Assembly (NCBI GenBank): GCA_963082975.1
Contig: OY720344.1
Coordinates: 74,264,053 to 74,328,052 of the forward strand
Direction: 5' to 3'
From: Labia minor
Lineage: Eukaryota > Arthropoda > Insecta > Dermaptera > Spongiphoridae
DNA: 64,000 nucleotides
Shown here: positions 1 to 64,000 of the stretch, piece by piece
Position numbering within the stretch: the stretch's first letter is position 1
Layout: the number at the start of each line of letters is the position of its first letter
Notes under the pieces: model-generated
Database searches by the model: none
The model's input: the letters and a program-made list of their open reading frames with translations, nothing else
Told to the model about the DNA's origin: nothing
Translations under genes and position numbers: made by a program

Positions 1-33
1 TATTTCTATTGTCACAAGACTTGAGGCGTTTTA

Positions 34-583
34 GGCCCGATTCACACACAAGTGGCGTATGGCACTGGCGTGGTTTTGCCGTGGTTCTGATCAGCTAGTA
101 AAATATATATATAAAGATATATATATAAAAGAAAAAATTATAAAAATTATATAAAAATAAATTGACATTAAATAAATAAATCAAAATCAGAGAGAGGCGT
201 ATATATAAATATATATATATATATGAAAGAAAAAATTATAAAAATTATATAAAAATAAATTGACATTAAATAAATAAATCAAAATCAGAGAGAGGCGTTA
301 ACAATGATGATAACACAAAAAACACGTTTTTAAAATTAAATGCTGGCAAAATATAAAATTTGATTAAAAAGTTGAAATGAATAATGAAATGGTCTAGAAG
401 TGGCGTGCCAGTCCTACGAGCCACCGGTGGCGTCGGAGTGGAGTGGTCTTCGTGCCATTTTCCTCGCCTCCAACACGCCATATCTGTGTGTATTGAGTCA
501 TAAGCTAACGCAATTACATTAACAAACCTGTTCCACGCCAGAACCACGCCAGTGCCATACGCCACTTGTGTGTGAATCGGGCC
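34..583. mobile_element. PIF/Harbinger-like MITE
   Basis: The two ends are inverted copies of each other for about 50 bp. The left end begins GGCCCGATTCACACACAAG and the right end is its complement. A 3-bp duplication TTA flanks it (31-33 and 584-586), as PIF/Harbinger elements make. Inside, a block of about 70 bp is directly repeated (roughly 127-203 and 228-300). The open frames that cross it are terminal-repeat read-through; no transposase is visible, so it is non-autonomous. The superfamily call rests on the TTA duplication and the GGSCC-type terminus. Confidence 0.75.
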
Positions 584-589
584 TTAGGT

Positions 590-1549
590 AGAGAGAACTG
601 AAAAGAAATTATGATCCATTGCTCAAAATGTGATAAATGAGTGTATAGTTTATGTGCTGCAAAACAACACAGGATTATGTTTGTCATGTCTATTAGTAAA
701 TAATTGATTAAGTCAAAAAAAAATAAATACTTGTATTTCTTCAATGGTTTGACTTAGAACACATGTGTTCGATTCCACTTTTTTTAAGAAAATTTCTTGT
801 GTTTTGAAAATTATATAATAAATAATTTTATTTTTATTTCTTAAAAACATTTTTCTTTCTTTTTAAAGGTCCATTAAATAATATATCTGTCTTAGGGAGT
901 ACGTCTAACGAAACCTTCCCCTAAATCCGTAATATCAATTATCACCTATGGTAAATGTTTTCGAGTATTAAGGTCACCAGCTTTTGAATAATTTTACGTT
1001 CTGGGAATGAATGAAGCACTCTAATAAATTATACAGTGTTAGTAGGTATAATATACAAATCTACTGTACCGAGTATTTACATAGAAATTATTTATAACAG
1101 AAAGAACTTTGAAAATAATTTTCTAAGGGCAATTTTATTCATTTTTATGTATTTTTAATAAAGAATGAGTTGATATAATATGCATTCATTTATTTAATTT
1201 TTTTTTTTTTGTTAAATAGACAATGTAATTTATTTTTAAGTGTTAAATAAATAAAAGTATGTTTTTTTTAGATATGATTAAAATATATTATTAAATTTTC
1301 GAGGATACAATTGTCATTTATTAGATTTTATGTTATTTTAAAAAAAAAATAATCTTTTCTAATTAACATTTTTAAAAGTATATTTGATACAAATATTGAC
1401 TATTATTGAAATAGTAGATGAAGCTAACATAAATTAAAGTAAATCCATATGGCTGATAAAAAAAGTAGAAAAATGTAAAATAAAAATATAATCAAAAAAT
1501 AAATTAAAAATTTTTTCATTGATTAAATTGCAATTATGTTAAGATATTA
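590..1549. other. gene-free AT-rich stretch
   Basis: Low-complexity A/T DNA. I see no exon, no repeat shared with the rest of the window and no RNA gene. The downstream exons of the carrier gene (minus strand) were looked for here and not found. Confidence 0.5.
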
Positions 1550-1956
1550 CGAGGGTGGGGTGAAAAGTTTCCGGCCTGACCAAGAAAAACGATCATTTTT
1601 GCTTTATTTTTCTACATTCAAGATAGCTGAGACCTGTACGATGTCAACTGAACGTGTGCGAAATATTTTGCACAACCATTTGACATGACAAGCTGTGTGG
1701 AAGGTGGGTGCCGCCTTTGCTAACGTTAGACCAAAAACTGCTTCGAAAAACCATTTCTACCGACAATTTGGCGCTGAAGGCGTAATCCAAACGAATTTTT
1801 GCGTCGATTCATAACTGTTGATGAGACTTAAATAAAATTAATTAATTAACTAAATGTATCAGTGTTGATGGAGATTATGTTGAAAAATAAAGCAAAAAAA
1901 AAATTTAAAAACATCGTTTTTCTTAGTCAGGCCGGAAACTATTCACCCCACCATCG
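1550..1956 (+). mobile_element. internally deleted mariner element
   Basis: Terminal inverted repeats of about 44 bp begin CGAGGGTGGGGTGAAAAG on the left and CGATGGTGGGGTGAATAG on the right, bounded by TA on both sides (1548-1549 and 1957-1958). Between them, plus-strand remnants resemble the middle of a mariner transposase: around 1650-1800 the text reads like TERVRNILHNHL, then WVPRLLTLDQK and RFITVDE after allowing for small lesions. Just before the right end is a fragment like SVDGDYVEK, the usual mariner C-terminus. The two parts are joined across a short A/T tract near 1830-1850, so most of the catalytic region has been lost. Family logic: TA target, DD34D-type transposase. Confidence 0.8.
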
Positions 1957-2057
1957 TATCTACGTATATAATTAATTAATTAATTAATAATTTGAAAAAT
2001 AAAAATTAAGAAAATAAATTTTAAAATTTAAAAAAAAATTTTTTTAGAAAAAATGTA

Positions 2058-3310
2058 CCAGATGTACAAGCTTCAATTCGCTGTTTTTTGATAAGAAAAA
2101 CAAATTTTTTTTCAAATGAAATTTATTAAAATTTATTCAAAGTACTTGCCCTCGCTATCTATATATTTTTCCCATCTTTCGGGCAATTTATGAATACCAT
2201 GCTAATAAAATTCTTTTTCTTTTGAGGCAAACCACTCTTCAAGCCATTTTGCCATTGAGTCTTCATAAGTGCTGCTCAGTAAGCGTCTGGCCCATTGACA
2301 AAAATAGATGATATTCGACGGGGAAGGTCCGGTGAATAAGCGGGGGGTGGTGGGGAGCGCCTCCCAGTTGAGTGTTTCAAAGTAGTTTATTTACTTTTTT
2401 TGACGTGTGTGACAGAGCATTATCATGAAGAAAAATCAGCTTTTCATTTCTTTGCTGATAATTCGGCCTTTTTCACGGAGAGCACAGTTCAATTTGATTA
2501 ATTGTTGATGATAACGGTGAGCATCGACAGTTTAATCAGGTTTCAACAGATCATAGTAGATAATACCCTACTGGTCCCACCAAAGGCACAATATCGTCCT
2601 CCAACCGAAGCGATTTGGTCTAGCGAAAGATTTTGATGGCTGACCGGGATCAACCCACGATTTTCTTCGTTTAGGATTTTCAAAATATATGCATTTTTTA
2701 TCGCTAGTATAATCCGGTTCAAAAACATTTTTCTTTTGAGTCTAGCAAGCAGGATTTCGCATGTGTTTTGACGTCGCTCCATTTGCCGTCGTTCCATTCA
2801 TGCGGCACCCATTTTCCAATTTTTTGAAGTTTACTCATTGCACGTAGACGTAAGGAAATCGCTTGTTGAGAAACACCTAATTGCTCTGCAAGCATTTTTT
2901 GCGATTGGGTATCGTCTTCGTCTAAAAGAGCCTCTAGTTCGTGGTCTTAAACTTTCCTAGGTCGATTTTCATGTTTCTTGTCACTTAAATCGAAATTACC
3001 ATCTTTAACTTACTAAACCAATCTCCGAAAGAGCATTGTCACCGTACGCCTTCACTAGCATCCGATGCGATTCAGCGGCTGATTTCTTTAAATTGAAGCA
3101 AAAAAGCAGAGCTTCCCGCAAAAGCCATTTTTTGACACAAAATTATACATATTTAGCAAAACAAAATTAATCTTTCTAACGAAATTGATAGCGATGTATT
3201 GATGGCAGTCGTCGTACTCATAAGAAAAAAATATAGCGGATCCACATGACCTTCATTCACCCAATAACGCCATCTATGAGCGAACATCGGATTTAAGCTT
3301 GTACACCTAG
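2058..3310 (-). mobile_element. full-length decayed mariner transposon
   Basis: The element is 1253 bp, the normal size for mariner. Imperfect terminal repeats read CCAGATGTACAAGCTTCAA at the left and, inverted, CTAGGTGTACAAGCTTAAA at the right, each next to TA. The transposase runs on the minus strand: around 3060-3130 is LKKSAAESHRMLVKAYGDN, around 2790-2930 is the second helix-turn-helix (LLDEDDTQSQKMLAEQLGVS), around 2545-2760 the catalytic core (NRIILAIKNAYI..., then CAFGGTSRV), and at 2130-2220 the C-terminus (HGIHKLPERWEKYIDSEGK). Several stops and frame changes interrupt it, so it is not functional. The usual first catalytic segment TGDEKW reads LAIKNAY, so the first Asp region is degraded. 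Confidence 0.85.
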
Positions 3311-3352
3311 TAAGGTGGAAGAAATAAAATAATAAATTCAATAAATAATTAT

Positions 3353-3910
3353 GTTAGCGGCACCACCAGCGCCTCTGGCAGTCGAGCGACGTACCGAGCG
3401 CTGGGTGGAGAAATGCACAGTCTTCTTTCTATGTCTTTTCTTCTTGGCGGAAGCGAGCCCGGCGTGGAGTCGGCCTTGCTTGTTGAACCACCGTCCGAGA
3501 CACATCTATCCGCTCCGTTAACCTCTGTCTACCGCTTACCGACTCCGTTATCCGATACCTGATTACTCTCCTGACACCGACCTTGCCTTCCTATTGTCTG
3601 AATATTCTCCTTACAACGACCCTTGCTTGCTCAATAACTGATTATTCTCCTGAACCCGACCATTGCCTGATTATCCATTACGATTTCCGATATACGATTC
3701 AACCTGACGCACCGATTCATTGTTCCGTTTATACTTCCGTTCATTCTGTCTGTTTCAAATATCCTGTTATCCGTTATACTATTTGTAATAATTATTGTAT
3801 TTACTATATTTCGTTTCCAATTATATTCAATTCTTTATATAAAAGATACTTCGTTTATTCTTTATCCGTGACTATCCTAGACACTTTCCTGAAGTCCCGA
3901 CCCGGTTAAT
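3353..3910 (+). other. GC-richer block, possible solo LTR
   Basis: This block is sharply richer in G and C than its surroundings, starts TGTTAGCGGCACCACCAGCG and ends in a T/C-rich tract. Its base composition and compact size resemble an LTR promoter region, but I cannot see a matching terminal CA or target duplication. A 108-residue frame within it (3583-3909) is of low complexity and matches no family I know. The segment CACCAGCGCCTCT also occurs near 52230 and, inverted, near 63510, so the start may instead derive from a Helitron-associated repeat. Confidence 0.3.
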
Positions 3911-4547
3911 TAACTTATACCACTGATAATTTAATTTCCAATAATTACATAATAAACTTTTAATAAAGATGCTTATAAGTATTAATATTATAATAATAAT
4001 TTTGGAAATATAACCTAAATTGAAATATTAAATATAAATAGTTTATTTGCTCATTTAAGTTAAGATAAATTTATAATAAAATTTACATATCAATAATAAA
4101 AACAGAATATTTGAATCGACAAGTGTAACACATAAGAATCAACAATAATAACGTATTTCAATTACTTTTTTAATGTAAATATGATGAAAGGTTTGATTTC
4201 GGCATTAACATTTTCATTTTTAATGTTCATTTAAAATTCCCTATTTATAAAATTCAGGAATAAATTTCCATTTTAAACAGTATTCATAAATATTCACTTA
4301 AAAAAAATGAACAAATCATAACATTAATTCATAGAAAGAAGAAACTTTATTGTAATGCCGGAAATGCATCTTCCTTCTAGGATTGCATTTGTTTTTTGTC
4401 AAATCATCAGATATCAAACAAATATAAATTATATTTTTTTTTTAAATTACTCCATTAAATCATTATTATCACTGATAAGTATTTGTGTACAAATTATTTT
4501 CTACCTAATTATAAAAGATAAAAATAAAATTTATTTTTTAATTATAC
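3911..4547. other. AT-rich stretch downstream of carrier exon
   Basis: Intronic by inference, because the carrier exon at 4548-4826 ends at a GT donor with the reading frame unfinished. I see no further coding segment here on the minus strand. Confidence 0.5.
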
Positions 4548-4826
4548 CTCCACTGGATAGATAACTGCTTGTGTCAAAGCACCAGCTGTTGAACCGGCTA
4601 AAAACCGATCTTTAAATTCCAATGACTTATGTTTGCCCTCCTTATTTTGGATTCTCAAAATTGAATATTTTACTTCCTCATATATCCAAAATTTCATTGC
4701 CAATTCAGGTCCAATTTTTATACAATTTAATAAATTTCCTCTCCAAAGGACACCAAGTCCTTTTTCTTTTACCATAGTTACAAGTTTTCGTTCAACTGCT
4801 AAGAAACCAAATGTAGTACCATAATA
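4548..4826 (-). CDS. mitochondrial carrier (SLC25/SCaMC-like), internal exon
   Basis: A 93-codon exon with an acceptor TTTTAG at its start (minus strand) and a donor GTATAA after the codon for E at its end, both in phase 0. It encodes the end of the first carrier repeat and the start of the second: GLGVLWRGNLLNCIKIGPE matches the family block in which a Trp-Arg-Gly-Asn turn precedes helix 2, and IYPVE at the exon end is the beginning of the second P-x-D/E-x-x-K/R signature. AGSTAGALTQAVIYP is helix 3. The closest family I recognise is the ATP-Mg/phosphate carrier of the inner mitochondrial membrane (SCaMC, SLC25A23/24/25), whose equivalent text is LWRGNGINVLKIAPESA. It continues the exon at 6384-6485. 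The remaining repeats are beyond the left edge. Confidence 0.88.
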
Positions 4827-5435
4827 CTAAAATAAAAAAGAAATATTTATATTTGTTTTATTTTAAAATATATATTAATTCAAATAAATATTAATTTAAA
4901 AAATATATAATGAAAATATTATTAATATATTGTCAAAACCTTGGAAAGTTGAATTTGAAGGGTTGAAATAAAAATTATTAAAGAAATATGATTTCTACAA
5001 AAATATTACATAATTTGACATTTTCCAACCAAAATATATTGATATATTTTCCATTGATTATCTTCTATATCTTTTTAAGTTACAATTTTTATATATTTAT
5101 AATAGTTAAGAGATTTTAAAATCTCTATGCATCTCCAAATATAGACATGTGATAACAATAAAGATGAGGAAACAAACAAATTATATTTAAGATGATCTAT
5201 TAAAAGATGAATTAATGAAAATCCATTGGGAAGACAATAAACATACTAATAAAAGGATTAGTGATTAGGGAGAGAAATAAGTAAGGATATTTCGAGAAAA
5301 AGAAGGACATTTGACAATATTTTCATTTTAAATAGTAAAATACAACACATTTATTTATTTATTAAAAAATCATATCTATTTTAATAATATTTAATAATAA
5401 TTTTTGTATGGAATAATAAAATGAGAATTAATTTT

Positions 5436-6084
5436 TACCGACCGACGATAGTAAGGGAGGTATTGTTTCCACACCAAATTTCACATGTGGAGATTTTTAC
5501 ATATCTCCACGAATCATGCATTTTCTTAACAGAAAAAAGCATGATGTCTGTCCGTCCGTCCGTCTGTCCGTCTGTCCGTCTGTCAGTCCGTCCGTATAGA
5601 TGTGTACAGCCTGAACGGCTCAACCGATTTTGATGAAATTTGGTATATTTACTTAATGCATCAGTGGGATGAATTGATCAACTTTTGGTGCAAATCCGGA
5701 AACCGGAAGTGGTAGTATTAGCGATCGACGATAGGAAGGAAAGGGTTATTTTCACACCAAATTTCACATGAGGAGATTTTTTTATATATCACCACGAATC
5801 ATGCACTTTGTATTGGTTTTATCCTCGGGAAAATCATATTTATTAGTTTTTTCTTGATTTAAAATTATATGACGTCATCCAGCCATTCATGACGTCACAG
5901 CCTGGTCTTGCATATATATTATAAATAAAATAAAATTAAAAATGTTTATATTTATTATTTATGTATCCATATCTGTTTTTTATTACATTAATAGATATAT
6001 TAAAATTATTTGAAATTGTTTCTGTAGCTGGAAATTAATTTACTTCAAACCGTCGGTCGGTTCGGACCTGGCCACAGGTCAACT
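5436..6084 (+). repeat. interspersed repeat family 1 (DINE-1-like layout), full copy
   Basis: Starts ACCGACCGACGATAGTAAGG and ends near GTCGGTCGGTTCGGACCTGG, so short complementary termini (ACCGACCGACGAT and GTCGGTCGGT) face each other. In the middle is a (GTCC/GTCT)n run at about 5547-5590, followed by a conserved core that includes GATTTTGATGAAATTTGGT. Other copies are at 10398-10889, 21857-22214 (minus), 58103-58562 and, in part, 36780-36826. A core with sub-terminal inverted repeats around a (GTCY)n microsatellite is the layout of Drosophila DINE-1/Helentron elements; assignment to that group is by layout only. It lies in the intron between the carrier exons. Confidence 0.6.
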
Positions 6085-6383
6085 TATTTAATTTTTAAAA
6101 GGAAAATTACAAAATATTTCTAGAGAGGACTCTAACAATTTCTCTACTTACAAACACATGGCTTTTTTATATTAATAATAATTCAATATTTTAATTGTGT
6201 TTATTAATATGTTAAGTTAATTGAAAATTTTAAAATTTGCTAAATGAATTTAATATATATAAATATATATATTTTAATTAAAATAATCTTGAAATACTAT
6301 TATCAATAATTTTTGAGTTAAATGGATAGACAGATTATAAAATATATAAAAGAGAGTTAAAAAAACATTTGTGAATTATTTAC

Positions 6384-6485
6384 TTGGGAAAGCATTTTAA
6401 ATCGATCCAAAGGCGCTGTTACAGTTCTTGATAGAATCCCCGCAACTCCACCTGCTATAAAATTAGTTATCTTATGATCATCGGC
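6384..6485 (-). CDS. mitochondrial carrier (SLC25/SCaMC-like), exon with first signature
   Basis: A 34-codon exon, phase 0 at both ends, with acceptor TTTTTTAG and donor GTAAAT. It encodes FIAGGVAGILSRTVTAPLDR followed by FKMLSQ. This is transmembrane helix 1 with the glycine-rich motif and the first SLC25 signature P-L-D-R-F-K, the salt-bridge network on the matrix side. It joins in frame to the exon at 4548-4826. SCaMC proteins carry LVAGGGAGAVSRTCTAPLDR here, so the subfamily assignment is reasonable, although no EF-hand domain is visible upstream. Small mitochondrial carriers without EF-hands are the alternative. Confidence 0.88.
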
Positions 6486-6647
6486 CTAAAAAAAAATCAA
6501 ATAAAAAAATTAATAATTTAAATTTCAGATTCATAACATAATTTCTATTGTGACACGAGAATAAAATTGGAAAGTTCATTAACGAAAGAACGTTTTTAGC
6601 AATAAAGAGGAAATGAAATATCAACACAATTTGGAAATTGTATACTA

Positions 6648-6718
6648 TATATAAAAGACGGATAATTTAAAAAAACAATTCATTCAGTTCTTTGCCTTTT
6701 GAAGAATAACCAATAAAA
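6648..6718 (+). promoter_or_regulatory. core promoter and noncoding exon 1 of cuticle gene 1
   Basis: TATATAAAAG at 6648-6657 is a strong TATA box. About 30 bp on is TCAGT (6684-6688), an arthropod initiator. A consensus donor GTAAGT follows at 6719 with no ATG between, so a short untranslated first exon of about 33 nt is likely. It would splice to the acceptor TTGTTTCAG at 8191-8199, which lies two bases before the ATG at 8202. Cuticle genes often have such a small first exon. This is inferred from signals only; a transcript would be decisive. Confidence 0.55.
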
Positions 6719-7029
6719 GTAAGTTCATAGCCTTTCTTATTTTTTTTTTATTTCTATTTATTTTTTATTTATATAATTATAAATTTTATTTATTGTAACT
6801 TATTATATATGAATATTGTTTTATAAGTGTATATGTAAGAGTAGTGATCTTGAAAATGGTTCACAGAATTTTTATAAAATTGGCATGAAGGAGTTTTCAA
6901 AGTAGAATCTCAATCGGTATTTGCATAAAATTATTAAAATTATTTTTTCTTATAATATAATTAAAGATATTAATAACAGGTGTCAATAAATATCAAAGAA
7001 TATCAATAATAAAAATCTGGATTATCTTC

Positions 7030-7365
7030 ACTCGACTATCTCGTCAATTTGAATTGGATTAATTAACACATATATTATATTTAAATTAAATTTAATTGAT
7101 TAAATTATAAATTAAAATTAATAAATAATATTTGTTATACCAGCGCGTGTTTGGCTCTTTGTTAATGGGATCACGTGTGGTGCTGGCGCGTGATTGCCAG
7201 TTAAAAAACTAATTCCGGTACTTTCAGCGATTCAATCAAGCTGAAATTCTATATATAGCAGTTTTATACAACATTTAATCATGTGGAAAAACTATCAAAC
7301 TTATATCTTTATTTTTGCGGTAACTTTAGAGAAAAAAAAATCAAAACTAACCCTCATAGCTTGAG
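7030..7365 (+). repeat. interspersed repeat family 2, 5' part
   Basis: Begins CTCGACTATCTCG and carries CAGCGCGTGTTTGGCTCTTT, then CTTTCAGCGATTCAATCAAG. Sister copies are at 22433-22808, 38930-39285 (minus), 43470-43550 joined to 45454-45957, and 53887-54486. This copy stops before the (CA)n centre, where a LINE fragment abuts it. It lies in intron 1 of cuticle gene 1. Confidence 0.7.
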
Positions 7366-7374
7366 ATCCTTTTA

Positions 7375-7790
7375 TACTTTTTATTTTTCCCCAAATCTCG
7401 GAGTGAGATATGTTAGAGTTGATATATATTCTTCCCAAGGATGCTTTTTAGCTTGTTTAATTAAATATTTTGTAAGTTCTCGATTTTTCTTATATTTAAT
7501 TAGATTTAAAATGGTGAGGGTGACATTAAATAATCTTAATGATTTTTTCCACTTTCTAATGGCATCTCTAATTTCATTTGTCCACCAAGGAACACACAAC
7601 CTTTTCGGATTTGTTTTTGATCTTGGAATAGATATTTCGGCTGCTTTAGTGATTTTTCGGTTAAATATTTAAAGCTGTGAAAGTATATTATTTTGGCTAT
7701 CATCGTTATTGTCACAAGTACTACTATTAAAGATGAGGGTTGTTTGAAAAGTGGCCAATTCGCTTTTTTAATTTGCCACATTGAGTGAGT
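7375..7790 (-). mobile_element. Jockey/I-type LINE fragment
   Basis: Minus-strand frames read VPWWTNEIRDAIRKWKKSLR, then LIKYKKNRELTKYLIKQAKK and HPWEEYIS. This is the linker between endonuclease and reverse transcriptase of Jockey-group LINEs (family text VPWWNEECRDAIRARKRALR ... RSYVSSI). The upstream part is in a second frame, so at least one frameshift is present; both LINE ends are missing. It sits in the noncoding intron 1 of the cuticle gene, antisense to it. Confidence 0.75.
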
Positions 7791-7846
7791 GCGACAAATG
7801 GGAAGTGTTCAATTATCTTTAAGAATATTCGGGAAGTGATCTAAGC

Positions 7847-8128
7847 CAGCGGTTGCCAGAGTGGTGGTCCGCGAGAAAATTTCGCTGGTCCGCAGAAAAA
7901 TGTGGAATATACTTACTCATCATGTTAAGTTATGTTTTAAGATGCATTAAAACATGATTCAATTCATAACAATACGTTATAAGTTATAAAAACTCAATGT
8001 TTATGTGTTCTTTGATCACAATTTTTATTTATAAATATATTTAACACTTAAAAAATCCTATTAGTGATCCGCGGGATTTAAATTATGAATTAACTGGTCC
8101 GTGAGGTCAAAAAGTTTGGTGACCGCTG
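7847..8128. mobile_element. hAT MITE with exact 8-bp target duplication
   Basis: Starts CAGCGGTTGCCAGAGTGGTG and ends with the inverted counterpart (CAGCGGTCACCAAACTT on the other strand). Both flanks are ATCTAAGC (7839-7846 and 8129-8136), an exact 8-bp duplication typical of hAT. Sub-terminal GGTCCGCGAG/GGTCCGTGAG motifs resemble those in the larger hAT at 23570-26933, which may have mobilised it. There is no coding capacity. Confidence 0.88.
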
Positions 8129-8201
8129 ATCTAAGCTACATAAATCTGAATGTATACTCCAAGAGAATCGACCATATAATTAATTTAATTTTGTTTCAGA
8201 A

Positions 8202-8954
8202 ATGTTGGGAGTGATTGTACTTTTCTGCACTTTAGCATTTGCCCATGCTGGACTCTGGGACCACCACCAGGATCATGATTATTATGTAATTATCAAATCA
8301 TTATTAATATTTTTTAATTTAATAATATTTTTAATATATAAATATTTTAATATTTTTTATTAAAACATAGAACTAAAAACTAAAATAAAAATAATAAAAT
8401 AAAATATAAAAATTATTAAAATTTATTTTTAAAATATAGGTTTTTATATTGTTAGAAATAAAACACTTATAATTATAATTTAGTATTTCTTTGATTAGAT
8501 AATACTCCTGACCAATATTGTTGAAAGTGATTAATATTTATTTAAATTAACTTTATTTATTTTGTGATAGGCACCAGCTCATTATTCATTTAAATATGGA
8601 GTGAGTGATGATCATACAGGTGACCACAAGGACCAATGGGAGGTTCGAGAAGGAGATGTAGTCAAAGGAGAGTACTCCCTCAAGGAAGCTGATGGGACTA
8701 TTCGAACTGTGCAGTACACTGCCGATCCCCATAATGGATTCAATGCAGTCGTTAAGAAATCTGGCCACGCTGTCCATCCCCAAGTATACCACCATGAACA
8801 ACCAATTATCTACCACCATGAACAACCAATTATCTACCACCATGAACAACCAATTATCTACCACCATGAACCTCTTACTTATGACCATCATCATTATGGA
8901 AAAGCCTCCTCATATCAAAGTCTCATTAAACACGAAGATCATCATCATTATTGA
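8202..8954 (+). CDS. RR-2 cuticle protein, gene 1 (two coding exons)
   Basis: Exons 8202-8285 and 8571-8954 are joined in phase 0 (donor GTAATT, acceptor GTGATAG) and give 155 residues. Residues 1-16 ([16 protein letters not shown]) are a signal peptide, so the product is secreted into the cuticle. From about residue 32 comes the extended Rebers-Riddiford RR-2 chitin-binding domain: [20 protein letters not shown], then [16 protein letters not shown] and [15 protein letters not shown]-2 proteins are typical of hard cuticle. The His/Tyr-rich tail carries YHHEQPII three times, a 24-bp tandem duplication at the DNA level (8798-8869), and ends in HEDHHHY; His-rich tails can take part in sclerotisation or metal binding. 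AATAAA at 8961 is the likely polyadenylation signal. The gene lies antisense within what looks like the first intron of the carrier gene. Confidence 0.95.
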
Positions 8955-8960
8955 TAATTT

Positions 8961-9569
8961 AATAAAAGTTATTATTATTGATTGGTTGTAATTTATTAAT
9001 TTATTAATGTGTAAAATATATCTATTAAATTATGAAATGTGCTTATTAAATTATAACCTATATTTTATATCAGAACATCAAATAATTATTTATTTATTTA
9101 TTTTGGATATTTTATTTATTTATTCAATTTCCGTTCTCTGCAATATGTAAAAAATAAAAAAAATAAAAAAAACAAGTTCTATAGTTCTCATTGTTAAAAT
9201 TTTTTTTATCTATTCTTCACAATTGAGACAATTGTTTTTGTTGGGAATTCTTTCAAAATTGTCGTCCAATTTTTTGGTCATATTTACATTTTTGATATAA
9301 TTCTTATCTCCAATTCTTTAATCTGATCTCCAAAAATATTAAGTAATGTATGGTGGTCTCTTACATAATTTACAGATTCTATTTTCCACTATTCCCCAGT
9401 TTATTCCCATATCTTATTTTTGTCCACGTTTCTTTTCCTAAATATTCTTCAATTCAAATGAAATTTTCTTTCATTTGTAAAATCCGATATAAGTTGATCT
9501 GTCCCCAAATTTTTTATTATCCTATATCATCTGTATTAATGGAACATCGAATACCTATACATGTATATA
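8961..9569. other. 3' flank of cuticle gene 1
   Basis: AATAAA at 8961-8966 is followed by AT-rich sequence without other exons or recognisable repeats up to the MITE at 9570. Confidence 0.5.
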
Positions 9570-9904
9570 CGAGGGTCGTTCACAAAGTAACCGTCGTTTT
9601 GAAATAAAAAATAAACCAATTGAGATACAAAAATGTTATTATATACATTTTAAAATTACACTTTTTCTCTACTTTTCTACATACAATATTCACCAAATAA
9701 ATTCTGACGAGACAGGCGGCAGATTTTTATGCAGACGGCATTTCAAAAACTGTTAAAAGATATGATAAGTGCTTGAATTTATTTGGTGAATATGTAGGAA
9801 AGTAGAGAAAAAGTGTAGTTTTAAAATGTATATAATAAAATTTTTGTATCTCAATTGGTTTATTTTTTATTTCAAAACGACGGTTACTTTGTGAACGACG
9901 CTCG
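9570..9904 (+). mobile_element. mariner-derived MITE with very long inverted repeats
   Basis: Arms of about 130 bp are nearly identical; the left begins CGAGGGTCGTTCACAAAGTA and the right, inverted, CGAGCGTCGTTCACAAAGTA. TA flanks both ends (9568-9569 and 9905-9906). The centre (about 9705-9795) preserves a plus-strand piece that reads KRYDKCLNLFGEYVGK, the C-terminus of a mariner-family transposase. The element is therefore an internally deleted mariner in which the right arm includes the transposase tail. A transcript would fold into a long hairpin. Confidence 0.85.
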
Positions 9905-10397
9905 TATTATTTCAAGAAATACTCAATTAATATATTATACACCTCTTAAATATATATAAAGTCAATTTTTATTATTTCTAAATTAATAGAATTATTTTAT
10001 TTAAACTATGTTGTTTTTGATATTGAGTAATTAAATAATTGTAACGGATTTCTCTTCACATATTATTTTTTTATTCAAAATTCATTTTAACAACATATAT
10101 GCATTCTAAATTTTTATGCATTATAATGTAAATTAAAATTAAAGCTACACATTTTAATTAAAATTATCTAATATTTTGAAAATAAATATAGTTATAAATA
10201 TATCATTAAAATATTAACAAGAATAATTTTCTGTTTTTTTTTCAACCCTAATATCAGAGTACGATACTTTGTTTTTAATTTATTTAATTTGGCAAATGAT
10301 ATTAATTCCACTCAGCCAGTTATCCCTTTAAGTTTAATTAACCAAATTAACAATATATATAATAACATAACATTTAAAATTAAACAAAAGTAAGGGT

Positions 10398-10889
10398 TTA
10401 CGGCGATAGGAAGGGAAGGTATTCATTGTTTTCACCCCAAATTTCACATATGGAGATTTTTACATATCTCCACGAATCATGCATTTTGTTAACAGAAAAA
10501 GTGATTTTTTTCATAGTGTCTGTCCGTCCGACCGTTGTGTCCGTATAGACGTGTACAGCTTGAACGTCACAACTGATTTTGATAAAATTTGGTATATTTA
10601 TTTAATGCATCAGTAGCATGAATTCATCAACTTTTGGTGTATATCCGGAAACCGTAAGTGGTAGTTTACAAATTATTAATTTTATATTCATTGTCAGAAA
10701 ATATTTCATTTAAAATATTCTAGTAATTAATTATTGAGTATTTAAACTAAAAATAAAAACCAAGATAATATAATTTAGTCATTTTAACTAAGGTTTTATA
10801 AATATTTTTTTTTTCTACTTTATATATATAATGTTTGAAAATTAATTTATTTCAAATCGTCGGTCGGTTCTAAGTCTGGCCACAGCTCA
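10398..10889 (+). repeat. interspersed repeat family 1 copy
   Basis: Starts TTACGGCGATAGGAAGGGAA (diverged from the ACCGACCGACGATAG start of the 5436 copy). It contains the GTCCGTCCG tract near 10522 and the CCGGAAACCGTAAGTGG block, and ends at GTCGGTCGGTTCTAAGTCTGG. Confidence 0.65.
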
Positions 10890-10962
10890 TTTTTTAGGAG
10901 TTTAATATAAAGTGGATAAAGATATATGAAATAAAACTTTTTGGATATTAATTATATATATA

Positions 10963-11431
10963 TGTTACGGTAAAAGTAGATATTGTGGCAAATGTACACA
11001 TTTTCCGGTAAATGTGCACATTAGCCTCCTCATTTGGGTAATGTGCATTCAACTAACATTTACAATTTCAAATAAGGGAAATTTACATTGAATTCACAAT
11101 GACCATGTCGTTTTGGTAAATGTGAGCATAGATTACTAATTAATGCCATAGTATACTGATATAATTTAAGATATTTAGAGAAATAAGACTCAGGTAAGTT
11201 AAAATTTTAATTTTTCTACAAAAAATTATTTTTTAGTTAGAATTTTTGAAAAACAATGGAACAAAAAGAAAAATTTAAAAACCAACTAGAACAGATTGTA
11301 TCACAAAAAACAAAAATATTGTATATGTACATATACATTATATTCAGTTCACATATATCTAACTTTTTGGGAAATGTACACATTTTCCGGTAAATGTGTA
11401 CATTTCCCAAGAGTGTACATTTACCGTAACA
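10963..11431. mobile_element. unclassified inverted-repeat element rich in AATGTACACATT motifs
   Basis: Begins TGTTACGGTAAAAG and ends TTTACCGTAACA. Each end carries two or three copies of the near-palindrome AAATGTACACATT next to TTCCGGTAAATGTG. The length is 469 bp. Flanks are (AT)n, so a target duplication cannot be read. There is no coding capacity. The repeated sub-terminal motif looks like multiple transposase-binding sites. TG...CA ends would also fit a short LTR, but the internal inverted symmetry argues for a DNA transposon. Confidence 0.6.
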
Positions 11432-11541
11432 CATATATATATATGTCAGCTATTCATTATATTTTAATAAATCTATTCTCTTAATTTTTGCTAAAATGTT
11501 ATTTTCAAAAGCTTAATGATAATTAGCGCCATTAAACCTAC

Positions 11542-11622
11542 CTCTTTATCAGGTGGCGTGGGCCGAGCTGTGCTAATATAATGTGTAATGAGAGTGGAAT
11601 AGAGAAAGTCGTCATCTGCCAT
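11542..11622 (-). CDS. likely first coding exon of the SLC25 carrier
   Basis: From an ATG at 11622 (minus strand; the previous in-frame triplet stop is nine codons upstream) 27 codons run to a strong donor GTAGGT. The peptide begins MADDDFLYSTLITHY and ends ARPTPPDKE. It ends in phase 0, and the next minus-strand exon (6485) begins in phase 0 with ADDHKITNFIAGG. The join places Pro/Asp/Glu-rich text before transmembrane helix 1, as in SCaMC proteins (VPDEFT...). The assignment is an inference from strand, phase and splice sites; the exon could belong to an unrelated gene. If right, the intron is about 5.05 kb and contains all of cuticle gene 1. Confidence 0.6.
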
Positions 11623-12365
11623 CAAAAGGCTGACTCGAAATCCACTTCATTAATTTTCGAATGTTAATTTAACCTATTTCTGTTATTAGACATTTGATTA
11701 AGGAGGATATATTAAAATAAAGATAAATATTGACATTGCAATTTCAAATCAAAGAATAATATTAATTCTATTAAGCTCCCTTTAATGTCTATTAAATATT
11801 TGTTTAGTCAGAGAATATAGAATTAATAGAAATAAATCGAAAACTATTATTCTACATATACATATAATTGATTTTACATGAATTCATATTCCTATATAAT
11901 TTAGATAATTAAATTTTAATTTGCTATATTAGAAAAATTAGGCATTAGGGAACATAAAAATTATATATCTTTTTTTAAATATTTAAATTTATTCATCTAT
12001 CATTAATGAATATCACTAAGATTTATAAAAAATTTTCTATTGAATTAAGAAAAATTTTTGACAAAAATAGTTATCAATTGATATTAATAAAATAAATAAT
12101 TAATATAAAAAATTTAACATACAAAATTACCGTTAAAATAAAATATCAATATAAAAAGAAATATAATTTTTATTTAGCCTTGTAAAACTTGAAAGTTACC
12201 ATAGCATATTAAAATTCTAGGATGTCCTCTGTTGGAAAGCTCAAATTAGAAGAATATATGGAGGTTTTTTATGTAATTCACAAAAAAGAGACTACTATAC
12301 TATCAACTGGGTGTCCATAAAGAATTTCCCACCCTCCTTAAAAAAAACCTTTTTAAAAAAAAATA

Positions 12366-13780
12366 CTACCTCCTTTCCACAATAGTTGTCACATTTGATG
12401 CATGAATTTTGTTCCATAATTTGTGTTAGACCGATTTTCAAAGGTAATAGCTTGCTGAAAAAGGTTAATCAAGGCTTTCTAACAAGCTTGGGCACTTAAA
12501 AATAGGTGATCAATAGATTAATAAAAAATTGCGAATCAGAAATAAGTTCTATATTAATTTTATAGTAGAAACATTTATTTCAGTTAAACAGGGCACATTC
12601 ACACTTCAAGACGAAATGTGACAAGTAGTGTGGATCAAAAAAAAGTACATTGTTGTGAGTAATACTTAGAGGGTAATTTATTTTCGTTCCCGGGAACCGG
12701 GAAATTTAAAAACAATTTTCCCCTGATTCCATAATTATTTTCTTTTACTTGTTTAGAAACGAGAGACAATCAAGGGAATCAAGTTTTTTGGCATTTTTTT
12801 TTTGTATTTTGCTTTTCTTTGCTGTATATATCTAAAAAGCTGGAAAACTGATACTCTGAGTCTGTGATTATATGTGCCCTCAATTAAAGACATTTATGAT
12901 CATTGATTACAGAGTGTTAGTTAATATGTAAATATGTAAATATCTTTTGCTTTGTTTTGTTTTTGTTTGCTTTTTGGATGTTTTTGGTTTTTATTTTTGT
13001 CACCACCCAAAAAGGTGGACTGAAATAACATACAGAATGATTGTATATATATTTCTCGAATAAATAATTAATAATATTTATTTATTTATTAAAAAATATA
13101 ATTATGTCTTTTCCTTACCCGCTCTCGAAAATAGCTTATTTATATTAATTTAAATAAAGGGGTAGGTGATGGGGAGGTGTTAATTTCAAGGGTGTGAAGA
13201 GAATTACTCTCTTTCCAAATGGTCAAGTGCGATACTGTATTTTATTATTGTTACTTGTTCTAGAGCCATTTTATATAGAACCCTTACCAAGAGGTCATTT
13301 ATATCAATAAAACAGACCAGAGATTGTGAAATCAAATTTTAAGTCTAAAGGTTGATTAACAGTTATAAGTTATGTCAATTTCTATTACAAGTGCAGACAT
13401 ATAACTATATATATACAAAACAAAATAATTTGGCAATGGCAACTGCCGTCTACCAGAGTTCACTGTAAAAAATTTCAAAAAATAGAAAAATTAAACGGAG
13501 AGAAAGAAAGAAAAGGAAAAAAAAATTATAACAAAAGACAAATGTATGTATGTACACTTGTATTTTATATTTATTACGACTATTTCAGTTAACAAACAAA
13601 GATTTCGGTATCGGCATCGTAATCAGCATGAAAAATAATTTCGATTTTTCCCGGGAAATGTTTCGTATTTTTCCTGGAAACGGGAAACAAAATTTTCCCG
13701 GGAATTCCCGGGAATAACCCTCTAGTAATACTACTTTCTAGTACTATCCTAATGTAACAACTATTGTGGAACGGAGGTAG
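12366..13780. mobile_element. Stowaway-like (Tc1/mariner) MITE, interrupted by a hAT
   Basis: Left end CTACCTCCTTTCCACAATAG and right end, inverted, CTACCTCCGTTCCACAATAG, each adjoining TA (12364-12365 and 13781-13782). About 30 bp of terminal inverted repeat are visible. Removing the nested hAT (12667-13724 plus one target copy) leaves an element of about 349 bp. CTNCCTCCGTTC termini with TA targets are the Stowaway type. Confidence 0.8.
12667..13724. mobile_element. non-autonomous hAT nested in the Stowaway-like MITE
   Basis: Ends TAGAGGGTAATTTATT (left) and, inverted, TAGAGGGTTATTCCCGGG (right). The flanking octamer GTAATACT is exact on both sides (12659-12666 and 13725-13732). Several CCCGGGAA motifs lie sub-terminally (12692-12712, 13659-13712). 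No transposase frame is recognisable in 1058 bp. Confidence 0.85.
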
Positions 13781-13799
13781 TATTTGTTTTCATTTGAAA

Positions 13800-15177
13800 G
13801 ATAAAAAAAATGATCCTCTCAATTGTACGTAATTTAACATAAAAATATAGTCAGGAGAGGTCTAGGGGACGTAATTCCCCAATTAAATGGTAACGAAAGA
13901 AGATTCACTAGCTAGTATATATACGTAAAAGAAATGTTATAAAAATAATTTTATTTCCAAAAATTAACAACAATAATAATATAAGTTTGACAAATATGTT
14001 AATTAATAATTAACAAATTATAATTAAAAACAAACAGAGCAAATACAAACTCGAATAAATTAAAATTTTAATTATTATTCATTCAATATTAAAAAAAATA
14101 TTTCTCCCTAACTTGCTAATATCAGATATTGTTGTCATTAACAAACAATTTTTTATATATTAGTATTTAAATTCATTTCTTTACAATTTTCCTTTCTATT
14201 TAAACAAGGTATATTATTATACCATCCCCTCTTAGTGGGTTCATTTTCTACAACCATTTAGTATTTCTCCTTCGATAAAATTAAACCTTTATTACTTTAT
14301 TGAATTACCATTTATTTTTTCCCATTATTCTTGTAATGCGATAGATTTAAGTTGGATTGGATAATTCAAATTAATGTATTTCTATGGAATTTGTGTTAGT
14401 CCATCATTTGTTTCAATCTTCTGCATTTCTCTCACTCTCACCCCTGACGATCTGGGCTTTGTCTGGAAAATAATAACCGATTGTTTTAACCATCAGAACC
14501 ACCCGTCGAAATGACGTCATCAAATTCATATCCGCTTTCACCTTATGCCGAAATATAATTCGAGTTGATCCATAGCTACAGTTAGTTTATCAAAAAGAGT
14601 TTATATTTAATCAATAAACGAATATAAAAATTATTATATTATAAAAAATTATATTTTTATACTTTTCCATTTTTTAAACCATCTTTTGTAATAATAGCAA
14701 AATTCAGTGCTATTGAACTATAAATATTTTCAAATAATAATTATTAAACAATTAATTATTTTTAAAACAAACTTTATATAACTATTTTTTAAGTCTAAAA
14801 GGCGACCGTTTTTCAATAAAATAATTTATTTGATTATAAGAAAATTCATATATCTTTTCTTTCATTCTAAGAGAGAGAGAGAGAGCACACGGTTAATTTT
14901 CCCTCTCTTACTCCCGAACCGAATCGCTATTGCATCTTTTACCTCGAAATACCCGTTTATATATATGGTCGAAAGAATATATCAAAATACTTGATAACCT
15001 TCAGGAGTAATTACTTGGCTTCAATTTAAAGTTAATATTTTCGCCTGAACAGAGGTGAGAAACACCCGGCCCGTCAAGCCTAAATAGTATAATAACATTT
15101 TATTTCTATCCTAAACACTTTACTGGCCACTTAATTACTGTTATGTTAATTATATATTATAATAATTGCTACAACAA
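13800..15177. other. gene-free stretch with a GA run
   Basis: AT-rich DNA. There is a (GA)n tract at about 14872-14885 followed by more mixed sequence to about 15090, and a mixed-composition patch around 14400-14590 with two TGACGTCA-like half-sites (GATGACGTCATC reading near 14512). I see no coding exon. It is possible promoter-type sequence without a visible gene. Confidence 0.4.
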
Positions 15178-15493
15178 CAGTTGGGGAACTTTTTCAATCA
15201 TTACCCCAAAATATTTTGGTGTAAGTTGGTATTACCCCATGGTGAAGAGCAAAAAGAAAAAGAATAATTGAAAACATTCTTCCTGCATGTTGCTTCATGT
15301 TCGATATAATTGCTTCAAAATCGGGACTTTTTGATGTAAGAGCGATTTGAATACAGTGTTCGGCGTTTAATCGATTTCTGTTCTTCGTTTTATGTTCATT
15401 AGAGTGGAAAAACCTTGTTCGCACAGATATGTTGTTCCAAAAGTTTCATTTTTACCCCATTTGGGGTAATTTACCCCGGTTCCCCGACCGCTG
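15178..15493 (-). mobile_element. hAT fragment with transposase C-terminus
   Basis: The right end, inverted, begins CAGCGGTCGGGGAACCGGGG and the left begins CAGTTGGGGAACTTTTT, both hAT-like termini with sub-terminal TACCCC motifs. Between them the minus strand encodes the end of a hAT transposase: HKTKNRNRLNAEHCIQIALT then KSPDFEAIISNMKQH. This is the conserved tail of the dimerisation domain (family: MNIKTKNRNRLNAEHC). The bulk of the transposase is deleted. I could not confirm an 8-bp target duplication. Confidence 0.75.
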
Positions 15494-16120
15494 CGTTATA
15501 ACAATGAGACCTTGAAAGATACAATTATATCTTTATTGTTCATTGAAAATTTAAGGTTTAATAATTTATTATGTTGTTTTTATTTGTCTGCGACCCGTCA
15601 AGAAATGTTGAACTTTCATTTGGTTTAGATAGTAATAGTTGCGTTACCACTTCATTCACTACCCCTCCCTCCCTCTTCTTTTGCTATGCTACAACTGGAC
15701 ATCAAATGTTCTACTCTTCTTTGAGTTAAAATTTCTCATTGAATCTTTCTCTCTTTTCCATTAATATATAAAATAATTTTTATTAAGTGAAAAACTTTTC
15801 TTTTGTTCATCTTTATTTGAAAATATTAAGACCACCCATATACATCACCCTTCTGTGACATAATTAAAAATTACTTGATTCTTAGATTTTTTTCTCCCTC
15901 TTTTAAATGTATAGACAAAAGATTTATAATTTTCCTTACGTGAAACCATTGTGTGTTTTCTATTTAAGGACTTTTCTTAATACCTTTATTGTTTGCCACT
16001 GATGAAATTTTTCATTAAGTTCTTAATCTTTTTCTTAAGTATTGTATTACATTCAAAAAAGTCAAGTAAAAATTCAAAATCTATAAAATATTAATTGTTT
16101 AATTTAATAATATATATATA
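15494..16120. other. gene-free stretch
   Basis: AT-rich and T/C-rich sequence with no exon, RNA gene or shared repeat that I can recognise. Confidence 0.4.
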
Positions 16121-16890
16121 TAGTACCGGGACCCCGAGCCTCGGCTCGGTACTTAAGTTAAAAAAAATGATTCATTATTATTGGGTTTGGCTGGTAATAT
16201 TAATACCTGGGACACCGATCTGTCGCTCGACCCTTTAAAAAATATTAATCTACAATTAATTATTTATTACAATTATTAAATGTTGCATCATTGCATCAAT
16301 CTGATTAAAATGAATTGAACTGGGGTCCTCAATAATACAAACAAACAATTTTAGCTAGCATAATAAGATTAATCCAAGTAATATCGTCTATTTCTATTCG
16401 ACACTATTTTCAGTTATGAAATGAACAGTCAGTAGAGAGTAAAAAAATTGTAATTGAAGACCGTTGTTTTTAAAAATAATTAAATTATTTTATAGATTAT
16501 AAAATAAAAATTATTGTATTAACATTAAAAATATTGAAATAAAAAAATAATAGTTTGTTTTAATAAACTAAAATATTATAAACATTTTTAATGTGAATTT
16601 CTCAGGGAGGTAGGGAGCCCAATTCATTTAACCATCCATGTTGTATAAGGAATCTTAATTTCTTAACACTCCGTTTTTTCAAATTTAAAATAGAGGGAGA
16701 GAAAGAGTTTCAATTATATTCGAATAGTCTATATATTCTATATATGAGTATTTTTTTTTCTGAATTTAATACCAAGTTGATTTTCAAAATTTTCTATTCT
16801 TTATGCATATGATTGATTACATGTGTTAAAATTTAAACAAATTCAAATATTCTAATTTATAAATTTATATAAAATTTAATATTATTTTTT

Positions 16891-16998
16891 CGAGACTAAT
16901 GGCAAATACCGGTGGCCCTAGTCAGAGCAAGAGAAGACTCCTTTTGGTAGCGGCCCAGTCGATGATGTTATATGGATCGGAGATTTGGGCTTTACAAC
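16891..16998 (+). mobile_element. LINE reverse-transcriptase C-terminal scrap (R1/Jockey type)
   Basis: A short plus-strand frame reads LMANTGGPSQSKRRLLLVAA then QSMMLYGSEIWALQL. R1/Jockey-group LINEs have the matching block LMPNIGGP...RRLLLSVAHSVLLYGAEIWA just after the reverse-transcriptase domain. Both sides are lost. Confidence 0.7.
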
Positions 16999-18035
16999 TA
17001 TATTTTAAGTGAAAAAATGATTTCTTGGTTATATAAAAATTAAAATATGATTCTTTATATCTTTATTATACAGAAAAGTAGGCGTGTTAATATAAAATAT
17101 ATACCTGGGACACCGAACTATCACTCGACCCTTTAACCAATTTATACAATTTATTTTTATATACTTTAAAAATTTTACAATTTTTTAATTATTTATTATA
17201 ATTGTTAAATGGGATTTCTAAAAATGACCCATTCAAAATTTGTTTCCTAAAATGTTTCAAATTAATTAAAATAAATTGTATAAATGTTCATTTATAAAAT
17301 CTATATATCTGTGAGTTTGTTTTTCGATTTTTTAAATTTTGATTTTGGATTCGATTAGAGCTTAAAATGTGTAAATGTAAAGTGGTCTTGGTTTTTTTAA
17401 AATTCGTTTGGGAACATGGTCAAATCGGCAGTCAAAGTTGAAAATTCCCCATATATTATAACTACTGTAATTAGTATTATTATAATGTAAAATTATAAAG
17501 AAAAAATGTTTAGACATTATTATAGACATTTTCATTCTGTAAATTAAATAATTTTATTTCATTTAAATAAATATCTATTTTTAAATATTTTTTTCTCTCT
17601 ACATTATTTATCTAATTCTCACAATATATTAAGATCATACCGGGACCCCGAGCCTCGGCTCTGTAATTAAGTTAAAAAAAAAAAATTCATTATTATTGAT
17701 AAATATATATCGTAATTTATAATTATAAAATATTATTAAAATATATATTTTTAATTTTATTTCGAAATTAAATAAAAAATTTTAAAATATTTTAAATATA
17801 AAAAAAATATTAATACAATATTCTTTAAAAAAAGGCGGGAGTCAAATTTCAATATAAATGTCATTTGTGATGTCATCAATATATAAATTAATAATAAATA
17901 ATATTAATAAATATTAAATTTAATAAAAGAACAATGAATAAATAAATATAAAATAGTAATTTATTAAAATGTAAACAATAGATAAAAAGAAAAAAAATAA
18001 CAAATTCATTATTTTCATTTTCATTTTTAAATAAC

Positions 18036-18112
18036 GATTCACCCGGCGAGTTTCGAACCGACGAAATCCACTCGTATAAAACATCTCTCTAGCCACTGTA
18101 CTATATATGTTT
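18036..18112 (-). repeat. tRNA-like sequence (SINE head or tRNA pseudogene)
   Basis: On the minus strand, GGTTCGAAACTC is a good RNA polymerase III B box, preceded about 40 nt upstream by GTGGCTAGAGAGATG, an A-box-like segment. The acceptor stem does not pair convincingly, so this is not a functional tRNA call. Confidence 0.35.
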
Positions 18113-18826
18113 AGATAAAAAATTGTCATTTTTTTACTGTCTTAGCAGGCAGATTTGATGTTTTTTATTTTATTTTTTTTTTTTTTGAGAGAGATTAATA
18201 AATATCTATATATATTTTATTAAAAATAAATATTTTTAATTTTATTTCGAAATTAAATAATAAATTTTAAAATATTTTAAATAAAAAAAAATATTAATAC
18301 AAATAAAAATGGAGGCCAATTTTGACGTTTTCCATATATAATTTTCAATTAAGAAATTAATAATGAAGCTGAATGTTTCAAGAGATATCATCAATAAAAC
18401 TTAATTTTTCTTTATAAATACTATATCTAGTGTAAATTTGAAAAAAATCGTTAGAGCGGTTTTTGAGAACCAATATATATAGATAGATAGATATATACAA
18501 TTTTAGCTAGCATAATAAGATAAGATATATATATATTATAAAATTTAGGATATATATAAATCCAATTTTCGAAAATAGAAATAAATAAATATTAATTATA
18601 ATTATAATTATCACATAAAATTATTAAAATAATTTATTATATATATTTTTATTTGTATTTTTATTATTTAACTATATCTAAATTATTTAATTTATTATAA
18701 AAGTTCTCACATTTTAAATAACTTAATAAAAATATCAAATAATATTTATAGAATAATTAATGTAATAACATATTTTTTAATTATTATTTTAAATGAAAAT
18801 CAATTAAAGAAATATTTTTTAATATA

Positions 18827-18867
<41 letters not shown>

Positions 18868-18868
18868 A

Positions 18869-18951
18869 CACGTTCCCGCCGGCTTCATAATTTGTCTATT
18901 TATTTTATGTGATGACATGAGCCACCGGTGGTACATGCCGGCGGGAACGTG
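18869..18951. mobile_element. 83-bp piggyBac-type miniature element
   Basis: Perfect 15-bp terminal inverted repeats, CACGTTCCCGCCGGC at the left and its complement at the right, flanked by TTAA on both sides (18865-18868 and 18952-18955). TTAA duplication is diagnostic of piggyBac. At 83 bp it is close to the minimum size for such an element. It is inserted next to an (AT)n run and contains a second short palindrome CCACCGGTGG. Confidence 0.82.
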
Positions 18952-18955
18952 TTAA

Positions 18956-20087
18956 TGTTTTGATGTTGATATTTTTGACATCTGTTATTAATTATTTGAA
19001 TTAAGAACAAAAAAGAATAAATGATTTTTCACCTCAAAACACCTTAATACGAGAATTTCATCTTGAAAATCAAGATTAGTAAGTCATAGGAATATATACA
19101 AATTTTGATAGTACAACAAGAATAGAAAAACTACAAAAATATATTAGCAATATATTGAGATACTTTAGATATGATGCGATAGACTAATAATTGTTAATTG
19201 GTGGAAATGATATTTGATAGATTTTATCTAGACATATACATTTTGGGTTTAATTATGTCATCTTATTATCAGAATATCTAAAAGTTGAACCAAAAATTGA
19301 TCTGACAAATATTGGATTATAAACATATAGATAGATACCTACTAAATAAAATATAATTTTTTTCCATACCTCACTTTTATGAATATTCCAAATGGATTCA
19401 ATTTATTTTAAAATATGCAAATCCTCTTTAATCCAATTTTGATTGAATAATTTAAAAAAAAAATGAAAGGAGACTCGACTTCCTAATTGTTAGAAATTCT
19501 ATTTTTGTTAATAAGATAATAATTTCAAAGTGACAATCCCGAATAAATCAATGAAGAAACTAAAAGTATGAAATTGGATAGACATGTATACATATTGATA
19601 CTATTTCACTAATCTATTCATGAGTAATTTATAAATCATTTCGAATTCCATTAATGTCGATGAAAGATTTAATTAGAGTGAGATAGACAGTTTGGATCTC
19701 CTTGTGGAACTTAATGATAAAATATACGAAAGGCCGCTGTTTGTGAAGTGATTAGACATGAAGAGGCTTCTACAATGCTATTAAAACCGCCGATCAATAA
19801 AAGCAAATTGAGAGATATATTTAAATGAAAGGAACATACCCTCTAACTTAATACTATTATTTTTCAATTTCTTTTGTAAATGTCACGATTTGATAAATAG
19901 TACAAATGAGAGAATATAAATTCAACTGTAAATTTATTTCTCGTTGAGTGAACATTGAAAATATAAGAAAAATAAAAAAAATGATTTTAAAATTTTCATC
20001 ATATTGAAGATAATTGATGACCACAAATAGAAAAATATAGAAACTTTATATTAGTAGCTTGCATGTATTCTGATATTTTTTTCACTT
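18956..20087. other. gene-free AT-rich stretch
   Basis: No coding exon, RNA gene or shared repeat recognised on either strand. Confidence 0.45.
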
Positions 20088-20412
20088 TAAAAAGGCATTT
20101 ATTCAGAAAAATTGGTACAATATATAATCAAAGTATTTTCCTACATTTTCTATAACTATTATCTATCTTTCTTGCAACAAGACGATACCGTATCGAAAAA
20201 ACGATTTTGGTAACGATCCAAACATCGATCTATTAACTTTTTCACCATTTCGAAGTCGTGTACCAATCAAGCCAATAGATCTGAACAAGTGGTGATTAGA
20301 AGGGGCTATATCTGGTGAGTATGCTGGATGCGACAAAACTTCCCATTAAAGCTGCATTAGTGAATCATTTACAATACTTGGAGCGTTTAATGAAGTTAAA
20401 TGAAGTTGAATG
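20088..20412 (-). mobile_element. mariner transposase 3' fragment
   Basis: The minus strand reads LLWEVLSHPAYSPDIAPSNH followed by HLFRSI, and further on FFRYGIVLL. The first part is the third catalytic block of mariner (family: LGWEVLPHPPYSPDLAPSDYHLF, where the last Asp is the third D of DD34D); here that Asp is replaced (SNH for SDY). Frames are broken after HLFRSI. There is no N-terminal half and no second terminal repeat. Confidence 0.8.
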
Positions 20413-21856
20413 ATGATCCGTCATCAGACTTGAAGATACTAAAACTGCTTAACGTTCTGGTTGCCAGGAGAGTGGTGGCTATTTTCATAATTGGAATTCT
20501 GAAACAGGGGCTTTGTATTGTTCCAGTAAGCAAAGCCACAAAGTAGGCTATTGTTGCAGGTATTGTTCTTATATTTTATTATATTTTTATATTTGTTAGT
20601 TATTAGCACTCAAAAAGGTGGATTGAAATAAAATACTAACATGTATATATTTCTTAAATAAATAGTAATGATAATGATAATAATGATAATTTTTAAGTAT
20701 AAAGCCATAAAAGATGCTATTTCAATTTGTGAACTTATTTTTGATTTTTCCTTTTTTAATTTAATTTAATTTTTTTTTGTATGTTATTTTTGAAAATTGT
20801 TGAACTTTGTTGAAATTGTCTGAACTGAGATAGGATACTTGAATGAACAGCACAAAGCATTCAAAAAATTCTTATAAAATGTTTTAATCCAAAAAAGTAA
20901 ATGATTGATATTTCAATGTACAGTATAAATAGAGACAGGAGTGAGATTATAAGATAAGAAAAGTAGAAAGGTTGATATTAATTATAATCGCCTCAACGAA
21001 TTTATTAATATTCCCAGCCAAATAATCAAAATATTAATCTAATAACAATATTCACAATTCATAAGGAGTACTTTTTTTTAAAGTACCGAGGGGGGAGGGC
21101 TCGGTTAACCAAGAACTATATTATATAAATAGTTTTGAATCGCTCATTTATTTTGTTCTATTGTCCCTTTGAACAGCCAAATTGACCGCCTACGATGGAA
21201 ACAACTGTCATAAATAGTGCGTAAAATTATATTCTCTTTAATAAAATCTTTAAAAATAGGTTTTTTGATTAAAGTTTCAAGAGAATAGTCTCCTAAATAT
21301 TTAAAAATATAGTTTAGAACTATCTATTTAAAAAATTATTCGTCCTAAGCCCTTGGGAACGATAAAGTATATAAAATAGATTCCATTAATTGATTGATTC
21401 AATTTTAATCAACAAAAAAATAATTAATTAATTAATAAAACTTAAACCTGAAGAACTTTGTTAGGTAGGTAATTGTTATTCTCTTGAGATGAAAACCGTA
21501 TAACAAAACTTTCTGCCTATGCAATTCACATTCATTATGTCGCGATGATGAATAGTAAGTTCATGGAAATGAGATAACGAGATAAAATGAAATCTCTTCC
21601 CCATATAAATGATTGACTAAATGGTTAATTATCCATGCAAGTGGTTTGAAATCACGTTTTAATTACCATAGAAAGAAACTAAAATGTGTCACATTAGTTG
21701 AAAAAAAATCGTTGATTTTGATTAAGGAATTATAAAGATAAAATAATAAAATGTGTGGCGAAAAGTTTAAAGAAGAGAAATTAATAAGACAATTAACTTA
21801 TAAACATCAAATTTATCAAGAATATTTTTTTATCTTATAAATCTTATAAATAATAA
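20413..21856. other. gene-free stretch
   Basis: A segment at 20600-20670 (AAAAAGGTGGATTGAAATAA ... ATATATTTCTTAAATAAATA) is similar to 13010-13070 inside the nested hAT, so another remnant of that hAT family may lie here. Otherwise nothing is recognised. Confidence 0.4.
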
Positions 21857-22214
21857 GTTGAGCTGTGGCCAGGTCCGAACCGACCGACGGTTTGAAGTAA
21901 ATTAATTTCCAGCTTCAGAAACAATTTCAAATAATTTTAATATATCTAATGTAATAAAAAACAGATATGGATATAACATAAATATTTTTAATTTTATTTT
22001 ATTTATAATATATATGTAAGACCAGGCTGTAACGTCATGAATGGTTGGATGACGTCAAATAATTTTAAATCAAGAAAAAAACTAATAAATATGATTTTTC
22101 TCGAGGATAAAACCAATACAAAGTGCATGATTCGTGGTGATATGTAAAAAATCTCCACATGTGAAATTTGGTGTGAAAACAATACCTCCCTTACTATCGT
22201 CGGTCGGTAAAAAT
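21857..22214 (-). repeat. interspersed repeat family 1 copy, minus orientation
   Basis: Shows both ends, GTGGCCAGGTCCGAACCGAC at the left and ATCGTCGGTCGGTAA at the right, but lacks the (GTCY)n centre and the CCGGAAACC block, so it is internally deleted relative to the 5436 copy. The segment GACGTCAAATAATTTTAAAT matches the region near 5868. Confidence 0.7.
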
Positions 22215-22432
22215 GAATCGCAAAATGTGTTGGTAACCGCATCACTCAATAACGCCTGAACCAATTTTGACAATTCTTTTTTTAAAATGTTCGTTGAAGT
22301 CCAAGGATAGTTTTTACGGCGAGAAAAAATCGATTAATTGCCGGGAAAACCCTAAAACAGCCCTTTTTTCCCGTACATATTTTTCAATATTATGCAATAT
22401 GTACATAATTACTATTTTTAATTTCGGTACTT
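22215..22432 (+). repeat. unclassified repeat between family 1 and family 2 copies
   Basis: Contains CTCAATAACGCCTGAACCAA and GTTCGTTGAAGTCCAAGGAT, then a GGGAAAACCC palindrome. The composition and phrasing (...GAACCAATTTTGACAATTC) are like Helitron/DINE repeat cores. No second copy is seen in this window. Confidence 0.35.
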
Positions 22433-22808
22433 TGAGCGATTCGATCAAACAGTTTTATACAATTTTTAATCATGTGAAAAACTATCAAACATATATCTTT
22501 ATTTTTACGGTCAGTTTAGAGGAAAAAAAATGAAAACGTTATAGGTAATGACCCTCTTCCGAAAGAGCTACATTTCTCAAAAGTTGATAGAAAACTACGA
22601 ATTTTGAATAATACCCGTGTACCAAATTTAATTATTTTAGCTCAAACCGTTTATACGTAATCTTGTCTACATACACACACATACACACAGACATTTTTCT
22701 CAACCGTAGTGAAATGACACAGGGACCATCCAAACGTATAAAAACATCAAAATCTCGACATCGAAAATTTTCATAATCGCAATACTATCTCTGGCGAGAT
22801 AGTAATCA
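22433..22808 (+). repeat. interspersed repeat family 2, 3' part
   Basis: Runs from TTTGAGCGATTCGATCAA through an AC-rich microsatellite (22670-22690) to CTATCTCTGGCGAGATAGTA. The 3' terminal CGAGATAGT is the complement of the ACTATCTCG at the family's 5' end, so the family has short inverted termini. Confidence 0.7.
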
Positions 22809-22814
22809 AGAAGT

Positions 22815-23561
22815 TGTTAAATTAATTTAGATGATGATTTGAATCTTGTAGATGCGTAAACGTAGATAAGTAAACGAGAAGTGTTAAAGAATTTAGAGCA
22901 GTTGGGACAAAAGAAAAATATGTATACATGAGAGGAATAGATAAATTAAATGTAAATAGAAAAAATTTAAGGCCCAAATAATAATTCTAATCTAATTATA
23001 TTATTTCGCTTTGTTTTGGTTATTTTTAATTGCTACAATTTTATAAATATAAGTAATTAAAAAGAAAATAATACGTAACTAAATACAAATGAATAAGTCA
23101 ATTCAAGAATTCACAGAGCAAGAATTTTCTAAATTATTGAAGTATGAGGAATTAATAATGAAAATTTTTCTACGTTAATTTTATATAATAAAATTGATTG
23201 CAAATGATTATGATACGAATAATTTTTTTTCTATTCTTTTGAAAATATGCTAAATATATATTAGTCAAATTGTAACACGTATACGCAACAATTTAAGAGA
23301 AAGATAAAATTATTTCGAATTAAGGTCAATTCCCACGTCACTTTAAGATGAAGGTGGATTTTAAGTCAATGTCTGTTATTACTCCTTCTTTAAGACAAGT
23401 GAAATTAGTTCCTAGGGATTTGAGATAAAAACGAATTTAATGTTTGGACTAAATTAAATCTAATAAAGGTCAACATGGAATTGAAAAGGAAATATAATTA
23501 AAGAAATGAAAAAGAAAAACATAAACACACAATTCTTATTTTATTTAGAACCCTTAAATCA
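22815..23561. other. gene-free stretch upstream of the hAT element
   Basis: No exon, RNA gene or repeat recognised. Confidence 0.4.
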
Positions 23562-23569
23562 ATTTAGAG

Positions 23570-26500
23570 CAGTGGTTCTTAAACTGTGGTCCGCGGACCC
23601 CTGGGGGTCCGCGAAGCCTTTACTGGGGGTCCGCGGTCCTCGGAAAAAAATCATCGTAAAAATATATACATATATAAATATTTAAAGTTCATTGTTTAAC
23701 TATATCCTCCTAGAGAATTACGGCTATAATTTAATACTATTAATAATACTATTTTATTTTATTAAATTGATAATTATGTCAATTAATTTTTTGTGAATAA
23801 ATAAACATATATAAAAAACTATATATAAAATTTGAATTTTCATCCATTCATTCATTTAAAATCATTTTTCGATTGTTCCTTTAAAATAACCCCTCTTAGG
23901 GGCTCGGAAGGGGAGGCATATAAGGGAATTTTCTTTCACTTTGTTATTGGGGAAAACCAGGGGAGGGGACAGTCTTACCCGGAAAAACCCAAATTGTCAG
24001 CGTCCACTCTGGGGTTTTAAACAGTTTTAAAGCAAATGTTAATTATAAGTTCATTTCTCAACGAGTTGTATCTTTAAATTATTTTTATTAATGTTAATTA
24101 TAAGTTCATTTCTCAACGAGTTGTATCTTTAAATTATTTTTATTAATTTAATTAATTATAATTAAATTATAGCTAATAATAGTTTATTATAGCTAATAAT
24201 TTTTTTTAATTTTTAGTGTAATTTGCATGATCATTATTTTATAAAAACACTAAACACATTTTGCAATTTCCCAGAAAGGCTGTTTTTGAGAGTAAGTATA
24301 AGTTAGTTTTATGAATAAAAAATATTTATTTTAATAATATTTTAGAATCAAATTACGAAATTAATAATATTTTAGAATCAAATTACGAAATTAATAATAT
24401 TTTAGAATCAAATTACGAAATATATTTATTATATAAATTAATATTCATTTAAAATGATATTAAATCATTTATTTAAAATTATTTAAAACATTTATTAAAA
24501 TGATTTAAAACATTCATTTAAAATGATTTAAAACATTCATTTAAAATGATATTAAAACATTCATTTAAAATCATATTAAAACATTCATTTAAAATCATAT
24601 TAAAACATAGCTAGTAAATAATAATTCGTTATATTTATATTATATTTATATTATATTTATATTATTGTAGTTCAATGTTAATAAATTACTCCATAAAATG
24701 GATCGTTGGCTACAAACTGGTTCAACACAGAAACGGAAAGAATCAGATGATGAGGCATCAACAGCAAACTCTACCAAGAAACGCAAAACTAGAAAATATT
24801 CGGATGATTATTTATCATTTGGATTTACTTATATTTGCAACAATGATGTGGAAAGACCAGTCTGCGTTCTATGTCAGGAAAGTTTATCCAATGAAAGTAT
24901 GAAACCTGCTAATCTCAGACGTCATTTACAAACAAAGCACAGCGAGCATGTTAGTAAGTCTATCGAATTTTTTAAAATGAAAAAAGAAGAACTTAATTCA
25001 AGTCAGAAATTGATGGTAAAGACGGGATCTGGTGGTATGAGTAAGAAAGCAGTAATGGCATCATATGAAGTAGCTCTACTTATTGCTAAAGCAGGAAAGC
25101 CGCATAATATAGCAGAGCAATTAATTCTTCCTGCTACAAAAGTAATTACAAATATAATGTTAGGAACTAAAGCAGCAAACGATATAAATTTGATTTCATT
25201 ATCAAATGATACGGTTAAGAATAGGATTGAAGACATGTCATGTAATATAAAAGAAGAATTAATATCGAGAGTGCGTAAAAGTCACTATTACTCATTACAA
25301 TTGGATGAAAGTACTGATGTCACTAATAATGCCAATTTGTTAGCTTTCATTAGATATGAGTTTGAAAATCAAATACAAGAAGATGTATTGTTTTGTGATT
25401 CACTACCTTCACGAACGACAGCTAATGACATATTTAACAGTTTGAATAATTTTATAACCGAAAATGAAATAGAGTGGCCAAAATGTGTTGGAATTTGCAC
25501 TGATGGTGCTCGTGCAATGTCAGGTACAAGAACTGGATTGATTGCTCTTATTAAAAATGTTGCGCCTCAGGTTGTTTGGAATCATTGCTGCATTCACAGA
25601 GAATCATTAGCAGCCAAAAATATGTCACCAGATTTGAAAAGAACATTAGACGAAGTAGTTAAAATTGTCAATTTCATTAAGGCTCGTCCACTTAATTCCA
25701 GAGTTTTTAAAATTTTGTGTGTAGTCAACATACACATTTATTATTACATACAGATGTACGTTGGTTGTCCCGCGGGAAAGTACTCATTCGCCTTTTTGAG
25801 CTTCGAGATGAAATACGATTGTTTTTAATAGATGCGCATTTTGAACTGACCGAATGTTTCAATGATTTTATCTGGTTAGCTAAGGTGGCTTACTTGACTG
25901 ATATTTTTACAAAATTGAACGAACTTAATTTGAGCCTGCAAGGTACTGTTGTAAATATATTTAAAGTTGAAGATAAAATAGAAGCAATGATTAAAAAAAT
26001 CGACTTGTGGTCGAAACGCATCCAGAACGGTGTATATGAGTCTTTTCCAACTCTCAATGATTTCATAGAAAGCTCCAGTGAAAAATTGCTTAATCAAACG
26101 CGTCAATTATTTGTTGAACATTTAATTACTTTGAAAAGCAACTTCAGGAAGTATTTTTCTACTCCTGATCCTTGCAATAACTGGATCAGAGATCCATTTA
26201 ATATGGAAATTACAAATGCTAAACATTTATCTGCACCTGAACAAGATATTCTCGTGGAATTATCATGTGATACAACTTATAAACTAAAATTTAACAAAAC
26301 TGAATTGAGCAACTTTTGGTTACTTCTCAGGTCAGATTATCCTGCGCTTGCAAATAAAGCACTTCAACACTTGATTCCATTCTGCACAACATATTTATGC
26401 GAACAAGCTTTTTCGGTACTATTTTATATTAAGTCTAAATATAGAAACAAATTAAATGTAGAGCCGGATCTTAGATTAAAAGTTTCCAATATTAAGCCAG

Positions 26501-26933
26501 ATATTGAGATTCTTGTTTCAAGAAAACAACTGCATACATCTCATTAAATATGTAAGTTATATTTAATGAGATAGATGCAGTTATTTTTTAAAATATTTCT
26601 TATTTAATATTTTCTGAAAAAAATTATAAAATATTTATATGAATTTAATGTAAGTACCCATTATAATTTGTGAGATTTGTTGCTATGACAATGTTTGTAT
26701 TTTCTTTCTTCAATATTATAATTTCTAATAAAATGTGTTCTACAATATGCAAAAAAATCGTTATTCACCAATCACTGTTAGAAATATTCATCATATATCC
26801 TTGTCCTTATGAGATCGTAAGCCAGAAATTAATTAATAAAATGACGAAAAGTACCTAAAGTTGTGATGGGGGTCCGTCAAAAAAAATTTTTTCAAGTGGG
26901 GGTCCGTGGAGTACATAAGTTTAAGAACCTATG
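23570..26933 (+). mobile_element. near-complete hAT transposon (ZBED5/SCAND3 type)
   Basis: The left end is CAGTGGTTCTTAAACTGTGG and the right end, inverted, is CATAGGTTCTTAAACTTATG. The octamer ATTTAGAG is exact on both sides (23562-23569 and 26934-26941), giving an element of 3364 bp. GGGGGTCCG motifs are repeated at both ends (23597, 23627, 26868, 26899), probably transposase-binding sites. The 5' noncoding third holds three sets of short tandem repeats: a 55-bp unit twice (24036-24147), a 30-bp unit about three times (24339-24420) and an ATTCATTTAAAATGATTTAAAAC-like unit about five times (24480-24605). The transposase gene is described separately. The exact target duplication and single large lesion suggest recent insertion. 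Confidence 0.93.
24698..26547 (+). pseudogene. hAT transposase with BED finger, one frameshift
   Basis: Frame A (24698 to about 25730) encodes an N-terminal Lys/Ser-rich segment, a BED-type zinc finger (C-x2-C at CVLC, then H-x4-H in HLQTKHSEH) and the start of the RNase H-like fold with YSLQLDESTDVTNNANLL (first catalytic Asp), then GICTDGARAMSG (second Asp) and the C-x2-H segment HCCIHRESLAAK. Frame B (about 25720 to 26547) continues with HTDVRWLSRGKVLIRLFELR and ends with the dimerisation domain YLCEQAFSVLFYIKSKYRNK, stopping at the usual family tail (...RKQLHTSH). The two frames meet at about 25715-25735; relative to the family a few bases after FKILC appear to be missing. Otherwise the protein is full length (about 610 residues), closest to ZBED5/SCAND3/FAM200-type hAT transposases. 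Confidence 0.9.
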
Positions 26934-27123
26934 ATTTAGAGTGTAGAACGTTAGCATCTTGTGGTAGTCAAGTTAAGCATAATTAACTGATTCTTCCTTT
27001 AGAGTAGATATATAGGCTATATTTAAAGACATAAACTATATATAAATATATATATATATATTTAGATTTATAAATATATTAAAACTTATTTAAATTTTGT
27101 TATTATGAAATAAATTCAATATA

Positions 27124-28925
27124 GGGTGACCCAGCCAGTAGTTGAACGAATAAAGCCAGTTTACCACGGATCCTGTTGTAAGTTCTAAACTATTAGCCGT
27201 AAAACTAAGCTAATGGATTTTTAACAAAGCTTTATTATTGTAGTTATTAAAAAAAATATTAAACAGTGCTTAACTGAAAAATAAAAAGCAAAAAAAAATT
27301 CACAACATATTTTATGATTTTTTCCCAGTGGTTGAACAGACATGTCCAGTTTCTGAACGCTCGATATTCCAGTAATTGAACACCCGTTATTTCATAGTTT
27401 TTTTTTATTTTAAGTTTAGGTACACATCCAAAACGACTTAACAAATATCTAGGCTTATAGCTTGAGCACTCATAACACAATACAAGGCTGATTCACATTC
27501 CAAACATTGCTCAATGTTTAAATTATAATAATAATAATAACAATAATACATATATTTATTTATTTATTTATTTATTTCAAACAAACACCAATCGGCAATA
27601 TACATATAAGATACAAAATTAAAAATATTTTTAAAATTTTTTAAACTTTTGATACGAAATTGCTTTGGGAGTCGAGTCCCGGTACTGCATACAGATTCGG
27701 CTCACAATGGGAAACAATGCTTTCCCAATTATAAAAAAGAACATCTTTTTTTGGCCATTTCCATTGATTTAGCCATTGAGGACACTTCTGCACCATCTTC
27801 ATCGGTTTTCAGTATTATGCCTGGGAAATATTTGTCCTCGTATACAATAATCACATGCTCTTCTACTTGCTTCTGTACTGGCTGCCAGTTAGGCCCATTG
27901 TCATCACTCGGATTCATGCCCGACGATACTTCGACGCTAGACTCAGAGCTGTCCGCTGTCGTTTACTACAAACTCGAAGTTTTTCTTGCTTCTTTTTATC
28001 GAGTTTCTCTTTCTTATCTAGCCATTCCTGAATTCTTCTTTTCTTTTCCTTTTCCTTCTCTGCTTTTTCTTTCTTCTTGTCTTCAAAAGACTTAATCCAT
28101 TGCTTTGAAGTTGTTACGTAAGGTAAGCGTCGCCTTGTGAAGATTCATGTGGACATAAAATAGCGTCGGCAAATGCAGGACTGACTTCAGTCCCTACGAC
28201 TTTAGGCGAGTCCGTTTGTCTTGAATACTGAAGGTGAGGCATCAAAATTATGATTAATTTCGGGCTCTTTTTCAATACACTCAGACAAAAGGCCATTTGT
28301 CTGAGTTTCATTAAGACATTTGCTCCGAAGCCTTTTCCAAAACTGAAACAGTTCACGGGCCTCAATATTACCCTCCCACTCTTCCCCTGCACTTTTCTAA
28401 ATTCTTCAGGCCTACCCTTGGGGAAGAGGGATTCAAGGTATAAGAGGGATTGAACATTCACAGTCTGGTGATCTTCGATGGCGGGCACCGTTCACCACTG
28501 TTCAATTACTGGAATATGTGCATTTTAACAGTGCCATTAGTTGAACAGTCAGTTTAGAGCTCTAAAAAATAAAAAATATCTATTCCTTAATATCATGCTT
28601 CAAAATGTAGTCCTTTAGCTTTAATTTAAGACCAATTTGGTAAAAATATCTCTAAAAATGACTAGGATGCACGTGGATTACTTTTACTTACCGTATTTTC
28701 AGTAGACTAGTCGTGAATGCAAAAAAAGCATTTCATTTGAGAAAAAAAATAATATCTCTGAGTACTTAAGTCACGTGCAGCAGAGGTGTTTTAGTTGTGA
28801 CAACATAACAACTTAAAAATAAAATAAAATTTCACGTTCCAAGCATGTTTCCTCTTGAGATTTTGGCGGATTTTTGGTAATTTGTTCAACTACTGGAAGG
28901 GGTTCAACTACTGGCTGGGTCACCC
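27124..28925 (-). mobile_element. pogo/Tigger-like element with C-terminal coding only
   Basis: Terminal inverted repeats begin GGGTGACCCAGCCAGTAGTT on both strands and TA adjoins both ends (27122-27123 and 28926-28927). The 12-mer CCAGTAGTTGAA recurs with small changes at least six times near the ends (27135, 27329, 27370, 28498, 28890, 28910). Inside, minus-strand frames give the C-terminal part of a jerky/pogo-type transposase: from 28488 MPAIEDHQTVNVQSLLYLES, later a charged KEKAEKEKEKKRRIQEW helix (about 28040-28090), and around 27740-27870 VIIVYEDKYFPGIILKTDED, a small SH3/Tudor-like tail found at the end of such proteins. No HTH or DDE catalytic region is visible in the 1.8 kb. The frame shifts at least once between the blocks. 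Confidence 0.7.
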
Positions 28926-28981
28926 TATGTTTTATTTAGTACATTCAATAAATAAATATCATTTTACATTTAAAAGTCTTA

Positions 28982-29040
28982 TAAGTGATGGTGGTCTTCG
29001 TGTTTGATAAGATTTTGATAGAAGGAGCCTGTTAAAGCCT
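28982..29040 (-). pseudogene. RR-2 cuticle gene tail fragment
   Basis: The minus strand reads [16 protein letters not shown] and then a stop. It aligns to the last 16 residues of the two intact RR-2 proteins ([15 protein letters not shown]). Everything upstream of it, including the chitin-binding domain, is gone. It lies head-to-head with the pseudogene that starts about 375 bp to its right, so it is a separate, oppositely oriented family member. Confidence 0.75.
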
Positions 29041-29415
29041 CTCCTTGATTTAGATTTATTTATTTTAATATCAATATATTTTTATATAATTTTTATAAAT
29101 TTTTTCTTTTTATATAAATTTTTTTGTATATTTATATTCAAACATGTGGTCAGACTGTTTAGTAGCTAAGTTGACTATGCAAAAGAGTCACATGATCGCT
29201 TACAGCCAATCACCTTGCTGCTTTTTGTTGATGTTGGCTGTGGGCTGCTTCTCTTGGCTTTGGAAGAATTGATCTCTTCTCACTTGCTCGTAGGACTCAC
29301 TGTTGTTCATAGGCTTTGGCGACAGACACAGAGTCATATAGATTTTATAAACAAACTAAAAGTTCTTTGAAAATTGAAATTGAATATTATTAAAAAATAT
29401 TACACATTTAATTAG

Positions 29416-29828
29416 ATGTTGTTATTCATTTTCTTTGGTGCTTTTGTCTGTATCCAAGCAAGTCATTGAGATTATCAGGACAATCATGTAAAAATAAATA
29501 ATAAATTCATTATTTAATGAGATTATTTGAAAGAATATAATATTTTTTAAAGGTAACGGCTCATTATTCTTTAAATTATGGAGTGAATGATGGTCATACC
29601 GATGACCACAAGAACCAATGTGAGATTTGGGAAGATGTACACAAAGAAGAGTACTCTCTCAAGAAAGGTGATGGTTCTATCTGAACTGTGCATTACACCA
29701 TCGATCCCCATAATGGATTCAATGCAGTCGTTAAGAAATTTGAACATGCTTTCCACTCCCAAGTATATCATTACATAAAAACCTCCTCCTACCAAAGTCT
29801 AATCAAACACAAAGACCACCACCATTAA
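29416..29828 (+). pseudogene. RR-2 cuticle gene, broken copy
   Basis: The structure matches the intact genes: acceptor-like TTTAATTAG just before the ATG, coding exon 29416-29487 (signal-peptide text MLLFIFFGAFVCIQAS), donor GTAAAA, then acceptor TTTAAAG and exon 29553-29828. The domain reads TAHYSLNYGVNDGHTDDHKN, later [20 protein letters not shown], ending SLIKHKDHHH. Lesions: a TGA right after the signal peptide (29467-29469), a TGA within the RR-2 domain (where the family has GTIRTV), one codon lost near EDVHKEEY, and the His-rich repeat tail reduced to HYIKTSSY. Exon and intron positions are retained, so it arose by genomic duplication and not by retroposition. Confidence 0.9.
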
Positions 29829-30385
29829 TACAACCAATTGGTTAATACATAACGAATATTTAATGAATTGAATGTATTTTTGATTTATTTTTATATGAAT
29901 TTATTTTTATCGTTAATAAAACTCCTTAATTAAAACTTTTAAAAAAATATTTTAAAAATTTATTTTTTATTTAAAGATATTTATTATTATATATTTTAAA
30001 CATTTAATTGAATTTCTAATAAATTAGGAATTATTTTATTTAATTATTTTGATATATAGGAAATCATGAATAAACCCATTGGCTACAATAAATGCCAGTT
30101 ATTACTCTCTTATGAATCTATATAAATGTTAAAGAATTAATTAATTAATCTATCCTTTCACATAATTTTTCAAATTATAATTAAAATATGCATTTTTAAT
30201 CTGAACCTATTCAATTTTATCATTTCCCATATCAACCGTCGCGGATTCAATAACCCTTTATTATTCTAAATTCAATCCAGAGTGCTACCAATTAATTAAA
30301 CTTATTTTTAACCCATTTTTTCTAATAAAATACCTTACCCACGTATTCAAATATAGGACAATATATATATATATATATATATATA

Positions 30386-30904
30386 TGTGGGAATGGAGCT
30401 TTTTGGCTCATCACCGTCCGAATCATCAAAAGCCTGGCGCATCTTACTGCCTCAAAGTCGGCCATTCTCAACCACAATATCATCGGAGTTGGTGCTTCCT
30501 CTCAACGCCGCTCCAAGCAGCGAGCGCCCCAGACGCCGTCGCCGCCTCCCCACCATGAGCTACCATCACCGTCGCCGCCATTCTCCCACTCCACGCCACC
30601 GACCAATAGCAACCGAGTTCCAGCTGTTTGGACTTCCTTTTAAAAGGGACACCGGCACGATTCGAGTTTAGTATATAGTCAGATTTCAGTTTAAGTTTTA
30701 CAGTCGACAGTTTACAGACAAGAGTTTATTCAGTCTTTTGTACATCGCCAGAAGTATTCAAGAAACGAAGAAGTTACAATTTCATTTATTTTTACACTAT
30801 TTTTATCTTGTTCATCTTTATTCAATAAAACGATATTTTTGCAACCATTTAAACAAAACAGATATTTTTTGCTAAACAACCCCTAGACAACGAAATTCCC
30901 TACA
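30386..30904 (+). mobile_element. solo LTR of an LTR retrotransposon (fossil)
   Basis: A 519-bp unit begins TGTGGGAATGG and ends AATTCCCTACA, giving the short inverted TG...CA termini of an LTR. It is much richer in G and C than its flanks, has a TTTTAAAAGGG core-promoter-like box near 30640 and AATAAA near 30822. Both flanks are (AT)n, so the target duplication is not readable. No internal retrotransposon sequence adjoins it. The family (Gypsy or Pao type) is not determinable from the LTR alone. Confidence 0.6.
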
Positions 30905-32155
30905 TATATATATAATAAATCCCATTAATAAATATGTTTTTCCATTACATTTTTAATATTTTAATATTAAAAAGCTATTAAAACAATTTTAAGAAGAATG
31001 CACAAATGATCTATTACAAAGTTTTAATTGTCTCATTAAAAAGTTCACTTTATTTTTACGACATTTTTGCATTATGCAGTTTAAACAAATAACAAACAAT
31101 AGTATAAAGTAAATTAAATTAAATTAATATATTTATGTATTTTAAATAAATGAGAAAAGTAAAGTAACTTAAGTTTATAAATTGTTTGTCAGTTAATTTT
31201 TAAACATTAATATTTGTAAAAACGCATCTTTTTACAGAAAGCATTTATAAAAATTTATAATAGATTTTACTCTACTTATTTATAATCTAATCTTATCGAA
31301 AAAAAACTAAGTAAAAATAAAAGTACTTATATTTTGGCAATAAAATTTATATATCAAAGGAATTTAATTTGTAAGTAGGTATGTTTCCCTTTTTTTGGAA
31401 AAAATATTTAATAGCATTTTTGTTAAATACTTGATTGTTGTACCAGATATCATCTTCTAGATTTTTTGAATATTTATTATATTTTTATATATTTATATAT
31501 TGTAAAATCAATGTTCAATAATTCAGGTGTGTTTTACTATAATAATACTTAAGTTGATATTCATAATATTATATTCATAATAGTATTTTAAAAAACCAAG
31601 TCCACTTTATAATTACACTTTTTAAGCTCTACTCGAATCCAAAATCAAAATTTAAACGATATACTCAATTTTTTGGCGACAGACACACAGACACACAGAC
31701 ATATGTAGATTTAATATTAAAATTTATATTTGTATATTGTAATTATAAATCTTGAAAACATTTTAAAAACATTGTTTCTTATTTTGATTAAAATTACATT
31801 TTCATTCTGTAAATTAAATAATTTTAATTCATTTAAATAAATATCTATTTTTAAATATTTTTTGCTCTCTACATTATTTATCTAATTCTCACAATATATT
31901 AAGATCATATAAATTGGAATTATTTAAATATGAATAAAAGTTCGTTGATAGTAATGCTTCCTAGCATTCCCAGATGTTTAATTAATAAAAATATTCCAAT
32001 ACAAATATGCAATTTAATCAACTTTTGCTTTGTGATTTTCATCCAAATACTATAATAATCTATAATATATTTAATCTATTTTTTTTTAAGAATTACGTCT
32101 GTTGAAGAAGCTCAACATATATATTTTATACAAAATATTTAAATTAATTAAAATT
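30905..32155. other. gene-free AT-rich stretch with repeat scraps
   Basis: At 31600-31720 a segment (CAAGTCCACTTTATAATTAC ... GGCGACAGACACACAGACA) is shared in part with 29325-29350 and, inverted, with 17340-17400, so it is another low-copy interspersed repeat with an (ACAC/CAGA)n centre. The segment 31795-31910 is nearly identical to 17525-17635. No exon seen. Confidence 0.45.
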
Positions 32156-32600
32156 AATTTGTATTATATGGATGTGAGGCATGGTCTATGAACTTAGAAG
32201 TAGAAGTAGATTTAGAGTATTTGAGAATAGGATTATGCGAAGTATTTATGGGCCACAGAAAGATGAGGTCAGCGGAGAATGTCAGAGAGTGCATTACAAG
32301 GAATCGGATGACCTTTATGCATCTCCAGTTATAGTTAGGATTATAAAATCGAGAAGGCTGCGATGGACTGGGCACATTTCAAGAATAGGAGAGGAAAGAA
32401 TGGCGAAAAATCTATTGGTGGAAAGACCGATTGGGAAACATCTGCTTGGAGGACAAAGGACGCTGTAGGTGGATAATGTAGGAAGGGACGTGAGAGAGAA
32501 GGGACAGGATAGGGATTGGAGGGTTGTGGCTCAGAATAGGGATACTTGGAGAAGTGTGGTTACTTTCGAGTTTCGTAGAACCACAGAGATAGATAGATAG
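32156..32600 (+). mobile_element. LINE 3' end (GATA-tailed family)
   Basis: The plus strand encodes the C-terminal region after the reverse transcriptase: [40 protein letters not shown], then MAKNLLVERPIGKHLLGG. The 3' terminus is CTTTCGAGTTTCGTAGAACC followed by (GATA)n at about 32588-32599. LINEs of the RTE/CR1 group have this RLRWAGHVARMGE tail; I do not assign the clade. It is 5'-truncated, as is usual for target-primed insertions. Confidence 0.8.
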
Positions 32601-34390
32601 AATTAAAATTAATGCTAATGATAATGCGGCATCGTTCAGAGAGGCAGTGACTCCATCTTTGAATGGTGAAATGGGACTGAGGAGATTCTATCCCTTTTTT
32701 CCGGCTGTGGTACCAGCACTCTGTCGTTATATCACCTTCGTCCTCATCTTCTCCTCGTTCATCCTTTGTTTCATTTTGTGTAAGATATTCCATTCTTTAC
32801 AGATTATACTATTTCGAGTATAAGTCTATTGTTAATTCTAGCTTTACTAGAATAGATCCTCTTTATAAAGTTTATTTTGTCGAATATTGGTTAATCAAGA
32901 AAGATCGAACCACACACCTCTTTATAAACGTAATAATTTTCATGACGTCAGCCACTTCGAAGAAACGCTGTTTACTACTTCGAATCATCTCGCTGGACAT
33001 TCGTAAAAGTATCTTTTTGTAACTGTTCAGTTGCATCACCTTTTTATTCATAAACATTAATAATTAAAAAACATTTCATATATAATTTATTTAGAATTAA
33101 GATTTATAGTTATAAGTTGTTATATTTAAGTTAGTTATTAATTATTCCATTATATTTGATATCAAATAATATCAAATATACTAAATCTAATCTTTATGTA
33201 TATATATGTTTAAATGATTATCAAGTTAATAATTATTTAACTTTGGATATATTAAATGGCAAACAAATCTTTGTTATTAATATAAAAAGCACTAATCTTT
33301 TTATTCAGATCAGAAAGAATAATTTGTTTTGAGGGAATTTGTTTATTAATTTCTTAAATCAAACCTTTTCACACGGCGACCGTACAGTACTTAAACTTTT
33401 CTTTGTTTTTATCATCATAAGACAAATACCTCCATAGATTGCCCCAACAACGACAAGCTTAGTATCTTTAAAACATTTGTCTCTTATATAAATTACCAAA
33501 TTCTAAATAATTAGAATAGATTTAATGTAATTTATAATATATCAAACATTACTTTTATGCTTTCTAAGGATTATTGTATTTATTATTTATTTCAAGAAAT
33601 CACATGGCATATATTATATATATATATATATATATATACTTATTGACAAAAAAAAATAGGGGAAAGGCCTTATTTAATTCCCTCTCTAGTACTAAATCCA
33701 TCTATAATATTCGAAATTAATTAATGAACATTCAATTTTTTATAAAAGAGAAAAAATGACATAAGATTACATCCGTTCATTCTAATTAAATTTTTTTCAA
33801 ATTAAATTTAATTATATAAAGATTTCTTTATTATAACGTTAAATATATATATAAGTATTTATGGTATAAGAAATGAAAAAATAAATTAAATTTTAATAAT
33901 CGAATATATAACTAAATACATAACTCATCTATATATAGTATGTAAAATATATTAAATATTATTAAATTTAATAATTAAATATTAGAATTTGTATAAGTAA
34001 ATTATATATCTCGTTCATTCAGAATGGGAAAATATATAGCTTATTGATTTTATAATTTCACGTATTTTTTATATACAGTGAATCTTTTAGTTTTTATTTT
34101 CCTGTTTTGGAAATAATTTTTTGTGTGATCTATTATAATTATATGTATATTTAAATAATTTTTTTATATTAAATAGAATTTATATATTTGTTTGTAAATT
34201 ATAATTTATATTCACCTGTATTAACTAATAAAAAAATTAATATTTACCAATATAACTTTATTAATGAATTTTTACGAAACTAGATGAAACATTTTAATGT
34301 TATGCAAACTAAAATTAAACTCATAATTATAAAACATATCAATAATAATAATTAAACAAAAGTTAGGGGAAGTTTCAATTAATTAATAAA
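32601..34390. other. gene-free AT-rich stretch
   Basis: A mixed-composition patch at 32620-32800 and another at 32880-33050 have no recognisable product. An (AT)n run lies at 33615-33640. No exon or RNA gene supported. Confidence 0.4.
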
Positions 34391-35975
34391 CTAGCTACTC
34401 AGACCGCCATCGGCGCTCTTCGCACCTAGACAGGAGGTATGTCCCCTGTACCCCCAAGGTGGTACATTCTTTATGGTTGAAATTTTGTATATAAAAGATA
34501 TTCAACCATTTTGTTTTAATCAGTATATTAATACAGTCATTTGTTTTTGTATTTATGTAAAATATATTTTAATTTAATCAGTAAATTGATTATATATTAT
34601 TATTGTATATTTTATATCTATCAATCTCTGTGGTTCTACGATACTCTAAAGTTCTTAGCCGCAGGAACCACATTTCTCCAAGAATCCCTACCCTGAGCCA
34701 CAACCATCGATCCCCTATCCTCTCCCATCTCTCTCAAGTCTCTTCCTACAACGGCCTTTGTCTTCCAACCAGACGTTTCTCAATGGGTTTCCACACAAAT
34801 ATATTTTTCACTATTCTTTCGTCTTCCATTCTAGCCATGTGCCCTGCTTATCCAAGACATCTCGATTTTATAACCTTAACTATATTTGGAGATGGTCATG
34901 CAATTCCTCATTATGAAGGTTCCGCCATCCCCCGGTGACCTTATCCTTCTGCCCATAAATGCAGCGAAGAATCATAATCTCAAATACTCTAAATCTACAG
35001 ACCATGTCTCACACCCATATAATACAACCGGAAAAATAATTGTTTTATATATTTCAATTTTGATCCTCTTTCATAATAATTTCATAACTTTCATAATAGT
35101 CTTTCTGCATCTTACTCTTCCTTTACTACCTTAAAGACAAATTTGTAGATCAAAATTTGAAAAATTTTATCAGGATCTATTGAGTGATACTTATGGATTA
35201 CTAAAGTCTACAAATAATTGGTGAACAGAAATATTAAAATTCGCGTTTTTTTTTAATTATTTTAATGAAAGTATCTGATCTAATGTTTATCAATTTGGCC
35301 TGAACTCGAAATGATATCCTCCTAATATTTCCTCCGCCTATGATCCGTAGAATAAATTATAATAGAATATAATATATCTTAATCATTTTATTCTGATATT
35401 TTATTTTCATTGCTTAATTTTTATTGAATATTTTTTATTATAATTAAACTTGAGAAAATCCGAGGTTAAAGATTTTAGAGAATTTATAAAAGACAAATTA
35501 ACATTTTAAGGTTATAAAACTATACATAATACTATATACATTGATTCATAGTATTAATTTAAATCTCCTTTACCTTTGGTCTTTCAACTGATGGTTTCCC
35601 AATTGGTCTGCCCATGACTAACCAAGTTGTCTATCGCACTCTTTTAATCACGTGATCTAAATATTTGATTTTTGACTGACTCATTATAATAAAATTTAAA
35701 CAAATAAAACTTTCCATTTCGGTAATTTATATAAGTTTCAATTTAAACTGAGTCGTACGCTTTGTCAAGACTCTTAATTTAATACCAAGTTGATTTTCAA
35801 AATATTCTAGTTTTTATGCATATGATTGAATACATGTGTTAAAATTTAAACAAATTCAAATATTCTAATTTTTAAATTTATATACAATTTAATATTATTT
35901 TTTAATAAAACATCATATCAAAATAGAGAATTTATAGAAAATTAAAAATAAAAAAAGAAACCTAATAATAAAAAA
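34391..35975 (-). mobile_element. Helitron-like copy 1 (3' part) carrying a LINE segment
   Basis: The 3' terminus on the minus strand is a GC-rich box ending in CTAG followed by T (34391, flank 34390); here the terminal hairpin is degraded (CCGCCATCGGCGC). Between about 34617 and 35345 it carries the captured LINE 3' segment, minus strand, starting at the (GATA)n end. At 35975 it is interrupted by copy 2, and its sequence resumes at 37985 (TATAATAGAATACAATAATT), as judged by the uninterrupted copy at 50011-51712. Its 5' end cannot be located. Confidence 0.7.
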
Positions 35976-37124
35976 CTAGCTGCTCCGAGCGCCTTCGGCG
36001 CTCTTCACACCTAGACGGGGGCTCCGCCCCCTGTACCCCCGAGTGATACATAGTATTTGGTTGAAAGTCTGTATGTAAAAGATTTTCATCCATTTTGTTT
36101 CAATCAGTATAAGTAGATAAGACATGTATTTGTTTGTAAAATATATCTAATCCAAAACATACCTGTTAAAAAGGAGGCCAAGTTCCTATCGGTTATTTGT
36201 TTGCCTAAAAAAGAGTTCAAATCCATCCCAATGCCAAGTTTAGATGCACTTGTTTGTTAATTATCATCCCATGTCCCTTCCTTCATTGTCCACCCACCTT
36301 GGTCCTTGGTCTTCCACCGGATGTTTCCCAATCGGTTTCTCCCAATTTCTAGTTTCTCCAATTCCAACCACGTCCCCTTCCCATCCCAGCCTTCTTGATT
36401 TTATAACCTTAACTATATCTGGACATTATATCTCGTTATGCCATCTCCGCCATCCCCCTGTGACCTCATCTTCTTTTGGCCTATAAATGCTGCGAACAAT
36501 ATTAATCTCACAAATACTCCAAATCGTCTCCCAGAGTCATCGATAGGGTGACCAAACGTCCCGTCTTTAGGTGTTCTGTCCCAAAAAAGTCTTCGGGACA
36601 CCCTACTGTTTTTTCAATATTTAGGACATTTCGTAATTTTTTTTCAAAATTTTTTCAAATTAGTTCTAAAATAAGCGGGAGTGTCCTCCCCTAGACTTTC
36701 CCGCATATAAATAGGTATAAAGAGTTGTGGATGAATATTTAGAATGTGTAAACTTGGTACCTAAAAATATCCATAGGTGAAATTTGGTGTGAAAACAATA
36801 CCTCCCTTACTATCGTCGGTCGGTAAAAAAGAAACGCTACTTGTATAGGTAAAATGTCACTTCCGGTAGTCAGATCATGATGAAATTTGGTATCTCAATT
36901 TTTTTCATATTTTTAAATCTATATACAAAATAGGAAGCAAATATCTCGAAGCAAACTGGTACTTTACTTGAAAGGTAAACGCAACCAGTGTAGGTAAAGT
37001 ACCACTTCCGGTTAACCGATTTTGACGAAATTTTGATAGAAATCTACAAACTGTGAATAATATCGGTGTACCAAATTTCGAAGTCCTAGCTTGATTAGTT
37101 TTTGAGTAAATTTGCTTACAGACA

Positions 37125-37155
<31 letters not shown>

Positions 37156-37984
37156 CACACACACAGACATAATTCGAAAAATGGTATTTTCCGACTCAGG
37201 GAGGTCTAAAACGTCAAGATCTATCGAAATCTCGAAGTCGAAATTTTTGACGATTCCAATACTTCCCTTATACGAAGTATGCGGGAAAGTAAAAAAAGGT
37301 ATACCGTTTGTCCCGGTTTGGCGTTTTCGAAATTGGTCACCCTAGTCATCGATCAACATGAAAAATAATTGTTTTATATATTTTAATTTTGATCCTCTTT
37401 GATGAGATAAGCCCCTTTACTGCATAATAACAGGCGTTGCTCAATTACAACGTCGATTTAAATTCTTCTCGAATATTATTATCCTTCGTGATTAGAGATC
37501 TTAAGTATTTAAATATTTATACTTTTTCAAATTCTACATTTTGTATGTTAATTGTATGTAAGTCGTATCCGTATCATAATTCTTGAATTTTTTTGTTTAA
37601 TTACATTTCGGTTGATTTTTCCCCAATTTCTCTAATCACATGTCTCCTCTTCCAGTCCAATTCATTTACCTGGCTTAAGAAATTTTTTAAAATTTTAAAT
37701 AGAGGGAGAGAGAGAGGTTCTAATTATATATATATATATCTGTTTCTATGACAACAAAAAAGTAAACAAATTACATACATACAAATACTCTCCTTTATAT
37801 ATATTTCTGGAAAATGGAACACCCGCAGCTCAGCTCAGGAGTTACCTAAGATTCTAATTTCTTTTTTATTTTTCATCATTTGAGGTACCCTTCACCTCAG
37901 AAAAATTTGGTTACCTTACTCCTTGTAGTTTAGGCTCTGGAGTTTTTTGCGTACAGACGGACACTATCGTATTAAATATATAGA
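35976..37984 (-). mobile_element. Helitron-like copy 2, inserted in copy 1
   Basis: The 3' end (minus) has the stem GCGCCGAAGGCGC, then TCGGAGCAG and CTAG at 35976, next to T. The 5' end is TCTATATATTTAATACGATA starting at 37984, with A before it. Helitrons insert between A and T without target duplication and end in a hairpin plus CTRR, which this fits. Inside is the LINE segment (about 36260-36535 and 37353-37500), split by a hAT element at 36544-37344. No Rep/helicase frame is present, so it is non-autonomous. Confidence 0.75.
36544..37344. mobile_element. non-autonomous hAT with exact target duplication
   Basis: Terminal repeats TAGGGTGACCA on both strands, sub-terminal GTCCCG motifs and an exact octamer GTCATCGA on both sides (36536-36543 and 37345-37352). 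The target is the LINE segment inside Helitron copy 2. The 801-bp interior is made of other repeats: a family 1 scrap (36780-36826) and a long repeat with an (ACAT)n tract (37121-37165) followed by GAAATCTCGAAGTCGAAATT. There is no transposase. Confidence 0.88.
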
Positions 37985-38929
37985 TTATAATAGAATACAA
38001 TAATTTGGATTAAATGCAAATTTAAAATTTTATATTATGTAGATTAGCTTTATAAGCACTTTGGTTGATTCACAATCATCAAGATCTTTCTTCTTCTTTA
38101 CTTCTGATTATTTCTGATAACAACTGAAATGGTCAAAAAACTTATTTATTAATAAATTTGAAACTTAACTAAATGTTCAATAAACAATTAATATGATAAC
38201 AATAATTTGTTTTATTTTTATGAGTTTAATTTTCATAAAATAATTGATTTTTGATAATTTTGTAAAATAAAATAAATAAAAAGGAAGGATTAATGTTCAA
38301 CTTACGAATTTACTGCTCTAATATAATATTCACATTATAAAAATAAAATTAAATACAGAGATTTAATTTTGTAACAGTTAAAAAGAATTTTCAATAAAAT
38401 AAAATATAAATTTTCGAATGAGAAATATATATACATAAATCATTTTTATTATAATATATAATTTAAAAAAAAACAATATTTTCAATATTTATATTCAAAT
38501 ATATTTAAAATTAAATTAAATATTATTCTGATTGAATTTTTGATTATCATTTTGTTTAATTAAAATAAAAGTTCATTAAATAATGTCTGTAGCTGTTATT
38601 AATTAAATTTCACGTTTTTCTTTTTAAAATAATTCAAAGACCTGAGATTAAATCCCATTCTTTGAATTTAATTAATAAGACTTTAAATAAAATTGAAACG
38701 AACAAAATTTATGAAAATAATAAAATTAATATAAATAGAGTATAATAAATTTTATAATCAAAAAAATAAAAGTTAAATATTATAAACAATTGAATTTTAT
38801 GTGAATTTATAATATAAATTAGATAACACTTTTTTTTAAATAGAATGTTGAAAATTTACATAATATTTTCTCTTTGTTCTCTTAAATAGCCTATCTAATA
38901 ATTTTTAATTTCTTATTTTACTGAATCAA
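37985..38929. other. continuation of Helitron copy 1, then gene-free AT-rich DNA
   Basis: The first 50 bp resume copy 1. Beyond that I see AT-rich sequence with no exon. Confidence 0.4.
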
Positions 38930-39285
38930 TTTTTCGATGTCGAGATTTTGATGTTTTTATACGTTTGGAAGGTCCCTGTGTCATTTTCACTACGGTTGAG
39001 AAAAATGTCTGAGTGTATGTGTGTGTATGTAGACAAGATTAAGCAAAAACGGTTTGAGCTAGAATAATGAAATTTGGTATACGGGCATTATTCAAAATTC
39101 GTAGTTTACTTTTGAGAAATGTAGCTCATGCGGAAGTGGGTTCTTACCTACCACGTTTTTATTTTTTCCCCTCTAAACTAACCGTAAAAATAAAGTTGTT
39201 TGATGATTAAAAATTCTATAAAACTGTTATATATAGAATGTCAGCTTGATTGAATCACTGAAAGTACCGGAATTAATTTTTTCTT
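38930..39285 (-). repeat. interspersed repeat family 2, minus orientation
   Basis: From TCGATGTCGAGATTTTGATG (left, the 3' end of the family) through a TG microsatellite (39012-39035) to AATCACTGAAAGTACCGGAA. The terminal CGAGATAGT segment is not preserved at the left. A LINE 3' tail (CTTTCGAGTTCCGTAGAGAC then (GATA)n, 39292-39326) abuts it on the right. Confidence 0.65.
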
Positions 39286-39329
39286 AACTAACTTTCGAGT
39301 TCCGTAGAGACACAGGGATAGATAGATAG

Positions 39330-39900
39330 ATTATACAATTAATTAATTATAATTCAATTATATTTCTTCCATACCTTCTAGGGATCCATTATTATTATTT
39401 GCGTTTGGACCATCTAGGATCACGCAAAGCTCCCATATACAAGGGTATTAAGATGTTAAGTGGGCCCATATATGAATGTTCTTTTGGTGTAAACTTTATT
39501 CTTCTTTTTGTGTGCTCGTGAAGAACCGGATTCTCCAGGTGACGGGTAGATTGGGTACCACCTGGAGTTATTCTCATCACGATCCATTGTTGCTTATGGT
39601 TGCTTGTTTTTGAAGTAGTCCTGCTGGTGCAGGGTTGTATAGAACCAGAGCTTGTCAGTTCCTGGAGCTAGAGGCAGCTGATGTTAAATTGAATTTATTA
39701 GAAAAATCCGTTCTTGGTTAGAATCGAACGCCGACTTCTTGTGTAGAAGGTTGCCACGCTACACTCTCGGCCAAGCGACCTCTAGGGATCCATTGAAATA
39801 TCTATAAAAATTTTCAAAAGTCTATTTAAAGTTGATGAAAAATCGATTTCAATTTGTCATAAGAGCGAACAGGCACACAGACAGACATTAAGCCAAGTTG
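39330..39900 (-). repeat. interspersed repeat family 3, split by a SINE
   Basis: The two parts flanking the SINE (39335-39390 and 39782-39900) together match the continuous sequence at 53385-53550 on the other strand, including CATAAGAGCGAACAGGCAC versus its counterpart near 53410. The core text (GATGAAAAATCGATTTCAATT, GACAGACATTAAGC) resembles other microsatellite-centred repeats here. Confidence 0.7.
39391..39781 (-). mobile_element. tRNA-derived SINE with 13-bp target duplication
   Basis: The minus strand starts AGGTCGCTTGGCCGAGAGTG, an A-box region like tRNA-Leu/Ser, followed by CGTTCGATTCTA as B box about 45 nt on. Then comes a unique body of about 300 bp (CAGGAACTGACAAGCTCTGG, GTCACCTGGAGAATCCGG) and a short (AAT)n tail. 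The 13-mer CTAGGGATCCATT is exact on both sides (39378-39390 and 39782-39794). RNA polymerase III promoter, A-rich simple tail and long target duplication define a SINE, presumably mobilised by a LINE. The tail is (AAT)n, unlike the (GATA)n of the LINE family here. Confidence 0.9.
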
Positions 39901-41108
39901 ATAAAAGGGTTATAATAAGATATAAGATATACATTTAGAATTTTTATTTAAATTTATTGATTTATTTCGTTTATTATTCAAATATGAATGTTGATACACT
40001 GCATATGGAATATAATCAATTCATGTTATGAATTAATTAAAGGGAAATATTATCAAAAATTACGAATCCATTTTAAAGAGCTTAGTGAGCATTTAGAAAA
40101 GCTGTCTTGTAAAAGTTAGAGAGCAAATTAATAATTCAAAACTCAACTGGGTCCTCTACAAACAAAATTAATAAACAATATATACAAACAAAAGAAAACA
40201 AATAAAATTGACTAAATGAGTTAAAATATTTTTTTTTATTCGTATCATTAAACGACATTAAAAGTCATTAAAATTATAGGTAGATATATTATCTATATAA
40301 AGAGGATGATATTTTCTGCTTTCAATTTCATATACTACTATTTTTAAAAATAATTATCTTTTAAATCTTTATTAAACATGTTTTTGCTCTTCGCACAAAG
40401 GTTCTGCCCCTTTGTGATGCATTAAGTTGAAAGTCGATATATAATAGGTGTTTTCATTTATTTTATTTCAATCAGTATATATTAACATCTTCATTTTCTT
40501 CTTATTTTTCAATTTAATTTAGTCAGTAATTATTTTTATATTTTCTTGTGTATGTTATAATGGGATATAATATTGCTTAATATTCATTTTGTAATACGTT
40601 TTTTATAATCATTGATTTATCGAATAGTTTTTAACATTAATACAAAAAGGTAAAGTTCAGACTTGGCAAGCAATTCATGCAATTAATGCAGTTCAAGTTA
40701 CCCATTTCTTAATATCGGCATGGCACTTTTTTTATCCACTCTCATTTTTTTTATTAATTCTAATCTTATTTATTTAGACTTATGTGTATGTTAAACTTTA
40801 TATGAAATATAATCCGTTTACATTTTGAAATTAATAAAATTTATACTTATTTTAAAATGATCAATGCTAAAAAAATAATGATGATTACTTACAATTGGTG
40901 AACTGTATTTTGCAGATAATTTCAATTTCCATCATCATCAGAGATGGAGAGAATAATCCAGAATTCAAATCAACATCCAATAGCAGGAATGAAGATTGAA
41001 GCATGAAATAGAAGTCAAAAATAACATAATAAATTATGAAATTTTAAAATAGATAAATATAAATTGACTTAAAAATATAATTAATAATAAATACTTCGTG
41101 TTAATAAA
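39901..41108. other. gene-free stretch with decayed Helitron scrap
   Basis: At 40383-40620 the text GCTCTTCGCACAAAGGTTCTGCCCC ... TTTATTTCAATCAGTATAT is a diverged version of the 3' section of the Helitron-like family (compare 50030-50220). The rest is AT-rich without exons. Confidence 0.4.
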
Positions 41109-41545
41109 GGGTTGCCTTTGAATATTTCGGGATTAGAGAACAAAAACAAATATTAATCATCGAAAATCGCTTTATTATTTTTCAAAATATTCCCCATGTT
41201 GATCTATACACTTTTGCATGCGTTTGAAACAATTGTCGAAGCACTTTTGCCTTACTCATTGAGGTATCTCCAAAACATGCATTCTAAACGCAACAACTGC
41301 TTCTTCAGCTGTAGAAAAACGTTGACCTCTCAGTACGTTTTTTACGTACGGGAATAAAAAGAAGTCATTTAGTGCCAAGTCAGGACTTTACGGCGGATAA
41401 CTCATCAAATCGATGTTTTGAATGCTCAAAAATGCAGTTGTTTGAGCCGATATGTGAGAGCTCGCATTGACGTGGTGAAGAGTGATCCGTCTTCGGCGGT
41501 TGGTTTTCCTGATTTCTTGGAAGATAATTGGCAAAAAATCAATTT
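41109..41545 (-). mobile_element. mariner transposase 3' fragment, second family
   Basis: The minus strand reads LHHVNASSHISAQTTAFLSI, QNIDLMSYPP, a stop, SPDLALNDFFLFPYVKNVLR, GQRFSTAEEAVVAF, and finally FKRMQKCIDQHGEYFEK. In the family LHHDNASSHTSAQTT carries the second catalytic Asp; here it is Val, and the stop falls in the YSPDLAPND motif. Left terminus GGTTGCCTTTGAATATTTCG looks like its inverted repeat end. The 5' half is absent. Confidence 0.85.
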
Positions 41546-41579
41546 TTTGAAATAAGCTAGCACATTTAGTCATTAAAAT

Positions 41580-43464
41580 AATAATAATAATAATATTGTG
41601 TTTCGATTATTTCGGGTTTTCAATTATCTATGAACCATCTCTCCATAATTAACCCAGATAAGCCCTACTTTATAAATAAGCATATGAGTAAAAAGTTATA
41701 AAAGTGCATTTTATCAAATTTAATCTTTATTGATATATTTTTTTAACGTTCATTATAAAATTATTACATTTTGACAAAAATGTGATGGTGGAGATAATAT
41801 GGAAATTGTTCAATTTTAAATTATGAATTATTTAGCGAGTGTAATGTAATTATATTGAGTTGAAATTAATTACCTATAAAGAAGAAAAAAATAAAAATGG
41901 TAAAAGTTGGATTTTATCTTGGTTAGGATGTAGCAGACAAGTCATTTGTAAGACATCGTTGCTTGTTGTTTGTTCACTGCACTTTACATTCGTATAAAAA
42001 TAATAGTAATAGTGAGACAAACATAATCGAATGCAAAACTCCTTTAAAAATTCGCAATATATTCAATAGTTGCAATAGACCAATAAATATTTCTATTGCA
42101 TTTTAATAACAATGAGGGTTGATAATCGCCTCTTAAAAAACTATTTTTCTTACTAATAGGATTATCCTTTTTTATTAGAAAAATAAAATTTCGACCGAAG
42201 TCAACTGATAGTTGCCGGCTGACACGAGCAGGGTTGCCATTTCATTTAAGGTATGGGAAATTAAAAAAATCACGGTCTTATTGACCTACCCTCACATCTT
42301 GTACAAAAACGTTCTACTTTTAAATATCACAAAAAAGTATTCTAATCTTATCTTATTATAGAAGCAAAAGTTTAATATATTTAAATAATCGAACAAGAGT
42401 TGGAGCTAAACTTTTAGCATTGTTTTCATATTTTTTACTCTTGAGACGTTTTATCTCCGAATAGATTAAATTATTGCAGTATAACACAATCTTGTTTTTT
42501 ATAATGATCGACCATATCTGTAAACTTCCCCGGCATATAATGTAATAATCAAATACCCGAACTAATCCGTTCATATTTTTCAACCTGTATCAATGTACAT
42601 TTTCCTTCATAAATAATTACTTTCAGTTATAAAATGTTGTTTTATTATTGTTTGTATTTTAGGTGTATGTTATTATACTTAGAAGTGTTATTTATGCGAT
42701 TACGTATACGTATAAATTATTTTTTATTTGTATTTAAAAAAGCTATTAATACACTATCCATTTTCATATTAACCAATGCCTATAAGATAATTTAAAATAG
42801 CTAAGTAAGAATTAAAATTAAAGAGTAATTCTAAAAGGAGAGTAAGTTCTGATTATTACTTAAAATATTATTAAGGGCCTGTAGTATCAAGTAAAACGGA
42901 TTTTTTTCTAGTATATTAATGAAAATTGCTATTTTTAATAATTAAAATTTCTTCCAATTTTTTGAAAATACCAATAAAATATATGTTTGGCTATGGTGAA
43001 GAGACTCAATGACATTCTCTAATTTCTATAAAACCGATAGTTGTCATCAATATAGTATCCTCTTTCCTTGTGTCGTTCATTTCCATATAAATTAGAATTT
43101 GCTTTTTATAAGAAAAAAATTTCAATGAAAGAGAAATATCATAGAAAAATACGGATAAAGGTTTTGAACTTGGATTGCATTCTTTTTTGGTTGTTAAAGA
43201 TTAAACGACGTTTGTCCTTTATATTATTCTAACCCTCTTCATTTTTCTAGGTGCTTATATTAAGGGAGATATATCCATCTCTTGTTGGCATTTACATTAT
43301 TAACAAAAACCATAAATGAAGAGAAATATTCATCTTCCTTAAATTTATAATGAAATAAATATGATTGTTTGTACAATCATATTGGAAAAAAATAAAAATA
43401 TTTGGTCTTCAATGTTTAAAACAAATATTGATTTTAAATTAAGCAAAAAACAAAAAATCTGGAG
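41580..43464. other. gene-free stretch
   Basis: AT-rich, with a slightly more mixed patch at 42190-42310 (TAGTTGCCGGCTGACACGAG). No exon, RNA or shared repeat recognised. Confidence 0.4.
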
Positions 43465-43550
43465 TGTCTCCACTCAACTATCTCGCAATTTGAATTGGAT
43501 TAAATAACATATATTATATTTAAATTAAATTTAATTAATTAAATTATAAA

Positions 43551-43596
43551 TCTATATATATAAAGGAGAGTGTTTGTATGTATGTATGTATGTATG

Positions 43597-43627
<31 letters not shown>

Positions 43628-45453
43628 TTTGTTTACTTTTTTGCTGTCATAGAAACAAACAAAAAAGAAATTTCCTACTTAACCGACACTTTACCGGTAA
43701 TTTAGAATTATGAACATCAAAAAATAAGAAACGATTTCTATGAAATTACATCACAATATTCTTATATATCTCTATGGTAACATAGGCTATAGATTTTATT
43801 AATATCTAATTCTAATCAATAACCGCAGAATTTAATTTTTTTAAGTTTATATAGTTCTCCGTGTTGTTCATTCAAGAGCCAGGCGTGGCCCACTGACTGG
43901 CGGACTCATTTTACACAATGTATATAACTAGCAATCAAAGAATTATTATAATATTTAACTTTTTATTTTCAATTCTAATATTCAAATATCATTTCAATTA
44001 AATAATTTATTCTAAAAGTTCTCATTTTAATTAATATAATAAAATATTTAAATCATATTTAACTTAAATTATTTTGTATTTATTCTTTCTATATTTGAAT
44101 ACTTCTTTTATTTTAAGGGAGGGAATTAACTATGATCTAAAAAAATTAATAAATGAACTTAATAATAAAAAATCAAATAAATCCATTAATTTAAATTAAT
44201 ACTATTAATGAATGTATATATTGTTAATTTATCTTTAGTTTTATCAATACTTTTATACCGTTAATTTTTATAAATTGTCTCAAGTCTCTAACTTTGCATT
44301 TTCTAAAATTTTATTATAATTAAAAATATTCAATAAAAATCAAGCAATGAAATTAAAATATCAAAATGAAATGATCAAGAAATATTATACTCTATTATAA
44401 CATATACAATACTTATAAACTATAGGCGGAGGAAATATTATACGATATCATTGCGGGTTCATGCCAAATCGATCAACATTAATTAAGATATTTTCATTAT
44501 GACAAATATTAAAAAAACCGCGAATTCAATATCTCTGTTCACTAATTATTTGTAGACTTTAGTAAAACCTACGCATGACTCAATAGATCCGGATAAACTT
44601 TTTCAAATTTTGATCTTAAAATTTATCTTGAAGGTAGTAAAGAAAGAGTAAGATGCGGAAATCAATTGTAAAATATTAGGTGATTCAGACGACTTAAATA
44701 TAATAGGAGATTCGGCAATTGTGTAATTACAGATAGCGAGGAAAAATTAATCGAGGTAGGAAAAGAGATGAGGTTTGAAATTAATAATGATAAATAAATA
44801 TATTTAGAAACAAACAGGAGCAGTATTAACATACAAAATGTAGAATTTGAATATGTAGAAAAATTGAATGTAATCACGAAGGATAATAATATTTGAGAAG
44901 AATTTAAATCGAAGTTGCAATCGGGAAACGCCTGTTATCATGCAGTAAAGAGGCTTATCTCATCAAAATTATTATAAAAGGGAATGAAAATTAAAATATA
45001 TAAAACAATTATTTTGTCTGTTGTATTATATGAGTGTGAGACATGGTCTATGATCTTAGGAGATGAGAGTGGATTCAGAGTATTTGAGAATAGGATTCTC
45101 CCCAGCATTTATGGGCCAAAGATGAGGACACCAGGGAATGACGTAAGAAAGATGGAACAGAGGCTCAGGATAAGGACACTTGGAGAAATGTGGTTGTAGC
45201 TGCCAAGAACTTTCGAGTAGATAGTTATAACATATTCAATAAAAATATATATAATTAATTTATTGATTAAATTAAAATATATTTTAAATAATCACACAAT
45301 AAGAAATGAATGTTTTATGTTATACATTGATTGAAACAAAATGGATGAAAACCTTTTACTACTTTCAACCAAATACTATGTACCACTCGGGGGTACAGGG
45401 GGCGGAGCCCCCGTCTAGATGTGAAGAGCGACGAAGGAGCTCTGAGCAGCTAG
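43551..45453 (+). mobile_element. Helitron-like copy carrying a LINE segment, precise ends
   Basis: Begins TCTATATATATAAAGGAGAG after A (43550) and ends GAGCAGCTAG before T (45454). A (TATG)n tract follows the 5' end (43573-43626). At 43740-43880 is a block (ATTACATCACAATATTCTTA, GTGTTGTTCATTCAAGAGCC) shared with 61560-61690 in the copy at 58615. LINE-derived sequence occupies about 44425-45215 in the same direction. At 45380-45440 come the GC-rich box (GGGGGCGGAGCCCCC is a perfect stem) and a diverged 3' hairpin (GCGACGAAGGAGC). There is no replication protein. It is 1903 bp. Confidence 0.82.
44425..45215 (+). pseudogene. captured LINE reverse-transcriptase/3' segment
   Basis: Plus-strand pieces read TNYL...FSKTYAHDSIDPDKLF (reverse-transcriptase block with the first Asp region), then ILGYSDDLNIIGDSAI (the catalytic YxDD box, here Y-S-D-D), then NACYHAVKRLISSKL, VVLYECETWSMILGDESGF and RVFENRIL. 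The stretch between the first and second blocks is missing, and the joint is the same in the copy at 58615 (59590-59640), so the deletion predates Helitron amplification. Several stops and frame changes are present. Confidence 0.8.
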
Positions 45454-45957
45454 TAATATTAATAAACAATATTTATTAAACCAGCGCGTGTTTGGCTCTT
45501 TGTTGATGGCACCACGCCAGGTGCTTTCGTGTGATTCGCAGTGTTAAAAAATTAATTCCTACTTTCAGCGATTCAATCAAACTGAAATTCTATATATAGC
45601 AGTTTTATACACTTTTTAATCATGTGAAAAACTATCAAACATATATCTTTATTTTTACGGTAAGTTTAGAGGAAAATAAATGAAAACTTGGTATGTAATG
45701 AGTAATGACCCACTTCAGGATGAGCTACATTTCTCAAAAGTTGATAGAAAATTACGAATTTTAAATAATGCCCCTGTACCAAATTTCATGATTCTATCTC
45801 AAACCGTAATTTTGTACACACACACAGACACAGAGAGACAGAGACATTTTTCTCAACCTTTGTATTTTCACTCAGGGACCTTCAAGACGTATAAAAACAT
45901 CAAAATCTCGACATCGAAAATTTTCGTGAACGCAATTCTATCTCTAGCGAGATAGTA

Positions 45958-46914
45958 AAAATTATTGACAGATTAAAATAATTTTTCATAAATTACAAGA
46001 GCAATTGTTTCTTTCATTTGGAATCATACTTTGTCAGTTATGTGATAACAGTTAATTTTATCTCTTCATTGTCTCAACAAGCTATGGATGATAAATTAAA
46101 ATCAAAACAAAAAAACTTATTGATTGTTAATAATAAATTCTCATAAAATGAACATTCCTTCGCAAAGAAAAAAAAAAATGAAAAGGAAATGATAAAAGTA
46201 TTGATAGCTATATTTTTTAGAGATTACATTTAGAAGATGAAAGGTTGCTTTGTTGTTTTGAATAGAATTATTCTTTTTTCGTGTATATACTATATAAATT
46301 CTTTTTTGTACATTGAAATCTTTGTTTGGAAAAAATTTGAATAATCCAAGGGGACGTGAGTAATGGTTCCAACCAACACTCAAGAGACGGAAGCTCGGAT
46401 GTTTGGTAGGGGAATAGTTATTTCCGTTTTTGATTTTAAAAAAAAGAAAAAAATTCTTAACAAAAACTTTATTCTAGTAGATATATTAACATATGTGACA
46501 ATAGTATAGTGAGATGGACAATAATAATTGTAATTCGTTACATAAATCGCCACTGTAGTGGAAATATCCTTCCGATGAACAATAATACAAAAATCACTAT
46601 GAATATAAATACCAAGTAATAGAAAACAATTTCTCGGGTATTTTATGAAAAATTATTAGAATCAGTCAATGGTTTTCAATTTTAATTTTAATTTAAAGTC
46701 AATATGATTGTAACAACTATTATTTTGAGTGAAAAGTAAAAAAAATGTGACTGCTATTGATTCCGCAGGAACCTAAATTCAAATTAATTTATTAATATTA
46801 TTTAATTTTAATTAATTATAAAATTAATAATATTAGTTGTAAGATAATTTATAATTTTAAGCCTTTTATTTTTATTGTAATAAATTAATAATTTTGACTA
46901 CATCCCTCCCTTAC
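45958..46914. other. gene-free stretch
   Basis: AT-rich; no exon, RNA gene or shared repeat recognised. Confidence 0.4.
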
Positions 46915-47580
46915 CACCCCTAATGAGTCACATTCCCCACCCTTACATATTTCCATATAAAAAGGGGACTGAACGCTCTGAAGAGCCCCTTGTTATTTTG
47001 TCGCCCTTGCCTATTTGCCTGCCTTGTTGTCTTTGCCTGTCCGCCGAAGTCTTGCTCGGCTAGTTTCACTCGCATTTGGCCCGTTCAAATTTACAATTTG
47101 AACGCGGTGCAATTTGGGATCGTCGACGCTGTTACGGGGACTTCAGCTACCGGCCCCGAGTTTGTTCCGAGAGGGCAAACCCATTGGTTCCTGAGGGGGA
47201 CCATTTCTGCCATGTTGGATCCGTTGGGGTCCAGTTAATCCGTTGGAAACTCATGGGAAATTGATATCTGGATCAATTGGCAATCAATCTGCAGCAGGGC
47301 GATCATCCAAGACACGCGAGACGGCAAATTCCCTTTCCCAATCCCCGTGGTCAAAAACAGATAAGTCGACTTATATCTTCCCTTTTGAATTATAAATAAT
47401 TTTAGATTTAAGTTGTTATATATATTTAGATTATTCTAAATATAATTAATCGTTTTACATTTAAATAAATTTGTTAATAAAATATCGTTAAAATTTGATT
47501 ACAGCTTTTATTTAGCGATCTTTTATCCATCCCGAATCTTTAATATCTTAAAAAGACATTTTTATACAGTCCACCCAATT
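46915..47580 (+). other. GC-richer promoter-like block, possible LTR fossil
   Basis: CATATAAAAAGGGG (46955-46968) is a TATA-like box followed by a mixed-composition stretch of about 400 bp, then an AT-rich end with AATAAA (47477). This architecture resembles an LTR with part of a leader, but no terminal TG...CA pair or target duplication was found. An 82-residue frame at 46990-47238 matches nothing I know. A host untranslated exon is the alternative. Confidence 0.3.
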
Positions 47581-49250
47581 TTCAAGGTGCGATAGAAGTG
47601 AAGAGGTATCTATCGTATTTTTATTAATCCCTCTTTTTAGCCCTTCGGGCAAATTAAATAGATATTAAGGATTCATCCCATTCCATTTAATTCCACTTTC
47701 GATTTTCAGGAACAATAGTTTTCTTTTAATTATTTAGGCCTTATAAGCCGTTATTAGATGTATCAAGCGGTTTCAGCCATTGTTGCCCCCTTATAATTAT
47801 AAAAATCAATATAAACATCATTTCAACAATAATTGTTAGAAAGTTTACGAAAGGAAAAAAAATTAAATCTCATTTATACCAACCGACGATAAGAAGGGAA
47901 GGTAACGTTTTATTTCTATTGGCTTTTGGGATCTAAGTTCATTTTAGCCAAAACTCACATTTATTTTAAATTAATTATTTAATCATTTATCTGATTGAAC
48001 TTGGAGAAGTTCGACCCATCAATTTTCGGCAGATCAGGACTTAAACTAATAATATATGTAGTATCCTGGTAGTCATTTATTTTTATTTTTTTAAACTTTT
48101 TTACTTTTATTATTTTAAATATTAAATATTTCAAAATATTATTTATTAATTCCGAGAATTTGATAATGACTAAAGATTATTTAATATTTTAAGTAAAAAA
48201 GTAAAAAGTTAAAGTATAAAGTTATAATCAAGTAAGATTAAATTTGATTACTTAAAGTTTCTTGATTGTAATCAATTAATTAGGGATTAATACAGATTTG
48301 AGTTTTTTCAAGTTAAATTATATCAATTACTAGACGGTCAGTCCTTCTTGGCGGTCTTTTCATCTTCATGAAGAAGAGGGGGGGGGGGAGCTAGGTGTTT
48401 AAGCAAGATCGAAACTCCCACATGTTGGTTATTTTTAAATTTTGGAAAACTCTAGTGCGGAGAAGGTGAACACAGTCCCGTGACACGGGGCTGAGAATTT
48501 TGATATTTTATTCGCTTTTTTCTTTTTTCCCTTTGGTTTGGTGATCGCGTATAAAAATCTAACGTGGTCATTTGGTCTATTTTGCCTTGGTCTCTTGTCG
48601 GGTAAGGTCATATTGGAAGACCTCTCTAATTGTATTTCTTTTTCGAACGAAAACCATTAAGGTTTGCAAAATTCTCCTTGTCTTTAATTATTGCTGCTCA
48701 GGTATTGAAATTTATATTGATTATTAATTTGATATTTCGAGTCTAAATTATAATTTGAATTATTTGCATATCTGAGGTCCGCTGGAGAATTCTTTTGTTA
48801 CCATTGTTCGACCTCAATTTTATTTTATAATTTAGTTGTTTATTAATTTGTTATTTATTTTAAATTAAGATTATTTGTTTTATATATTTTCATCTTTCAT
48901 TTAATTACACATTTTATATATATATATATATATATTCTTTTCATTTATAAATATATCAGAAAACGAAATTGGATTTGTTTTATTTATTAATTTTTTGTTT
49001 ATACCTTAAGGAGATATAGGTGGGTTAAATTGATTGTGGTTTGGAGAGCTTCCAGAGTTTTTATTTCTTATTTTATTTAAATAAGAATTAAAATCCAGGT
49101 GTCTGCAATTCTTCGGATCACCTAAAGACGATTAGGTTATAATTAAGAGATATCTTAGTCTAACTAGTCCATTTGGTAAATATTAATTGCATTAAAAGGT
49201 TTCGCTAATCTCCTTTTAAAAATAAAAATTCGATGGCGGCCTTGACAAAC
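47581..49250. other. mixed stretch with a second GC-richer block
   Basis: Sequence from 48330 to 48700 is again less AT-rich (C/G-rich text such as ACAGTCCCGTGACACGGGGC, containing a short stem) with a G9 run at 48380-48388. From 49220 the phrase GATGGCGGCCTTGAC resembles the TGGCGNCC start after some LTRs. Too weak for a call; no coding frame. Confidence 0.25.
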
Positions 49251-49393
49251 AGTTTTTGAATTAAATAAAAACTTGTTAACGTAAATAAAGGAATTGATTT
49301 ATGCGCTGGAGCATATTTTCAATTGGGAACTCCTTTGCGTTAACATTAGGCTTCCCTGGACACTTATTCATATTTTTAACAGTAGTTATATAC

Positions 49394-49579
49394 ATAACGG
49401 AATTTTGTAAATTAAACCACATATTGATATTTGTTATTGTAAATTTATTCAAAAAAAATACAAACATATACACATGTGTTACGGCCAAGTTTTACACATG
49501 TGTATATGTTTGTATTTTTTTTGAATAAATTTACAATAACAAATATCAATATGTGGTTTAATTTACAAAATTCCGTTAT
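49394..49579. repeat. perfect 86-bp inverted repeat with 14-bp loop
   Basis: The left arm 49394-49479 (begins ATAACGGAATTTTG, ends ACACATGTGT) and the right arm 49494-49579 are exact reverse complements over all 86 bases; the spacer is TACGGCCAAGTTTT. No flanking duplication is seen. A transcript would form a perfect 86-bp hairpin. The two opposing frames across it are mirror images and not genes. Confidence 0.95.
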
Positions 49580-49734
49580 AAATAAAAACAACCACCAAAG
49601 CTTTAATAATTTAGTTATATACAGTGTATTGTGTTATCTCGACTTAATTAAAAATAATTTTTAATTTCCAATTTTTTCCAATTCACAAATCAATATTTTA
49701 AAATCCTCTAAATTGACATAAAACTACTCTCGTC

Positions 49735-49960
49735 CACCAGGGTCATAGACCGTGCCTCACACCCATATAATACAACCGGCAAAATAATTGTTTTATATAT
49801 TGAAATTTTGATCCCCTTTGATAGGCGTTACCCATTTGCAACCTAGAATATTATTATCCTTTGTGAAAAAAGAACCTAAGTATTCAAATTCTATACGTTT
49901 TGTATGTTAAGACTTCTAATTTTATTTTTGTAGATTTTCAATAACTGTTATTGTATGTGT
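49735..49960 (-). mobile_element. LINE fragment
   Basis: The minus strand encodes LYGCEARSM-like text (from ACCGGCAAAATAATTGTTTT and TCACACCCATATAATACAAC) followed upstream by the NNILG region. It is the same LINE family as at 55700, without the 3' end, and is not obviously inside a Helitron copy. Confidence 0.65.
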
Positions 49961-50010
49961 ATAGAAATAAGGATAGAACTATTCCCAGGCAAAACCATTT
50001 TTATATATAA

Positions 50011-51712
50011 CTAGCTGCCCCGAGCGCCTTCGGCGCTCTCCGCACCTAGACGGGGGCTCCGCCCCCTGTACCCCCCCGAGTAAAAGGTTTTCATCCATTT
50101 TGTTTCAATCAGTATATTACATAAAACATTCATTTCTTTTTGTGTTCTTATTTAAAATACATTTTAATTTAATCACTAAATTAATTATATATATTATTAT
50201 TGTATAAGTTATATCTATCTATCTATGTGACTCTAAGGAACTCGAAAGTTCTAGGCCGCAGCAACCACATTTCTCCAAGTGTCCCTATCCTGAGCCCTTG
50301 TCCCATCTCTCTTAAGTCCCTTCCTACACGTCCTTGGTCTTCCAAGCGGACGTTTTCCAATCCATAATCTTTTTCCTCTCCCATTCTAGCCGCGTCCCCT
50401 GCCTATCGCAGCTTTTTCGCTTTTATAACCCTAACTATTTCTGAAGATGCATAGAGGTCATGCAATTCCTCGATATGCAGTCTCCGCCATTCCCCGGTGA
50501 CCTCATCTTTCTTTGGCCAATAAATGCTGGAAAGAATACTCTGGATCTACTCTCATCTCCCAGGGTGATAGACCTTGCGTCCCACCCATATAATAAAACA
50601 GGCAAAATAATTGGTATATATATTTTAATTTTGATTCCTTTTGATAATAATTTTGATGAGATAAGCCTCTTTACTGCATGATAACAGGCGTTTCCCGATT
50701 ACAACTTCGATTTAAATATATTCTTCTCAAATATTATTATCCTTCGTGATTACATTCAATTTTTCTACATATTCAAATTCTACATTTTGTATATAGATTT
50801 TTTTTACTAAATATTTTTTCTTATCACCATTAATTTCAATCTGAATTAGAAGAAAATTATAAATTACCTCCTCTTCCACCCCATTTACCTATCCAGGCAT
50901 CTAATTTCTTAACATTCCGTTTTTTTTAAATTTAAAATAAAAGGAGATAAATAGTTTTAAATTATATTCGAATGGTCTATTATATTCTATATATCAGTAT
51001 TTTTTTCTGAATTTAATACCAACTTGATTTTCAAAATGTTCCATTCGATATCCATATGATTGATTACATGTGTTAAAATTTAAAAAAATTCAAATATTCT
51101 AATTTTTAAATTTAAATACAATTGAATATTATTTTTTATTAATATCATATCAAAAAAGAGAATTTATTAAAAATTAAAATTAAAAAAAGAAGCCTATTAA
51201 TAAAAAAATATAATAGAATACAATAATTTTGATTTAAAACAAATTTTAATTTTAAAAAAAAATACTCAATATAAAAAAGACATAAATTTAAAACATCTCG
51301 TAATATCATTTGTCTAAAAAACATATTTTAATTAACCAAGAAATCATTTTTGCACTTAAAATATATTTGTAATTAATAATTGAAACAAAAAAATAATATA
51401 ATTTAGTCATTTTAATTGAAGTTTTGAAAATATTTTTGTATTGATAAAAGTTTAAAAATAATATATTCAGTTTTTTTAAGCTTTCACTTTCAAATAGAAA
51501 AGAAGAAATATTCAATTATATAGAAAGAATAAATAAAAATTAAGTTAAATATGATCTAAATATTTTATTAAATAAATTTAAATGACAACTTTTAGAATAA
51601 ATTATTTAATTTAATTGATATTTAAATATTAGAATTTAAAATAAAAAGTGAAATATAATAATTTTTAAATTCTGAGCAATATGCAGACAAAAACCTTTTT
51701 TATATATATAGA
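50011..51712 (-). mobile_element. Helitron-like copy carrying a LINE segment
   Basis: The 3' end (minus) has the perfect stem GCGCCGAAGGCGC, nine more bases and CTAG at 50011, next to T. The 5' end is TCTATATATATAAAAAAGGT at 51712 with A before it. The internal order matches the other copies: GC box with GGGGGCGGAGCCCCC, an AT-rich spacer, (GATA)n, the LINE segment (about 50215-50830, minus), then about 850 bp of AT-rich Helitron sequence. It has no inserted element at the site where copy 1 holds copy 2 (near 51210). Confidence 0.82.
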
Positions 51713-51767
51713 TAGTCGAGCTGGGGATGGAAATATGGGTTTTTCCAAAAAGAGAAAGTTACCTCTC

Positions 51768-51784
51768 CCCCCCCCCCCCCCCCG
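51768..51784. repeat. C17 homopolymer run
   Basis: A run of C in an otherwise A/T-rich region; prone to length error in assemblies. Confidence 0.8.
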
Positions 51785-52111
51785 AGGCCCTAGTAGGGAT
51801 TAATTTAATTATTTATTATATTTCAAAGGAATATTTTAATATCATTTTAAATGAATGAATGAAAATTCAAATTTTATATAGTTTTTTATATATGTTTATT
51901 TATGCAGAAAAAATTAATTGACATAATTATTAATTTAATAAAATAAAATTTAATATTATAATTTAATAAAATAAAATTTAATAATAAAATTTAATAAGAT
52001 AAAATTTAATAATAAAATTTAATAATAAAATTTAATTTAATAAAATATTAAAATAATAAAAATTAATAAATTTGTAAAAAAAATATATAATTCTTAAAAA
52101 AAAATGTGCCT

Positions 52112-52192
52112 TTGCTAGTTTCGAACCGAAAGTACAAAGTCGTAAGTTAACGCCACGCCTTAGACCGTTCACCTACGAACCACTTATATTTG
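52112..52192 (-). repeat. tRNA-Leu-like sequence (SINE head or pseudogene)
   Basis: The minus strand reads GTAGGTGAACGGTCTAAGGC (A-box region resembling tRNA-Leu) and then CGGTTCGAAACT (B box). The acceptor arm does not pair well and no SINE body or target duplication is evident. Confidence 0.45.
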
Positions 52193-52225
52193 AAGGCTCC
52201 TATCAGGATATATATATGATGTCAA

Positions 52226-52451
52226 ATTTTCGCCACCAGCGCCTCTATGAGCTAGTATGGTAACTAAACTATTTTTAATTAATTAGCATTTCCTGGACAC
52301 ACCTTACCAATTAGCGGTTTTCTAAAGGAAGTCTGACATGCCCTGAGACCTACTGAATATACATAAAAAATTTCATAAGAATCGGTCAAGCCGTTTCGGA
52401 GGAGTATGATTTCAAAGTTTTGTGACACGAGAATTTTATATATAAGATAGA
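52226..52451 (-). mobile_element. Helitron-type 5' end fragment, second family
   Basis: On the minus strand the sequence starts TCTATCTTATATATAAAATT then CTCGTGTCACAAAACTTTG and GAAACGGCTTGACCGATTCT. This phrasing is typical of Helitron 5' ends in arthropod genomes. Towards its other end is GTTACCATACTAGCTCATAG and CGCTGGTGGCG, shared with 63490-63535. No clear hairpin plus CTRR. Confidence 0.5.
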
Positions 52452-53384
52452 TATGCATATAAAATTATATATATTTGTAGATAAATATTAATATTGAAAC
52501 CAAAAAATTGAAAAGCATTAATAATGACAAAAAATATTGAAATACATATTTGGAAAAATTGATATTCCTTAAAATTTCATCAGTTGGTTTCCTCTCTATG
52601 GTTAAAAAAAATTTCCGCTATAGAAAATTACTTTTTCGTTTAATCCCTATTGGATGGGGGAAGTCAATATTGGTATCAATTCATGGTGTCTTCTTGAAAA
52701 TGCATATCGATTTGAATTTTTTCTCTTTTTCATGATAAGAAATTTTTTGTTTTTGAATTTATATTAATCGATATAAAATAAATCGTATTAAGGAAAAAAT
52801 GTGAATGCTTTTAATTTAAAAAAAATTATTTGTTTTATTTTCAATTTTCTATTATTTTAAAAAAACTATATATGGTATATATGCAAGTATGTAAAAATAG
52901 ATTGTAGATAATCACTCGACTATTTTTGATTTTCACTATAGACATATATTATAGTAAATAAAATATAAAATCTATCTGTATCTTTGTGTGATGCTATTGA
53001 ACTAGAAAATTTATACCCGCAATAGCAATATTCCTCTAAACGTCCTTATTCAAGAAATTTCAATATCTAGTAAATAATGTAGTAACTTTTTTAGGGGGCG
53101 AGGAAATGTGGGAATTGTCTTGTCTTGTCAAACACAATTTGGATAGGTATTGTTCTTGGCTAGAGAAAATTTTCATTAATTTCTTTTGAATCCAATGTGA
53201 ATGGTCTTTGAGAAAAAGAAAGAAAAATAATTATTTTTTAAAAGATAAAGAATGTTTTCTTTATTAAATAAAAATGAAACAAATTTTTCTTTAATTTCTA
53301 AGTTTTTTATATTAAAATAAATGAATATTAAATTTTCAATGTCATCTATAATTAGAAATGATAAGAGGATTATCATTTTTTTAT
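52452..53384. other. gene-free AT-rich stretch
   Basis: No exon, RNA gene or shared repeat recognised. Confidence 0.4.
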
Positions 53385-53550
53385 TAACCTTGCTTCATGT
53401 CTGTCTGTTCGTTCGCTCTTATGACAAATTGAAATCGATTTTTCATCAACTTTAAATTGAAATAGACTTTTGAAAATTTTTATAGATATTTCAATGAATC
53501 CCTAGAAGGTATGTAATAAATATAATTGAATTATAATTAATTAATTGTAA
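53385..53550 (+). repeat. interspersed repeat family 3, uninterrupted copy
   Basis: The reverse complement matches the two halves flanking the SINE at 39391-39781. At 53495-53512 it reads AATGAATCCCTAGAAGG, the undisturbed form of the SINE's target site. Confidence 0.75.
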
Positions 53551-53886
53551 TGTAATTAGCAATTAATTGCTTTAATATTTGAATTTTCATTCACGCCATC
53601 TGGTTGATAAATATTGAGTTGGTTTTCAATTTGAAAAAGCGCCCAAAGTTTTTCTTTGTATATGAACAATTCATCCATAAACTTTGTCAGGTTTATAGAA
53701 AAATTATTTTATTCTTTTTAGACCATGAGAACGTTATTTTATAAAATTATTTTTATTTATTTTATTTTATTTTAATTTAAACACAAATATTCAAGATAGA
53801 AAAAATATAAAAAATGACTATAAATTATTATTTTTAGAACTCTAATTACGAAAAAATAGGAAAATAAACTTAAATTTAATTCAAAT

Positions 53887-54486
53887 CACTCGACTATCTA
53901 GCAATTTGAATTGGATTAAATAACATAATATATTATATTTAAATTTAATTTAATTAATTATAAATTATAAATTGAAATTAATAGATAATATTTATAAAAC
54001 CAGCGCATGTTTGGCTCTTTGTCACGTGTTGGCGCGTAAGATTTGCAGTGTTAAAAAATTAATTCTGGTACTTTCAGCGATTCAATCAAGATGGAATTCT
54101 ATATATAGTAGTTTTATACAATTTTTAATCATGTGAAAAAGTATCAAACATATATCTTTATTTTTAGTCACTTTAGAGGAAAAAAAATCAAAACGTTGTA
54201 GGTAATGATCCTCTTCCGATTGAGCTAGATTTCTCAAAAGTTGAAAGAAAACTACGAAATTTGAATAATGCCCATGTATCAAATTTCATAATTCTAGCTC
54301 AAACCGTTTTGGCCTAATCTTGTCTCCATACACACATACACACACACACACACACCTACACCCATACACACACACACAGACATTTTTCTCAACCTTAGTG
54401 AAAATGATTCAGGAACATTCAAAACATCAAAATCTCAACATCGAAAATTTTCGTGATCGCAATATTATCTCTGGCGAGATAGTAAA
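53887..54486 (+). repeat. interspersed repeat family 2, complete copy
   Basis: Starts CACTCGACTATCTAGC and ends ATCTCTGGCGAGATAGTAA, with a (CA)n/(CACAC) centre at 54327-54382. This is the best reference for the family's limits. Confidence 0.75.
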
Positions 54487-54897
54487 AATGCCTGCTTCTC
54501 TATCTCTCTATGACTATTAATAACAACTGCTCATATAAACTTTCAGTTTTTCTTTTCTTTTTTTTAAAACCTTTCAATAATCTATATGGTTAGTCGGCTA
54601 TTACGGATGACATACTCGTATGTATCATGATTTTATGGCGCACCTCATACCAAAAATATATTAAATAGCCTAATATTGGATGTATTTTTACCAATTATCA
54701 TACACTGGTGCCTTTACCCTATGTATATTTCGATTAAAATAAGAAAAAATGATATTGAATTAAATGAAGATTAATAGATATCGATTATTAGATCTTGAAA
54801 AATAAAATGGAAGGGTAAAAATTATAATAAATAAATCATTCTTAAAATATTTTAATAGGTCTTAAATAAATTAGGTATAATCAATTCAATGGGATTG

Positions 54898-56545
54898 TTA
54901 ATAATGATGGTCTTCGTGTTTGATGAGACTTTGGTAGGAGGAGGCCTTTCCGTAATGATGGTGATCGTAGGTGATGGGTTGATGATGATGAATGAGTGGT
55001 TGATGGTGGTGAACGATGGGTTCATGATGATATACTTGGGGGTGGGCAGCATGTCCAGATTTCTTAACGACTGCATTGAATCCATTATGGGGGTCGGCAG
55101 TGTATTGCACAGTCCGGATAGTACCATCAGCCTCTTTGAGAGAGTACTCTCCTTTGACTACATCACCTTCCCGTGTTTCCCATTGGTCCTTGTGGTCCCC
55201 GGTATGTCCATCACTCACTCCATATTTAAATGAATAATGGGCAGGAGCCTGAAAATTGAATTCAATATATTTTTTTTAAAATACCTAATACTCTAATTAA
55301 TAAAAATTATTCATACTTAATTTAACATAAATCTGATTGCTTTTCTAAATTTAATGATAAATACATTATTTATTTATTTAATCTACGATGTGAATAGAAA
55401 TGCTTTCTTTTATTGACCTTACCAATTGTTTTGTGTGGTGTAAACTCGTATAGAAGGTCACAATCTTTGACTGATTCCTAAAGACCAATTTTATTTTCAA
55501 AATTTTTCGATTATAATATTAAAAATGTTTCTGAAAAATTTTTTTTTAGTATTAAATATCCGCAATATTAAATGATATTAACTAGACTTTATTATAGCAA
55601 CCATAATATCAATAAGTTCATTTTTTTCCTGAATTCCAGTTTTTTGAATTATTTTTAATTATTTTTATTATTTTTTATTATTTGGAGTGTTTATTTGTTA
55701 CTGTTTTCAATCTGTTCTTCATCAAAAATTTAAATACTTAGGTTCTGTGATAACGAAAGATAATAATATTCGAGATGAGTTTAAAGCGAGGTTACAATCG
55801 GGAAACGCCTGTTATCATGCAATAAAAGGGTTTATCACATCAAAATTATTATCAAAGAGGATTAAAGTTAAAATATATAAAACAATTATTTTACCGGTTG
55901 TATTATATGGATGTGAGGCATGGTCTATGACCTTAGGTGACGAGAGTAGATTTAGAGTATTTGAGAATGAGTTTGAATTCACCGGGGAATGGCGGAGATT
56001 GCATAACGTGGAATTGCATGACCTCTAAGCATCTCCAGATATAATTAGAATTATAAAATCGAGAAGGCTGCCGTGGGCAGGACACGTGGCTAGCATGGGA
56101 GAAGATAGAATGGCGAAAAATATATTGGTAGGTAGACCGAGTGGGAAACGTCCTCTTGGAAGACCAAGGACACGGTGGGTGGATTATGTGGGAAAGGATG
56201 TGAGAGAGATGGGAGAGAATAGGGACTGGAAGGTTGTGGCTCAGAATAGGAATACTTGGAGGGGTGTGGTTGTTGCAGCCAAGAACTTTCGAGTTCCGTA
56301 GAGTCTCAGAGATAGATAGATAGAACTATCCACATCTATTTTTAATATCTAAAATATTTCTACTTGTGAACTATAATAATTAATAATTGAATTGTATATT
56401 ATTAAAAACTAAAATTATAATTGATTCAGTTTACAAAGGATATTTCACTTTGACTTACATAATAATCGTGTTTATCATCATGATGATCCCAGAGTCCTGC
56501 ATGTGCAAACGCAGCTGTACATAAGAAAATAGTGACCATCAACAT
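54898..56545 (-). CDS. RR-2 cuticle protein, gene 2 (two coding exons)
   Basis: The first coding exon is 56459-56545 (acceptor TTTATTATAG directly before the ATG; donor GTAAGT). The second is 54898-55248 (acceptor AATTTTCAG). They join in phase 0 to give 145 residues. Signal peptide [16 protein letters not shown], then [13 protein letters not shown], then the RR-2 domain: [49 protein letters not shown]. The tail has [20 protein letters not shown] instead of the YHHEQPII repeats of gene 1 and ends HEDHHY. The domain is nearly identical to gene 1, so the duplication is recent or the copies have undergone conversion. The 1.2-kb intron contains a LINE 3' end (55700-56322). The upstream minus-strand TATAAAAG (56702-56695) may be its TATA box with a short noncoding exon. 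Confidence 0.95.
55700..56322 (+). mobile_element. LINE 3' end in the intron of cuticle gene 2
   Basis: The plus strand reads [72 protein letters not shown], a stop, then [20 protein letters not shown] and the terminal [11 protein letters not shown] with its stop. CGTAGAGTCTCAGAGATAGA leads into (GATA)n. Lesions: a deletion after RVFENEFEF, which removes most of the IYGPKKDEV block, and one in-frame stop. It is 5'-truncated and antisense to the host gene. It is not within a Helitron, so it shows the LINE's natural 3' terminus. Confidence 0.85.
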
Positions 56546-57185
56546 CTATAATAAAAAACAAATGATTAATGAATTAATGTAAAATAATTTAATAATTTAA
56601 AAATCATAAATAAGATATTTACTTTAATTTACTCTATATTTGTTATTCTTTTAGAATAAATCAAAGAATGATAAATTCATCCCGTGAATTTGTACTTTTA
56701 TACAAATTTCATTTCCCTTTCATTAACAAATTATTAAATATTATGAATATTTTAAAAAATTTCGTTAATTTACTTTCAATTTACAACAGACATTATGTAA
56801 TTTTTTAATTATTATTTTATATTTTCGATATATTTACATATTAATTAAGAATACCGACAATTTCGTTTTTTTTTTTATATTTTATAACATCAATTAATTA
56901 TAATATATAATCAATTTTAAATATTTCACAAAGAATCTGATTCCCATAAGTTGAATATACATTTGTTGATATATTAATAATAATAATAATTATAGATTGC
57001 ATGGAGATAAAATATGGCCTTGATCTTTGTTTGGGTGACCTGTTTTTTCCGCATTTGATTAAGAGCATATATACATCTAATTAATAATTTATTGTAAATA
57101 CAAACTTTTTGTGTTATACAATTATTTTATTATTTTCTAAGTATCTTAATTAAAAACAAAATAAAATATCCTCGTCTTCAAAATA
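56546..57185. other. upstream region of cuticle gene 2
   Basis: A minus-strand TATAAAAG at 56702-56695 lies about 150 bp upstream of the ATG exon; GTAAAT at about 56627 could be the donor of a noncoding first exon. Beyond that the DNA is AT-rich without exons. Confidence 0.35.
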
Positions 57186-57727
57186 CAGTAAATCCTGGGG
57201 TTACAAGTTTAAATCGTTCCCGAATTGAGCTCGTAACCCGAAGTGATCGTAAACCGAATCAAGTTTTTTTTCATAAGAACTGATGAAAATTCAATTTTTC
57301 CTCTTATCTACAAGAACTATATTCTTAAATTTCTGATGTCCTAAGTTTCTTTTTTTTTCCTCTTATCTCCCTCTCTTTTCCCTCTCTCGAATGAAGTCGT
57401 TTAGCTTATTCTGTTGCTCATGTATTAAAATGCTTCAACTCATCTACAATAAGGCCCACGTTATGTTCTGCAACGAGTTCTTCGATGTCAGCTTTATTTA
57501 TATCAAAGCCTAGAAAATTTACTTAAGACATAATTTCTTCGATAAACTTGCTGATTTATGGCAAAAACAACGAATGATGCGCTGAGTATGCAAAAATGTC
57601 ATAAGAAATATGGTAAAAATTCCTGCCAGATGCGCTCATGCTACTCGTAACCCGAAATTTTGTTCATAAACCATAACAGAGAACTCAATATCGTAACCCG
57701 GAAAACTTGTAACCCTAGGTTCCACTG
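57186..57727 (-). mobile_element. pogo/Tigger-like MITE with transposase scrap
   Basis: Terminal inverted repeats: left CAGTAAATCCTGGGGTTACA, right (inverted) CAGTGGAACCTAGGGTTACA, each next to TA (57184-57185 and 57728-57729). GTAACCCG motifs recur near both ends (57233, 57647, 57694). In the interior the minus strand reads FLGFDINKADIEELVAEHNV then GLIVDELKHF, the C-terminal helix of Tigger/pogo transposases (family: DVEELVxxHxxELTxEEL). The rest of the transposase is missing. Confidence 0.78.
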
Positions 57728-57729
57728 TA

Positions 57730-58102
57730 TATTATTATATTATATTATATTTTTGGTTAGGAATCATTTTTAATAAATTGAAAAATAATAATAAAAATAA
57801 AATAGCACTATTGTTTACTTTTTATTTTGTTTTTTTTTTACTTCTGCTGTACTTTTTATTCATAATGTTGATAGTTCTCTAACAATAAGTTAAATGGATC
57901 GCCAATTATTATTATTATTATTCCATTCTTCCCTCTTCTTTCTTCGTCTGTTCAACTTAAAGAAGTAACTTTTCTATAATTAATATCATTAATAATAATA
58001 ATATTCCTTTAGCAGCTTCCAATTTCTCTTTAACGATCGAAAATTGGTGGCGAATTGAAAGCGGTTATATCATAAAATCATAATTAACAACTACCATTTT
58101 TT
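57730..58102. other. gene-free AT-rich stretch
   Basis: Short (ATT)n and (AAT)n microsatellites; nothing else seen. Confidence 0.4.
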
Positions 58103-58562
58103 ACAGACCGGCAATAGGAAGGGAAGATATTGTTTTCACACCAAATTTCACATGTGGAGATTTTTACAGATCTCCACGAATCATGCATTTTGTTAACAGA
58201 AAAAAGTATTTTTAGCATGATATCTGTCCGCCTGTCCGTTCGTCTGTCCATTGAATGTCTATATAAACGTGAACAGCTCAAACGGCTCAACGGATTTTGA
58301 TAAAATTTGGTATATTTTCTTAATGCATCAGTAGCATGAATTCATTAACTTTTGGTGAATATCCGGAAACCGGAAGTGGTAGTATTACCGATCCACGATA
58401 AGAAGGGAAGGATTATTTTCATACCAAATTTAACATAACATAATTTAGTTATTTTAATTCAAGTTTTAAAAATATTTTTTTATGGTGTAAATATATATAA
58501 TGTTGTTTGAAAATTAATTTATTTCAAATCGTCGGTCGGTTCTGTGCCTAGCTACAGCTCAT
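58103..58562 (+). repeat. interspersed repeat family 1 copy
   Basis: Starts CAGACCGGCAATAGGAAGGG, has a GTCCGCCTGTCCGTTCG tract near 58226 and ends GTCGGTCGGTTCTGTGCCTAG. The CCGGAAACCGGAAGTGGTAG block is as in the 5436 copy. Confidence 0.65.
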
Positions 58563-58614
58563 ATTTTAATTAAGTTATTATAAATTAAATCATTGTTTTG
58601 TTTATATTTTAATA

Positions 58615-61600
58615 CTAGCTGCTCAGAGCGCCTTCGGCGCTCTTCACACCTAGACGGGGGCTCCGCCCCCTGTACCCCCGAGTTGTACATAGTATTTGGT
58701 GGTTGAAAGTATTAAAAGGTTTTCATCCATTTTGTTTCAATCAGTATATTACATAAAACATTCATTTCTTTTTGTGTTCTTATTTAAAAAATATATTTTA
58801 ATTTAATCACTATATTAATTATATATATTATTATTGTATATGTTATATCTATCTACCTATGTGGCTCAAAGATACTCTAAAGTTCTTAGCCGCAACAACC
58901 ACATTTCTCCAAGTGTCCCTATCCTGAGCCCTTATTCCATCTCTCTTACGTCCCTTCCTACGCGTCATTGGTTTTCCAAGCGGACGTTTTCCAATCGGTC
59001 TTCCCACCAATATCTTTTTCCTCTCCCATTCTTGCCACGTGCCCTGCCTATCGCAGCTTTTTCCCTTTTATAACCCTAACTATTTCTGAAGATGCAGAGA
59101 GGCCATGCAATTTCTTGTTAGACAGTCTCCCTCATACCCGGTGACCTCATCTTTCTTTGGCCAATAAATGCAGGGAAGAATCCTATTCTCAAATACTCTG
59201 AATCTACTCTCATCTCCAAGGATCATAGACCATGCCTCCCACCCATATAATGCAACAGGCAAAATAATCTTTTTATATATTCCCTTTGATAATAATTTTG
59301 AAGAGATAAGCCTCTTTATTGCAGATAACAGGCGTTTCCCGATTGCAACCCCGATTTAAATTCTTCTCAAATATTATTATCCTTCGTGATTACATTCAAT
59401 TTTTCTACATATTCAAATTCTACATTTTGTATATTAAGATTTTGTATGTTAATACTCTTCCTCTTTGTTACTAAATATTTTTTCTTATCACTATTAATTT
59501 CAAACCTCCATTAAATTTTCCTCGCTATCTGTAATTGCAATTGCCGAATCTCCTATTATATTTAAGTCGTCTGAGTAACCTAATATTTTACAATTGATTT
59601 CCGCATCTTATTCTTTCTTTACTACCTTCAAGAGAAATTTGAAGATTGAAAATTTGAAAAAGTTTATCCGGATCTATTGAGTTATGCGTATGTTTTACTA
59701 AAGTCTACAAATAATTAGTGAACAGAAATATTGAATTCGCGGTTTTGTTCCTAATATCTGTCATAATGAAAATATCTTAATTAATGTTGGTCGATTTGGC
59801 CTGAACCCGCAATGATATCTCCTAATATTTCCTCCGCCTATAGTTTATAAGTATTGTATATGTTATAATAGAGTATAATATTTCTTGATCATTACATTTT
59901 GGTATTTTATTTTCATTGCTAGATTATTATTGAATATTTTTAATTATAATGAAACTTGAGAAAATGCAAAAATAGAGACTTGAGACAATTTATAAAAATT
60001 AACGGTATAAAACTATAGATAAATGACCAATATATACATTCATTAATAGTATTAATTTAAATTAATTGATTTATTTGTTTTTTTTATTATTAAGTTCATT
60101 TATTAATTTTTTTAGATCATAGTTATTTTCCTTAAAAGAAACTTAAATTCTGTGGTGCTAGGGGATTTGAAAATTATTCGTCGCAATATGAAGATTTCGC
60201 TTACAGTTTCTGTCATGTCCGACCTCCATCCAACAGTTATTTTCTGTTAAGTTTTTTGCTTCTCTTAATCATGTGATCTATATATTTAATTTTTTTTGAT
60301 TCATTATAATAAAATTTAAAAAAATAAAAATTTTTACTTTGTTAATTTATATAAATTTCAATATAAACTGATTGTGAGTGATACGCTTAGCCAATACTCT
60401 GAATATTTTGTGTACAAAAATATTGAATGTTCTTAGCGAGATTTGATATAATGTTGTACGATTTGTCCTAAATCTGAATTAGAAGAAAATTATAAATTGC
60501 CTCCTCTTCCAGCCCAATTCATTTACCCACCCATGTTGCATATGGCATCTAAATTTCTTAAAACTCCGTTTTTTTAATTTAAAATAGAAGGAGAGAAAGA
60601 GTTTTAAATTATATTCGAATAGTCTATATATTCTATATATTAGTATTTTTTTTCTGAATTTAATAGCAAGTTGATTTTAAAAATTTTCCATTCTTAATGC
60701 ATATGATTGATTACATGTGTTAAAATTTAAAAAAATTCAAATATTCTAATTTTTATATTTATATATACAATTTAATATTATTTTTTATTAATATCATATC
60801 AAAAAAAGAGAATTTATTAAAAATTAAAAATAAAAAAAGAAGCCTATTAATAAAAAATTGAATGGTGATTTAAATATTTTATTAAATTAATTAAAATGAG
60901 ACCTTTTAGAATAAATTATTTAATTGAAATGATATTTAAATATAAGAATTTAAAAAAATATTATATTCTTTGTTTGGCAATTGTTATTTAATTATGTGCA
61001 ACATGATTCGACTTGCACAGAGCATCGTTATTTTTTATTAATATCACATAATAAAAATGAATCTTTTAAACATAATAAATAAAAAAGACATTTTAATAAA
61101 TTTAAAAAATATACCCAATTTAAAAATGTCAAAAATTTAAAACAACTTTATATCATCATATTTTAATTTTATATATAATATATATATATATTTAGTAATT
61201 AATAATAGAGTAATTAAATTAAAATAAAAAACAAAGATAATATAATTCAGTCATTTTAATTCAGGTTAAATAATATTTTTTTTTATTATTCAATGATAAA
61301 ATTTATATATTATTATATATATATTATAGAAAAGAAGAAATATTCAATTAAATAAAAAATAATTTAAGATAAAAATATGATCTAATAAATATTTTAATTA
61401 AATTGAGAACTTTTAGAATAAATTATTTAATTGAATTGATATTTGTATATTAGAATTTAAAATAAAAAGGGAAATATTATAATAATTCTTCGATTGGGAA
61501 ACTCTATGATAATTCATTGTTTGAAATGATTCCGCTAGGCCGACAGTGAGCCGCGAGCTGCTCTTGAATGAACAACACGGAGAATTATATAAACTTTAAA

Positions 61601-61740
61601 AAATTAATTTCTGCGGTTATTGATAAGATATTAATAAAATGTATAGCCTATGTTACTCTAGAGGTATATAAGAATATTGTGATGTAATTTCAAAGAAATC
61701 GGTTCAGCCAATTCTGAGTCTATAAAATAGTAATTTTCCG

Positions 61741-61835
<95 letters not shown>

Positions 61836-61949
61836 GTGAAAAATTCTAAAGTCACTTTTGGATTCTAGAGGTCATGAAACGCGAAGATATGCAAAAATTT
61901 TTAAATTCTGAGCAATGTGCAGACAAAAACCTTTTTTTATATATATAGA
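58615..61949 (-). mobile_element. longest Helitron-like copy, carrying a LINE segment
   Basis: The 3' end (minus) has the stem GCGCCGAAGGCGC, then TCTGAGCAG and CTAG at 58615 next to T; the 5' end is TCTATATATATAAAAAAAGG at 61949 after A. It is 3335 bp. Order from the 3' end: GC box, spacer, (GATA)n at about 58846, LINE segment 58855-59840 (minus strand: [28 protein letters not shown], and further in a YSDDLNIIG box), AT-rich body, then a block with (GACA)n (61741-61834) shared in part with 43740-43880. No Rep/helicase gene, so non-autonomous. Confidence 0.82.
61741..61834. repeat. (GACA)n microsatellite
   Basis: About 23 uninterrupted GACA units within the 5' section of the Helitron-like copy. 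A long Cys-Leu-Ser-Val frame across it is repeat translation, not a gene. Confidence 0.95.
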
Positions 61950-62121
61950 TTTAATGATATATCTGTTGAAAAAATTATTACTTACTAGACCAAAAAAAAT
62001 TAAGATTAATATTTTTCATAAGAATTACATTAAAGTGATTGATATCTCACCTAAAAAAACATGTAATATTTTAAATTCATAAAATAAGCAGTAATCGTTT
62101 TGAAGATCAGAAAGATAAACA

Positions 62122-62163
<42 letters not shown>

Positions 62164-62934
62164 ATATATATATATATATATGATATAATACATGTTATCT
62201 TATATAATAGGATTAATTTAAAATACTAATTGATATAAACACAAAACTAATGTTATGTTAATTTTATATTTATTTATCTTTTATTATGTCATTAGATATT
62301 AAAACTTTTTGTAGTTCTTTGATTAATAGTAAACATACATTTACCTTAAGTCTAATATTATCTAGGTGTATATTATCAAGTGTGGTAAATGAAATGTGCC
62401 TTCTCACCAGTTTATATTTAATTTATTGTTCTCCTTCCAAATATATAACAAAACATTCCTATTATATAAGTATTTGTTTGTGACATACATATAATGGCAT
62501 TAATTTATATATATAAAGGAATCAAGTAAATGAACTTTCTCAGTACGTTACTAAATAAAATGAATTGTAATGAAAAGAAGTCCCCGGACGATCCCTTTAG
62601 CCATTGTTTGTTTTAATGCAATCTCCTAGCATATATGAAATTATACCGTTAAATTTATCTTCCTGGGACCATCCAGGCTTATTTCATTTCTAAATCCTCG
62701 ACTCTACTGTCAATATAAATATTGGAAAATATATCGAGACACTCTACAAACATTATTTATTTGATTAGATTATTTTGTTTATGGTATGTTTTTTTATTGT
62801 TATTGATGTAATTTATTAAATATAATTTCTTCCAATTTGAATTATTTGCTAGATTACTAAAAGATTAATTGAAATATTTATGTACAAAATATTATTAATA
62901 GTATTATATAAAAGTAAATATGATTTATAAAATT
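61950..62934. other. gene-free AT-rich stretch
   Basis: (AT)n at about 62130-62182. No exon or shared repeat recognised. Confidence 0.4.
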
Positions 62935-63150
62935 GACCTCTATGCATCTCCAGATATAGTTAGAATTATAAAATTGAGAAGGGTGTGCAATGCGCAGGGC
63001 ACGTGGCTAGAATGGGAGAGGATAATGTAGGAAGGGACCTGAGAGAGATGGGAGATGATAGAGATTGGAGGGTTGTGGCTCAGAATAGGGATACTTGGAG
63101 AAGTGTGGTTGCTTTCGAGTTCCGTAGAACCACAGAGATAGATAGATAAA
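62935..63150 (+). mobile_element. LINE 3' end, short copy
   Basis: Reads CTCTATGCATCTCCAGATAT (YASPDIVRII), then a GHVARMGED segment, RDLREMGDDRDWRVVAQNRD and the terminus CGTAGAACCACAGAGATAGA with (GATA)n. The [19 protein letters not shown] block is deleted between about 63020 and 63030. Confidence 0.75.
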
Positions 63151-63276
63151 TAATTTATATAATTCAGGTTGGTATTTAAATAAATTAACTTTAAGAATAC
63201 ATTTTAAATTTATTGATATTTTTGTATCATATATGCCAATTGTTAATGAAGATATAACAGTACAGTTCAATAAAAT

Positions 63277-63590
63277 CTATAATAATAAAAGCAAGTGTAA
63301 TGTGTCTGTCTGTTTGTGTTTGTTTGACCGAGCTCTCCAGCAAAAAGTATCGCACGCAGGGACCTGGAATTTTTTACACGGAAGCACAAAGGGGCTGGCC
63401 ACCAGACCTCGAAGCCCGATTTTCGATTTTTTAATTAGAAAAATTTTAAAAAAATTATAAAGAATATAATAGTTTAGTTACCATTACCAGTTTAGTTACC
63501 ATACTAGATCAGAGAGGCGCTGGTGGCGATAATTTGGCGGTAATTTAAATTCTGAGCAATGTGCAGATAAAAATCTTTTTATATATCTAT
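63277..63590. mobile_element. fragments of Helitron-type ends
   Basis: At the left, TCTATAATAATAAAAGCAAG followed by TGTCTGTCTG has the form of a Helitron 5' end. At the right, inverted, AATAGATATATAAAAAGATT then TTTATCTGCACATTGCTCAG matches the 5' end of the 50011/58615 family. Between them GTTTAGTTACCATACTAGAT and GAGGCGCTGGTGGCG are shared with 52215-52275. I read two facing, truncated elements. Confidence 0.45.
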
Positions 63591-63879
63591 TGATATTTAC
63601 AATATCTCAATTGATCTTATTGGCCTTTTAAACTTTGAAAACATTCACATTACGGCTATAATTTAATACTATTAATTTTTAAGATTATGTGAGTAAATTA
63701 TTTTAATTAAGAAAATTTGATCTCATAATTGGATTTTCACGTAAGATTTTAATATATAATATATTTTTTAATATTATTTTTATAGTAGTTTAGTGTTATG
63801 CTAATTTTATATTTTATTTTTATTTTGTTTACTCTGATTTTTTTTAAATAAATTAATAACATTTAAAGTAGCATAAAAA

Positions 63880-64000
63880 AATTAATCGAGGCAGGAAAAT
63901 TGATGGGGTTTGAAATTAATAGTGATAAGACAAAATATTTAGTATCAGAGAGAATAATATTTGCAAAGAATTTAAATCGAGGTTGCAATCGGGAAATTAT
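63880..64000 (+). mobile_element. LINE fragment running off the window
   Basis: The plus strand reads LIEAGKLMGFEINSDKTKYL, then after a frame change FKSRLQSGN. This is the segment just after the YxDD box in the LINE family seen at 44740-44940. It continues beyond the right edge. Confidence 0.7.

Follow-up and report, generated by a model that had tools for sequence, protein, structure and literature searches.

Gene capture by Helitrons is known. The described systems closest to the family reported here are outlined from the sections of the respective reports available to us. In rice (PMC2575219) a retrotransposon lies within a Helitron, in at least two long copies, and those sections do not mention amplification of such a composite. 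Silkworm Helitrons (PMC3789558) share with the present family an insect host and very variable interiors; the insertion of other transposable elements (TEs) is offered there as one explanation for long copies, but the sections at hand describe no such composite family, and TE-related proteins were discarded from the capture count. The Hel1 family of insects (PMC6544945) also took up segments stepwise and was then amplified; uptake is credited there to filler DNA, whereas here the passenger's own target duplication shows the route. Helentrons and DINE-1 elements (PMC4067079) are rolling-circle elements tied to non-LTR retrotransposon sequence, but theirs is an endonuclease domain and their target is T-rich, whereas here a decayed LINE 3' segment is carried and insertion is at A^T. 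The bat element Helraiser/Helibat1 (PMC4778049) has, as is likely here, a RepHel partner with the same 3' end; unlike Helraiser, the present family is non-autonomous, carries a LINE segment and has a second palindrome further upstream, and its hairpin stands 9 nt from CTAG, against 11 in Helraiser. Because the silkworm and rice reports place TEs or retrotransposons inside Helitrons, the kind of arrangement is already known; this particular LINE-in-Helitron composite was not found described in the literature searched, as far as its available sections go. The present case is one mobile element riding another, no new kind of element; it is notable for its scale and for how complete its record is.

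The window, that is, the whole stretch of 64,000 nucleotides that was analysed (C1:74264053-74328052; GC content 27.5%), belongs to a genome of 604 Mb in 71 contigs. It contains an insect cuticle protein gene with a Pfam Chitin_bind_4 match (54898-55275, minus strand) and two stretches resembling that gene (8571-8954 and 29541-29770, both plus strand). Five Helitron copies are distinguished: E45 (43551-45453, plus strand) and, on the minus strand, E58 (61949-58615), the longest copy of the window; E50 (51712-50011), in which the 5' part of the LINE is gone through an internal deletion; E35 (37984-35976), which is nested in E34; and E34 itself. The 3' part of E34 (34391-35975) holds the LINE and the second target copy, and its 5' part lies beyond E35, with a candidate start, TCTACATAATATAAA, near 38043 (by eye). 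The sequences make it very probable that a LINE retrotransposed once into an ancestral Helitron copy and that the composite was then amplified by rolling-circle transposition.

A reading made from the letters of the window alone (hereafter the sequence-only reading) had credited all five elements with Helitron hallmarks, and at the 3' end these are borne out. Each element carries the GC box, exact at 35989, 50024 and 58628 and with two mismatches at 34404 and 45428 (0.02 matches are expected at up to two mismatches, against five found at the named places), and each terminates in CTAG followed by T. A 3' hairpin is predicted in all five with RNA parameters, weaker in E34 and in E45, where it has two mismatches. 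A sixth GC-box match, at 1771 (two mismatches), was dropped as a Helitron because no Helitron end occurs there. The 5' end TCTATATATATAAA, claimed for the five elements, is exact in three of them (43551, 51712 and 61949, each preceded by A) and nowhere else; the empty site of E35 places its start, TCTATATATTTAATACG, at 37984, and E34 has the candidate start given above. A 5' TC is present in E45, E50, E58 and E35. The TC start of E35 lies 179 bp upstream of sequence resembling the 5' end of E45 (37740-37984, minus strand), as if a new 5' start had been acquired; new Helitrons formed from two, described in the silkworm report as far as seen (PMC3789558), may be compared. E45 and E58 each have a microsatellite at a comparable position close to the 5' end, (GTAT)n (43580-43625, plus strand) and (GTCT)n (61860-61740, minus strand), respectively, and hitch-hiking (GTCY)n microsatellites are named in the title of a reference cited in the available part of PMC4067079. 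Elsewhere, two 5' ends resembling those of Helitrons, each from a different family, face each other at 63275-63600, and the LINE fragment adjoining them runs past the end of the window (both by eye).

Insertion between A and T without target duplication, also claimed earlier, is confirmed by two paralogous empty sites. That of E45 (7011-7348, plus strand) is a copy of the repeat that E45 entered and matches the joined flanks at 88%; a second match, at 84%, lies at 53887-54207. This dispersed repeat occupies 7011-7348, 22450-22805, 38928-39282, 45454-45962 and 53887-54489. The empty site of E35 lies within E50 (51006-51253, minus strand), where the joined flanks match at 88% from 51253 to about 51006. 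Both sites show insertion at A^T without duplication, and the preference of Helentrons and DINE-1 for TT or T-rich targets was not seen at either. The ends of the family match those of canonical Helitrons as described in the parts of PMC4778049 and PMC3789558 available. By the tests made on its sequence, the element is a non-autonomous canonical Helitron.

The LINE segment of E58 (58848-59851, minus strand) runs from a 5' truncation to a (GATA) tail, and that of E45 (44412-45225, plus strand), aligned to E58, L55 and other copies, is internally deleted. The shared segment and its single orientation had been recognized correctly in the five elements; the (GATA)n junction said to go with them is present in four, and E35, whose LINE has no (GATA) tail, has about 130 bp of other sequence instead. 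The passenger combines a 5' truncation, a 3' tail of its own and a target duplication, as in a LINE (non-LTR retrotransposon). Decayed pieces of the LINE frame gave no Pfam reverse transcriptase match, and a PDB search with them returned only chance-like matches (E 0.13-0.64). A Y-x-DD-like motif and others in the passenger are presumably LINE motifs. The passenger appears to behave like a LINE, a name drawn from its structure and from these motifs. In virus and prokaryote collections, neither the Helitron-end patterns (two searched in viral contigs, one in genome contigs) nor a LINE peptide (viral contigs, genome contigs and phages) was found; because these searches covered viruses and prokaryotes, they are uninformative on rarity.

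Four solo LINE ends, one more than had been named, lie in the window, all on the plus strand. The copy at 32150-32612 is flanked by a 13-bp duplication, AATTAAAATTAAT, a length reached in 2 of 1,000 shuffles; at 55728-56324 a duplication is not clear; the others are at 62932-63150 and, very short, at 39290-39331. All four stop at (GATA)n without Helitron sequence (near 32600, 56320, 63148 and 39330), as had been claimed for LINE copies outside Helitrons. These ends bear on the idea that the GC box and the terminus are part of the LINE's own 3' untranslated region, which would account for the co-occurrence of LINE and hairpin end in most copies with an intact end. Yet none of the four solo LINEs seen has the box at its 3' end, the terminus is carried by LINE-free copies (with CTAG in four of eight) and by RepHel loci, and the Helitron inserted without target duplication; the chance that this idea holds is close to nil.

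The manner of entry is recorded in a 16-bp duplication. In E58, TATAACATATACAATA stands directly before the LINE start (59852-59867, minus strand) and the identical 16 bases follow the tail (58832-58847, minus strand), forming a perfect direct repeat; no shuffle in 1,000 reached 16 (best 15, with 24 at 12 or more). In E45 the 5' copy, TATAACATATACAATA, lies at 44396-44411 and the 3' copy, with one mismatch, at 45226-45241 (both plus strand). Among 60 genomic copies fetched as described below, 21 keep the 5' LINE junction, with the same 5' truncation; the two 16-mers are identical in 8 of these, differ at one base in 3 and at two or three in 8, and differ at four and five bases in L023 and L037 (12/16 and 11/16 matching). 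On the simplest reading, the LINE's own target-primed insertion brought it into the Helitron. Because the 5' target copy has two or three changes in common in 9 of the 21, giving the variant ..CATAGAAAATA, the pair is not perfect in all copies, which counts against this reading. The 16-bp repeat, the 5' truncation, the LINE's own tail and a precise LINE-free empty site together argue for LINE retrotransposition followed by hitch-hiking.

The sequence-only reading had proposed capture by the Helitron instead. Such capture, by end bypass or by filler DNA at a break, of a genomic LINE copy draws on routes by which Helitrons take up sequence (PMC6544945, in the part available), and the LINE does sit between Helitron ends; but it predicts neither a 16-bp target duplication placed exactly at the LINE's 5' truncation and tail nor a LINE-free relative with one target copy. 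With the LINE bounded by the direct repeat and a precise empty site in LINE-free Helitrons, capture is highly improbable. The direction given earlier, from LINE into Helitron, is supported. Under the retrotransposition reading, the starting point would be a canonical non-autonomous Helitron family with a 5' TC preceded by A and a 3' hairpin, 9 nt and CTAG followed by T. A 5'-truncated LINE would have entered one ancestral copy by target-primed reverse transcription, leaving the 16-bp duplication and the (GATA) tail; rolling-circle transposition would then have spread the composite, presumably through RepHel proteins supplied by autonomous Helitrons with the same 3' end, and later internal deletions would have produced subtypes.

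A genome-wide count of the 3' end, which the sequence-only reading had proposed, gave 5,896 exact occurrences (2924+2972), against 0 for the control. Of these occurrences 100 were listed, and the 60 copies fetched are the first 60 in that list; all lie on contig C1 at 0.24-5.5 Mb and have the exact hairpin, so that the sample leans young and misses LINE-free copies with decayed hairpins. In all 60 the spacer between hairpin and CTAG is 9 nt and T follows CTAG, CTAG itself having been selected by the search pattern; the second palindrome further upstream is kept in 53. LINE sequence is present in 57 of the 60 by a scripted test and in one more, L047, by a short LINE tail (by eye). The tail junction, with the LINE tail adjoining the second target copy, is intact in 38 copies. 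In 14 the LINE is fused to the last ~65 bp through the short similarity CACTTGG/CACTCGG (by eye), and therefore tail and target are lost; 5 have the LINE with another junction. Three lack a LINE match in the scripted test: L047 keeps the short tail, the LINE is gone from L052, and in its place L019 has a piece resembling a RepHel N-terminus (by eye). The E35 subtype, recognized by an E45-like 5' piece and the LINE layout, accounts for 6 of the 60 copies, with the tail junction in 5. Varying LINE boundaries, which the sequence-only reading had regarded as telling against it, do occur among the 60 fetched copies, but later deletions explain the variation. Helitron sequence of the kind that succeeds the tail of the LINE occurs at 4,288 genome sites (up to three mismatches; control 0), as detected with a pattern that may also admit LINE-free copies.

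LINE-free relatives occur in the window and in the genome. R40 (40450-40634, minus strand) is a LINE-free relic with a single target copy (40544-40559), in which no CTAG end was seen; it aligns across the LINE site at 70% over 212 columns (E 1e-18, 85 bits), and none of 1,000 shuffles scored as high (maximum 43 bits). A 41-mer spanning the LINE-free junction (up to three mismatches) found 9 genome sites, against 0 for the control, and undercounts old copies, since R40, although inside the searched genome, is not among the nine. Eight of these sites are LINE-free Helitrons with one target copy, 71-83% identical to E58 minus its LINE. CTAG is visible in four of the eight, with T next in three of them (by eye), and no CTAG end was seen in the other four. 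One of the LINE-free copies, L075, of about 680 bp in total, has 65 bp resembling the 5' region of E58 and ends in CTAG followed by T. L078 was rejected as LINE-free, since it carries the LINE, and was left out of the tree; two zero-mismatch sites of the post-tail pattern, L069 and L070, were likewise rejected, both being LINE-bearing (by eye).

A tree was built from 455 columns with 24 LINE-bearing rows (E58, E45, E34 and the 21 fetched copies whose 5' junction is clear) and 9 LINE-free rows (the eight loci and R40). A single branch (support 83/86) separates all LINE-bearing rows from the LINE-free ones; the tree needs one change, as do 87% of 200 bootstrap trees, and none of 500 label shuffles was as low; the bootstrap is unsettled, there are four long branches, several of them LINE-free, and four rows have an odd composition. 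Median identity is 87.2% within LINE-bearing copies, 67.1% within LINE-free copies and 72.0% between the two, and the LINE-free copies look older because identity within them is lower. For pairs within the window, the LINE and Helitron parts diverge similarly (E45/E58, 91.4 and 93.3%; E58/E34, 79.0 and 85.2%). At 79.1%, the LINE of E34 is no closer to that of E58 than to solo LINEs (78.2-83.6%); because this identity is undistinctive, the case for E34 sharing the single origin comes from the shared junction and the tree. The tree supports a single origin of the LINE insertion, though not strongly.

Two other histories were weighed against these data. LINEs could have inserted independently at a favoured site of different Helitron copies, as the equal distance of the E34 LINE from the E58 LINE and from solo LINEs would allow, and a related LINE-like end does lie further upstream in LINE-free copies; but 38 of 60 copies share one 3' junction, the 21 that keep the 5' truncation all have the same one, and the tree needs one change, which leaves this a very small probability, slightly below that of capture. 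The LINE-free copies could instead be secondary, the LINE having been lost from an ancestral LINE-bearing form by recombination between the 16-mers. Direct repeats can recombine, precise loss would likewise leave one 16-mer, and only eight LINE-free genomic copies are confirmed. But the LINE-free copies are more diverged and lie outside the LINE-bearing group, and the pattern search undercounts old copies; secondary loss is improbable, if somewhat less so than capture. A single retrotransposition followed by amplification of the composite is by far the best supported history.

A search for an autonomous Rep/helicase partner with the same ends had been proposed, and RepHel loci with the same 3' end were found. 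Pfam Helitron_like_N has 104 matches in the genome, some in ORFs of more than 1,600 aa. At two RepHel loci, C5:34.9 Mb and C4:72.5 Mb, the downstream DNA is alike up to CTAG followed by T and then differs (by eye). Their last 66 bases are identical to the end of E58 (66/66), with 94.7% identity over 151 bp, and just inside lies a stretch 83% like the 5' end of E58. At a third RepHel locus (C6) the shared end was not seen within the 901 bases examined. Rep, PIF1 and Pif1_2B domains also occur at a decayed locus, C1:482-494 kb, where the last 65 bp of the family are present at 97%, an end that may belong to a small derivative. L019 was rejected as the plain 3' end of the adjacent decayed RepHel, a RepHel-N-terminus-like piece preceding its last 65 bp (by eye). 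As two RepHel loci share the 3' end and the RepHel 5' end was not reached, an autonomous partner with the same terminal 66 bp is likely, not proven; that these RepHels move the family, and the catalytic steps, we infer. Five decayed RepHel copies of equal score stand at regular spacing, as if tandemly duplicated, at C5:46739897-46771612 (minus strand), and L086 (C5) and L087 (C4), with ORFs of 2039 and 1722 aa, contain tandem repeats that stay in frame within the N-terminal part of RepHel.

The family carries traces of other passengers. LINE-free copies have another LINE-like stretch upstream of the insertion point (L080, 1-350; L077, 80-250): L080 resembles the E58 LINE (73% over 71 bp, E 2e-7) as well as the solo LINE at 55.7 kb (80% over 41 bp, E 3e-6), and L077 has a match of 93% over 28 bp (E 2e-7). 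No match came from reversed controls, nor from L075 or E34 in the same test. The family may thus have received LINE sequence twice, a result weaker than the main one. E35 contains an insert (36544-37344, minus strand) with the terminal inverted repeat TAGGGTGACC and the 8-bp duplication TCGATGAC (by eye). L009, L027 and L061 (3 of 60 fetched copies) have in common an insert of ~650 bp with terminal CAGGGCCGC and the 8-bp duplication GTCTCAAG, located between about 2030 and 1370 bases upstream of the terminal CTAG. We take the inserts of E35 and of these three copies to be of the hAT class. The shared hAT-like insert is a further nested hitch-hiker multiplied by the Helitron. Elsewhere in the window, an overlapping ORF pair (24671-26547, plus strand), whose matches to the BED zinc finger and to hAT dimerisation are weak and all under Pfam cut-offs, is probably a hAT transposase.

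A speculative extension, which we regard as unlikely, is that the Helitron family has been a serial collector, of an older, related LINE-like end, the second LINE and later the hAT-like element, and that the passenger may have helped its carrier. Such help is suggested because large numbers are seen for the second-LINE lineage alone; if real, it might come from changed silencing or transcription, beyond mere riding. The passenger's target duplication together with passenger-free relatives offers a simple test for telling capture from nested insertion. The empty sites at both levels show how a rolling-circle element turns composite, through the retrotransposon's own entry and the carrier's spread. 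For annotators, the caution is that thousands of apparent LINE 3' ends may be carried by Helitrons, in which case LINE copy number would be overestimated and age estimates for LINEs distorted.
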